Made by a program: the position numbers and the translations under genes. The notes below the pieces were generated by a model. It did not search any database. It was not told the DNA's origin and saw only the letters and a program-made list of their open reading frames with translations. A stretch of 64,000 nucleotides of DNA from Prostheceraeus crozeri (lineage: Eukaryota; Platyhelminthes; Polycladida; Euryleptidae): the NCBI GenBank assembly GCA_907163375.1, contig CAJQUW010001446.1, positions 682,001 to 746,000 of the forward strand. Direction: 5' to 3'. Each line of letters begins with the position of its first letter. Position 1 is the first letter of the stretch. Positions 1-64,000 of this stretch are shown piece by piece.

Positions 1-33
1 TTCGAATAGTGCCCATCACTGAAGAATACTCAC

Positions 34-288
34 ATTCCTTCACAAGTATTTCCACTTCACAGATATTGATCATTTCTTTTCTCCTCAAAACTATCCATCT
101 AGCAGAGAAGTTCTCCGGAGTCATAAGATAAATGTCAGGAACAACTTCGCGTCTGCTTCCTGTATTTCCAATTTCTGTGAACTGCGACCAATTCATGTTC
201 GCTCTTTCATTTTTCCGACCAGGAACAATATTTGGGATTTGTCGCAAACTTTTGGCAGCCAGAATTTCAATGTTATAAGCTAATTGAG
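34..288 (-). CDS. FTP-lectin gene, exon 3 (C-terminal half of lectin domain)
   Basis: Third recognised exon of a minus-strand secreted lectin. The acceptor is a T-rich tract ending TTTTCAG just above 288, and the exon opens with two bases that complete the split codon left by exon 2, so the frame runs through. The peptide begins QLAYNIEILAA, passes NMNWSQF and ends SARWIVLRR...NICEVEILVKE. That closing ARxxxL...CEVEI pattern is the last strands of a fucolectin/tachylectin-4/pentraxin (FTP) domain, an F5/8C-like beta-sandwich that binds sugars outside the cell. A GTGAGT donor at 33-28 fits the end of the domain and again leaves phase 1, so further exons probably lie to the left of the window. 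If the donor is not used, the frame stays open to base 1. The domain call is firm; ligand specificity is not known. Confidence 0.8.
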
Positions 289-1874
289 CTGAAAATAAAA
301 AGTAACGTTTAACAATTCAAAAATACAACAGAAACAGCAATTATGGGAATGAGAGTCCTTTCATTACAAAATAGATAATTCTGTAATGTACATGCAAATA
401 AATATTATGATAATTATTTATAGGTTTGAAATTTTGTAATGTCCATTGTATAATCCATTTCTGCTAACTGATATTTGATAAAGCTGAATTGCACCAAACA
501 TTTACAGCTTCTATATCAGAAAATGATTGATATTCAGTAGTTTCGCTTCTATTTACACATAATTATATACTTAATTATTCCTAAGATTTTTCCTACGCTG
601 TGGACTAATCGGTTGATGAGGTGAAACTGGGTGCACGACTCCAAAATAACAGGCCCGGAAAATTATTTTCTACACTTGGCCATCTTCAACGTTTTCCACA
701 ACGGGGTGGGGGATGGCAGCGATTTGGTCCTCTATCGCAATCTTGTTCAGGTCAATTGTAACTGCTTCGACTGTGCTTGATTCTTATTTATTGAAATGCA
801 AACGCTTCACTACTAAAACAAAAGTGAGATATAGGTCTATTATTCGAGTACCAAAACATTTCTACACCTTTTCAGAGATTCCAGTACGAAAAAGAGAAAT
901 TCAACTTGTTTTCCAGAATTAATAACCTGCTTTTAAGCTATCAATTCACAAATTTATGACATTACATTTTTCATTTTGACTTCTCATTTTTTTTTGTTCA
1001 CACTCAAGCTAACCCATTGGTTAGTTCATTCGTAAGTTTGCATGCACGTTCACCTCAACTATTGGCAATAAGTATTCCAATAATTAAACATCTACAAGGT
1101 GTTCTATCTTTATTCGAAGCGCAAGATAACTTGACACCAGAGATTCCGCATGTATCATAAATTATATTCATTATTAACAACATTGATGCCGATATTGTTC
1201 TCTTATTACTGGTACCTACGATATAGGTTTCAAACATCAGTGGGACAACATAAAATGTTTAGTGATTCAAATGAATAGTCATGCGTATGACTTAGAATAA
1301 AAAATATTGATTGTCAAACTGTTTTCATCTGAGTAACATATACATGTAATTCAATAGATTCGAAATAAATTTTTGAGCTGATAATAAGCTTATTTGAATT
1401 CAAACACAATAATTCAACATGGGTATCCGAATAAGTTAAAAATATAGCATTGCATTCAGAATCATCTAGCTGTCCGACATTCAACATGCCATTACTGAAG
1501 AAATATGATTTGTGGCGGCACAGCATCAATCTGCCCTCAAGTCTAAGCTTTCTCAGCTGCGGGCTTGCTACAGTAAAATTCAATCCATAATGGCAAGCTA
1601 ATATTGGTGAAAATGTTCCTAGTGGACAATTAACTTGAAATGCGGACAAATCATTGTTTCTTTCACCTGTTTGCTGTCTTGTGAATTTAGAAATTTCAGA
1701 GCTCTTTGATTTCTCAAGTAGTCATCTCCTGTTCTCTTTTGTTACTTAGTGATGTGAACATGCAGTTTGTTTCATTCTCTCGCAAATTATCACTGAAATT
1801 ACAACAAAGCTGAAAGTCTTGTTATGCAGTATAACTCTTGCAATGAGCTCCATTGTTGGCATATACGTAGATGA

Positions 1875-2077
1875 TTAAAAGATTTGGAAAAGCCAAGTAG
1901 AGGTTGGTAACTTTTTTTAAATTTATTTTATCGATATATTTCGGTTATTCAAGTGCCATAGCCATTTTCAAACATTTTTTCTTGAAAATGGCTATGGCAC
2001 TTGAATAGCCGAAATACATCGATAAATTAAATCAAAAAAAGTTACCAACCTCTACTTAGGTTTTCCAAATCTTTTAA
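1875..2077. repeat. Near-perfect 97-bp hairpin (foldback element)
   Basis: Arms 1875-1971 and about 1982-2077 are inverted copies with only a handful of mismatches, separated by about 10 bases. The transcript would be a single long hairpin. The right half contains TTGAAAATGGCT...AGCCGAAATACATCG. This resembles motifs found beside the PLE remnant at 38.1 and 52.3 kb, so the hairpin may be two head-to-head PLE terminal fragments. There is no coding potential. Confidence 0.75.
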
Positions 2078-2438
2078 ACATGAAAATTGGCCAAGGCATT
2101 TTCTCTCATACGTAGATGAGGTCAAAATTGATGCTCATGAAGGTTGAATCAGATTGGCAAACAGACAAGTTTGATAAAATCAATTTGACGGTTTTGAAGC
2201 ATCCCCAGGTTGCTTCAGAATGTTGAAACTGATTACACAATGTCAAACATATTTACTGATCGAGAAAAAGTCCGCGGAGGTAAATAGAAAATCATTTAAA
2301 ATCATTTAAAATCATTTAAACTTGATCCGGCATATCGAAATAATGAAACATGTTGCAATTTACTCTCCAGAAGCAGGCAGAAATCATCCCAAAAATGTTC
2401 GTATTTGAATCACTATTGTTCGAAATTGGATCTCTCTT

Positions 2439-2476
2439 GGACTTTGGACTCTTGGACTCTTGGACTCTTGGATCTT
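2439..2476 (+). repeat. TTGGACTC microsatellite at PLE 5' junction
   Basis: About four to five imperfect copies of TTGGACTC run straight into the truncated reverse-transcriptase frame. The array marks the 5' end of the inserted PLE copy. It may be a preferred target or have been made during insertion. Confidence 0.7.
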
Positions 2477-3329
2477 TGACTTCTCTACTCTTTATACAAA
2501 CTTAGATCAAGGTGCTATCAAGAATAATATTTTTTCCATCCTTGATCTCACATTCAATTCCACTAATCGTAGATACTTGTGTGTAGGATATGAGAAGTCG
2601 TTTTTCTCCAAAATCAAATATAAGGGGTATTCTTGTTATGACGTGGACTCTTTTAAGAAGGCTATTGATTTTATAGTGTCTGAAGTCTACATTTCTTTTT
2701 CCGGTTACGTGTTCAGACAAATTCGAGGAGTACCAATGGGAGGGAATTGCAGTCCTTTACTTGCCGACTTGTTTCTGTTAAATTGCGAATTTGCTTTTAT
2801 GAAACAATTGGTTAAAAATAAAAAGTTTGGACTAGCTAAATTATTGTCAAACACTTCGAGATATATAGACGATATATGCGTAATAAATTACAAGCATTTC
2901 AATACCTTAATTCCGAAAATTTACCCGATGGAGCTTCTTGCAGATAGAAACGGAGTCAATGACAAAGCCGTTGTTTACCTCGATGTGAGACTCCAATCTA
3001 GTAGAGACGGTCTTCGAACCTCAATATATCATAAAGTGGAAGATTTTGATTTCCCTGTTGTTCTGTTGACATTTCCAGACAGTGCAATACCTTATAACAT
3101 GGGAATTAATGTATTTGCCGGCCAGGTTTTACGTTATTGTCGCATCTGCTCACATCTTGAAGATCTAATTAAACGAATTAATATGACACTTTTTGTGATG
3201 AGCAGCAGAGGATATTGTAAGTCTAAAATGAAGGCATGTACTGAGAAAATCCTAACCGGTCATAACAATTTTCTAGTCAAGTTTGGATATTTCTCAGCCA
3301 GGCAGCTGACATCGCAGTGCGCATTTTAA
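2460..3329 (+). pseudogene. 5'-truncated Penelope-like reverse transcriptase (copy A)
   Basis: The last third of a PLE polyprotein: the RT palm and thumb plus the C-terminus. Visible motifs are FDFSTLYTNLDQ (residues 6-17, motif A with catalytic Asp), RQIRGVPMGGN (86-96, motif B) and RYIDDIC (134-140, motif C with the catalytic Asp pair). A VVYLDV segment and the closing SARQLTSQCAF follow. It aligns end to end with residues 556-840 of the longer PLE at 55.9-58.4 kb and has no internal stop. The first codons (TTG GAC TCT TGG ATC) are the TTGGACTC microsatellite, so this is a truncated insertion and not a gene with its own start. It lies in an intron on the strand opposite the host gene. A structured RNA motif follows about 210 nt after the stop. 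Confidence 0.88.
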
Positions 3330-3537
3330 ACAATATAATTAACACTGTTTTCTTAACATTTTTTTTTATTGGTTATACCATTTCAGTATTTCACACATAT
3401 ATTTTAGTTTGTTTTGGATGTATCCGTCTTTTGCGGTTGTTTTGTTTTTGTTTTTACTATTACTATCAGTATTACTTATTATTACACATATCATTACTGT
3501 ATTGATTTTAGAATGCCAGCCGCATATAAGTTTATGC

Positions 3538-3617
3538 GGGGCCCCGCCCGCCTGGGCTTGAGCGTTCAGGTAGAGGGGCCGAAACGCAACCAGGCGGGTA
3601 CCTGCTGACGACTGGCT
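3538..3617 (+). ncRNA. Structured RNA motif in PLE 3' UTR (copy A), hammerhead-like signature
   Basis: Stems seen: P1 CCCGCCTGG (3547-3555) with CCAGGCGGG (3590-3598); P2 GCGTT (3562-3566) with AACGC (3583-3587). Pseudoknot pairing K1 joins CAGGTA (3567-3572) to TACCTG (3599-3604), and K2 joins GGCCCC (3540-3545) to GGGGCC (3575-3580). The motif at 55313-55382 keeps P1, P2 and K2 by compensatory changes. Unpaired CTGACGA (3605-3611) and GAAA (3581-3584) match hammerhead ribozyme core strings, and K1 and P2 abut them as stems I and III would. The strand order is not a circular permutation of a normal hammerhead, so activity is only a hypothesis. Confidence 0.6.
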
Positions 3618-4239
3618 ATTGTTTTATTTGTTTTAACGTTTGTTCTTTTTTTTTTTTTTTTTTATCGCTAACTACCCTAGTGTGATGAATGGACTGTGTC
3701 GGTTACTGGTCTCCATGGGGTTGACATGGTGATTACTAAGTGTCTATTTATATATAAGTTCCTAATCAATCGAGCCTGAAACTTTGACCAAGGAGATCAC
3801 TTGTTAAGCGGCCTTGTACGATCTCGTACACTTAAGGGTGAAGTCCAGCCCGTATAGCGCTATGTTATGGACCCCCGGGTAGGTCCGCCCGGCACGCAAT
3901 CAGATCCGTCAAGTCTTTGTGCTTAAAGACCTTCATGCATTCATGCATTTGTCGAGGATCACAAGTCAGAGGACCATTAGGGGTAAGGTCCAGCCCCGCT
4001 TTAGAAGCGCTGAGTGAAAAATGGACTAGTGGGAAGGTCCTCCACACCGATCTCGTCAAGTTTGGCTCTAAACTGTAGTCCTAGGATAGTCAAAAGTTTG
4101 ACGCGCCTTGAACGTTTAATGTCTGCCGGTGGGAACGCACCACCTGTCCTCTTAAGGACAAACCTTAAGTCTTATTAACTATAAGTTTATTAAAATTATG
4201 AAACATGTAGACATCGTTATGGGAATGTCCCAGCTTCAA

Positions 4240-4340
4240 TTGTACGCATTTGAATCTCTCTTATACGTATTTGAATATCTCTTGTTCGAGATTGAAACTC
4301 TCTTATTCGAAATTAAATCTCTTTTGCTCGTACATACAAT
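4240..4340 (+). repeat. Degenerate ~25-30-bp tandem repeat
   Basis: About four copies of a unit like TACGTATTTGAATATCTCTT. Two similar units occur at 2398-2438, upstream of the truncated PLE. This suggests the PLE landed in, or carries, this repeat. Confidence 0.6.
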
Positions 4341-4476
4341 CACATATTTACATAACGCAACTGTACACAAATAGTATGTGAATCAATTCGTTTGATTGAT
4401 CAATTAATAATTAGTCAATTGTGTCATGATTTGATTTTGAATGAAGTGCCAGTCATGGTGCCAGCATTTCTATACA

Positions 4477-5166
4477 TCGGCAGCCAGAATGAGTTTCTGT
4501 AAGGAACGAGGCCGACTTTCACAGAATGACGTTTTCCCCATGCCTACTGCGAATCTGCACGTCTGTCGAGTTTTACCCGGCTGCTCCTAATTTCAGACAG
4601 GATCAAGAAAAAGGATGTTAATCCAATGGGACTGCACATTGACGTTTTCGGTTACAATGAAATTATCTACATGCATGTTTTCTCTTATTTAAGGAAAAGG
4701 TAATAAGTCTAGAGCCATATTTTTCAGGTCATTTTCTATCATGTCCATGTGTTACTATCATGTTTCTGATCTGCAATGCCTGCAAGATTGTGATTAAATG
4801 TGGATCAAATAGGCAAAAATGCTTGTGATTTCCGACATTAAGAGGCTTGCCAAATCGAAGTGTGCTTAGCTTCATAGACAGAGGTACACTGTACATGAAC
4901 ATGATAGGAAATGACCTAGAGACATTCCACGTTATAAATCATGGCTCTAGACTTTGTACTTTTCACTCAGTAAGAGAAATTAAAGAAAATTTCATTTTAA
5001 CCAAAAACTTCAATGTGCGTCCCATCTTTGATCCCATCTGGCAAGAAGAGGAGCTAACTAAAACTCGGCAGACGCGCAGATTCGTGGTAGGCACGGAGTG
5101 TACGTCATTCTATGAAAGTCTCATTTTCGGCATCTTTCCATGCAGAAACTCATCATGGCTGCCGGA
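4477..5166 (+). repeat. 690-bp MITE with ~200-bp inverted ends (copy 1)
   Basis: It begins TCGGCAGCCAGAATGAG and ends with the inverse, ATGGCTGCCGGA. The inverted similarity reaches about 200 bases inward, through GACAGGATCAAG and ATCCAATGG. A second copy lies at 29581-30283. The interior is shared by the two copies in opposite orientation, so this is a defined element and not a chance palindrome. It has no transposase frame; the 121-codon frame at 4847-5212 runs through the right inverted end and out of the element. No clear target duplication. Confidence 0.8.
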
Positions 5167-5233
5167 CTACTGGCAAATTTCAATAGAATGGAATGAAATA
5201 AGCGCTCCATAAAATTGCCATGCAAAAGACGTG

Positions 5234-5300
5234 CGGCTGGTAGAATTCGACCATGACTCAGGTTAACTAGACTTGCGCTCTATCAATTGAGCTACGAACC
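5234..5300 (-). repeat. tRNA-derived pseudogene or SINE head
   Basis: Read on the minus strand, the sequence starts GGTTCGTAGCTCAATTGATA, a good RNA polymerase III box A (TAGCTCAATTGATAGAGC). After about 34 nt comes GGTCGAATTC, close to box B. The outer seven bases pair with the 3' strand ACCAGCC at six of seven positions, like an acceptor stem. The anticodon and T arms are imperfect, so it is a decayed tRNA or the head of a SINE and not a working tRNA. It lies 67 bases beyond the 690-bp MITE. Confidence 0.5.
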
Positions 5301-7108
5301 GCTTACATGCGACTGCTTCAATTGGTAGGCCAGGATCAATCCATCACCATTACACATCAGTTGTCATAGCAACTATAATCAATGAATACACATCTTGTCA
5401 CAATTGAGACTTCCGACATTAAGGCAAGTGGCTGGGGATCGATTGTTTACCAAAGCATCTTAAATCATGTCGTAAATTAAACGAAGAAAACGATTGATGC
5501 TTTCATGCAACAAAAACACAAAATAGCGTTAAATAAGTCTAGTACGCACAGCAAATTTTATTTTTTACAAAATTCTATCCAGATTTCTATCCAAAAGAGG
5601 CAATCATTTGCAGATTTGAGAATGAATAATAACACGATTCGTTTCATAATGAATTTTCAATTTATCGTCTTCTCTAGAGATACACGCTCACATAATATGT
5701 TATGGCGTTTAATTTTCAGCACAGGTTTGCAAGAATCACAGCTTGTGGTTTTTGTTGACTGTGTCTTGATTAAGTAACGGTGTTGCATTGACGTCAGTCA
5801 ATGGAAAATGTTGCTTGCAGTTAACACCTCAGCATGTAATCGCCTATTACGTGAAGATAAATTATATATGTACTTCTAAAAACGCAGGAAAATTGAGTAT
5901 TTCATACTCAAGCTGGCAATCCGATTTCGCCTATGTTCCATCAGTCAACCCATCAATAATGCGATTAGTAAGCCATCAAATGAAATATTCTTTGCTATTT
6001 AAATATCCCTATCCTTCAAATATTGGGTCATTAACTGACTAATTTATCACATCGAAGTATAAAATCCGGTTTTAGTGCATAGACCGTTTGGCTTTCTCAA
6101 TGTTTGATTCAGTGCCCTGCTTTTCTCCTTAATAAACAATTGATGACCCAGTTTTTTGTCAAAAAGTGTTTTTTATAAAATCCGTATGATCGTGTGAATT
6201 TCTAATGAAATCTGTATACTTATAAATCTGACAATCATAATATTAAGCAGATACCATCACATTTGCATAAAAGATTGTCGCAAAAATACCAGATTTTTTA
6301 TACCATTCGATATATCCCCTAACTTAAATCCTTTGAAGCTTAAATGTCAGTAAAATTCACCATTTGTTTAAATTTTTACCGGCTAACTATGCACTAAAAA
6401 TCTGCAACTTAGATATTTTACAATTTTACAGAGAAATAGGACAGTAATTATCATTTTTAGCCTCACAAATTTCCTTGTCAATATGAATTTAAATCAAAAC
6501 AGAAGCATAAACTTCTGCCAAAATTTACTCAATTTCACTGACTCGTCGAGTAGTCGCACACTTCCACACATCGTGTGCACTTTCAAAGTCATAAGGCATA
6601 CTTGTGGACCACATGGTATCCCTGCAATTAGCTTTTGTGAACTGCTTATGCTCTTTGCCTGCAACTATTTTTTACAATGTGACGAGATATTTCAAAGACA
6701 TTTGGGTCTTTGCATCATTGTCTCTAAGATCCTATACCCTATTTAAAAACCCAATAGGCAGAAGCATGTTTCGTGTGGAGGCTGTCCTACATCATACTGC
6801 TAGTCATGATAATGATTAGAGCTGGTTGCTTACGCGTACAATTCACCATCATTAAGCCTAAAAAAAGATTCACAATAGTTATTTTTGATTTATATTCCGA
6901 GTGGGTAAAATCTTCCAATGAAATTGAACTATCAATCGTTTTCATTTTTAGAAGATCAAACGTTAAGGTAAATAGACGTACATCTATCTCTCATTCATTG
7001 ATGAGACACAGGTAACTGAAAAATTAACGATATCACGTATTCAGTTTACCATCTGTTGCAACTAATGCTCTGCACTTTAAAGTTTATTTTCCTTGGACAA
7101 ATCTTCTC

Positions 7109-7167
7109 TAGTGATGATGAAACAGTTTATGCAAAAACATTTTGAAAAACATACTTCATCATCACTA
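7109..7167. repeat. Short hairpin, possible MITE remnant
   Basis: TAGTGATGATGAA and its exact inverse TTCATCATCACTA are separated by about 33 bases. Nothing else in this stretch is recognisable. Confidence 0.4.
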
Positions 7168-9104
7168 CGCCTGTACATGTACAAGACGCCTTAAATAAGC
7201 AAATAATTATTTAGAGCGTGTCAATGAAATGACTCAATCATACGAAAGCGATATGACTTGTCGGTGTCGTCCAAAAACAACATAATTCTACAAGTTTTAG
7301 ATTATTTTACGCATGACTTACAGACTTAAAGGGCAATCATAACTACTCCTTGAGAAAATAGATATTCATTGAGAATGTGAAACAACGATGAACTTTTTTA
7401 AAACTACACAGTTAAGGTAGCCCATGTCAAAACTGGAAACTGACCGAGGAAGTTACGCGATGTGACGGCTACATATTTGTACAGTGTCATTTGCAGACAA
7501 TGGTTGCAAAGATTGAGATTGAGAAACTTTCGTTCGATCTCCCTACTTTTTGAAATTTGAAATTATTTTAAAGATTAGACTAGTTTCATTTTCAACCTTC
7601 AACAAATGCAAAACATAGTTAAAAAACGGCAAAGTTTGTTGTCCAAACTCAACTACAAAAAAATAAAAACTTCTTGAAGGCTTGTCGTAGATATGCAAAT
7701 CGTCTTAGCCTGAATCCAGTGAGCCTTAGCCCCCGTGTATACCTATTCTTATAATCTATCTGGTAACCAAACTGTCTGCATCAAAGTTATTGTGATCTAC
7801 TTTTAATAAACTAATTTGCATAAATCAAAATACAATATTGTCAAACGAATTTATTTCTTATTATTGTCAATAAAGGATTCGGACAGGATCACAACAATCT
7901 TGACTGCCACTTTACACGTATGCCTGCAATGTTAGCAGTATTAGTCAAAATAATCAGGAAATCATTATGAGCATGCCTATGTATATCACAGAATTTCATA
8001 TCTAGCGCAGGCCTATCTTGTTGCTGCCAGTGTATTTCATTGCTTTGCGCATTGAAGTAAATGTACACTAACTTTCAGGAACTAATTTCTTCAGACAGGT
8101 GCGGTGCATACATTAGCAATGATGACTATCGGTATATGGTCGATGAACCAGATTCTCTTGGACTCAGATGCAAAATATAGGAAACCTATCAAAAGCAAAG
8201 ATACATTGACGAGCTACACAACTACATTGCAGCGAACTTTGACCAATTGAAATCCTCTGTTTTAACACAAATTGCTTAGCATGGAGTTTGTTTTCTCAAT
8301 TTCTTTGGTCTTGTTGTAAAATTACATTGGGCATGCAATATTTTTCAAATATAAGTTTTAATCCAACCTTGAACCACGAGAATCAGCTTAAAAAATATGT
8401 TCAATCGAACATAAACATCTTGACGCAATCATAAATGCAATATACAGGACAACTCGATTTCAGCTATGTAAACAACTGTGAAACCAATGCATACTCCAAG
8501 TGAACAATTGTGGACCAAAAAAAGGAAAAGCAATTTTCCAGCATTACAGAACGCATTTTCCATCATTCAAACGAGAAACTGTTCGCGTTCATAGTGTAGA
8601 ATATTCTCATATGTAGAATCTGTTTTCTGCGCTAGCATGAATGGAGGGTTGTTTTATTCACATGATGAATAATATGATGATTCTGCCAAATCTTCCTCAC
8701 CGTAGGTACTCGTTTTAGGCTGCGGTTTTAGAAAATTTAGGAGTTAATTATACTAATTATATTAATTACATAATTATATCCGTAACAGAGAAATTAGGAA
8801 TTCTTGATGGAATGCTTTTCTTAGGTATCCTGTCGTTGTGTCACTGCGATGAATAGCTTCCAACATGCGTGCCATGAAACGATGCAGTTGGTGAGAACTG
8901 AGAACAACGCGGGTCGCCATTTGTTCATAAGGGGTTAGCCCTTTTTTGTATCCTTTGCATATAGGGTCCCCTCCCCCCTCCCAATTGTGCACAATCACCT
9001 TGAATTCTATGGGCTCAGAAAACAACTAGCGGAACAGCTCCTCAAAATTGCTTTGAGCTTGAAATGATTAAGTAATGCTCTTGTTTCTGAAAACACTGAC
9101 TAAC

Positions 9105-9335
9105 CTGTTGAATATGTGTCATTTCTTGTTCCGATTCGAATCGCACTAATGTCGACCAATTTCCCAAGGTCAATCAGAATCCAGTGCCAACCGTTGTCCG
9201 AATATTGAGGATTGGTAATTGGACAAAGACCGTGACCATTTAAATCTCCGTCGAATAATTCATATACGCTACTCACTCCTTCAATTGAAGAGCTCATCCA
9301 AACAACTGCACCACGAAGATCCAATGGCACAAAAC
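9105..9335 (-). CDS. FTP-lectin gene, exon 2 (N-terminal half of lectin domain)
   Basis: A 231-bp exon (77 codons, phase 1 to phase 1). The acceptor is AAAATTTCAG directly above 9335 and the donor is ACAG/GTTAGT at its lower end. With the base from exon 1 it reads GFVPLDLRGAVVWMSSS and YELFDGDLNGHGLCPIT, then HWILIDLGKLVDISAIRI, ending GTRNDTYST. This is the first half of an FTP/F5-8C lectin domain: LRG..SS at the first strand, the DG after the first helix, Cys before the T..., W..IDLG and R.D. The RxD half of the fucose-binding signature is present. The basic residue usually four after the Asp is not obvious, so fucose binding is uncertain. Exon 3 supplies the rest of the domain in frame. 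Confidence 0.85.
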
Positions 9336-10784
9336 CTGAAATTTTACGAAATTTAGGCTTGCAACAAATTCCCTTTTTGAAAGATTAAATACTAATATAA
9401 ATGCTTCTCTTTCAGAACATCAAAATACAAATGGAAGCACGAATTTTTAGAAATTCTAAAACACGAATTCGTTCAACTAATTAAGCCACCCTAACACCGC
9501 ATGATGCTTGTACATACTGCGCATAGAAAGTTACTCAATTTTGACCTGTTTTTAATTAGCTTCCTTCTGGTTATGTTGGTTTCTCAGTCATTTATTTGAT
9601 CTACAAGAAATTTTTAGTAAAGTCTGTTGATATTAATTCTCTGGAGGCTAGATTTTTACTCGAAAATACAAATCTAGAAAGATCGGAATATTCGAACTGC
9701 TATCATCCCTTGCGTCATCTATGATTGCAACATTGTTGACAGTCAAACAACAGTAGCATTGAAGTCAGTAGATATCTAAATAAGTCTGATTTATAGAAAT
9801 ACATCGACTATATTTCTTGGTAGTGCTCTATGGGTGGATGCGTGTGTCTTAAACAGAGTCTGGTGACAATCAAATGGAATCTTTAAGTGGAAAACATCAC
9901 CTCACACTAGGAAAATTTGTAATAAAATTAAACTTGATAATGAATATAAAAGATCAGAGGAGGATTCTAAACTAAATTTGGCAAATTAATTAGAAATTTT
10001 ATTGAAAAATATTCTTCAGTTTCATAGCTAGTATTATATCAGCGCCATGGTCGTGTGGCAGTATCTGCTTAGCACCTAGAAGACCTGTATTCTAACCTTC
10101 GTCGGTCAAAACCTAAGACTTTTAAAAGCACACTCTGCATTCTGGTGAAACGAGCAAAAGAATGAGAGTGGGATAACAAACAAAATCCAGGTTAAAGATA
10201 GAAGGTTTGTATGTCGGTAAAATTACATCAAAACTTGCGCTTCGACGATTATCTATATTTTGCACCGAATTTTAGGATGACCGACCACCATTCATCTTCG
10301 AGGAGAGCACAGCAATGCCACAGAAATTTTTCTTAATGAGATGAGGTTCTAAATAATCAATTTAATGCTATTCATGTTAAATAAATCCTATTAAATCCTC
10401 GGGCACATATAAGAAAGAAGCTTCTCTACTGTGTTTTTTGCATAAAAATGAAATTTTTTCACTTGCATTTCACTGATTTTATTCTTTTTCAATGATCGAT
10501 CTGAGGGGATCATCGGATTTATATAATTCCGCTGTGTCATAATGCTTGTACACCACAAAGGATTGACTAACGCAAAATATCTTCCATGACAGTTCTATTC
10601 ATTGGATTGGCAGTTTTGATCATTGTCTCATTATTATTTACTTGCGTAATTGCCGAGTTGGCGCATATTCAATTTAAATAAAACATTTTCGGTTTCAATA
10701 TCTAGAAAATAATTCTGTTCTAAAAACCGCGACGAGCTTGCGACGTCCTACGTCTTCTGAGGTCGATGTTACCGTCAGGAGCCT

Positions 10785-11131
10785 TTGTGTTGAGGTGTCT
10801 GTAAAGAGACAAGAGTGCCATTAAGAAGTTCTTTGCTTGTCCAATGTGAGTTGATCAAAATGTGAAGTCAGACTGTAGAAAGGTAATTCATGTTTCCTAT
10901 GAATTGTAGGCTTAAGCTGTGTGATTGCTTTTTGATTGATAAACTCACAGACACTCGAGACACAACATTCGGTGAAGCAAAAGCAATCACATAGCTTTAG
11001 CCTACAATCAATAGAAGACATGAACTGCCGCACTTTTCTACAGTCTAACATCACATTCCGATCACCTCACATTGTACAAGCAACACACTTTTTAATAGCA
11101 CTCATGTCTCTTTATAAACACCTTCACACGA
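10785..11131. repeat. MITE with ~150-bp diverged inverted ends
   Basis: GTAAAGAGACAAGAGTGCCA...CTTGTCCAATGTGAG on the left mirrors CTCACATTGTACAAG...GTCTCTTTATAAACACC on the right. The inversion continues to an inner match around GTAGGCTTAAGCTGTGTGATT (10906-10926) and its inverse near 10985-11008. The arms are roughly 85 percent alike by eye. The element encodes nothing, and its outer limits are approximate. Confidence 0.7.
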
Positions 11132-13879
11132 ACGTCATATAATCCGAATGAGAGCAGGCGTGGGTTTTCATTTTTCGGACAGTTTTACTAAAAAATATCT
11201 CAAACATTTGAATGAACTTGCAAATTAATTCTTTGACCATCACTAAAGATTCACTCAAAAACAGTTTTCCAATTCAGAATTATATAATATGTAAAAAGAG
11301 ATAATAAGATTACACATAAGATTTACACAGTCACCTACTAGATGCAATTTTGATCAATATAGAACACGTCAGTGCATGTAGGTATTCATATTCGCATGTG
11401 TGCACTGCGGATTCATTGTTGGAAATGTGCAAACGTGTGTTTAATATTCAAGTCGTAATGTCTCGCCGCCGTGAAAGTAATTGCCATGCTTTTTATTAAC
11501 TTTTCCAGTGCATGTTTAGAATATTTTGAGAAACACAAGGGGCCCAAAAGTGACTGCGTTTTAACTATCTCACTTAAAGAGTCCTAATTATTTCTTGCGG
11601 TAGCTGATAGAGGTCGATTGAAGCAATCAGCAGCTGCTGAAGCGTGCGTAATTCGCATCTTATCAGCGATAGGTGATAAGTATTAGATGGCTATCTATCT
11701 CTGATCGAATCTGAATCCAGGATGAATTTAATTTTGTCTCACCACTAAGCAATTTACTTTTTTATTCATATTCTTTCGCGATGCTATAAAGTACTGACAC
11801 AATCGAATATAATGTGGTGGCTGCTGCTTTGTGGCACAATAATGGCTAGACAATTCAATGATAAAGCCGGAAAAACAAAAATGAATTTCTTCTTGAGCTT
11901 CCTGAAGAATAACAAGAAAGTGGGAAAAGAAGCTATTTGAAAGAAGAAGCGGTCACCTGAATGAAAGAGCAAGTACCACCGACTATGCTAAGGCTGTGGT
12001 AGAAGAAAACACAATAAAATCAACAAGTTTGACTTACTGTATAGTCTGGTTCTGTGCTTTTGATATAGATGCTTGAATTTCCATGTGCATTCATAAGAAT
12101 TTTGTAAAAAATGAATCGTTTATTGATCAAAAACATTCGTTTATTGATCTAGCTGGCATAAATTTTTGTCAATTTACACCTTTCACGTACCCAAGAAATT
12201 TATCTATGCATACAAGGAAAGGGTACGTAAGCGCGTACAGTGATGATAAAACTCGCAAATATATGTGTTTTAACAAGCAAAAGCTTGAACCACTTTGCAT
12301 CCACACAGCTGCAATAGTTTCTGAACTAGTGACTAAGAAATCTAACCGGTCTTGGTGAGAGGCATGTGGAAAGTAAATGAAGTAAGCGAGGCAAGGTTGT
12401 ACGCTTCATTTTGAATGGCTGTTGCGATCTGTATCTGCGATTTCATTGGCGTAAATTTGCTTCGTGCAAGCTCTTGAAACAATTGCAATTTTTAGTGGAT
12501 TGAAGTGCAATTTGCTGTATTTTGTCTAGACTGTTACTGATGAGTTCAACATCCTAAAGACTGACATTTCAAATTTCTAAGAGAAATAATGTTATCCAGA
12601 CTTTTACAACGACATGTGCATCGTCGGATTCTGCAGAACTGTTACTGTTCTCGACAAACATCAATCTAAATGGATGAGAAAGATATTGTTTTTCTTGGAC
12701 GAATGAACTGCTTGCCTGACAGCAAAAATGAAATCAAAGAAGCTGACTGATTAAGAATTTTGATGATGTCAAGTAACTTGTATAAAGGATCTACGATCGC
12801 AATGTTGACATTAAGGTGTCCTTGAATGATGTCGCAAAAACGCAAATAAGGACATTTTTGAAACGGTGTCATTTCTGGCCCATTCCGCATGTATAGATTC
12901 CGGTTTTCAAGTCTTGCTCTTGCAGAACGCGATGATCTTCAAACCATCCGGTATCGTATAAGTTAGGATCTAAGAGATAGAATCATTCTTAGTAAGAGGA
13001 TTGTGCATGTATATGTGCTACTGGGAAGGTCACATCCTAATCAAAATAGTCTAATGATATCAACGCTCGGCATGATAAACATGATTGCAAAGAGAGCACG
13101 TTTTACTCCATTGAACACCAACAAAGCATAAAGGAAATGTCAGGCTTGAGAAGATGCCAAAGAAAATTATTTAAAATTCGACAGCTCGGTCGGTCCCTTT
13201 CTGTTTCCAAAAACCCAGCGCTGTACTGGATCCCATTCCGCACATAATACTCAGTGCTTAAGATTGCCACCGCAACGAGACCTGCATTAAATCAAAAGAT
13301 TGAAAATTTTCCCATATTAATGGCTATATTATTGACTGTCCACATAGTATTTGAATACCTGGATATGATCCCATATTTTCTTGAGGTATCACATTCAAGC
13401 TCACGTGAGTATTTGAAAATTGCTCAATAAGTGGTTGAAAAAATGCTAGTTAGTGACATCCTGTCACCCCCAGAAAAAGATGCAGTGAGTGTATTCAATG
13501 AGATTATCAAATGAGCGATCTCATGTTTAATTTCTGAACAAAATTCTATTCGCAGATTCAGTTGCGTCAAGTAGGTTATAACCCCACAATCCACATGTAG
13601 TTGCATCACATTGCTATCTAAAACAATTGCGCATTCATCTAGATGAAAGTTGTTTCATAATGTGCTTTGACGGCTTTATAGAGCTGTCATAGAATTGTTG
13701 TTTAATGATGAACATTTTCTTTCGCAATGTACTGTATTCGCTTGCGAAACAACAATCACACTTTTGCATCTAAAACCATTAATATTAAAGGATTAATGAG
13801 ATTTTCTTCTACAAGTGCGTCTCGATTAGTTACACTCAATGAGCATGAGCATGAAATTCTAGAAATCCTCTGAAAACCA

Positions 13880-13976
13880 GGGTTGGGTCTTGGGTTCACT
13901 CTTGGGTTTTGGGTAGTCTTGAGGGCACCCAAGAATCTTGGGGTGCGGACCCAAGAGCTTGGATATCCCCCCAAGA
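13880..13976. repeat. CTTGGGT / ACCCAAG repeat tract
   Basis: Five to six TTGGGT-type units on the plus strand are followed by several inverted CCAAGA units, giving a GC-rich, partly self-complementary tract in AT-rich intron. Confidence 0.5.
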
Positions 13977-16000
13977 GTAAAGAAATTGACCATGAATGAT
14001 CATTTGCGGTTTTCTTGGAAAAATTCTGCCTAAGTATATGACCACATCATGTCATAGCAAGTCATCTACATGTATGTACATATAAATATGAAACCTACAT
14101 CAACCCCACGATTGGTCTTTCTATGATAAAACTGTGTTATCATCAACTTCGATATAGACCTACCGTAAATGTCTATCTGATAGTTTGTTTAATTAGCTTC
14201 TTAACCTATGCTTTGATTACCTATGGTTTCCTTGTGAATTTAATCCATTTAGCTATATGCAATGCATATTGTGTTAGACAGAATTTTGTATATATCATTT
14301 TGCGTGAAATAAAACAAATAATACATGAAAAAAATGCAATGCATTAAACCAATACCTGTATAACGCTTATGCTGTTAAATTGGTAGCCTACAACAATTTG
14401 TAGATAACTTGCTTCACATAGCCTCTTGCCTTAAAAGTTAAAAACTTCGGCCTATATTGCTTATTCTATTATTAGGCTACATGTATTAAAAATAGAAAGA
14501 TATCGGTATCATTAAATGCAGTGACATTCTTTGATGATTGCTTCTTACGATTAGGACAAATATCGTTATATCTACATTTGTGCTATTTTCATCTTATACG
14601 AGGCCTATGTTATGTGTGTTTCGTTTCTCGATCAGACATGTTGTAAGGAATGTAGTTTAGTCATGCATGTTGTTCTAATTGGGAAATTATTAGACTGTAG
14701 ACGTAAACAGGGTTGATGATATCAAGCCCAGCGATAACCTATGCCGATATTTAAAACTTTAAGCTGAATATTAATATGGCCTCAATTCCGTAATAACAAA
14801 TTCATATAATGAATAGTAATCAATATGAACATTAGATACATATTAATTGGATATCAATATGTACAATATGATATGATTCAAAATATCTTCATGCAATTTT
14901 AAATCTCAATCAAAATTCCAAGCATGTTCTGGAAATTGTTGCTCCACTTCGAAAGAGAAATACCCAAGCTCAAGTTTGGACCCAACCTTGTGAAAACCCT
15001 TAGAAATTAGAATGAGAAAGTAATTACTTTTGTACATGTACTGCACAGTGTACTGAATCTTTAATTTATTAATTTCAACGAACGAAAACGACTTTTTAAG
15101 CATAACTTATCATTTTAGATGAAAGTGAAGAAATTCGAGTGGCCGCGAACCGCCGCGAAATAGCGAAATTTTTCTGTGATTAAAAAATTGAAATATTTTA
15201 TGAAAACCCGCATTTATTAAATCCGAAGCAGGAGGGATTACTGTATTTGCAAAAATTCGACAAAATTTAGGTAAATAGCCTACTTCAAGTCGATTGATCT
15301 GCCTCTAAATCTTAATATTTTTGCGCAAGATTTGAGATTCCTTGGTTTTATATAAGGGAGACATGATTTGGGGGTTGAGAGCAAGAAAAAAAATTCCGAC
15401 TTTCGATTTTAAGGACCACCCTAGTAATTGCGGTGAAATGGCTCACCGCCAAACCCTTTTTCAGGCTATGACAATAATGCTTGAGAGCAATGCTGCGCAT
15501 AATGAACTTATCGCAGATGTTTTTCAAAATATCGCAAAAATATTTATACTATCAGTGATGAGTGGTATAATGAGATTGAGCAATCTTTCACAACATCTTC
15601 TCCGATGACATTCCATGTTTTCGCTACCATGTAAAATGGATATAGGCAATTAAAGTATATTGCAAGTTTATCGACACCTCTTGTTTGCAATTCTATAGTT
15701 AGAAATTCATCTTTTCGATCAAACATGCTGAACACCAGGTAGTAGCACGTAGAATATATGTTCAATTCGATCCGACAACTGCAATCTGTTTGAAAATTCT
15801 TACTACATTATTTCATGACCTCGACAACGTTGGTTTTGAGGTTGAGGCCGAAGCATGTCTTCATTAGACTATTCATCAATCAAGGTTTAAAGATGCTAGA
15901 GATAATCAAGAAAAAGCTCGTCTGTTTTCATGAACCAATGAAATGGATTGAATTTGGCCTCATTTAGGTGACGAGCGAAAGCTCTTCGATCATTATACAC

Positions 16001-16110
16001 AGTAGTTATTTACGTAGTTATTCAACTAGTATCATTTGCAGTTATTAGTAGCTTATTAGTAGCTGCTAGTAGTTATTCAACTAGCAGTTACGTAGTTATG
16101 GAACTAGTGT
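16001..16110. repeat. Degenerate AGTAGTTATTCAACTAG array
   Basis: AGTAGTTAT, TATTCAACTAG and TTAGTAGC units recur several times in about 110 bases. No coding potential. Confidence 0.5.
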
Positions 16111-16235
16111 ATGATTGCTTCTTTATAGCATTCTAAGAGTTAGATATGTTAAATGCCCGATCTCATAGCGTGATGCTCAATTAGATCTAGCGAGTTGAAT
16201 GATGTAAAGAAGCAATCATGCGCTGATTGATCTTG
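16107..16235. repeat. Foldback with ATGATTGCTTCTTTA ends
   Basis: ATGATTGCTTCTTTATAGCATTC on the left is inverted as GAATGATG.AAAGAAGCAATCAT on the right, with two to three mismatches over about 23 bases and about 65 bases between. A small MITE remnant is likely. Confidence 0.5.
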
Positions 16236-19200
16236 CATGCTCCTGTCCAGAATGAAAGGAAATACACATGTTATGAAGCATTTATGATGACCAAGTCACT
16301 TGAAAACAAAGATAGTCGCCAACTTCCTCAATTCAAAAAAATGCCCAAAATCATGATGCACCACCAATAGTGTCTACAATTGGAGATTGTAGACTATCGT
16401 ACTATCGAATTGTCCATTACCTCGTTAGCAACATGACGGCCTATACGTCCTATCAATGAACTTTTTTGGAATAAAAGTTCAGGCTTGCAGCCAAGAATTA
16501 GCAATGCTCCCAGAAAACGCAGCTTCATATTTTGGCTGGAAGAACACAAATCGATCCGACAAAGAAGCAAGATAAAATTGTATTGCCAACAAATTAATCA
16601 CAATGAGCAGTATGTCTACAAATGGATGAGAATGGATTATGAGCTGATGAATTGATTATTATGCGACTAAGTCCAACCAGCACAATGTAATTTGATTCCA
16701 ACGTTTTCAGACTTTGTGTGGATCGTGAAGCAACTGAATACAAGTGTTCATGACATCGAACCGAACTCACGGTTATCTGTGGTTACCCCCAGATGTGACT
16801 GGGACTGTAAACATGCGTTGTCAAAGCATAGCTATAACAAGGAACAAAAGCTTCTGTTGAACGAAGAAGTTCAGAAATCAGCTCATCGAGTTGTACTCGT
16901 AATTGAACCATACCAACTGCTGTGTCGGGTAATATGTTCCCCTCTTGTGTTACTAATTCTTTGGATGCCATATTTTGGCTGTAAACTTGTTTTTATTGAA
17001 TATTTTTATTCAAAAGTTAACCGGACATGTAAAGATTTACCACATCCAAGACCTGCGCAAGTTCTTGTAACTGACAAGGTGTCTTTTTTATTCTTTATGT
17101 CAAATTGAATATCCAAGCTAAGAACATAAGACAGAAATTCGATGAGAAAGAAATTTCTGTGTGTGTAGATTCCGTTAAACTCTTTCATTCGGTTAATCTT
17201 AGACGTTTGAGCAGAAGCAGTCCAATAACGAAAGTCTGAACAAAGGAATTTTTTGATTGTCTAAAAAGACTGCATACTGATATTTCATGCTGCGACATGA
17301 CATTATTATTTCATTAACCCTACACTTTGACCACAACTGACTACTCTCAGTCACAACCGACACAACCTTAGCTCTCAGTCGGTATAATATACTAAACATA
17401 TCCTTTTACATGGTACAAAGTTAATTGAAATTGAGCATCTTCAACAATGAAAAAAATCCTGTCAGACTTTTTTGAGCATTTTTCGGTAAAAGTTATTGGT
17501 ATTTTATCTTTGTGCATTCAACGAATCTTAAAATCTTTATATCATGATGAAGTGGAATTATAGCTCACAACATCTGTCAATTTTCACTAAAAAATTCCGT
17601 CGTTTTCATATTAAAATCCTGCCCGAGAAAACGCACAATTTTATTTCTGAAGGCCTGCTGACGACAGCTGACCACCTAAGAAATCAAAATATATGTCGAA
17701 ATAATCTATAGAACATAAGGTTGCATATGGAAAGGAACATGTATCCTCTACTAAAATTCAGCCATGACTTCAACGCGAAAATTTCATTTGAATATGGGTT
17801 AACGTTTTTGTGCATTTACAATTACTTATTTTTGAAATGGTCTGGACGTGGAATCGTAAAACTCCAATGTCCATTTTCATGAAGGGTACTTCAATGAATC
17901 AATGACACGACAAGCAGAGTAGTCCTCTATGTGAAGGCGGGTGGACTTATTTTTGCAGGACCGGCCTGGTGACTGTCTTCTACTCTGACCTATCTACTTT
18001 TTTGTGAGTGTAATACAGCCGCCTTTTACCTTAGGAATGACTTGTGAAAATCTTATTTGATGCTGTCTTTCCTTGTAATCACTTGTTTGAATGATTTGAT
18101 TATCTGTTTATTTACAAAACGTTATGATCGACTTGACTACATTTATCAGCTCTAACATTTGAGAGATATTCTTGCTAAGAACATCTGAACAGAAACATTT
18201 GATTGATAAGCCAATCATTAACATGACTCATGCAGACCTCGATTTGTGTCCTCAGCCAAATATTTGACTTTAAATGAAAACTGATCGCGTGTATTTTGAC
18301 GGCAACATCGTGTGGCAAGACGGCAGTTGGAATCAAACAAATTTTTTATCGAGATTAGAAATTAAGGCAAGACTTGGAGGATACATTATCGAATCAATTT
18401 TCATTATTAGATTTGTGTGTGGTAATGCCGGCTCCGTGGGTGTTCTGAAATCGTTTAGATCTGTTTAATGAATGAAAATGCGAATTCAGGAAATTCTCAT
18501 GATATTAACTTATTTCATTCAAGCTGTGAAAAGTGGGTTATCTCATCTCCAATTGCTTTGATAATTTCAATCTGTCATCATAACAGCAGATTGGTCTGAT
18601 TTATGTCGTCCATGTTGCTATGCCTATTTCATTTATCACGGCTTCAATGTTTACAATGCGGCATTTACAAGACATTAATTTCTATAAATCAATTGTCAAT
18701 TTTAGTTAACAGGTTTAATGGACAATACCAGTGGAATTTTTAAATATAGAACTGAAGCCATCTCCTCCCCATAAGCATGCAAGTATGGGACAAGGCATCT
18801 TATTGGCTGTTCTTGGAGGATCTTACTCTTTCTTATTACTCCTGGCTAGAGCAGAAATAAAAGATGAGGTTTCTGATTCGATGTTTCTGAACTGAACACG
18901 AAAACATCTTGAGTGAATCCTGAAATATGATAATTGATTATTCAGACATTGTTTTACAGCTACATTCAGTTGGTTACCAGCTTCAAATGAAACGGACCAT
19001 AAAACGCTCAAAATACTTTTACTTTGCGAAATTTGATTTGATACTGCTAGGTAGACAACTGACCTTCTATTATGTGTTTCCTGAGGCTAGCTCTTCAGTT
19101 TCGGGAAAACCATTGCTTCTTCGATGATGTATTTTATTGGCTTTGCCTTATTTTGAGCGTTCATGAGGGATATTGTGAAACACTCAGTAGAGATATGGTG

Positions 19201-19410
19201 ACTCAGTCGGAAAAGCAATGCTGATATATATACAAGAATATTTGAGATGTCTGAATAATTCGGTTGAAACAAGTTTGGTGGAATCGCGATTTATCAACTT
19301 GAACAAGCCAAGCATGATCAAGCGTCACGAAACAGCAGGAGCTGTTCTGCTACAAGTGTAGAAGTCGTTCATTATCAAATGTTCTGCCACGACAAAGGAT
19401 CTGGACCCGA

Positions 19411-19463
19411 TACATCCATGACATCCATGTGACCATGTGACATCCATCCATGTGACATCCATT
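19411..19463. repeat. GACATCCAT/GTGACATCCAT minisatellite
   Basis: Four imperfect copies of a 9-14-base unit containing ACATCCATG. Confidence 0.6.
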
Positions 19464-20756
19464 GCTTCCTGTTTACTACCCATAAGAGAACACACATGCG
19501 CACTTTTTTCGCTTATATCGACAACCAGAGGCTGATGCTGTCGCATTATAAATCAATTAAACGCGTTAGTGATGCTATAGTCTTTGCTTACTAACTCAAT
19601 CGAAAAGCGCCTAGCACTGAAATCAATCACGAAAACTTCCATTGTGCAGCAAATTCTTTTCATATGAAAACAATATGGATAACAGAGATGCGTAAATTAT
19701 ACAAGGATTGCATGCAGCTGATTATGCAAATCTGCATAAGAAGACACTATATTGTCTTAAATTTAAATCACTTACAAATAATTTGTGAATGAAATTGAAG
19801 TTAAATTATTTTAATTTCAGACAATAGAATTGTAGAGTATATCAATACTACCTGAAAAATTGCACAAATCTAAAATGAATAATGTAAATGACCCGCCAAT
19901 ATTTTAATAAAAAAAATGGGCCCTCAACGAAAACAAGTTGTCCACCCCTGCTGTATGAGCTTAAGAATCTCATTATCAGCTAAATCCAATCTCCTCACCA
20001 GCATAAACCAATTAATGAATCATTTTCAGTGCTTACAATGCCATCATCGTGTAAGTATGTGTAAAAGCTTTCTTTAGAGTGATTGAGCGGTTCATTTTCC
20101 ACTCATTACAATCAAACGGTTAATAATTGCCGATACAGCACGGACATTTGCATATCTAGCAACAAACCCGATCATCTCAATTAATGCCTCGTTTTTTGAA
20201 TTTGACAATTCTGTGCTGTTGGACTTATCAGGATGGGAAAATTATCTGTCAAAAGCTATTAAAATGTCTATATTTGGAATGCAAAAGTAATAATTGTCAT
20301 ACTATTTGCATCGAAAAACGACAGCAATATCGAAAATGAGGGAGAGTCATCACGCACTCATTTCTATAATCCTACGTCGAAATGAAATCAGCAGACATAT
20401 TTTTAGATTTTCATTTACCGAAATATGGAAAAATTGTGATTGACGCATTTTCACCGGAAATTTCAATAACAGAATCCAAAAAGACTCACATAAAAAATTA
20501 TAATCTTATAATAATGACAAGAATAAGATGACACTCAGCATTACGTCAGACATTGTAATAATCTAGGCCTATACGCTTGCAAATAAATTTATACCACAGA
20601 AATAATAGAATTGTTTTAACAGCTAGTGATGTGTGGTTACAAAAGTTGTCACAGTTAGGGCAGTCAACCGAACAGAGCGGTTGGTTGCGGCAAAAGCGCT
20701 TACTGCTTGCTGTTAACGCAGTTCAGTTTTGCATAGAGGTCGAGTTATTAGCTATA

Positions 20757-21239
20757 CAGTGCATCTTCGATAATCCAGATGGTCAAAACCCAATAAGTCA
20801 GTCAAAGATCCGGATAAGCAAAATATCCGGATAATCGAATTTTTAAATCCCATGTTAGCAAAAGCTTGTAGGCTTAGGTCAAAGACATTTGATTATAAAC
20901 CAAGACCCCCGTAGAATATGATCTACATATATCAATATAATTTGTATGTATATATCCATCCTGCGAATGTCGTAGAATGTAATACTTGATACATTTGATT
21001 CCGTTTCTTCGACTGTTTAATGAAATTATGAGCATCAATTGCATAATTTTGAGCAAAAATTAATTGCTGGTAAAGCAGGAGTTCTTCGTGTATGTACTGT
21101 CTAAAGAGGAGAGCAATGCTAAAATGAACATTCGATTCCATGTATGTACATGTACATGTTTTGATGGAATCATGGAGAATCGAACGAATTCTGAAATTAC
21201 GTCCGGATGATCGGTATCCGGATAATCGAAGATGCACTG
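20757..21239. repeat. pogo/Tigger-type MITE (483 bp)
   Basis: The left end CAGTGCATCTTCGATAATCC and the right end, GGATAATCGAAGATGCACTG, are exact inverse copies. The element is flanked on each side by TA (20755-20756 and 21240-21241), the target duplication of Tc1/mariner-superfamily elements. CAGTGCATCTTCGATTATCCGG-like ends are typical of pogo/Tigger. Subterminal CCGGATAA motifs recur just inside. No transposase frame: the 105-codon minus frame at 20932-21249 runs through the right end and is not similar to one. It would have been mobilised by a transposase made elsewhere. Confidence 0.85.
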
Positions 21240-24200
21240 TATTTGCCATCTTTGTGTAGAGAGGACGTAGGATATCTCCAGAAAGTTTCTATAATGGCTA
21301 CAAGCTTAATTCAAATCGTAGTCATCAGTGAATGTGTCAGTAATCGTGAACATTTTTGCAAATCAGTCAGGTGACTCATTAGAGAAATAAAAACTTGTAA
21401 TATTTTGATCACAACCACAGAATTAGACCGGTCGTTTCTTCTTCTGTTTGACTAGAAAAGAAACATCGGAACATGTAACGTTTATGAAATAGCACAATCT
21501 GCTGACATAATACCATAGCAATCAAACAATGAGCAGCCAGTTCAACATTAAATACGCCGCATTGTGCAAAGTTTCAGTGATTGTTATCATCCGGATCATA
21601 CAGCAAAGAGACACAGTCGATGTCAAGTTCTACAGAGAAGTCTGTGAATGTCTTTTCATGCTCCTGCTAACTTTTTTAATAATGATCGGAGGACCCAACA
21701 TTATCGAGAAAACTTTTGCGCAATAATCTGAATTCTACGAATTTGAAGGAATCGTGGCGATCGGAGCATTTTGGAGCAATCCACACGCGACGCACGACTA
21801 TTTTTCCTATCTCTGCAAAGTGTTAAAATTTTATTTTTGCCCACTTTGTAAGTTCCTGCATGTGCCATCGTTTTGAATCAGTTTGCACCTCTAGCAAAGT
21901 GACACGATTAAACAATATAATTCTGTGATCATAACTTTTAGTGGACGTGTGCACTAATCTGACCGACCGGCCAAATTTTTCTCATTTACTCTCCATCATC
22001 GTATTTGTGAATTGTAGCAGAAAAGATATCCAACATCAGTTATTGTGAGTAATAAGTCCTAAAAAGTGAAATGAATACAGCATTATGACATCTCATAAAC
22101 TGATAAAAAATAAAAATGAGTGCTTTAAGCATGTGAAGTGGCATCTACTATTTTCAAGAAACAAAACTTGTTCATCAGAGTTATTAATTTTTGAAAAGCA
22201 ACAGCACAACTGAACTTTGAAGATGAAATCAGAAAATCGCCTGCAGAATTTTTTAGAGGCATGTTGGAGTGTCATACTGCTCAGGATCGTTTGCAATGGA
22301 TTATGAAGATCAAACATGCAAAAAATCGGAACGAAGATAAGAAATCTGTGACCACAAGATCAACTTTTGTAATTTTCTTCAATGCAATCTACAGACTTTG
22401 TTAACGCTCCATCTTAATTAATATCCAGGCAAGTGACAATCACAATGTGAATCTTATTGGGCGGGAAAATGTTAGACTAAGCAGCATTTACATGTATACG
22501 AACTAACTACTTCGTATGTATACGAAGTTAACTGAAGATAAAGACAGAGAGGTCCTGAACTATAGACCCGCTGTCAGAGTACAGACTGGTGGCATCATAG
22601 TTATCCTATGTCCTCTCTAGGCTTAGATCATAGAAATTAACAATACCATAGAAAGTCCTAGAATGGAAATTGCATGAAAATTATGGCACACGCCGGGGGA
22701 ACTTAGTTGGTGCAAAATGCAAATTGTGCGAGCTGCTTTCCAAGTTTTCTGATTGGCATCTGTATTTATCAAGCCAATTTGTGATGTGGATTGTTGCCCT
22801 TTGTCCAAAGATCATGTGTAACAAAGCAATAGTGAATTTACAAAATACTGAGGTGACAGGATGACAAAGAAGGAAATCCTTTAAAACGTTTTGTACGCTC
22901 ATCATTTTGAAATATCGCTCCTATAATCTATCAAGAGTATAATCAGACACATATGCAACTTGTGATGTCGATTTACAGAGCATGCATTGCTACAGCTTGA
23001 AACCAGAGGCCAAGAAATCTTAGAGTATTCATTTTTCTTCAAAGCGCTCCCCTGTTCATTATATCTGAACAATTTTCAAAATCTCTGCATGCATTCGAAT
23101 ATCAGCTGCCAAAATATCATCACACTATATCACATAAGTCATTCAATGATTAATTGAAGAGTTCCAGCAACATTTCATTTATCTGAGAAATGATCGTAGG
23201 TAAAGAAGCTTTCAGTGTGTTTATTCCAGAAAAGCACTAGGTTTCGTAACCGCTTGACGGGGAAATTATCCAATAATTAGAAATTTTATCCGTGAACTCT
23301 TGAGATGTTCTTACAGCCCGTACAGCGACCACTTTCAATATGACTCTGTGAACCAAATTTCAATTCGTAATCCAGTGTTGAAAATTTATATAATAGTTGT
23401 CAATGACAGGCACGAATAGACACAGTATGTAAAACCATGGAATAGTAGACTATTTCACATGATACAATACCACCATCTCACTAAAATGCTCTTCATGAAA
23501 ATCCTGTAATTAGGTGTCAACAACTTCCACAACCAACTTGGCAAATAGTTTGACTGTGATGCAATGGTTTAGATCGAATCTCATCTACAAACCATAGATT
23601 TTTCCATGTGCCATCATTGTACATAGGCAAGATATCACACTTCCATTCTAGTGTACTATTATCCACTTCTGTGGCTTAGATAGCTTTGATACATCCGACC
23701 TCTACGGGTTTTTGCCATTAGCGATCCGCTCAACACTTGTCTTTATACTAATTCGTGAGATGCAACACTAATTCTTATTATGTGTCATACATATCTACAC
23801 GTGCGTACATAGTCATGTTACGCTGCTATCTATGGCTACATAGAATTCTCACTTTCGCTTTGTTTAAATCAGTGAAACCGCTTTGTCGATGGTCATTTCA
23901 GCCGCTCATTTAGGTCAAAGTTGCTAGATCGTAAGAAGAAGCAAAATGCTGAAACATGCAGCAGTTGTAGATTCTTGCCGCAAGACAATTTGTAAGTTAT
24001 TTTATCAAAATGCCTTTATATATAAAGAGAAATGATAACAATCATGAATCTACGAAGTACACTGATTAGTTGTCGATATCTTGCCACTGTCTACCACTGG
24101 AAGCCGCCATCATTTAGGTACCGTTGTCATGGCAACGCATGTCCTCGACGTTCGATTTTTTTCCATTACTATGGTTGCTCTAGTCCTTTATTATTATAAA

Positions 24201-27200
24201 GTGTCGCATTTCGATGATACAGATCTTCTCTTTGCATACGACATTGGTGCATTGGCATTCACTGAATTTCACATTTTCATCAACAATTCATTTTGGTGCG
24301 AGAGCTACTGACATTTTTATCTACTATCTAATTTCGAGCTTTTTATTTTTTGCATTATTTTTAATTTGCAGATTGTCACCATCAGTAAAAACACAATTCT
24401 TAATTAAGCTGCAGAATTTTAATCATCAAAATGACTAACTAATTAATCATTATAATATTATATATTATTAAATTATTTTAAATTCATTAATTAATTATGA
24501 GTGGCATTTATGAATATTTCTTAAATTCATTCATACATGAATGCTTCTTAACATGAACTTTTTCAAATGAAAGCGAGGACATCTGCAAAAGCTATAAATA
24601 TATTGAGTCCACAAGCCATTCAACAGTGTCTCCCAGAGGACTATAGAGGTTTCCACAGACAACAGATCGCGGACAGACTTAATTCACTGTTCTGTTTGCA
24701 CTATTGAAATGTTGCTGGCCAATGGGATATCTAGCGGGATCTAGCATGCATGCGTGTTGAATAGCCAACAATTTTCATCTAGACAATTTTGAAGAATCCT
24801 AAATAAATTAAGAAGATAGGAGAACATCTTATGAAATATTTGTGATTATAGCAAACATTTGTGAACTCAACCATGAAATTAGGTCGGTTGTATGCGATTT
24901 GTGTATCGCATCATCATTAGGTGGTAACAATAATACCTCCTGAAAATATTCCAACGTAACTGTGAGTGGGTGAATTTGACAATGACCCCTTTGCAAATTT
25001 TGATGACCTGACGAAGCTGGCGATGCCACTCACAAATGACGAGGATGTCTTCTTCGCTTCAGACTTTAAAGTGGAAGAACAGCAGGCTATCACGGTTCCC
25101 TCTTCATATCAGTGCTATGGCTAGGTGGAGCATTTTAAATAGACTTCCCATTCACATTTGCACATGAGAATTTTATACTAAATACGTGGCTAGAGCAGCA
25201 AGTTAAGACAGCCAAAGTCAAGTTGTCAGAAGCACATCTTTTTTTCATGGTAATTGGATCTTGTTGGTATATAAAAGGTGGGCGTTCTCTTAGCATCCGC
25301 ATTAGCGCTCGCTTGTAAAAGATGGGAGATGGGGATTATACTCGCATGAGAATTAATTACTAAAATATCCCAAATTGGTCATGTCATCCGCAAGGAAACT
25401 CTAAACTGATTGTTGAGATTATTAAAAAATTATTCAGCTTCACAAAACCTAGGGGCACTACATGCACCGTCTACTAGGCCTACATCTCTTGAGTAATGCG
25501 TGTCTATAAGTTCGTCTGCCTAAACCATGAAAATAAGAGATTTCGCCTTCTTGAATTACAGCAAATCGGCGCTCGCGAAAGCACATTGATAAATTCTATA
25601 ACTGTGAGGTCAAACGTGGATCACCAATCAAGGAAAAGAAGGGTTATGTGTCCTCACTCATAGTTGTTTATTTTGAGCAAACTTTTGACATGATGTGCTT
25701 CAATACTAATGCAGTTGAGAATGAAGTTCGGCCGATTTAATGCAACTCCTGCGGAAAATATGATTAATGAATATTAATAAAGCAACTAAAAAATTGAATT
25801 CACAGGCATGATGATCGACTATCTGATAGCGCTGGACGCCGAAGGCCCGTCTGTATTGACTGTTAATTTAAATATTTTTTGGCCAAAACTTTAGGGAGTT
25901 TTTTCTACTTTACATTTGATCAGGGGCGCAGCAGCGAATTTTTCCTAGGGGGAGGGGTCCGACAAATTTTCAGATAAAATATCGTTAAAAATCAATCCAT
26001 GATATATTATGAAATATTACGCAATTGCTTTCCAGCATTGACTTGTTTATCAGGCAGAGCTGCTCATAGTTCATTGATACAAATACCCCTTATTGTCTCT
26101 GCAATTTCCCACTTTACGCGATAGGCATACATGCTGTATTAAAAGAGAAAGCATTAATTCCGTCATGAATGCTGTGTATTTCAGTGCCTTGGATGAAATC
26201 TTACCCAAACGCCCTTATGGTCCAAAAATGTGTGACCGGCTGTCTTTGAAGATCCTTACATACCTCCTCCAAATCTAAGGTCCACGCTAACTCTTTATGA
26301 ATGTACAGGACTGCCAAGTGATTGAGTGTTGACTCTGCTGTCGTTCACCGAAGTCAAGTCAAGAGGCGGCGCAAGCTGGAAAAGCTGCGCTCTGCAGATG
26401 CGGTTGTAGGCGGAACAACGGTAATTAGATGAACCAATATCTCCAAACTTTCATAATTCCAAACTTTCAAAATATCTCCAAAGTTTCATTGTTCAAAATT
26501 TTCAGAATGCATGTAAATTCTATGGAGCACTAGAAAATTCTAGTACTGGTGTTAAAGAATTTCAGACAGACTTGCCTAGGCCTCCTCATTGACGTAGAGC
26601 AGAAAGATAATAGAATAAATGAATTTATTATTATTTGAATTATGCAGTGAAATATCAATTTGATCGAAATTCACATATTTCGATGCAAGAGCGCGCGCGA
26701 CAACTGGCGCAAATAGAAGAATCAGTGCACCGCGCACAGCCCCAATTTTTGTAGAAGTCCCCTACCCTGTGGGAACGAATCTGGCGAAAAGCTGGCAGAT
26801 AATCAGCTACATATTATCATGCAATAGTTCAGTAGTAATTTTTAGCATATTAGCTGGCAAAGTTAGCTGCAGTAACTCGCTAATTCAAGCAATTGATTAG
26901 CAATCAAAAAGCGCTGCAATAGCAGGAAAATCGCCGCCTATCGCTGATGTTCCCGCCCTGCTCCCTCGCTTGCTCTAACCACACACGGCATCTTTGATCT
27001 ACATTGTGAGGCGAATAGTCGATCTAAAATTTACGACGCTAAAAAATTAGATCGGGTGTTGCCCGGGAGAAGGGGAAACTCGCTGAGGAAATATTCAAAT
27101 GAGAGAAATTCCGGTTACACCACAATATCAACAACTTCAGATAGCAAACACTACGGAAATCGCGGAAATAAACCACTGCCGATGACAACATTAAGTTCCA

Positions 27201-27306
27201 AATCGACACGCTTTAGCGCCAAAATCAAATTAGAAGTATATGTAATATTTTACTCTAAAAACATTAACAACAATCTGATGAAATGAAGAAAACAGATAGA
27301 AACGTA

Positions 27307-27490
27307 GAAACAGCCAACTGCTGTAAAAAAATCGTCGTGTTCCAATTGAGTCAGTTTCATAAAAATGGCAATATTTTATTCTCCACAATAAATTGACAAA
27401 AGCGTGACTTACTGGATAAAGCAATTTGATAAAACTTAGAAGATAGCAACAGCCAGCTGGTGTAGAAAATTGTCGCATTCCAATTACTCA
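27307..27490. repeat. Two diverged copies of a ~140-bp unit
   Basis: AAACAGCCAACTGCTGTAAA at 27308 recurs as CAACAGCCAGCTGGTGTAGA at 27448, each followed by an AAAAT.GTCG..TTCCAATT motif. Confidence 0.5.
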
Positions 27491-27794
27491 ATGTAAAAAT
27501 CTCTTTATTCACTCTCATCTCTCAAAATTTGCAACTTGGTACAATATACTTAACGAATTTCCTACTAGATCCAAAGAATCAAATGATTTGATGATATTCA
27601 AATGAATTTTCATTGCACTGATGGCGACACTAGTGGGCGGGGGTTTACTTATTCATCTTTTCGAAAATATAAAGCATGATCTGATCCAGCGATAGGGAAT
27701 TAAAAAAAGAGCATGAATATGAAATAGCTACGAGCTCTCAATGTGCTGATTGTCGGAAGTACTTTGAAGAACTGCAGTCTCATAAATAGCTTAC

Positions 27795-27876
27795 CTTTCG
27801 ATATTCTTGCCCAGACTCCACGTTCTGATGAATAGTAAAGCGAAATCATCAACATAATCTTCCACACAAAATCCAT
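27795..27876 (-). CDS. FTP-lectin gene, exon 1 (signal peptide)
   Basis: ATG at 27876-27874 opens a 27-codon frame beginning MDFVWKIMLMISLYYSSERG. It has a short N-region, a hydrophobic core (VWKIMLMISLYY) and a small-residue stretch suited to signal-peptidase cleavage near VWA. The exon ends AAAG/GTAAGC, a near-consensus donor, leaving phase 1, which exon 2 accepts to give ...RISKGFVPLDLRG. Three independent phase matches make the gene model strong although the exons lie up to 18 kb apart. The product should enter the secretory pathway. The 5' UTR and promoter upstream are not resolved. Confidence 0.75.
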
Positions 27877-29580
27877 GATGCGTCACACAAAATCTCTGTA
27901 GATATGTACTTTAGAAGTCCACAACGTCTGTCCCCGCAACAGACCTCAGCATAAAATCTTTTCACTGATTGCAGAGTTAAAATAGATAATTAGATGGGAA
28001 CTCGCACGCCTGGTACCTTATCATCAGTTTTGATTGCGCAACACGAGCGATAAGGATTTCAAACTTCGATGCGTCAACTGTTAATTTGCTGTCTGTCAGA
28101 ATAGGGCCTTTGTTCACCACTTTAGATCGTGACTTTGCCTTCAAGCAGTTGAATTAATTTTCATAAAAGATGAGAGGAAAAGTGAAATTAAAATTCGTAC
28201 TTTCTGCAAGTCAATAATTCTATAAATTCTTCTTCGAAATTGCATTATATACCTGCCGAATCTCTAGCCTATCCGATTTCGGTTGTAATCTACCGGAAAG
28301 TGGCGACCTAGAATAACAGTTTGAAAGGGAAACTTGCGCGCAATCATTGAATGAACCCAACCTGACCTCTTGCTTGACAGTAATTTGATACGTCTTGGAA
28401 ATACATTTATTCGCACGCATTTCAAAACCGGCGGGACGAATGGAAGAACCAAAATGGGTAACAAGTTAATCTTTTGAGGTCAGTCGTGTGTGTATTAAGT
28501 AAACAGATGAGATATTACATGTGAAGGATGAGTTAGAGACTCGCAAGGGACAGTTCCCTGTTTTGATGGAGAGAATCATTCTGCGGAGGATATGCATGTG
28601 AAAATATGATCTAATTTGATGACGACCTTACTAAACTTGTCACCACATTTTGCATTTTACTTCAATGTGTTTTAGAATTAAAATGAAGCGATGATAGATA
28701 ACTAGGTGCGTCGCGAGGATTTTTTGATAGAGGGAGGTCTTGGTAAAATTGTGCAATATGCAACTTTTTCAATTCATTATATTCTACTTATAATTCATCA
28801 ATTTGCATAGATACTTAAACATACAATTTGCAGTGTTCAATGACAAATGTACAATGTCCACAGCATTCTTCCTTTCATCATTTACATCCAAGCAATCATT
28901 TTGCAGAGACTGTTTCATTTCCTTGTTTTTGGTTTCTACGTTGATAAACTGAGTACCAGTGACGTATAGTTGATATATCGTTGCTCGATAGCGAGTTGCG
29001 CCTCCTCGATGATACATGTGCACTTGTACATAATATTTAAGTATCTGTATAAATAGCTGAATCATAACTAGATTAAAATAAGTTTAAGAAATCACCTGCT
29101 ACCCATGTTCACATAAAGTAAATAAAGAAATAATGAAATGCCCGTAAAATGCTTCAGTGTCTTTTTGTACTGTTACTCATGTCGAGGGAGAAGACGGCTG
29201 CAACTTCGCCTCTCACTTGACGACGCCTGTGTAAATAGCTATGAACTGTGCAGTGCAGTTGACAAATTTAAAAAAGATGTTGAAGTTCTGATGTAACATA
29301 CACTGTAAATGTTCATTAATTCTATTGCATCTTTTTATGCGATCAGCTTCTGCAATTTTGATGGGATTACTTTTCTAATAGATTTTGAAGTTGTGGCACA
29401 AATATTTTACGCATATTGAGCGCTAACCGATAGCAATTTTCTTCACAAGGGTACATCGTTTTATGTATAACGGGTGCTCATCTTGTGAAAAATGTCTGTT
29501 CCAGACCACCGAAGCTACAATGCAGTTACTTTCGCCATTTTCTCTTTACGATACCTGTGTGGAAGCATCTGAACGGGTAA
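27877..29580. other. Upstream region of the lectin gene, no gene seen
   Basis: AT-rich sequence with short chance frames only. It must contain the 5' UTR and promoter of the minus-strand lectin gene just above 27876, but I see no unambiguous TATA or initiator. Confidence 0.5.
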
Positions 29581-30283
29581 TCCGGCAGCAAGAACGAGCT
29601 TCTGCAGGGAACGAGGCCGAAAGTGAGACTTTCACAGAATGATGTACACACTTTGCCTACTACGAATCGGCACGTCTGCCAAGTTCTAGTGAGTTCCTCT
29701 TCTTGTCAGACAGGATCAAAGAAAAACATATGTAAATCCAATTGGACCAGATTGCAGCTTTTGGCTAAAATAAAATTTTGCATGTTTTCTCTGATTAAAC
29801 GAAAAGCCCAGAGTCATAATTTTTGACATGGAATGTCTTCAAGTCATTTCCTTTCATTTTCATGTACCCCTGTCCATAGCGCTAAACACATTTAGATTTG
29901 GCGAGCCTCTTAATGTCGGCAACCACAAACATTTTGAGCAACTTTATCCACATTCAGCCACATTCTCACATACATTGCCGATTAGATGCATGATAAAAGC
30001 ACATGCACATCATCTGAAGACATTCCATGCCAAAAAGTATGACTCTCGGCTTAGTACTTTTCGTTTAATCAGAGATAACATGCAAAATTTTATTTTAGCC
30101 AAAAGCTGAAATCTGAGTCCCATTGGATTTACATGTGTTTTTCTTTGATCCTGTCTGACAAGAAGAGGAACTCACTAGAACTCGGCAGACGTGCCGATTC
30201 GTAGTAGGCAAAGTGTGTACATCATTCTGTGAAAGTCTCACTTTCGGCCTCGTTCCCTGCAGAAACTCGTTCTGGCTGCCGGA
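29581..30283 (-). repeat. 700-bp MITE with ~200-bp inverted ends (copy 2)
   Basis: It begins TCCGGCAGCAAGAACGAGC and ends GCTCGT-type inverse (CTCGTTCTGGCTGCCGGA). Its interior, containing GAGCCTCTTAATGTCGGCAA, matches the inverse of 4830-4856 in copy 1 (CCGACATTAAGAGGCTTGCC), so the copies lie in opposite orientation. Its ends are better preserved than in copy 1. The frames at 29623-29826 and 29828-30109 are not similar to a transposase. It sits directly against a PLE endonuclease fragment at 30299. Confidence 0.82.
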
Positions 30284-30298
30284 CTAGGGGTGTGAGAA

Positions 30299-30560
30299 TC
30301 AGAAATCTATCAGTTCATGTTTACGGTTTATCGTATGTTTCAAGCACTTAATGAAACGAGCTTCACTCAAAAGAGTGTCCATTGGATTCTTACATTTGTC
30401 CAAGATATCTAATGAGAAGTCATCGATAGAGTTAACTCGATTACAATTAAATATGTGGTCAGCCAAAGCGCTGCTGATTTTACTGTTAAAAGACCGACTG
30501 TGTTCATTGAAGCGCACTTTAAAATGTTTCTTGTACATTATGTTAGCGGAATACTTCGAC
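30299..30560 (-). pseudogene. Fragment of a PLE-type GIY-YIG endonuclease (fragment C)
   Basis: The minus-strand frame reads YKKHFKVRFNEHSRSFNSKI, then SALADHIFNCNR, DFSLDILDKC, LLSEARFIKCL and a natural stop after NRKHELIDF. The spacing of R..EH, A.H, the D....IL strand and the catalytic-type Glu in SEARFI is that of the second half of GIY-YIG nucleases at the C-terminus of canonical PLEs. The N-terminal GIY/YIG strand is missing or mutated (SKYSANIMYKKHF instead of Y.GET...F). No RT lies upstream. It is therefore an isolated, dead 3' fragment of a family different from copies A and B, which end without this domain. Confidence 0.65.
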
Positions 30561-32950
30561 TTGTGGGGGAAACAGATGGCAAACAGGCCTACCGAAGATA
30601 GGGAAAAATATCAAAAGAAAAAAAACTGGTAGAAAGAAGGAAAACATTCTTCGAAAATATAGGCTAACGGTTAGCTGCATCAGCCCGGTGGTGTTCAAGA
30701 AAACAAAAAATTAGAAAACAAATGAATAAAACCGTCAGTTGCTGTGGTAGTTTCCCAAGACTTTGAAACTTTAAGCACGCTACTGTTCTGTTTTAAAGTG
30801 CCGAGGATCTGTTTTGTTCGGCATTCAAAGATGAATTGTGTGGTTGCTCCGCTCTGCAAAATTAACCGTCGTCGAAATTGTTTTGTGACCTTATCTGCAA
30901 TTGTTGAGAACTGCTTGACTGATTTGAACATTATTACTACATACTTGACTGATTTACTTGTATACGTTTAGCAATATTCTCCAGTTCCTTGTAAACTTGT
31001 AAATGTCATTTTTAATTCTCATTTTGAAAAATATAAAAATCTTCTCTTTTCTTTGATGTTCTGACTTGTGCAATTCCAACCAAAAGTCGAGACTCTGCCA
31101 GCAATTGAATTGTTTCTTCCAACAAATGTCCTCGAGTCTATATGATCGTTAAGAGAGTTCACATCCATACAAATTTGCAAGCGAAATTGAAAGAATCCTT
31201 GTTTTGCGCATGTCCTATATTTTCCCAATGCAGTTTTATCTCTGACTTTTAATATCCTATTGATTTAATGATTTTTCTTGCCTTTCTTGAATCTGTTTAC
31301 TACGTACATAGTAGTAATTAATATGAAGGTTCTAATGGTGCATATCTTTTTCATAAAAGTCTGCCAACACTATTTTTTGCATAAATAGAGCATGCACAAA
31401 AGAGACAATGCGACCCCGTGATCGCACGTTGCTATGACACGCTAACAAATGGTAATTATCAACTGTTTGCAAAATGTATTTGATCCCAGTATCTACATCA
31501 TCTTGATGTGGAGCATCCAAGGTTGGGTACAAATACCTTATCAACTGACTTCATGACCATCCATGCATGATCTTCAGGATTTCTCTTAAGAAATTACGGC
31601 ATTTTGATAGAATGTTTTGCTGCGCACAACCAGAAGGCAAAACAAACCAACAAGTGCACTTTTCAAAATTTTTCTTCTTCGCAGATCCTTAAAATTTTGC
31701 AACATTTTCACCCTGATTGGTACCTAACTAAGAAGCCAAAATGACCATGAACAAAATGTTGATTTCCATTCCAGTTTAACTTCGGAGTCCAGCTGGATTT
31801 TTATTCCAGACCGGCAAATTGGATTTATGATCTTGATCACTGACTATTCAATATGTCCAATGTAGCTCATACATTTTAAGCACCTAAGTCCGACTGTACC
31901 TTGTTAAGTTGTCATTATGATTATGATATCTCAATTGTGATTTCTCTCTCCTCTCATTGTCCTTTAGCTCTATGCGATTAAAGTCTCTGTCGCATTTTTC
32001 TAGTGGTCCTCGCAAAACTAAGCCACCTGACCTAACTTCTAGCTTTACATTTTCAATTTTTAGTTTTAGTATATTTCTTTGGAGTTGGTCCTCTTGATGG
32101 TGAAATTCGTGACCTATTTTGAAAGTCCGAAATTCATTAACATTTTGTGTCGTACACTTTAATGAAGCGCACCGTCCGATATTTTATTTGCGTACAGGAT
32201 TATATAAACATGAGTCTTATATAAACTTCGAACAAGGTATTTGAATTATATTCAATATCATATTATCATTTTAAGACTCATACTTTCAGACTAATTATTA
32301 AGAACAATAATTTACTGAAATATAAGTATAAGAATTCAATTTTGAATCTCTTCCTCATCATTTGAATTCTTTAGGTATGTACAAGTCGTTCACTTTCCTG
32401 CATTTGAAAGAAATACCGTACATTGAAACACATTAGAAGTGTAGCTTCAATCAAAAAGCGGATGAACCAGGTGTGAGTGATATTTGTTTTTTATTTCAAG
32501 AAGGTTACAAAAAGCTGTTTAACGTTTTCGGTTAGCATCCACCAGCCATGATCACGACTAATTGACAAAGACGGTTTGTAAGAACACTGACAGCAATGAA
32601 CGCAGTTGACCAATCAGACTCTAGATGAATTCTATTACACAGCGATATCGACAGGCATGAAAGCTGAACAATAGAGAAGCGTGCAACCAACAATTGACAA
32701 CAATATGACTGACATCACTCCATACTGAGGCACGTTCACAGAACAAGATGCAAAACACAAATATATTCTTTACAAAAATCAAGAAAGGAAGCCAAACAAC
32801 CAAAACCGCGCATAGAAATTGGGATACATGTCATATGTGGGATAAAGCGAGAAAGTGACTGAAACGAATAAATAAAATGTGAATTTATATAAAAAGAAAC
32901 ATATATAGAGAGAGAAAGTATAATGATAAAAATTGCAGAAGGGTAAAACA
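30561..32950. other. No feature recognised
   Basis: AT-rich DNA with short chance frames on both strands. I found no domain, long repeat or RNA gene. Confidence 0.45.
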
Positions 32951-33055
32951 ATTTTTAAAGGCTAGTAAAAAAGTTGTGTATAAAAATATGAAAACAGTGA
33001 AAGAAAGTGAAATAAAAGATTAAAATAAATAAAAGATAAAAGATTAAAATAAAAA

Positions 33056-33663
33056 ATGTGTATACCTTGTATAAAGTTAAAAAATCCCATCCCAGACACG
33101 GTCCAGAGTGTGGAGTACCCGATTTCCTCCTCCCCTCTGCCTCCTAAAGATTCTTCAAAAACACTTGCCTTCCCTATCCAACCTCCCCGCCCCATCCCAA
33201 TCAATATTATGTCCCAGCTGATGGACGTGCTGCGCAATCTCGGAGGATGTCGAGAAATTGAGCACATCCCGTCTGTGCTCCTTGAGACGCTCTTCAAGCG
33301 TCCGGGCTGTCTCCCCCACATAATTCCAGGAGCAATCTTTTTATGAAATCCCATTACCAAACCCCTCTCCTTCCACTGAGTAGTCAACTTTTTTACTAAC
33401 ATATCACTCACCGTGTTACTCGACTTCATCCCGATTTCCAACCCAGTCCTACGAAACACCATCCTGACGCCTCCGACTCTCTCAGAGAGACCTGGGACGT
33501 ATGGAATCAACCCTCCTCTGCGAACTGCATCCCTGTTGTTGCTACCCTGGTTCGCTACCTTATTTCTCTTCTTTTTTTCTATTATTGAGAAAAACAAAGC
33601 ACTTTCCTCCATATCCTCTTGAGGCATGTCCTCCATGAATATGGTTGTGCTGAAATGACACAA
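33056..33663 (-). pseudogene. PLE linker and GIY-YIG endonuclease, frameshifted (fragment D)
   Basis: The minus-strand frame from 33663 carries the linker between RT and endonuclease of canonical PLEs, including GGLIPYVPGLSERV, VFRRTGLEIG and SDMLVKKL. Near 33335 the frame shifts. The adjacent frame then gives CSWNYVGETARTLEERLKEH, followed by RRDVLNF, AQHVHQLGHNIDWDG and a stop in place of the codon after GKCF. YVGETARTLEERLKEH is a clear GIY-YIG core (second YIG motif and R...EH), and the HNIDWD helix is typical of the family. The RT is absent and the domain is broken by at least one frameshift and one stop. It is a decayed 3' end of another PLE family. The 233-codon open frame across both parts is partly out of frame and is not a real protein. 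Confidence 0.82.
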
Positions 33664-33776
33664 TCTCTCTTTGGAATCTTAGAAGTGTACTGTAGAATGC
33701 AATCTCACAGACAATGGAATACTTGTGAATTGAATGGTTGCTGTTGAAGGAGAATTTTCCTCATTTCTTCATCCGT

Positions 33777-33916
33777 AGCGAATTTTCGTACCTAGTCAGG
33801 TACACGTAATCAGGCGAAATTTAAGCAGCACTAAAAAATGTCTTATATACCGTGGGTAACGGTGTTGCTTAACTTTGGCCTCTTGACGTGTACCTGACTA
33901 GGTACGAAAATTCGCT
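33777..33916. repeat. 140-bp MITE with long perfect inverted ends
   Basis: AGCGAATTTTCGTACCTAGT...ACACGT at the left is exactly inverted at the right over about 33 bases (ACGTGTACCTGACTAGGTAC...TTCGCT). Weaker inverted similarity continues inward. No target duplication could be fixed, and it encodes nothing. Confidence 0.8.
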
Positions 33917-36154
33917 TTTAATTTTGTGATTTTTTATTTTGAATATATATCGGATTCTTTTTTTTATAAACGATGCCGAATCCCAACATGCTTCAAAATT
34001 GCACAGTATTTGCAGGCAAATTGCGTATTCGTCAATACTTGCTATTTGTGACGCCGGAAGGAAATGTAATTTTCTTGTTCTCACTCGAATTCATTACTTA
34101 GAAGGCGCCTCTTCGAACTTGACCTGATGAAAGCCACATGGAAGAAATTGTTTTCTTGAGGACTAACTGAATTGTTCTGACTATCAGGTTTCCCTGCTTT
34201 GTATTAGCTTCAACCTTTCAAGTTCAACCCTTCAGCCTACTGTTTCTCAGACATTAAACGGCACACACAGGAAGATAATTAATTGCCACACGTATTCAAA
34301 TGACGTCGCGTCCACGGGCTTCAAAATGGAGGGGCTTAACAGATTGATTAAATTTAATTAGTGATTAAAGTAAATGTACCAGAAATTCACTCTAAATTAA
34401 ATTAATCTCTGAATTTCATTGCGATGTGCATGGCTTACGCAAGGCCGAATGGCATTTCGTAAATGCGGTAGAATAAGAGATTGACCACAGTTGAAAATGA
34501 GCAATCGGTCAATATTGATTAATACTGGAATGTCAAACATCAAGTTTGTGTAAAGCCTTCAGCACATCATCTGCATAAAAAATTGTAACTGTGGATATGA
34601 AGGCAATAAATACTCGTACATGATATCCTCAGACTTAAATGATTTAAGCACAGAAATTCCTCGGAAGCCGTAGATGCTGCGCTTCGCACTATTAAAGTTC
34701 ATCAGTTTGGCTCGGAATGCCCAAACTATCTATTTGACTCTGGAGCAGCTTCTTTGGTTATGAAGCCGAGATGCTTTATTCTTGGCCTCATGATTTTCCC
34801 TGTTTACAAATTCACAAAGCATTTCAATGTAATGGCTTAACTAACCCGATTTTGCCAGACTATTTTGAGCTGTGACCGGGTGACTCCTGATTTTGACGTT
34901 CCTATAATTCAATTGTTCTCTAAACCACTACATTGCAATTGTGGCATGTTGTTTCCAATGGTGATATCAGTTTTTGTAAGCTCGGTCATCTTGCTGAGGA
35001 TTTTAAGTCAGTTTAAAAGTTGAATTCCACTTTTGGGCATCTGTTGGAAGATAATGGCAGATGACTTTGATGAGCGATGTGTTTTGATCAATTATCACCT
35101 GAAAACGTCTAAAGGCAATGTTGGGAGCACGTTTGATTGAATTGAGACAGTCAAGCCGTGCTGAATAACTCAAATAGAAATTCTTGAAGATAGATGTAAA
35201 TTATGTATAGTCTGTTGCTAGCTGAGTTATGCATCGTGCAGAAAGATTGCAGAAAATGCATCCAGGTGAATCAAAACTGACAGTATTACCCATCTTTATC
35301 TATTGTGAGTAGTGTTTATATCATATTGCTGCTATTCATGCAATATTTATATGACGCATTTGCGAATGAATGAGCATGTTAATCAAAACTTCATATGATA
35401 TTTTTTAATTAATGATTTATAAGTAATCGGAATCGACTAAGACGCTTAAATTTACAAGAAATTGACAAAAATGTTCGCTGTTCAAAAAGGACTTTAAAAT
35501 GAAGATCCAAGCTTTGATGTCCCCGTGGCACAAATTTGATAACATTGGTGATAAAAAATACACAGGAATTATAAGTTTTGCAGCAATGTCAAGAAATGTC
35601 GGGATTTTCCAGGAGCCACCAGGTAAAACTGGGTTATAGTTCATTAAAATTTGTATCTTGTTCACTTTAGCTATCAAAATAAGAGTGTTCATTGTGACCT
35701 TTTGCTCATTTTCATAACCATCATTGAAAGAGGAAGCGATTGAAAATTATGAATTTTTATGTGAAGCTTTCATATACATGACTACTTCAACACTTGCAAG
35801 GTGTTAGGCAATCGAGGCATTACATATATGTGCAATATTATTAGACCCTACTGTATTTGTTAGTTATTGGATAGAAATTGTAAATTGTTTGATTCTTTAA
35901 TGATCTCTTTGACCTATTGCTTCCAATATATCGCTGTTTTTCAATATCTTGATTAGTTCACTTTAGATTTTGCTATGATAAAGAATGGCAAAAGGAATCT
36001 TGAAAAAGATAGTCCCCGTGTGTATAATTTCTATTTGAAATATGCTACAAATATGTTGGTAGACAACTTTTACTCGCGAGGCCTTTCGTCCAATTCTTGT
36101 CTGGTGAACACACCGAAAATGATTTAACATGCATTCAATCAATCAGTTTTAGGG
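33917..36154. other. No feature recognised
   Basis: AT-rich sequence. The 91-codon minus frame at 35417-35692 has no recognisable domain. No repeats of note. Confidence 0.45.
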
Positions 36155-36921
36155 CATGAATGTCACTTGGTGCATAATGAACATGTAAAACAATAGTTCA
36201 ACCAATGAAGCAATTCAGTGCTTTTTCTAAAAGAACTGACCTTGTGATAAATCGAATTAGAAATTTCGCAATCTGTCTGTCGTAGAAGCATAGAGAAGAA
36301 GATTTATCAAAAGGAAAGTTTTTAAGTGCCCTATAATATATATCATCTAAATATGAATAATATCAAATCAACTAATCAGCTATCCTTTCAAAAGATGAAC
36401 ATACAAAAAATGGAATTGTAGAAATTACACAATCTTTCTGTTTTAAGAGGATAAAGAGGAGGATTTATTGAAAGGAGAGGATTGAAATGTGACATCCTGT
36501 TAATTCCAGTAATGTCAGTTCAACTAATGAAGCAATTCATGAATGTCACTTGGTGCATAATGAACATGTAAAACAATAGTTCAACCAATGAAGCAATTCA
36601 GTGCTTTTTCTAAAAGAACTGACCTTGTGATAAATCGAATTAGAAATTTCGCAATCTGTCTGTCGTAGAAGCATAGAGAAGAAGATTTATCAAAAGGAAA
36701 GTTTTTAAGTGCCCTATAATATATATCATCTAAATATGAATAATATCAAATCAACTAATCAGCTATCCTTTCAAAAGATGAACATACAAAAAATGGAATT
36801 GTAGAAATTACACAATCTTTCTGTTTTAAGAGGATAAAGAGGAGGATTTATTGAAAGGAGAGCATTGAAATGTGACATCCTGTTAATTCCAGTAATGTCA
36901 GTTCAACTAATGAAGCAATTC
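36155..36921. repeat. Two-copy 383-bp tandem duplication (higher-order repeat)
   Basis: CATGAATGTCACTTGGTGCA begins copies at 36155 and 36538. By eye the copies differ at about one base, so the duplication is recent. Each unit is itself two old, diverged half-units: GAATTAGAAATTTCGCAATC and GAATTGTAGAAATTACACAA start matching stretches about 190 bases apart. Confidence 0.85.
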
Positions 36922-38080
36922 AATGAAGCAATTCCCGACATCTGCATCATCCGCGTGATGGCAAAAACCATTGTTTCAATATTTTCAAAAAGTGATGTTT
37001 CTTTCGTGTTTTAAGGTAATTGTAAGTTAATATTATTATCATTTTGGTCTTCTCTTGTAGTTTTTTATTTCATGACCCTTTCGTTCAATTTTTTATGTAT
37101 TCCATTGGATGTAAAGTAGCCTCGAGCAAATTTAGATAACTACGAATATTTGACTGTCTTCCTCAAAGTTGAGTTGACTCTAATTATAACTTGCACCTTT
37201 TCATCAATCTTGAGCCGAACATGTGTGTTGATAAATTTGCTGGTGCCTTTTTCTGTAACTTGAAATTCATTAGTTTCTTCTTCAATTTTTTATACTTCTT
37301 TTCATTCTTTGGTTAGCATGATAGATAATCTTTTTGTTCAATATTGCAAATTTATTAAATTAAATCACAAAATGATAATAGACCATTCGATTTTCATTTT
37401 TCAGGCATGCAGGTTAGTGTGCGGTTGATGATCTGCGGTTTTAGCAGGTGATTTCGATTAATCCGAATATTATCACTTGGTTAGTTAATTAGGCTTTGTA
37501 AATCTACTTAGTCATGCAAGATGTGGCGCTTGACAACTTTCCATACAGAAATGGAACGTGGGAGTATGACTGAGTCATCACAGACTCGTTGCATCATCTG
37601 GATAGCAACAAAGTTCTGTGAAAGTCACCTCACAATCCACGCTTGCGGCATATTCGAATGCATTAGTTTAGCAGGTCGGATGATGAGATGACATTAGGTC
37701 AACGGAAAGCAGAGGAAAGGAGAGATGCGTGACAGTAATGGGAAAATCCACGATGATCGGTAGGCCAAACTGGCCAATGTAAATGGCCCATCATGGAGGT
37801 CACGGTTAAAAGACGCACGTAGCCTACTGCTCTCATTGCGTTTTGTGTATATCTCTATAATGAAGGAGTGATACTACTTAATGGGAGTAAAAAAACCTGC
37901 TTACAAAATGGCCTGTTAAAAGAAGGTTTATGATGTAATGCATCAGCAAAATACTAATAACAAACAGCATTTCTCAGTTATGACTTAAGTAAACAGTACT
38001 TTGGAGCAACACCAAAGGGGGTGGGAGAGATTTAAAATGATAAAGCAAGAAATCATTTTGAGAAATAGTTTTGGCAAGAA
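36922..38080. other. No feature recognised
   Basis: Apart from an echo of the preceding repeat (AATGAAGCAATTC at 36921-36934) I see no gene or repeat. Confidence 0.45.
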
Positions 38081-38446
38081 ATAAGAGCGAAAATTTTCCC
38101 AACGTTTCGCTCAGTCTATTTAGCATTCTCAAGGGTACAGATTAAAATAAAGGACTGAATTACGTACCTGAATTCATTACAAAGTCCGTAAGTCATAGAG
38201 TGGAAGGTGGACTAAAGGGAAACAGGTAAACTGCTACCTGCTGTGCAAATACAAGATTTGCTTACATATATTTCCTTATAGACTAGTTTTCACTCGGATT
38301 TTCAAATGTTTTGATTAATTCATGTACAGTTCGTAATTAACTCGTGAATTTTTGTTTAAACCAACACATTTCAGAAGGAATAGAGTTGCCTATGTAAATT
38401 AAGAAAAACATGTAGACATCCCGAGTGCTTTCGAGGCTTCTAGTCC
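38081..38446 (-). mobile_element. Inverted copy of a PLE 3' end (partial pLTR)
   Basis: ACATGTAGACATCCCGAGTG...CTTTCGAGGC (38409-38437) and TTTTCCCAACGTTTCGCTC (38092-38110) match, in inverse orientation, 52192-52235 and 52300-52318 downstream of the PLE endonuclease at 52 kb. About 200 bases in the middle have no partner on the right. Inverted terminal copies beside 5'-truncated ORFs are a known PLE habit. Only the short gap before the TGTGTC duplication separates this arm from the 13-kb element inserted in the same PLE. Confidence 0.6.
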
Positions 38447-38447
38447 G

Positions 38448-38453
38448 TGTGTC
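38448..38453. repeat. 6-bp target-site duplication, left (TGTGTC)
   Basis: TGTGTC abuts the AG tip of the 13-kb element and recurs at 51658-51663. A 6-bp duplication is characteristic of Polinton/Maverick insertion. Confidence 0.75.
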
Positions 38454-39548
38454 AGTAGTGAGTCCGTGGCAGACGGAAGTGCAAAATGTGAAATGATGAG
38501 TCATCATGCTGACTCAGCCCCCCCCCTCTGGAAGGAAGGAGGTGAGGGAGACGTCCAAGGATGTGTTGGGAGGGATGGGTCCAAGAGAAGGAAACCGTTC
38601 CTTTCCCCCCTCTGGAACGAAGGAAGGAAGGAGGAGTTCTCCTGTGAGGCAAGGGTAGGAATCTCCGAAAAACGACAGAGCTAGAAAAAGGTGGGTTTTG
38701 GACGTTTTGGAATGAGAAAGTCCGTACTTCGGGCAGAAGGAGGGCTCGGATGGACAAACGGAGGGCAGATTCGGATTCTACGTGAAATTTTGGGTTAAGG
38801 AGGTTGTTTCCAGCTCAATGGGAGAGAAAAGATTTTGAGGACGTCCCCCCCCCTCGGCAGCGTTTCTTCCAACTTTGGTTCTAGAGATCGTAGAAAGTCG
38901 TGCAATAGCTCGTTTGAAAGCTAACAGTGAGACAAATGCAGTGGACGAATTGGCGTGTCTCTAAGTTTGTTTGTTTGTTGAGGTGTGAGAGTGACTTTAA
39001 GATTTTTGACCATCACCGAAAAACGACAGAGTTAGAATTTTTATGAAAATGGCTCTAGCGGGTGAACGAAGCATCGTATGAGAAAACTGAGACCAGATTT
39101 GGCATCAGCGTGCTATTCTGCATCTAGAGGGTGAGTTTCAAGAAAATCGGAGAGTAGAAATTTTCTGCACACTTGGGACTTTTTCGTGAAAATGTTAAAT
39201 TGTGGCCTACTTTGGTGACGACTAACTCAGGAATGGAAGTGAATGAAGAGCTCGGTTTTCTTTTAGGGGCAAGACCGCACTTTGTTCTCTAGGATCCTAT
39301 CTTTTCAGATCTGTGGAAGGTTTCGTTTCTAACTGAGAGCATGCTTAAAATCGAATTTTTGCGCATTTTCCAAGATTTTGGAACCTTTGAAAAAACGACA
39401 GAATTTTTTCAACTCGGCTTGAATGAAAGGTGAGAGCGAGAAAACGTGACTGTCAAAATTTGAAGTCAATCGGAGCACTAGAACCGGAGAAAGAAGTGTT
39501 TAAAGTTTTGGATGATTGAGATTACGTCATCAACTGATCGCCACAAAC

Positions 39549-39556
39549 TATATAAG
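39549..39556 (+). promoter_or_regulatory. TATATAAG box, left arm
   Basis: TATATAAG followed by GTGGAGTCTCTAC, the best TATA-like site in the arm, pointing toward the element centre. The mirrored copy is at 50563-50556 on the minus strand. No ORF with a clear start follows, so function is unproven. Confidence 0.25.
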
Positions 39557-39894
39557 TGGAGTCTCTACTTGTGGGAATCAGTTCTCCTCCCGACTTGGTT
39601 GGGGTAGGTGAACTCCGGAGCTCCGATGATGGCATCGGAAATTCCAAAATCAGGTTTCCTACAACCGACTTAGAAAATTTCATTGCTGATATCAGCTAAG
39701 GCGTCAGACTTAAAGGTTAGCCAGGAGATGACCTTAGTCTCCAGGCCATAAAAGACTCCAAAACTTTAAAGGCTTGTAACTTTGCTTCTACAAGTCCTTT
39801 TGACTTGACTCAAAAAAGGTTCGATAGCTATTGATCAGACCTATATATATACAGACTACTTATAAAATTTCAAAAGTAGTAATAAATGCTGAAA

Positions 39895-40620
39895 AATTTA
39901 AATTCATTATTTTTGGAGGTTTTCTGGGGTTTTCGACCCTGCTGAAGTCAACGAAAGGATTTGTCATGATGTCTGAACCAGTCTTTACATGATACAAGCG
40001 GCTTTTCACTGAAAGCGAGCATGGTACGGAGAGTTTCGCTGTAATATTCCAATGACAGGGTGTTCCTTCGGGACGGCGGATGATGCCGTAGTGATAAGTG
40101 TGGCAAGGGAGTGTGTCATATTTTAGACCAAAACCTCTGGGGCAATTCATGTTGGGCATTTGACACAGTTCTCAACGTAGCACTTTGAACGCCAATCGGT
40201 TGAGTCTTAGCTATCTTGTCATGGGTGGCTACTAAACATCTCCATTGCAAAACGCTTGTGAATCACGGCTTGCTATCACTCTCTACGGCTTGCTATCAAG
40301 CTGGTCAAGGCAACGACTAACCAACCTCTTGTAAATAACTCCACCGGTTTTCATGTCTGGCTATCAAGTCATTGACGGTGCAAGTCACGGAGATTTTCGG
40401 TGTAATATTTCCTATCGACAGGCGTCCCTTTTGGGCGGCGATGGAATCCGCAGCGAAGAGTGCCGCATGGGATATTCGACAATTGTAATCCTTGTTAAAC
40501 CTCTCTGCGTCATGTTTGCAAGTGGTTGCCTTATCGTCTCGACGTAGTGCTCTGACCGCCAGGGTGACATTTAGCCATCTATCGAAGGTTACTTTAAAAC
40601 ATCTCCATTGCACTTGTCTC
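39895..40620. repeat. Old ~361-bp tandem duplication inside the arm
   Basis: AACATCTCCATTGCA occurs at about 40236 and 40597. GTAATATTCC..TGACAGGGTG (about 40041) and GTAATATTTCCTATCGACAGG (about 40402) mark the same spacing. The two units are strongly diverged, with mirrored copies in the right arm. Frames of 99 and 164 codons on the minus strand (39860-40159 and 40317-40811), and their mirror frames at 49953-50252 and 49301-49795, derive from this block. They share no recognisable domain and probably are not genes. Confidence 0.6.
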
Positions 40621-40820
40621 CCGACAGTTGGCCATACATGCGAGAATGAACCATGAGTTCTGCTTGCCTCTATCACCGAGGCTAAATGAAATGGAATGAA
40701 TTGGAAGGGACATCCATGCGCCACACGCAACCACAAGCTCATTTCTCTCTTCACTAGTGAACAAGCTCTTGTGAACGTAGTCAGTAAGTGCATCATGGTT
40801 TGCAAAAGCAAAGTTTAGTG

Positions 40821-41090
40821 TAGTCAAATAGTTTTACTGTGACACACGTTTGTAAAAGTAAAGTTTGATCATCGGAGTTTTATTCGTGAGTGTAGTCAGA
40901 AAGTTTATCATGTTGTACAAAAGTTTTACTGCAACACAGGTTGATGCATAGTTAGAAAGTTTGATCATGACGTTTTATGAAACACAAATGTCATAAAATG
41001 TAAGCGTTATTGTAGTTAAATAGTTTTTACCACAGCACATGTTTGTGAAAGTGAAGTTTGATCATTGAAGCTTTATGACTGACCGAACTC
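40821..41090. repeat. Degenerate AGTTTGATCATNRNAGTTTTA repeat cluster
   Basis: TAGTCAAATAGTTTTACTGT, GTTTGTAAAAGTAAAGTTTG and AGTTTGATCAT motifs recur three to four times in 270 bases, with a long unit of about 190 bases. Mirrored in the right arm near 49030-49290. Confidence 0.6.
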
Positions 41091-41469
41091 ACAACAGCAT
41101 TAGAAAGTTTTTATCCTTAGTTGAGATCCGGACTGCAGTGTGCAAAATGTTTTATGTGACAGTCTTTTCACAAATGGTGAAGTGTAAATTCAGAGAGAAT
41201 ACATCTGCTAGGTATACATCAACTTTGGATGTGAAGTAAAGCGAATCATGTTAGATGTACAGAATGAATTGAATATTACACAGCGCATGCAAGTTTTTGA
41301 CGACTTGAGCGTGTCATGAAAAAAAACAAAGTCTAAGTTTAACGTGTTGGATATTAAAAGTGAGATGGATAGGAATAAGTGTTGAATGTTTTATAAAACC
41401 AGGTAAAGTCTTGTCACAAACGTTGAGTGTGTGAGGGCTAGTTCCATTACATCTAATCAGATGGGTGAT

Positions 41470-41600
41470 AGCACAAGTCCTAAAGTCCATAATCCAAGGG
41501 TAGGGTCATCTACGGTTGGATTTAGGGATTTAGGGTTTTATATCACACGCGTTAACCGCTAGTGTAGAATACGTGAAGCACATGTTCGCTTAAAAGTCTA
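41470..41600 (+). repeat. TTTAGGG/TATA module 1 of the arm
   Basis: AAGTCCATAATCCAAGGGTA, then TTTAGGGATTTAGGGTTTTA with TATCACAC, then GTGTAGAATACGTG...GCACATG...TGTTCGCTT. The same order of blocks occurs at 43010-43135, with weaker forms at 42895-42965 and 44805-44960. It could be an iterated promoter, since each copy ends in a TTTTATAT- or TTTTGGAT-like box. Confidence 0.6.
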
Positions 41601-43009
41601 AACGCAAACGTTGAAATATGTTTTGTAGGAAGTTAAAAACATTGACATGATGTTGTGAAAGTAGAAACTTAGCGAACGTTGAAAAAAGTTTTATGAAATG
41701 TTTCTGCAGTCACTATTGTTAGCGTACCAGCTTTACTAAATGTGTTGTTTGCCTTTATCAAATTGAATTCGTGTGTAGACTATTTTGTAGATAGAGACAG
41801 ATAGTTTTAAACGTTTTTGCAGTCTGCATTAACAGCATACAAGTATACACATAACATCATGTAACGTTTCTTAAAAGAGTCGAATGCATGTGAGTTAGGA
41901 TACACTCAAAACATGTGTGAGATAAAAATCAACCTGCTAGATTAAGTGAGTACCTCACAAAAGTGTTGCATATGTTTTACGGGAAACTTGTAAAGGAGAA
42001 CTGTGTATCGAGAACGTTTACTATCATCATCGACAGATGAACATGAATGATATATTCTAACTTCAACTTTCTGACGGTCAAATGAAGTTAGTAAACATGA
42101 AGCTCTAGACTCCGCGGTGTAAAACAATATGACGAGTGACAACAACTTTATGTTGATAAAACTTTCATAGGTTGATAATTGCAGTCGCGTTTAAAGTTGA
42201 TATAAAAACCTGTAATCGCTTGATGCAATGTCTTTCGATATAGCTTTCTTTGATATGAGCCGAACCCTTGAGCTCCGCTGTGGATGCAGAGTGAAGATGG
42301 GGAAAGTCTGGCAGAGAAAGGCAAATCAATTCGCTGCCCCATCGACCTCATTCCACATCAGCTTGTGGAAAACCCTTTGTTCAGGGATATGGCGCTAGAG
42401 CATCTGGCGTTGCTGAGAACTCAGCGTCCGGAATACTTCGAGTAATCGAAGTATTTCATCGGTCCTTCCAAGGGCCCGGTCACCAATTCGTTGGAGGCCA
42501 CCGTATTAACAAAGAAAAGTTACAGACTGTGCCACACACAAACACTAGATTCAAGGATCTCTATCTTTCTTAGAAAATGAAGAAGCTCTTATTAAATTCA
42601 TCTGATGAGAAAACAACTTCATGACAAGTGTTAAACTTGTCGAACACACATCTTTAAAGTCCTAACTGCCATGAAATCATCATGTTTAAAGTTTTAAAGC
42701 CCATATGATAAGTAGCAAGGATCTATTGCAGTTACATGATGTAAAATATATACGTGTGTAGAGAGAGGATGACTCTTAGACGTGAAGTCATGAATTTTAT
42801 TTCTTCACCACCCGTCAAATGGAAATAGTAATGGTGTTGGTTACCTAGGAAGAATCATCAAAGCAAAATGTTGTATAGTAATGCAGGCAATGACAGTCAC
42901 GATTGGATTTAGAGATTTAGCGTTTTATATAACATACATCAATGATAACTGTTGTTGTAGAGTGTATACATGCATTTACTAACTTAACCATTTGTGAATG
43001 ACATAGGTA

Positions 43010-43135
43010 AATTGCTAAAGTCCATTATCTAAGGGGTAGGGTTACCTACCGTTGGATTTAGGGTTTTGGATAACACAAATTAACGATCTCTTTAAGTGTA
43101 GAATACAGGCAGCACATGATGCATATGTTCGCTTT
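43010..43135 (+). repeat. TTTAGGG/TATA module 2 of the arm
   Basis: AAGTCCATTATCTAAGGGGT, TTGGATTTAGGGTTTTGGAT and GTGTAGAATACAGGCAGCAC, ending TGTTCGCTTTA. A diverged copy of 41470-41600 in the same orientation, mirrored in the right arm at about 45886-46012. Confidence 0.6.
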
Positions 43136-43448
43136 ATAAAATTACTTTGAACGCAAGACTCAATTTCATGATGAAAAGACAGATTTCATATCGTTGATGA
43201 GAGATAGTTACATGCTCATTATGTTATACACTTTACATTTGATGCAGTCAGCTGAAAGGTGATTGATGCATGTTCAATAGAAGAGTTAAAATATATAATA
43301 ACCAACGCATGAAAGTTTCTTGTTATCCAAGCTAGGAATATATGAACATCATTCATCAGTAAGTGTTGTATTTTAACATCCATGTTTTGTACAAGGTAGG
43401 ATTCGTCGGACGTTTAATGATGAATGGTTGGATAAATTCATGAAGCTA

Positions 43449-43742
43449 GTGTAAGGATATGGTATTTCAGTTTATGAAATACTATTCCTTATTCGACGAA
43501 TCTAACGTTGTACCTCCACTGCCGACTCCTCACTTTCCACCAGGTCCTCACTCCACGTCTCTCCTTCCTCTTCAATGTCACTCATTCCTTCCCCTTCACT
43601 GACACTCATTCCTTCTTCGTCACGTTCCTTTTCACTCGGAGATTCCTCTGGATCCATCATCGAGGATTCGGACGGAGGTACAACGTTAGATTCGTCGAAT
43701 AAGGAATAGTATTTCATAAACTGAAATACCATATCCTTACAC
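43449..43742. repeat. Perfect 69-bp inverted repeat at inner end of left arm
   Basis: 43449-43517 is the exact inverse of 43674-43742, with a 156-bp loop. It starts two bases after the left arm ends, so the arm's inner breakpoint coincides with a second fold-back. This suggests template switching during replication of the element. Confidence 0.9.
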
Positions 43743-43834
43743 TCGTCGGAGAGAAAAAAAAGGATGCACAGCCTTTCAAATGTCTTGTTCGCGCAATCAA
43801 ATTGCTTTAGACTATCGGTTGGTAGTTGTAACAC
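43502..43834 (-). CDS. Acidic low-complexity ORF in element centre
   Basis: About 110 codons, the only unmirrored open frame of note in the 2-kb centre. The N-terminal part (FDCANKTFERLCILFFLSD, MVFQFMKYYSLFDESN) is ordinary. The rest is very acidic and Ser/Glu-rich (EESPSEKERDEEGM, EGEGMSDIEEEGETW, SEDLVESEES). It has no ATG at its upstream end; the first in-frame Met is in MVFQFMKYYS. Its tail is encoded by the perfect 69-bp inverted repeat, so the gene was probably broken by the fold-back that made the left arm. I do not recognise the family. It may be the last remnant of a Polinton gene or a chance frame. Confidence 0.35.
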   Translation of the reverse strand: MLQLPTDSLKQFDCANKTFERLCILFFLSDECKDMVFQFMKYYSLFDESNVVPPSESSMMDPEESPSEKERDEEGMSVSEGEGMSDIEEEGETWSEDLVESEESAVEVQR

Positions 43835-46805
43835 GACTGTGTCAACCGTCGTTCATTTTCATGCTTGATGTGCTGACCTGAATGGTTATCAGAGATTTCC
43901 CGTCATCGTCTTCCCTATTGACTGAAGTTGAATGGAAACTGTCGCCAACACGCTGACAGCATATAGGATTGTGAGCAATCACCGACGCCTATTGTCCTGC
44001 AAACCTATGCCCAGGTCTGTCATGAAACACTGTCGGCGTGCTGTCGCTAGCAACACATTTTGAATTGACAATATTGTAGCATCTGCACAAAACATTTGTA
44101 AACATAGTGCTCAGGTTAGATGTAGGTCTACAGTTACTACCAATGAATTGAACTAGCTTGCATTGAAATGAATGTATGGGATCTAGTGTGAAGGTAGACA
44201 CTGTTAAGAGGTTTTACAATTGTATCACGTCATGTTTACGGATGCAACAGTCTTTTTCAGTGTATAAGATAGAACACATGACATAGTTGTTGTATGTAAA
44301 ATAGAAGTTTATATTCGATGAAATCAAAGGTAGAGATTGCAAAGTTTAATGAATAGGTAGTGTAGCCATCTGTATGAAAAAGTTTCATCGTTAGAAGTAA
44401 GATTAGTGACACATCGAGATATCATCATACAGCATTAGGACTGTTGATTTAATCATGTAAAAATTAGATTGAAGTAACTTGTTGATGCAGGCAAGACACT
44501 GAATGCGAAAGTAGGAATAACATATCATGGAGTATGCATTGAAACCCACACAGCATTTTTGTTGCACTAACAATTCAGTTCAATGTGAGCTAGTCTTCTA
44601 TCACTCATTTCATACGACATAACTTTTCACTTTAGTTATTCCTACAATGTTACTACTATGTGTTCTAAACTTTTTGAGATTGCTTTCACTTCTATCTCAC
44701 ACTTTCTTCATCATATAAACAAATGAATGAAATTGATGATGCATTACCTGAATAAACTCATTGAGTCACATTCTACACGAACAGATAATGCTAACATGGA
44801 TCATATAAAACGCTAAGTCTTGTCATAAGGTTGACTATGCTATGGACTTAGTGATTTATCTATGTAACTTACACTTTTAAAACGCTAAATCCCTAAATCT
44901 CAACACAGGGATACCTATCCTATGGATTTAGGGATTTAGGAGTTTTGATGCATAATTTAGTAAATTTATGTCCCTGTCAGTATACGACTTTTAACATTCA
45001 TGTAACTCGCTTGAACTAAATTCACTTTGATGATGGATGACAAAATGCATGCAGTCAATTAGTAGAGTTTTCACTTGTCTGCATTTGTGAAGACGTTTTC
45101 CTATCACTCCTCTTACTGATTTTCTTGTTCACTGTAAATCATATCAGCAGATCATTTAACGATTCCAATCTGTCGAACAACATTCATATCAACACTACAA
45201 ACGTCGTAGAATCTTAAACCCCTGTATGACCCTGTATTTCACTTAGATTTTAGTTACTCTTTGGTGATTGTCTACCTAGAGTTTCAAGATGCCTCACATT
45301 GTAAAAGTCATACTGGTGAGATTTATAGTTCTATCCCCATATTAATTACAGCAGACGTATAAGTAAACACATGTGAGACAAGACATTAATTACATCGCTG
45401 ATTCTTATCCATCATCATTACCTTATGTTTAGCATGATATACATAAGTCTTTATTGTCACACATTTTTTCTCACTCTTGCTTTTCGTTTCAATACTTGGT
45501 TTGTGTGTTACTCAAAGCTTCATGAATTTATCCAACCATTCATCATTAAACGTCCGACGAATCCTACCTTGTACAAAACATGGATGTTAAAATACAACAC
45601 TTACTGATGAATGATGTTCATATATTCCTAGCTTGGATAACAAGAAACTTTCATGCGTTGACTATTATATACTTTCCTAATCAACTCCTTACACACTTAT
45701 TATTTCAATCACTAAGATACATGCAATGTATTCAACTCTTTTATTGAACATGCATCAATCACCTTTCAGCTGACTGCATCAAATGTAAAGTGTATAACAT
45801 AATGAGCATATAACTATCTCTCATCAACGATATGAAATCTGTCTTTTCATCATGAAATTGAGTCTTGCGTTCAAAGTAATTTTATAAAGCGAACATATGC
45901 ATCATGTGCTGCCTGCATTCTACACTAAAAGAGATCGTTAATTTGTGTTATCCAAAACCCTAAATCCAACGGTAGGTAACCCTACCCCTTAGATAATGGA
46001 CTTTAGCAATTTACCTATGTCATTCACAAATGGTTAAGTTAGTAAATGCATGTATACACTCTACAACAACAGTTATCATTGATGTATGTTATATAAAACG
46101 CTAAATCTCTAAATCCAATCGTGACTGTCATTGCCTGCATTACTATACAACATTTTGCTTTGATGATTCTTCCTAGGTAACCAACACCATTACTATTTCC
46201 ATTTGACGGGTGGTGAAGAAATAAAATTCATGACTTCACGTCTAAGAGTCATCCTCTCTCTACACACGTATATATTTTACATCATGTAACTGCAATAGAT
46301 CCTTGCTACTTATCATATGGGCTTTAAAACTTTAAACATGATGATTTCATGGCAGTTAGGACTTTAAAGATGTGTGTTCGACAAGTTTAACACTTGTCAT
46401 GAAGTTGTTTTCTCATCAGATGAATTTAATAAGAGCTTCTTCATTTTCTAAGAAAGATAGGGATCCTTGAATCTAGTGTTTGTGTGTGGCACAGTCTGTA
46501 ACTTTTCTTTGTTAATACGGTGGCCTCCAACGAATTGGTGACCGGGCCCTTGGAAGGACCGATGAAATACTTCGATTACTCGAAGTATTCCGGACGCTGA
46601 GTTCTCAGCAACGCCAGATGCTCTAGCGCCATATCCCTGAACAAAGGGTTTTCCACAAGCTCATGTGGAATGAGGTCGATGGGGCAGCGAATTGATTTGC
46701 CTTTCTCTGCCAGACTTTCCCCATCTTCACTCTGCATCCACAGCGGAGCTCAAGGGTTCGGCTCATATCAAAGAAAGCTATATCGAACGACATTGCATCA
46801 AGCGA

Positions 46806-47896
46806 CTTGTATTTAATGAATGAGTGTGAACGTCTCCCTTCTATTTCTCCAAAATTTTTGTAACTGGCTAGCAAGGCATTGAATGCTTGAACAAATCGGT
46901 GGTGTCCATGCTTTAGCAGCAAATGGTTTCTTACACGCGCGGAACTGTGAGGGTGCACAGTAACGAATTGTCAACTTGAGAATCCTTTCAGTCGCTTACG
47001 ATGATATCTCCTGTGCGATAGCAATGAGCTGTGTGGGAATCAGCTGGGTCTGAGGGCCTCAGATGACGATAAGTTCTTGCATCCTTGCTCGTTGGACAGA
47101 TGAGATAGAAATTCAATGTGTATGGGGGGCAATGCGACAGACGGGTGCCAGAGAGAGATAGAGAGAGCGCTATCATTGATCTTTGTGTTCTTGAAACATT
47201 CTATCTGCTGAGGAGGGCACATGTTTAACGCGACAGACGATCGCCAACCGGCAGCGCTGTCATTCATCTTTGTGTTCTTGGTACACTCTATCTGCTGAGG
47301 TGGCAGCGCGACAAACAGACGACAGAAAGCGCTACTCGTGAACCTTTGTGTGCACATGAGGGTTTGAAGAGTTATGACATCTGTTTCACTGATAGGTTTT
47401 ATGATAGACGTTCTAGCTGCTTTTGAATGGCAGCCTGTTGAATATTGCAAGCATTGTTAAATGTCAATCAGTGTGTCATTTTCACATCGTCTGCATTCGC
47501 TCAGAAAATCATTTGATACAGGTTTCAATGTTGATTCTATTATCAACTTGCAAAAAACGCACGATTAGTTTAGAAATGAGACACGTGTTGATTCTCTTAA
47601 TTCGTCATGCACATGAAAAGCAAACTTACACATTTGATTCTAACCTTTCTTTACAATACTCATGGACAGTCCTAATGTTCTAATGTAATGTCCACTGTTT
47701 CATACCAATGAAATAGTTCCACTCTCGTCAACACAGACTTGTAACTCAAATATTTTCCTTTGATAATTCAATGACATTACACGCTTTTCTGTTTCCTACT
47801 GATGAGCGTGTAATGTACCTCTACAAAGACTTGTTCATTTTGTTAGTTGAATGTACGAGTCACAACGTTGAAATGCATGTACAACTTATGAGTTTC
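46806..47896 (-). other. 1,091-bp block present only in the right arm
   Basis: Flanked by TCGCTTGATGCAATG and CCTGTA on the minus strand, which are joined directly in the left arm with about one base of microhomology. A deletion from the left arm is simpler than an insertion, as there are no element-like ends or target duplication. It contains two to three imperfect 75-87-bp tandem units at 47167-47340, each with CTTTGTGTTCTTG and TCTATCTGCTGAGG. The minus frames at 46623-46958 and 47040-47450 run in or into it without a recognisable domain. Confidence 0.75.
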
Positions 47897-50555
47897 TACA
47901 GGTTTTTATATCAACTTTAAACGCGACTGCAATTATCAACCTATGAAAGTTTTATCAACATAAAGTTGTTGTCACTCGTCATGTTGTTTTACACCGCGGA
48001 GTCTAGAGCTTCATGTTTACTAATTTCATTTGACCGTCAGAAAGTTGAAGTTAGAATATATCATTCATGTTCATCTGTCGATGATGATAGTAAACGTTCT
48101 CGATACACAGTTCTCCTTTACAAGTTTCCCGTAAAACATATGCAACACTTTTGTGAGGTACTCACTTAATCTAGCAGGTTGATTTTTATCTCACACATGT
48201 TTTGAGTGTATCCTAACTCACATGCATTCGACTCTTTTAAGAAACGTTACATGATGTTATGTGTATACTTGTATGCTGTTAATGCAGACTGCAAAAACGT
48301 TTAACACTATCTGTCTCTATCTACAAAATAGTCTACACACGAATTCAATTTGATAAAGGCAAACAACACATTTAGTAAAGCTGGTACGCTAACAATAGTG
48401 ACTGCAGAAACATTTCATAAAACTTTTTTCAACGTTCGCTAAGTTTCTACTTTCACAACATCATGTCAATGTTTTTAACTTCCTACAAAACATATTTCAA
48501 CGTTTGCGTTTAGACTTTTAAGCGAACATGTGCTTCACGTATTCTACACTAGCGGTTAACGCGTGTGATATAAAACCCTAAATCCCTAAATCCAACCGTA
48601 GATGACCCTACCCTTGGATTATGGACTTTAGGACTTGTGCTATCACCCACTTGATTAGATGTAATGGAACTAGCCCTCACACACTCAACGTTTGTGACAA
48701 GACTTTACCTGGTTTTATAAAACATTCAACACTTATTCCTATCCATCTCACTTTTAATATCCAACATGTTAAACTTAGACTTTGGTTTTTTTTCATGACA
48801 CGCTCAAGTCGTCAAAAACTTGCATGCGCTGTGTAATATTCAATTCATTCTGTACATCTAACATGATTCGCTTTACTTCACATCCAAAGTTGATGTATAC
48901 CTAGCAGATGTATTCACTCTGAATTTACACTTCACCATTTGTGAAAAGACTGTCACATAAAACATTTTGCACACTGCAGTCCGGATCTCAACTAAGGATA
49001 AAAACTTTCTAATGCTGTTGTGAGTTCGGTCAGTCATAAAGCTTCAATGATCAAACTTCACTTTCACAAACATGTGTTGTGGTAAAAACTATTTAACTAC
49101 AATAACGCTTACATTTTATGACATTTGTGTTTCATAAAACGTCATGATCAAACTTTCTAACTATGCATCAACCTGTGTTGCAGTAAAACTTTTGTACAAC
49201 ATGATAAACTTTCTGACTACACTCACGAATAAAACTCCGATGATAAAACTTTACTTTTACAAACGTGTGTCACAGTAAAACTATTTGACTACACTAAACT
49301 TTGCTTTTGCAAACCATGATGCACTTACTGACTACGTTCACAAGAGCTTGTTCACTAGTGAAGAGAGAAATGAGCTTGTGGTTGCGTGTGGCGCATGGAT
49401 GTCCCTTCCAATTCATTCCATTTCATTTAGCCTCGGTGATAGTGGCAAGCAGAACTCATGGTTCATTCTCGCATGTATGGCCAACTGTCGGGAGACAAGT
49501 GCAATGGAGATGTTTTAAAGTAACCTTCGATAGATGGCTAAATGTCACCCTGGCGGTCAGAGCACTACGTCGAGACGATAAGGCAACCACTTGCAAACAT
49601 GACGCAGAGAGGTTTAACAAGGATTACAATTGTCGAATATCCCATGCGGCACTCTTCGCTTCGGATTCCATCGCCGCCCAAAAGGGACGCCTGTCGATAG
49701 GAAGTATTACACCGAAAATCTCCGTGACTTGCACCGTCAATGACTTGATAGCCAGACATGAAAACCGGTGGAGTTATTTACAAGAGGTTGGTTAGTCGTT
49801 GCCTTGACCAGCTTGATAGCAAGCCGTAGAGAGTGATAGCAAGTCGTGATTCACAAGCGTTTTGCAATGGAGATGTTTAGTAGCCACCCATGACAAGATA
49901 GCTAAGACTCAACCGATTGGCGTTCAAAGTGCTACGTTGAGAACTGTGTCAAATGCCCAACATGAATTGCCCCAAAGGTTTCGGTCTAAAATATGACACA
50001 CTCCCTTGCCACACTTATCACTACGGCATCATCCGCCGTCCCGAAGGAACACCCTGTCATTGGAATATTACAGCGAAACTCTCCGTACCATGCTCGCTTT
50101 CAGTGAAAAGCCGCTTGTATCATGTAAAGACTGGTTCAGATATCATGACAAATCCTTTCGTTGACTTCAGCAGGGTCGAAAACCCCAGAAAACCTCCAAA
50201 AATAATGAATTTAAATTTTTCAGCATTTATTACTACTTATGAAATTTTATAAGTAGTCTGTATATATATAGGTCTGATCAATAGCTATCGAACCTTTTTT
50301 GAGTCAAGTCAAAAGGACTTGTAGAAGCAAAGTTACAAGCCTTTAAAGTTTTGGAGTCTTTTATGGCCTGGAGACTAAGGTCATCTCCTGGCTAACCTTT
50401 AAGTCTGACGCCTTAGCTGATATCAGCAATGAAATTTTCTAAGTCGGTTGTAGGAAACCTGATTTTGGAATTTCCGATGCCATCATCGGAGCTCCGGAGT
50501 TCACCTACCCCAACCAAGTCGGTAGGAGAACTGATTCCCACAAGTAGAGACTCCA

Positions 50556-50563
50556 CTTATATA
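50556..50563 (-). promoter_or_regulatory. TATATAAG box, right arm
   Basis: Mirror of 39549-39556, also pointing toward the centre. Function unproven. Confidence 0.25.
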
Positions 50564-51657
50564 GTTTGTGGCGATCAGTTGATGACGTAATCTCAATCAT
50601 CCAAAACTTTAAACACTTCTTTCTCCGGTTCTAGTGCTCCGATTGACTTCAAATTTTGACAGTCACGTTTTCTCGCTCTCACCTTTCATTCAAGCCGAGT
50701 TGAAAAAATTCTGTCGTTTTTTCAAAGGTTCCAAAATCTTGGAAAATGCGCAAAAATTCGATTTTAAGCATGCTCTCATTTAGAAACGAAACCTTCCACA
50801 GATCTGAAAAGATAGGATCCTAGAGAACAAAGTGCGGTCTTGCCCCTAAAAGAAAACCGAGCTCTTCATTCACTTCCATTCCTGAGTTAGTCGTCACCAA
50901 AGTAGGCCACAATTTAACATTTTCACAAAAAAGTCCCAAGTGTGCAGAAAATTTCTACTCTCCGATTTACTTGAAACTCACCCTCTAGATGCAGAATAGC
51001 ACGCTGATGCCAAATCTGGTCTCAGTTTTCTCATACGATGCTTCGTTCACCCGCTAGAGCCATTTTCATAAAAATTCTAACTCTGTCGTTTTTCGGTGAT
51101 GGTCAAAAATCTTAAAGTCACTCTCACACCTCAACAAACAAACAAACTTAGAGACACGCCAATTCGTCCACTGCATTTGTCTCACTGTTAGCTTTCAAAC
51201 GAGCTATTGCACGACTTTCTACGATCTCTAGAACCAAAGTTGGAAGAAACGCTGCCGAGGGGGGGGGACGTCCTCAAAATCTTTTCTCTCCCATTGAGCT
51301 GGAAACAACCTCCTTAACCCAAAATTTCACGTAGAATCCGAATCTGCCCTCCGTTTGTCCATCCGAGCCCTCCTTCTGCCCGAAGTACGGACTTTCTCAT
51401 TCCAAAACGTCCAAAACCCACCTTTTTCTAGCTCTGTCGTTTTTCGGAGATTCCTACCCTTGCCTCACAGGAGAACTCCTCCTTCCTTCCTTCGTTCCAT
51501 AGGGGGGAAAGGAACGGTTTCCTTCTCTTGGACCCATCCCTCCCAACACATCCTTGGACGTCTCTCTCACCTCCTTCCTTCCAGAGGGGGGGGCTGAGTC
51601 AGCATGATGACTCATCATTTCACATTTTGCACTTCCGTCTGCCACGGACTCACTACT

Positions 51658-51663
51658 TGTGTC
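51658..51663. repeat. 6-bp target-site duplication, right (TGTGTC)
   Basis: Identical to 38448-38453. PLE sequence resumes immediately after it. Confidence 0.75.
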
Positions 51664-52004
51664 AATCCTATTTTCTCCTTTGATGCTAAGCGTATTCCTG
51701 TCCTTTCTCTTAAGGATCATATTCCTCTGGTCAGTCGGTCACATATGAATTCAAATGTGACTGTGGATGCAGCTACATTGGCCGTACTGACAGGAACCTA
51801 GGAAAACGGGTAAGGGAACATTTACCTCGTTGGCTACAAAGTTATGTGAGAAGGTCCAGCCGTGGGCCACCGTCATCTGTATGCAGGCATGCAATCGATT
51901 GTGATGATTTTAAAGGATTTTCTTTTCCGTATTATTTTTCTATTTTACACAGTTCTTTCAATGTCACTTCCTTGCGTATTTTAGAAGAGTCTTGTATGTT
52001 TTGA
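51664..52004 (+). pseudogene. PLE GIY-YIG endonuclease, truncated by the 13-kb insertion (fragment E)
   Basis: The first frame gives the PLE connector FSFDAKRIPVLSLKDHIPLV, then RSH. Near 51748 the frame shifts and continues YEFKCDCGCSYIGRTDRNLG, KRVREHLPRWL, CRHAIDCDDFKGFSF and LRILEESCMF, with a stop at 52002-52004. The C.CG..YIGRT.R.L..R..EH.P pattern is the GIY-YIG nuclease (with its CxC knuckle) found at the C-terminus of Penelope-type RTs, and EES holds the catalytic-type Glu. The RT that should precede it is absent. To the left of the inserted element there is only an inverted 3'-terminal copy, so the PLE was 5'-truncated before the 13-kb element landed in it. Confidence 0.88.
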
Positions 52005-52345
52005 ATCGTTCACCACCCTTTGTGTTCATAAAGAGTTTGTATATAGCTTATTGTTGCCCTGGCAGTCTTGATTGTCAATATCTTTTGCGCTGTCTTTCCG
52101 TCCGTTTATGTCTTGAGTTTTATTCATTGCATCTAACTTAGTACGCATTTCACTGTGATGCTACTTTTACTCTGCCGCATCGCATGATTAGAGGCCTCGA
52201 AAGCGCTCGCGATGTCTACATGTTTTAATAAATTTACATTGGCGACTGAAATTCCATCTGAAATTTATTTAAACCTTTGAGAACGCCCGACAGATTATGA
52301 ACGAAACGTTGGGGAAATTTTCGATCTTACTTCTTACAATAAAAG
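52005..52345 (+). mobile_element. PLE 3' UTR / terminal repeat (fragment E)
   Basis: Non-coding tail of the GIY-YIG PLE. 52192-52235 and 52260-52345 recur inverted at 38404-38446 and 38081-38165. TTTGAGAACGCC...GAACGAAACGTTGGGG (about 52277-52314) resembles the TTGARAATG...CGAAACGTTGGG type motif of PLE ends, perhaps a decayed hammerhead ribozyme core. Confidence 0.55.
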
Positions 52346-55299
52346 TAAAAAGAGTCATTTTATGTAAGCCTTGCATCATCTCCCGAAAGAGCAGCTTGCT
52401 CTGATGTAAATAGACCATCTCAGATATTCTTGGCAACTTATTCGCTGCCTGTTAAGGCTCTCCTAAGTCGAAGAGACTCATAGCCCTGTTTGACACGCGC
52501 ACCATATTTGAAGCGTTTCGACAGAAAGTTAACGACCTTAGACAGTAAAATTATGTTTTCAACTGAAGGAGATCGAGGAAGAGAAGAAAGACTTTTTGAT
52601 GATCAATAATTTAATTTCTAATGGTGTTGTGATCTGTATATTGCCCATTTGTACAATGCGTGTGAAGCCTATACAAAAGGGTGCACATACAAGTTGTATT
52701 TTTACCAACTAGTCGATGTCACCATTTCTAAATTGATAAATTCGTTTTGGCTATAATAATTTCAGTTTATGTTGCGAAGCATCTCAGCGGAAGTTTGTAT
52801 AATTATTCATTGCAATAGCCAAAATTTATTATTAACAACTGTTCCGTCCATGTACAGGCACGCACACGTCGGTAGTTGATTGATAGATAGAACTTGATGG
52901 AAACATGCAGAAAATAGTCTTTAGAAGCATGTGTACTGAACTTGTCCGATAAACGAAGTGCTTTTCATCACGTATCCTCCTCACACAAAACTCTCTCTCA
53001 CACACACACACAAGTGATTGCCATGTTGTCAAGTCACTAAATGAACTGAACTTGCTTTTAAAATAAAGGAAGAATATTGATCATCAGGGTATTTCAAATA
53101 TATCTCTGTATTTACGCATGGAACTTTGCACCACAACACAATGATAGTCAGCCATTCAATGAGGGAAGAAATCGTTTAATAAACGCAGCTTCATTCTGCT
53201 GTCTCTCAATCTTTGAACCATAAGGTGGAGTAAAGAATGAGAAAACATCTTAAGGTGGAGGCTTAAGAATGCGGTGACGAAAGACTTTCGCCTGACTGTT
53301 ATAATACTGGCCATACTTGCCACATTGCCATTTATAAATTACGCACGACGGGAGGCACGGCAGCAAACTGTGATATCAAACATTTTTGTACCTGTTGAAC
53401 TTTTAGAAGATACACTTATCCCCATGATCAAAATGTCACACGTTTTGTAGCGACTTTTCGCTACAGCGCTGTATTTCTTTTATAGTTCTTCTCTTACTGA
53501 AAAGAATAAAATAATAGCTATGAGGGATCTAGGTAGCTAAAAGGATACTCTGAAAGTGCAATTCTCTAAGACTGTAAAATATGACAGCAAGGTATTGGAT
53601 AGGTCTGATGATTTTGTTAAAAATATCCGGGTTATACGGCTTTGGCAGCATCCTTGAAAAGACATTTTGTTGACACTCATCCATTACCAACTCCAACATA
53701 AAAGAAGCTAGTATAACCAGCTTTCATTATTGGTGTGCATAATGCTACATTGTCAACATATTTCAAAATATGATTTCTAAAATCATGCAGCAGCAAGTCA
53801 CAATATTTGAAAATCTATGCGCGAAACTTTATCCTAGTGGATTGCCTCTTAAAGCTTTATCATAAGTGCTTCGATGACCTTTGCACTCCAGCAGTGATTG
53901 AATAGACAACAACATTTACATTAAAACAATCAAGTAATTGTTTCAATTATTTTATTATTGGAATTAAATTTGCTTCGCGGAACATATATTCATTGCGAAT
54001 TTTGATGTAACAATCGGCATCAAAGAAAACTTATAGTAACTTTTACGAGGCGTTTTTGTTTCATGGTCATTATAAACGGCATGTGACATAGAGTAAGTAT
54101 ATATTAGGTAGAGGGTCAACTCAGTAAGTGTCTGCATACAGTGAAAATTTTTATATCAAAAATTCAGTTCTTCGCGGAGATTACGCTTTATATACTAGCG
54201 ACGTGAAACCACTATATAAGCAGTGGGGTCTGTTTTCAATTTGGTCCCACAACTTCATGAAATAAAACTTGAATGAATGAAATTGCAAAATCAGTCATAC
54301 AGGAGACCATGACCCCTAATTCTAAAATATGACTAACATCTCACATTTCTAGCACATGGAAAGCTATAAAAAGCAACTTTGCAGGGATTTTCCTAATTTT
54401 CTCGTCTGTTGGACAGACGAAGCACTACAGTCCACATTTTGTCCCTCATGAGACTTTTACAGCCAATCGGTCGTTGGACAAAGTCATTGAACATCTCTCA
54501 TTACATTCTCATACGATGATGAAAGTCATCCCAGTAGCCATTTATAATAGAATATAATGCTTACTAATTTAAATTATTAGTTAAAGTAGTCCTAAGGAGG
54601 ACTGATGGCGTTCTCCAATCCGCAAGTGTACAAAGGCAATGAATGCTACTGTAACCATTGGATTAATCAGTTCTTAAAAGAACTCAATGTAGCTTTCTCG
54701 TGGCAACGAATTAAAATTGATCAGCTTTGGCCAAATATCTGGTAAAAATGGAAATCTTAAGACTTGTAATACTACTCATTCTTGCTGTTAATATACTAAT
54801 ACCATAGATTCCAAACACTGCCGTATACACGTTCAAAACAGACTTCTAATATACTGTACCGACTACAGATGCTGATAGTGGAAATAGAATAAGACAATGG
54901 TCACCATAGGTTAAGGAAATTAAAAATGGATATTATAAAACAACAGGAAACCGATGAATAAAAATTGGAAAAGTTGAGGTAAAATATGGAAATACAACGA
55001 TGCTACTACACTGATTACAAGTGAACTATATCTGACACTACACTAAGTGGATAAGTGGAAAGTGGATAATGGAGGTAAACAATAGAACTACAATGACACT
55101 CTACTACACCGAAAGCAATGAAACTATACACACTATACCTAAGACTACACATGGAAAATACTATTTCTTCACTTGAATTTGTTATCGCCAGTTTCTTCAT
55201 CCGTCTATAGTACTTCATGTAATTCCACATTTCTTCATTTGAATTACAATACATCGACCACTACTTCAGCTACCGATTAAGGGATATAAAACATAATAC
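52346..55299. other. No gene recognised
   Basis: AT-rich DNA with a short CACACACA run near 52999. CGTCTGTTGGACAGACG at 54405-54421 is a 17-bp palindrome whose half recurs beyond the other end of the following PLE (58600, 58626). No coding region seen. Confidence 0.45.
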
Positions 55300-55312
55300 T
55301 GCAGTCCGTCAG

Positions 55313-55382
55313 TCATCAGCAGGTACTCGTCTAGTTGTGTTTCGACCCCTAACCTGAACACTCAAACCCAGACGAGCGGGGT
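55313..55382 (-). ncRNA. Structured RNA motif in PLE 3' UTR (copy B), hammerhead-like signature
   Basis: Read on the minus strand: P1 CTCGTCTGG (55376-55368) with CTAGACGAG (55334-55326); P2 GTGTT (55361-55357) with AACAC (55341-55337). K1 pairs CAGGT with ACCTG (around 55356-55352 and 55324-55320), and K2 pairs GACCCC with GGGGTC. Relative to copy A, two P1 pairs, one P2 pair and one K2 pair change from C-G/G-C to U-A/A-U on both sides, so the pairings are preserved. CTGATGA (55319-55313) replaces CTGACGA, changing only the position that is free in hammerheads. The motif lies about 490 nt after the RT stop. Confidence 0.62.
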
Positions 55383-55469
55383 CCCACACATAGTGGCTGA
55401 CAAAATACTGAATAGGTAATGATATGTCTTGAAAGATATGTGACAAAGATAAATCAGACATCATTCAAT

Positions 55470-55620
55470 TGTTGCGTTTCCCACATGTAAACAGATCCTG
55501 TCATTAAATTCATCCCATCAATAAATACAGTATGCTTTTTGCGATCCTCACATGTAAACAAATCCTGTACATCAATCTTTGCCTTTTCGATTCCCACAAG
55601 TAAACAGATCCTGTTCATCC
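55470..55620 (-). repeat. Three iterated ACAGGATCTGTTTAC motifs in PLE 3' UTR
   Basis: On the minus strand ACAGGAT.TGTTTAC.TGTG occurs three times, 53-65 bases apart, each followed by GA.CG or AAACG. They lie between the RT stop and the structured motif and may be part of the 3' recognition sequence. They encode nothing. Confidence 0.65.
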
Positions 55621-55863
55621 TCGAATCTCATAAAGATGTAATCGCTGTGTGATAAATATGTAATCCGCCTTTACACAAACTTCGCCTCATACATCAAGAC
55701 TTAAGAATGGGAGCTCTCTCATCTCCCGTAAGCCACGCTAAGCGCTCTGTATTCACTCTTCACCGCCCACCCCCATATGATGGCTACAAGTCATTGTTAG
55801 TCGTTTATTCACCTATGCAGCAAGGCATTAAGGAAAATGTGAGTCGTTTGTTGGTCGCGTGCC

Positions 55864-58386
55864 TCATTGAAATTCACAGAGTGAAGTGAATTGTCGAGCC
55901 GAGAAAAGACCATATTTGTGAAGCGATTCATTATGCCTTGTGAGAGCCTTTTCTGTGTAACTCATCAAGTCATGCTGAGAATAACCTCTAGATTTCATGA
56001 TATTTAGTGTCTTGTTAGTTTTGTGTACAGCGTCTTGTAACTTCGAGCATATTCTACAATATCTGACTACCTGCGACGCGAATACATGAAGGGCCATCTG
56101 TAATGGGATCATGCTCTCCGGAAAAGTCAGTTGCACCACAGAGAAAGAGAAGTCATCTACCTTGTGATATACTGAAGTTCTCAAGCTGTTCTGTGAGATT
56201 TGTATTTTCACATCAAGGTAAACTACCTCTTTATTGTTATCACCATTTCTCTCCGCCAACAAGTCAGGTGGATAAATTCTTTGAATCAACGAATTAAAGT
56301 GTTTATAATTGACAACACATATATCGTCTATGTATCTTGATGTAGGTGATAACAAGCGTGCTAAATGATATTTCTTAGTTTTTATCAAATTTTGCATAAA
56401 AACATATTCGCAGTGTAAGAGGAATAGGTCAGCTAGGAGTGGACTAGAATTTCCTCCCATTGGAATGCCTTTAATCTGCCTGAAAACTAAATTACCGAAT
56501 GTGACGTAGGTCTGTGATAATAGGAAATGTATGGCTTCTTTTAACTTCTGTTTATCAAAACAGTGATAACCACTATATTTTTTCATTGAGCAAAAGGACT
56601 TATCATATCCAATGCAAATAAATTTTCTATTTGAGGAATTAAACACCAAATCCATAATAGCGAATATGTGATCTTCAATCAATTTTTGATCAAGATTCGT
56701 ATATAAGGTTGAAAAATCGAACACTTGCAATGAATGAACTTGTGTCGAATTTAATCTGTGTAGAAATTCTTGTGTGGACTTTATACTCCAGAAGCAATCG
56801 AAACCGCTGTTTCTCTTAATTGCCATACAATATCTCTGAAAATTGTCACGCAAAATACTTAAGGCTGAATTTACTTTGATGGAAAGCTTTTTCGATGTGC
56901 ATTGTCGTGCTCCTGCTATGAATCTAAATTTGCATGGAGTTTTGTGAAATTTTGGAATCCAATATAATTTTGGTAATTTTCTGTCTTTTTCACAGACAGA
57001 TAGTTTAAACTCGCTTTTCATAATTGTTGTATGTTGCTCAATTACATTCTGCGCTAAAATTTGCTCTGGACCATAGGTATCATTACCCGATATGTTCGAC
57101 GTGGAAATATCAATTCCCAACTCGGCTAAGAGAATTTGGAGATAAAACTTTTTGCAAATAAAGGCATAATTATTAGATGCTTTATCAACTGGCGTAATTA
57201 TGACGTCATTCTGCAATTCTTTCAGATTTTTACCCATTTTGGCATTAATCTTGTGTCGATTATTGTGTGCGCGAAATCTATTCGAGGATTTCTTGGCAAG
57301 ATATATTCGATCTTTAATCAGTGCCATGATTCTTGATTTCCACGCTGAGAATAAAGTAGCCTCAAGCCTCTCTTTCTTACTTATTTTTGTAATATGCTCA
57401 TCTAATGAATTACTAATTTGAGTTGTTATGGCACTCCAACTAAGGCTTTTGGGGATTCTGTGTTTGGTACCAAAACTGAAGAGTTGACGTAAGTCTTCAT
57501 CATCCACAATATCCAGATCACCCGTTATTACGTGACCATAATGTGGGTAAACAAAAGATTGCCTCTTGCTACATGAGCATGGATTGTTCATGATGTGCAT
57601 CACATCCTGAAACTTTAGGTTATTCAAAAAACGCCCATAATTGCAAAACTTCAATGCAGTGGGTTTATCTAATTTATAGAATATTTTCGGTGGATAACGT
57701 TCTTGAATTGTGCTTGGAATTAGCTTGCACACACTGTGATCGCAGAATATAGACATGAGATTGAGTGAGTCTATTGTCTGAGATTCGAACGGGATAATTA
57801 TGGTTGCTCGTTCTTTTACATTTTTGTTCTCCGAGTCTAGGTTAAGTTTATTTTGAATGTATGCTGTTAGTACAAATGTCATCATGTTTGCCTCATCCCT
57901 TGTCTTGCCTAGAATGGCTCTTAGCATAGTTTTAGGGAGAGATTTTAGATGATGATAAAACCTTGACATCCTACGCGTCTCAAAAGAATCTTGTAATTCT
58001 TGATAGGTATTGTCAAGTTCCATAATACCTGAGCTTTTTCTACCCGATTTTCTTATTCCATGACTCCTTTTTCGTCTGCTAATCGGATAACTAAAAAATT
58101 GATCATTGGATATGGACTGCTGAGATACACATCCACCTCCCAAAACTCTATCATTCAAACCCAAGGGGTATAAGGTATTGAGCATCTTGATATGCATGTC
58201 TTCCTTGCGGTTGAGCTCTCTGTTTATCTCTTCCGGTGATATGTATATATTGTCATCAACATGATCAATAATTTGCAATTCAACATCAGTCCAAGAATGA
58301 TGATCTTGCTTAAAGTGATTGCTAAGATATATATATGCATATATACATATATACATTTCATATATACATATATGAGGTATTTTCAA
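55864..58386 (-). CDS. Penelope-like element ORF, Naiad/Chlamys-type, near full length (copy B)
   Basis: One uninterrupted frame of 840 codons. Residues 23-85 are the end of a GIY-YIG nuclease preceding the RT: HSWTDVELQII, then INRELNRKEDMHIKMLNTLY and PLGLND, with the catalytic-type Glu. Residues 269-300 hold a C-x-C and GHVITGDLDIV block. RT motifs follow: VIITPVDKAS (395-404), LPKLYWIPKFHK (471-482), FRFIAG (488-493), FDFSTLYTNLDQ (556-567, catalytic Asp), GIPMGGNSSPL (640-650) and RYIDDIC (684-690, catalytic Asp pair). It ends SARQFTSLCEF with no C-terminal endonuclease. An endonuclease before the RT is the arrangement known for Naiad and Chlamys PLEs. The frame opens with TTG and no ATG, and the first 20 residues are encoded by a TATACATATA microsatellite, so the N-terminal half of GIY-YIG is missing. 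Product if expressed: an RT that copies its own RNA. Confidence 0.88.
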   Translation of the reverse strand: MKIPHICIYEMYICIYAYIYLSNHFKQDHHSWTDVELQIIDHVDDNIYISPEEINRELNRKEDMHIKMLNTLYPLGLNDRVLGGGCVSQQSISNDQFFSYPISRRKRSHGIRKSGRKSSGIMELDNTYQELQDSFETRRMSRFYHHLKSLPKTMLRAILGKTRDEANMMTFVLTAYIQNKLNLDSENKNVKERATIIIPFESQTIDSLNLMSIFCDHSVCKLIPSTIQERYPPKIFYKLDKPTALKFCNYGRFLNNLKFQDVMHIMNNPCSCSKRQSFVYPHYGHVITGDLDIVDDEDLRQLFSFGTKHRIPKSLSWSAITTQISNSLDEHITKISKKERLEATLFSAWKSRIMALIKDRIYLAKKSSNRFRAHNNRHKINAKMGKNLKELQNDVIITPVDKASNNYAFICKKFYLQILLAELGIDISTSNISGNDTYGPEQILAQNVIEQHTTIMKSEFKLSVCEKDRKLPKLYWIPKFHKTPCKFRFIAGARQCTSKKLSIKVNSALSILRDNFQRYCMAIKRNSGFDCFWSIKSTQEFLHRLNSTQVHSLQVFDFSTLYTNLDQKLIEDHIFAIMDLVFNSSNRKFICIGYDKSFCSMKKYSGYHCFDKQKLKEAIHFLLSQTYVTFGNLVFRQIKGIPMGGNSSPLLADLFLLHCEYVFMQNLIKTKKYHLARLLSPTSRYIDDICVVNYKHFNSLIQRIYPPDLLAERNGDNNKEVVYLDVKIQISQNSLRTSVYHKVDDFSFSVVQLTFPESMIPLQMALHVFASQVVRYCRICSKLQDAVHKTNKTLNIMKSRGYSQHDLMSYTEKALTRHNESLHKYGLFSARQFTSLCEFQ
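58329..58376. repeat. TATACATATA microsatellite at PLE 5' end
   Basis: An imperfect TA/CA-rich array forms the first codons of the PLE frame and marks its 5' truncation or insertion point. Confidence 0.7.
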
Positions 58387-58720
58387 AATATGAACATTAT
58401 GACCGTCTGATTACTCAGCATTAGTCACATGTTCGTCAGTCCAACAGAAATATTTGTGTTTTAATTTATCTAGCATAAATTCTCCATGGTTATACGAGTT
58501 CATACTTTCTGAAGCATCAATGAATAGTGCATTAATTTCGGTCCTTGAACAGTACAAAGAAACACTGCTGCAGCTTTGAAATTAAATCGTTTAGAAGCAT
58601 CGTCTGTCCAACAGATTGACAATGCGTCTGTCCAACAGATATCTTCATAAGTTGTTTTGACACTACAGATCGAAGCATGAGCACTTTCTATGTCACATCT
58701 CCATATTTTAAGCAAAGATG
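58387..58720 (-). other. Sequence upstream of PLE B with repeated CWTD-coding units
   Basis: TGTTGGACAGAC-type units occur three times (minus strand, near 58626, 58600 and 58437), reading ICWTDALSICWTDDAS and FCWTDEH. They echo HSWTD in the GIY-YIG end at residues 30-34. A TAA stop at about 58410 separates them from the PLE frame. They might be scrambled remains of the missing endonuclease half or an unrelated repeat. Confidence 0.35.
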
Positions 58721-58874
58721 AAATTTTGTTTGCAATGTCTATGGTTTATGGTGACAACAAAACCATGGATATGACTAAGCGCAAGCGAGTTTGCATGGAA
58801 ATTCAAACTGAATGTTCATTGTAATAACTATTAGTCATTGCAGTCCTATTTTTTACTATACATTAAACCAATGC

Positions 58875-58909
58875 AATTCGTACTGCAATGCGGTATTGCA
58901 GTACGAATT
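58875..58909. repeat. 15-bp perfect hairpin
   Basis: AATTCGTACTGCAAT, GCGGT, then the exact inverse ATTGCAGTACGAATT. A terminator-like shape has no meaning in this genome; it may be a MITE remnant. Confidence 0.6.
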
Positions 58910-60900
58910 TTTAAATAAAAACTACTGAAAAATATCAAAATATTATCGTAATAATCACAAATTAGTCATGCTTGCACAAGAAATTATTCAGTGCAACGTT
59001 CTCTCAGAACGAACAATTATTGAATTGTCTAACTTATTAATTAAATAACTTAAATTATTGAATTATTGAACAGTCTAAATTCTTCAACTGAAGAAATTCT
59101 TCAAACTTTTTGACATGAACTCTTTCTTGAATTACTGAAGATTCAGATCTATGGCTTCTCTCGAACTTATTAATTTCCTCTTGTATTTGTGCTTGCATTT
59201 GATCCATCTATGAATCGTCGTCATGAGCTCGCTGGCTTGTAGGAGAACACAGGTCGCGCCATATAGATTTTTATTCATCTTTTACATATACATAAGCCAA
59301 CATATACATATACCAAGTAGCATGTCATATGCGCCTGTTTTATACTCTATGAAGGATCTGGACCCTAAACGTCGAGTAAAAGCTCCTTTTTTCTTTACCT
59401 TTTTAACTAACGAATCTGCAGAAATTCAAGGGAGTGCGTTCCTTGATTACGAGTACAGCCTATAATCATGATCCCCCCGTTTGCTGCCATCACTTATATT
59501 ATCACGTTGTTAAGGTCAAGGCTTTGTTGTTCATGTTCCTCCAACATCATTTTGAGCCAGTCGTTGAAATTGTCTGACTTGAAACTTCCACGTTTTGTGG
59601 TTGGATTCACCAGACCGGAATTGTTTATCCCACTAATAAGATGTAGACGTGGTCGGTCCCCTGCTGTTTGGTAGAACGTCTTTAGCACGATCACCAGTGA
59701 GAGTTCAGCCTTTGGTGCGCTTATAGAATGAGTTTAAATTTATTCATCGATGTAAATAATTTCTTTCCCCTCACGCAGGTAGTTACATAAAGCTACAACA
59801 TATTCCCAGCGCTTTTCTTTATTCATGATAGTGTTCATACCAAGTGGTTCTCGGTGCATCTTTTACATGAAATTAGTCTACCCTCAAGGTAGTCTCCGAC
59901 TGTAGTAGTCGAAACGCTGATGTCAAAATGACTCGACATTTTTTTCAGCAGCAGATTTTAGTGTTAGCTGACTATCTTCTTCGAACCAGGAGACCAACTG
60001 ATTCATTTGCAGCTCCGAAAGCGCTTTCGCTTTGTAGCCACCTCGTATCTTCTGTTCGACCTGCCTTGCCTTATCCAATGATACGCAGTTATTTCTTTAT
60101 GTTCAGCATAGTAGATGTTGATGTTCAGTCTTCTCTATCAGCTGATGGCAAAACTCTCTCCTGATCTTTCATGCTGTATCGACAATGCCTTTTCTCAATC
60201 ATATTTGCCAGCTTACTTGACAATGAAATTTGGAATTTGAGGCCAATCTAAGTTATATTATATAAGTGCATTCGATTAATTATCCGAATCTAAGGAATTT
60301 CTGTTCAATAGTAGCGATGACTTCGTTGAAAGGGCAGGGGCTCTAGTCTCTGATCAAGATAAGATGTAAGTATGCATGAAAAATCAAGTAAAAACAATGC
60401 GCAGCCTCAAATGATATATCCTAAATCACTATATTATGCTGTATTGCCCCGTATCATGACAAGGGTTAAAGTAACACAGTGTCCTTCAAAACAAATATGA
60501 AATACGAGCCTCACACTCTGTTATAAACTTGAATATAACAGCTTGTTTTTGAACCATGTTTTCCAACAAGTTTATAGAACCATCGTAGAACACTGCTTTA
60601 AAACATCCTGATAAAAAGGCATTTAATTGGCCGCCCAGTAATTGATGATGATATAAACTTGTTGATAAACACATTGATATTCTATTCATAGAGAGAACAG
60701 ATTAATACGACAAGTAAGCCAGTAATCTTAAGGTCGCGTCCAACAAAATTGCCTGCTCTCACCGAGCCTCGTGGCGAGAGGCGGGAGAGAGAGGAATGTC
60801 ACACAATAACGAAATATGCAACTACAGATGCCATGTAATTATGAACATTTCTTATTGCTATATAATTAACATATTATTCACATTCAGTATAGACTGAATT
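58910..60900. other. No gene recognised, possible decayed transposase scrap
   Basis: AT-rich DNA. On the minus strand 59694-59494 encodes PRLHLISGINNSGLVNPTTK, then RGSFKSDNFNDWLKMML. This vaguely recalls the middle of DDE transposases, but it is short and lacks identifiable catalytic residues. Nothing else is supported. Confidence 0.3.
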
Positions 60901-61308
60901 CGTAGAGTATGACTTTTCGTTGGTCTGAGATTGCTGTTTTCGGAGGATTTTTATATCGGCTTGATCCGTGTTGCCTTGTCTATGTCATCATAACAATATT
61001 TACTTCCATGATCGTCTCATATTTTCGTGGTTCCTGGCTTGGTGGAGTTTTGTCGCTAAGCAGTAAGCTCTGTTCACTGGCCAGGTTGTAGAAAGCAGTC
61101 TGCGGTTTCCGTCGATTAACACGTGATTTTGACGTGAAGGGCATCAGATTTTCTCGCGTATTCAATTAAGTGCATCTAATTCGTGTGCAAGTGCTAGTGT
61201 CGTGCTGGTGTAGATGTTATAGTGCTGGACTCCAGCATTGGATAGAATCTGTCTGCTGGTTCAATTCCACTGCTTACATGTTGGTATTTTTTCGCTGATT
61301 AAGTGCCC

Positions 61309-62379
61309 ATGGACTCCAAAAGAAAATCAATCTCAGGTCACTGCTGCGACGAGCCTTGTGTCATTAATGACAGGTCCAAAGATCGTGATAAACGGTTGGT
61401 TGTGTGTAACAGTCCGGGTTGCTCGAAACATTTCCATGCTGGCTGTTCGGGTCATTCTAAGACAAGCGATAAAGAACTAAAGAACGCTTTCTTCGTGTGT
61501 TTGAGATGTGAGAACTTTTTGACTTACAGTGCGGACATTGCTCGCAAATCTTTCATGTCCGAGCTTGAAAACAAGTTAAATGCTCTCAAATTATCTATAT
61601 ATGAAAGTATCGATAGCAAAATCAAGTCGGTGCGAGAAGAAATGAAGAATCATACGCAGTCTATAAGGAAAGAGTTGAATGAAAAGATATCCAAAATTGA
61701 GTCCCGGACAATAATGGATGATGGGAGTATTCGGCAAGTTCTATTCGAGAAAGAAAGGCAAATCGAACGTCTTACATCAGATGTAGAATCATTGAGGAGC
61801 TCTGTCCGTGAAGATATGAGTGGCATTAAGGACACATTCTGCGCTGTTCAGAGGCATATTTTCTCAATCGAAATGGAAAAACGAAAGGAATCCTTCATTG
61901 TGAGCAATTTTCCGGAGAAAGTTACCGACGTATGTGGTACTCCAGTATCCAACTGTCGAGATGCCATAGATGTGATTGCGCGAGAATTGGGCATTGTGAA
62001 TCAAGCCGGATATATTCGAGACGTTCACCGCATCGGGAGGGAGCGAAATGATGGTAGACCGAGATTGATATTGGTTAAGTCCAACGAGAATACCACCAGG
62101 CAATTTCTGACGAAGTCTAGGCTACTCAAGCAAGCTGTTTCTCCCTTGAACAAGGTATTCATTCAAGAAGACTTGCCTGTTGAAGTGAATAGGAAAATCG
62201 CAGAAATGAGGAAAAAGGCTTATGAATTGCGTACTCAAAGCCCAGGATCAACTGCGTTCGTCAAAAATAAAAAACTTCTGTATAATAGTGCCGTTATTGA
62301 CTCAGTGGAGCAAAATTTTTATATTGCGATTTCACCGCTTCTTGTAAAATCAGAGAGAGATTACCGAGCATATTTCTGA
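61309..62379 (+). CDS. CR1-like LINE ORF1 protein
   Basis: 356 codons from an ATG at 61309 with a good context (GCCCATGG); two upstream in-frame codons (GTG CCC) are not needed. Residues about 12-67 form a PHD-like zinc finger: HCCDEPC, VVCNSPGCSKHFHAGC and FFVCLRC. Residues about 70-190 are a long charged coiled coil (ELENKLNALKLSIYESIDSK and EKERQIERLTSDVESLR). Residues about 195-330 are the CR1/L2-type RRM-like and C-terminal part, with FIVSNFPE, DVHRIGRE, RPRLILVKS, RQFLTKSRLLK and VFIQEDLP. Such ORF1 proteins coat the element RNA and act as nucleic-acid chaperones. It is intact, unlike the ORF2 that follows with almost no gap. The 5' UTR start was not found; 60900-61308 is probably part of it. 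Confidence 0.85.
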   Translation: MDSKRKSISGHCCDEPCVINDRSKDRDKRLVVCNSPGCSKHFHAGCSGHSKTSDKELKNAFFVCLRCENFLTYSADIARKSFMSELENKLNALKLSIYESIDSKIKSVREEMKNHTQSIRKELNEKISKIESRTIMDDGSIRQVLFEKERQIERLTSDVESLRSSVREDMSGIKDTFCAVQRHIFSIEMEKRKESFIVSNFPEKVTDVCGTPVSNCRDAIDVIARELGIVNQAGYIRDVHRIGRERNDGRPRLILVKSNENTTRQFLTKSRLLKQAVSPLNKVFIQEDLPVEVNRKIAEMRKKAYELRTQSPGSTAFVKNKKLLYNSAVIDSVEQNFYIAISPLLVKSERDYRAYF

Positions 62380-64000
62380 CGAATCTTTGCTCTTTGAATA
62401 ATAAAGTTGACGAGCTTCGTTCTCATGCCGCTACGTTGAACCCAGGAGTCATTATTTGTACAGAAACTTGGCTTAACTGCAATACTCCTGCTCAAGCCGT
62501 TAATATCAATGAATACGATTGTAACCGTACAGATCGGGTGAACAATTTGCGTCGAGGAGGCGTGGCTATTTAGTCATGAAAATATCTTCGATCTAAGAAA
62601 ATTGAAATTTCATCTTCTGAGCATTTAGAAGTTTGTTGCATTCAAATCCCTTCTTCAAGACTGTTGATCATTGGCCTTTATCTTCCTCCAGGCATTGCGA
62701 GTACAGAGTTCAAATCATTTTACTGACTGTCTGGTTGAACAAATTGACATGATTTTTGAGAAGCTACCTTACCATACGCTTATAGTTGCGGGTGACTTTA
62801 ATCAATACAATCGCTCTTTTCTAACTGCCAATTACTCTTTGTTGAATATTGTAACCGGATCAACTCGTCGAAACTCAAATATTGACTTGATTTTTGTCGA
62901 TGACGTTTTATTGAATTCCTATCCAAATTACAGCGTGGAAATTGGTCCGCCTATCGGAAATTCGGATCATAATACTGTGTTTGCTCCTTTTCACAAATTG
63001 CCGAATTCCAGCGATATTACACAGCGCCTAGTTTACGACTTGCGGATGTCTATCTAATATTGAAGCGTTTGAAAAATGATTCCTTTCCAACGATTTTTCT
63101 GCTTATTCGGAACATGATATTGACAGGAAGTGCCAAATTTTCTACGATTGTATATATGATGCCATGCTAGCGATTCCATGTAGTGTAATACATTTTTCGA
63201 ACTCTGATGCATCATGGATTACACCCCTTGTCGAATGTCTGATTAATCGACGTTGGGCAGCGTTTCGAGCTAATGATTGGACTTTGTACAATCACTTGAA
63301 GACTAAAGTAAAGGATGAAGTCGTTAAAGCAAAGCACAGGCATTTCCGTAAGCAGAGCAAATCGGTCAATGGCCTTTGGTCATACGTTAAGATGGAGCGT
63401 GGGTCTAAAACGGCTGTAAGCACCAATGGCCAATCCTACAACGACTTTCTCACGGGATTGAATGAACAATTCCGTGCATCTCATGAATTTATCGATATTT
63501 GTGATGACTCCTGGCTACCTACTTTTGGTGCTGAGCATGTATGGCAAGCTTTGTCCCGACTTGCTCTCAAGGCAACAGGTAGTGATGATGTCCCAACAGC
63601 TATTTACAAAAAGTGTTCTGTAGTTCTTGCGGAAACCATTCATCACCTTATTACTGAGAGTCTGCGATTGCGAAGGTTTCCAAGACTATGGAGTGAGGTG
63701 ACAAGTGTTGTCCCCCAGGAATCACTGCTGGGTCCTTATCTGTTTGGTCTCTACGTCTCATCTCTGCAACCGTCTAATTCGGACACTATTATGGTGAATT
63801 TTGTTGATGACCTTGCAATAACATTTGGCATTAGAAAGTCCTTCGTCCGTTATGATATTGAGAGAATAAAATCTGAACTTACTGTCATACGTAATTGGTG
63901 ATTTAGAAATGATATGCAACTGAACGAACATAAAACTGCGGGACTGATCAGATATCGAGGAGATTTTCGGGAAGTAGTCGACCTCGAAAGCGAGCTTGCT
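62380..64000 (+). pseudogene. CR1-like LINE ORF2 (APE endonuclease and RT), frameshifted, internally deleted
   Basis: The first frame reads TNLCSLNNKVDELRSHAATL, then VIICTETWLN and NLRRGGVAI, the start of an apurinic-type endonuclease, and stops near 62572. Another frame continues RLLIIGLYLPPGIAS. A third (62671-63057) carries VAGDFNQ, IDLIFVDD and the catalytic GNSDHN. After more breaks, 63164-63901 holds the connector WAAFRANDWTLYNHLKTKVK and RT block 1 (KATGSDDVPTAIYKKC, FPRLWSEV). It then jumps from VTSVV straight to PQESLLGPYLFGLYV and FVDDLAI. About 100 or more residues with the first catalytic Asp are missing, and the YADD box reads FVDD. The copy is dead. The frame continues past the window edge. 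Confidence 0.85.

Follow-up and report, generated by a model that had tools for sequence, protein, structure and literature searches.

A giant palindromic element with Polinton-type ends in the flatworm Prostheceraeus crozeri, and the copying of one arm onto the other

The window analysed here, a stretch of 64,000 nucleotides from contig CAJQUW010001446.1, contains a confirmed palindrome, a 13,204-bp inverted-repeat element at positions 38454-51657. The element is flanked by a 6-bp target-site duplication, TGTGTC, at 38448-38453 on the left and 51658-51663 on the right; AGTAGTGAGTCC starts it at 38454, and the inverse of this sequence closes it at 51657. The left tip, AGTAGTGAGTCCGTGGCAGA (38454-38473, plus strand), bears the family end motif (AGT)2, of a class described in PMC8097293, and the right tip (51638-51657, minus strand) is its inverse. 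An earlier sequence-only reading had pointed to AG...CT tips between TGTGTC duplications, and both are borne out. The left arm (38454-43447, plus strand) pairs with a right arm which runs from tip to centre along the minus strand (45516-51657), and alignment of 38454-43531 with 43662-51657 yielded 5033 matches and 36 mismatches over 5069 aligned columns (99.3% identity). The arm identity of 98-99 percent first estimated thus stands, but the share of 84 percent of a 13.2-kb unit does not, as only about 77% of the element is strictly paired (2 x 5069 / 13204).

At the centre of the palindrome lies a spacer of about 130 bp (43532-43661). C972, a related palindrome in the same assembly, has a 1.9-kb spacer that includes its homologue. 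The left-arm junction is occupied by an 84-bp inverted copy (43448-43531, plus strand; 95%) of 43662-43743, which is probably the scar of a snap-back (templated) repair. The central 321 bases fold with a z-score of -18, and none of 100 shuffles was equally stable. Tandem Repeats Finder reported a single short array within the element, at 43562-43623 in the spacer; the arms are therefore not tandem arrays. Inverted flanks at 38368-38445 and 52186-52264 (84%) were rejected as an extension of the palindrome, as they are not symmetric about the element.

Three segments are present in the right arm only: 1772 bp at 43744-45515, 58 bp at about 45676-45733 and 1090 bp at 46807-47896. The largest is composite, with inner arm at 44538-45515 (arm positions 6143-7120) and ancestral spacer at 43744-44537, so that the left arm lacks the 1090-bp segment, the 58-bp segment and arm positions 6143-7120. 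By eye, neither a target-site duplication nor a terminal repeat was seen at the segment ends, and both arms of C972 retain counterparts of the tested parts of the 1090-bp segment and of the inner-arm part of the 1772-bp segment. For these two reasons we read all three as losses from the left arm. Insertion was rejected on the first of these grounds, and loss of introns from a retrocopied left arm was rejected because no splice sites were seen by eye at the ends; what looks like a splice acceptor at the centre marks the border of a stretch deleted here and retained in C972.

A Pfam search in six frames of 43502-51657 matched no family, with no polymerase, integrase, cysteine protease, ATPase or capsid domain, in agreement with the first impression that Polinton core genes are not visible, and Rfam returned nothing in the window at the gathering threshold. 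What is present is a broken acidic ORF (43511-43756, minus strand), whose start and first part are deleted and which runs into the spacer; it is intact in C972, where it is 144 aa long (L028:2511-2942, minus strand). A substitution test against seven loci, itself weak, gave a synonymous share of 0.1-0.37 in most frames and does not support coding arms. In six of its 20 bins, however, one frame reached 0.42 or more; five of these bins contain just 12-33 differences each, and the sixth (48458-48857) contains 61.

Relatives were sought in the same 2.05-Gb assembly. A probe made from the tip, for which 40 of 3645 candidates were scored, gave at least 53 matches. Nine elements, the window's included, were read at both ends, and 6-bp duplications are perfect in eight and match at five of six bases in one (seven perfect and one imperfect among the eight relatives alone); in the case of C4877/C11754, the matching duplication was among the grounds for pairing the two contigs. 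No two of the nine elements have the same duplication, which is what the proposed check for multiple copies had called for. The window element has therefore undergone transposition. Its tip, AGTAGTGA, recurs in 18 of 20 tip matches, and the remaining two are the haplotigs L024/L025, which represent one locus; the tip 20-mer was found in no viral contig. Deviating tips occur at the left of C972 (AGTAATGA) and at the left (AGTAGTAA) and right (AGCAGTAA) of C2298. C972 has an end of another type over roughly the outer 0.6 kb of its left side, which indicates that ends have also been swapped between elements.

Long-read assembly is known to go wrong at palindromes, and the second arm might be the product of a fold-back chimeric read or a mis-joined haplotype. 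The locus represented by two haplotigs (L024/L025) does show that the assembly is incompletely collapsed; however, the flanks of the window element differ from each other yet carry matching 6-bp duplications, its arms disagree at 36 scattered positions and show one-sided losses, and there are at least three other giant palindromes, each with its own duplications and its own divergence. We consider an artefact hardly credible.

The family includes gene-bearing Polinton copies. C3128 bears the family tips and contains a gene for a type-B DNA polymerase (DNA_pol_B_2, PF03175, 4e-16) whose named relatives come from coral, spider and locust genomes; PF03175 also matched C11778, below the cut-off (1.9e-4), and L025 has a Peptidase_C48 match just above it (23.4 versus 20.7 bits). 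The genes of the gene-bearing copies we read are in broken pieces. Integrase, ATPase and capsid domains were not found in the gene-bearing stretches scanned, L012 and L033 on both strands and L013 and L025 on the minus strand, or in a selection of ORFs. Cysteine protease, FtsK-like ATPase and capsid genes are listed as Polinton/Maverick features in PMC4028283, and PMC8097293 reports (AGT)2//(ACT)2 end motifs in vertebrate Mavericks. Taken together, the AGTAGT tips, the 6-bp duplications and the type-B polymerase in a relative with such tips support assignment of the window element, from its sequence, as a derivative of the Polinton/Maverick family rather than an autonomous member, as the sequence-only reading had proposed. 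Two observations that could have overturned that proposal, the absence of any other copy and tips unrelated to any Polinton, were both checked for, and neither was the case.

The likeness to a Polinton might be superficial, and the element a foldback-type DNA transposon from some other superfamily (P/Galileo, MULE and the like): Galileo typically has long, variable terminal repeats and chimeric ends (PMC3573991), and family-tipped C4877 has a DDE_Tnp_4 transposase ORF, which may be nested. This explanation is very improbable given the AGTAGT tips, the polymerase encoded by a similarly tipped copy and the duplications, which are 6 bp in the elements read and not the 7 bp of Galileo and the P superfamily.

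The three further giant palindromes, C972 (14.0 kb), C2612 (19.3 kb) and C2298 (17.3 kb), each with its own duplication, share an arm boundary near arm position 7120, found in both arms of C972 and in one arm each of C2612 and C2298. Judging from these sister copies, the ancestral form had arms of about 7.1 kb and, between them, a 1.9-kb spacer containing one ORF, and the window copy has been shortened from it; arms of 5-6 kb would thus be derived, and an ancestral arm of 8 kb was dropped because all three place the boundary at 7120. The left arm of C2612 carries a 2.8-kb insertion, LINE-like by eye. An apparent insertion in both arms of C2298, which contains a 339-aa ORF, coiled-coil-like by eye, has its first 180-260 bp or so in eight other loci; being partly family sequence, it was rejected as a new insertion and is a replaced outer end common to both arms. 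With 40 of 710 candidates scored, an inner-arm probe gave 40 matches on 31 contigs. Among these, seven contigs, the window's own included, have head-to-head pairs (with a spacing of 2.6-8.7 kb in six cases and of 33.6 kb in one), so that six others are candidate palindromes; two contigs have same-direction pairs, and none of the 40 matches pairs C972, C2612 or C2298.

Within a copy, sequence has been transferred from one arm to the other, and the tracts concerned differ in length. Across ten segments from arm position 1010 on (those with a match covering 80% of the segment), arms are 98.7-100% identical within elements and 80.7-97.6% between them, except for three inner segments of C2612 (86-90% within the element). 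In trees of the outer arm, four elements each have their own two arms joined, with 98-100% support. The inner arms of C2612, in contrast, do not pair with each other, and the left one groups with C507 (91%). Divergence between the arms of C2612 is stepped, at 2.5-3.4% on the tip side, 0.23% over a middle 2.2 kb (2198 columns) and 10.8% in the inner part. It is this stepping, together with greater likeness within than between elements, that argues for copying in tracts, and the suggestion that the arms were made alike by copying is upheld. As the youngest C2612 tract is internal, strict tip-inward rebuilding is weakened.

The principal competing explanation accepts the same Polinton derivative and holds that its arms are kept alike by chromosomal gene conversion of the inserted palindrome, as are the halves of sex-chromosome palindromes, with no role for a transposition intermediate. 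In favour of conversion, C2612 has a young internal tract with an older stretch on its tip side and a much older one on its inner side, and these arm stretches of at least three ages are explained by conversion as well. Protein-primed replication, suggested earlier, is one possible cause. Clustering of mismatches was also seen in C972 (one of two pieces; variance/mean 3.6), C2298 (one of three; 3.1) and C507 (2.3), the comparison being limited to aligned pieces that span 300 columns or more at above 90% identity, with the C2298 piece L035 5353-6242 (98-99%, falling to 82-88% at the overlap with the next piece) and a C972 end piece at 84% left out. Conversion or ectopic repair was likewise proposed by the Galileo authors for extended terminal repeats (PMC3573991). 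Against this, large one-sided indels persist, namely those of 1090, 58 and 1772 bp in the window element and the 2.8-kb insertion in the left arm of C2612, so that conversion has failed to erase them. The window mismatches, moreover, are evenly spread along 5 kb (variance/mean 0.86, P = 0.65), the pattern that a single copying event over the whole arm would leave. Shorter repeats are alike too (C10636, 98.8% over 2785 bp; C4877/C11754, 99.5% over 1184; C11778, 98.7% over 519), although C3128 is lower (95.6% over 660). On balance we regard conversion alone as rather unlikely.

We therefore favour, with a probability of roughly 0.7, a non-autonomous, multi-copy Polinton derivative whose repeats have grown inward to a short spacer and whose arms were copied in a self-annealed transposition intermediate; for the timing and enzyme of copying, such an intermediate seems preferable to chromosomal conversion. 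The terminal inverted repeats would extend inward until they reach the central spacer, with gene-bearing relatives mobilising the element in trans via the common tips. In an extrachromosomal intermediate (a hairpin or 'racket') the arms may anneal to each other, and the 3' arm may be rebuilt on the 5' arm as template: a rebuilt stretch within the repeat would homogenise the arms, and one starting beyond it would lengthen the repeat. After insertion the arms would decay independently, the window's left arm then losing three stretches, one presumably sealed by the 84-bp snap-back copy. A broader proposition, that Polintons transpose through a self-annealed hairpin which ratchets their repeats towards a near-complete palindrome, and that this is a gene-less satellite parasitising gene-bearing Polintons with its symmetry reset at each move, is put forward tentatively, as somewhat doubtful in its full extent.

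To our knowledge, the self-copying of a Polinton has never been watched in a cell. Tract-by-tract arm divergence, beside copies with repeats of 0.65-2.8 kb, preserves in nature the history of copying between arms, and brings the proposed hairpin intermediate within reach of a test. The family further suggests how a large DNA transposon may turn into a satellite with almost no genes without being cut down to miniature size. Such elements may escape surveys based on core genes or short terminal repeats.

The element resembles Polintons/Mavericks in its 6-bp duplication, its (AGT)2//(ACT)2 ends, a size near 13-20 kb and a relative with a type-B polymerase, and differs in its lack of core genes, in inverted repeats of about 5-7.1 kb and in being palindrome over nearly its whole length. 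In 134 intact vertebrate Mavericks, inverted repeats span 46-1447 bp (PMC8097293), and expansion of Polinton inverted repeats is mentioned as already reported in PMC3573991. As the family's terminal repeats vary in length between about 0.65 and 7.1 kb, the element is an extreme Polinton variant, and the 'new element type' first suggested was too strong. Galileo copies with 'two recombinant TIR' are similar in being non-autonomous, in repeats grown by recruiting internal sequence and 98-100% alike within a copy, and in chimeric ends (PMC3573991). Galileo differs in its 7-bp duplications, P-type transposase and repeats of at most about 1.26 kb, against 6 bp and up to 7.1 kb here. Among foldback elements (FB, Tetris and the like), FB is also mostly inverted repeat, but the arms of the window element are not tandem arrays. 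Palindromic defective or 'symmetric recombinant' adenovirus genomes illustrate that protein-primed linear genomes can yield coding-poor molecules with inverted duplications; those are viral molecules in cells, whereas the window element belongs to an integrated multi-copy family.

The element at 38454-51657 of the window is 13,204 bp long, begins with AGTAGTGAGTCC, ends with the inverse of AGTAGTGAGTCC and is adjoined by TGTGTC on both sides. Its left arm (38454-43531) and right arm (43662-51657) align with 5033 matching and 36 mismatched positions, around a spacer of about 130 bp. All large differences between the arms are one-sided, with segments of 1772, 58 and 1090 bp present in the right arm only; we inspected the edges of these segments and saw no duplications and no terminal repeats. 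A Pfam search in six frames found no domain in the element, and its arms look non-coding in a weak substitution test (20 bins, seven loci), in which most frames had a synonymous share of 0.1-0.37; six of the 20 bins, including that of the spacer ORF, had one frame at 0.42 or higher (n = 61, 33, 30, 18, 14 and 12 differences). An inverted pair (38368-38445 and 52186-52264, 84%) flanks the element, is not symmetric about it and perhaps represents two copies of another repeat.

A search of the window's own assembly (2.05 Gb, 14,165 contigs) with the first 300 bp of the element, in which 40 of 3645 candidates were scored, gave at least 53 matches, two of them in the window. Outside the window 38 tips were scored, and for 27 of these we read the inner side over as much as 10 kb (less at contig ends), and also the far parts of contigs C972 and C2298. 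Fourteen of the 27 belong to eight elements for which both ends were found (nine including the window element), and the other 13 were unpaired in the stretches read. Eight of the nine elements have perfect 6-bp duplications (TGTGTC, GAGAAC, TCCACC, TCTGTT, TCTATA, ACAATT, AACGCT and GATTCA), and that of the ninth, GGCATC/GCCATC, matches at 5/6 positions. The AACGCT pair lies on contig C3128, its ends 51.4 kb apart. The GATTCA pair, with repeats 99.5% alike over 1184 bp, lies on two contigs (C4877/C11754) and was matched up partly by its duplication, and is thus not independent. The window element therefore belongs to a transposon family whose copies have transposed and share ancestry. Two of the extracted loci, L024 and L025, have the same flank and are 99% alike over 4.8 kb; as these are probably allelic haplotigs, some loci are present twice in the assembly.

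This family is of the Polinton kind. Vertebrate Mavericks are reported to have an (AGT)2//(ACT)2 motif and 6-bp duplications (PMC8097293). The C3128 element encodes a DNA polymerase (Pfam DNA_pol_B_2, 4e-16; PHROG DNA polymerase, 2e-12) with 794 database relatives, of which the 120 listed include proteins from Oculina, Montipora, Araneus and Schistocerca, and two from bins labelled bacterial. On contig C11778 a polymerase match fell below the cut-off (1.9e-4), and a minus-strand scan of L013, the C11778 half, found zinc fingers and a weak endonuclease VII match, with no polymerase. ORF pieces on contig C10636 resemble the C3128 polymerase by eye; the single piece compared with Pfam had no polymerase hit. 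In the gene-bearing stretches that were scanned (for L013 and L025, the minus strand), no integrase was found. A TATA-binding-protein gene (PF00352) occurs in three copies of the family, at L013:1552-2091 (+), L016:98-673 (-) and L033:700-1199 (-), with E-values of 1.4e-21, 8.5e-21 and 2.5e-11; two of the three genes have two matching stretches each, and the solved structures that best match the L016 gene are those of the TATA-binding proteins 1mp9 and 2z8u, which we take to be archaeal. A copy bearing the family tips contains a DDE_Tnp_4 transposase ORF (L020:3473-4009, +, 1e-24), perhaps nested.

The inner arm of the window element is common to three other palindromes, on contigs C972 (14.0 kb), C2612 (19.3 kb) and C2298 (17.3 kb). 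In C972, which has a 1.9-kb spacer, arm identity is 99.5% across the inner 1835 bp and 98.7% across 3.7 kb. An arm boundary near position 7120 (right-arm coordinate, counted from tip to centre) is found in both C972 arms and in one arm each of C2612 and C2298, the other arm of each having lost that part. Compared with these palindromes, the left arm of the window element has lost most of the spacer together with positions 6143-7120; the resulting junction carries an 84-bp inverted copy (95%) of what lies immediately beyond the spacer, a scar such as snap-back repair might leave. C507, at 8.0 kb with 1.86-kb repeats, looks like a shortened derivative. Arm positions 197-3591 of the window element are 91% like one C10636 end, the first 583 only 82%. 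An inner-arm probe (window 46300-46650) gave at least 40 matches of 94-100% identity on at least 31 contigs, with 40 of 710 candidates scored. Among these probe matches, head-to-head pairs, the orientation that a palindrome predicts, occur on seven of the 31 contigs, the window's own included (six pairs 2.6-8.7 kb apart, one 33.6 kb), and same-direction pairs on two; none of C972, C2612 and C2298 is a pair among the 40 matches listed.

These sequences suggest an ancestral design of arms of about 7.1 kb around a 1.9-kb spacer with one 144-aa ORF. This ORF, with an acidic mid-part, is intact in C972 (L028:2511-2942, -), is interrupted in C2612, where it has acquired a stop and shifts, and lacks its start in the window element; its sole relative at E up to 0.01 (151 aa, 65% over 87%) is located on an 844-bp metagenome contig (ENA). 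C2612 also has a 170-aa ORF in both arms, and C2298 a 339-aa ORF in its left arm, within the stretch common to both arms.

Across ten segments from arm position 1010 onward, identity is 98.7-100% within elements (window element, C972, C507 and C10636) and 80.7-97.6% between them. In C2612, arm identity is 99.4-100% for four outer segments and falls to 86-90% for three inner segments. In the outer-arm trees, four elements each have their two arms grouped together with 98-100% support; in the inner-arm tree the window arms pair and the C972 arms pair (support 100), whereas the C2612 left arm groups with C507 (91) and not with its own right arm. The difference between outer and inner trees argues that the palindromic form predates the divergence of these copies and that symmetry was restored later and separately; if C2612 were a chimera of two elements, the inner tree would look the same. 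From the tip inward, arm divergence in C2612 is first 2.5-3.4%, then 0.23% across 2.2 kb, and then changes abruptly to 10.8%, a record of several copying events. Mismatches in the window element are spread evenly over 5 kb (variance/mean 0.86, P = 0.65), the pattern that a single event would give. The same holds for C10636, for C4877/C11754 and for the inner C972 piece (0.89-1.07). Values are intermediate for C2298 piece a (1.46, P = 0.16) and piece b (1.83, P = 0.10), and mismatches are clustered in the other C972 piece (3.6, P < 0.001), C2298 piece c (3.1, P = 0.002) and C507 (2.3, P = 0.018). Arms have thus been copied onto one another in tracts. Ends seem also to have been exchanged between elements, as the outer end is replaced in both C2298 arms and one C972 end is divergent.

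A racket-like single-stranded intermediate has been proposed for Polintons, although the term does not occur in the best-listed open-licence papers. Arm copying may take place in such a self-annealed form, in which the two arms would make one long duplex; a lost 3' end rebuilt on the 5' arm would homogenise the repeats and also lengthen them. Chromosomal gene conversion, which likewise makes arms alike, is a serious rival and fits C2612 better than does a self-annealed intermediate; both processes may act. Mobilisation would be in trans, via the tips.

Elsewhere in the window are two reverse transcriptase ORFs (55867-58410, -, and 2409-3326, +), presumably Penelope-like, as judged from the GIY-YIG and RVT domains of their relatives. 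A JGI protein matches one of them with 100% identity over 97%, and P0002, likewise from JGI, matches the other with 99.3%; a JGI metagenome therefore probably includes sequence from the source animal or a close relative. At 61303-63901 (+), ORFs resemble by eye a LINE ORF1 that contains a PHD-like finger, with pieces of an endonuclease and a reverse transcriptase downstream; the two tested against Pfam gave weak, unrelated hits only. A 383-bp unit is duplicated in near-exact tandem (99%) at 36155-36927.

A phrase search of open-licence literature, which is weak evidence of absence, found no description of non-autonomous or palindromic Polintons or Mavericks, and none of the best-listed titles and abstract starts of the topic literature, again open-licence only, describes such elements. 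The window element is a real, transposed, multi-copy and nearly gene-less giant-palindrome form of a Polinton family, and its relatives form with it an unusually clear record of arm-to-arm copying. Repeats in intact vertebrate Mavericks measure 46-1447 bp (PMC8097293). The likeness to Galileo is that its repeats, too, lengthen by taking in sequence from the interior of the element, reaching about 1.26 kb; the same source (PMC3573991) states that expansion of Polinton repeats has been described as well.
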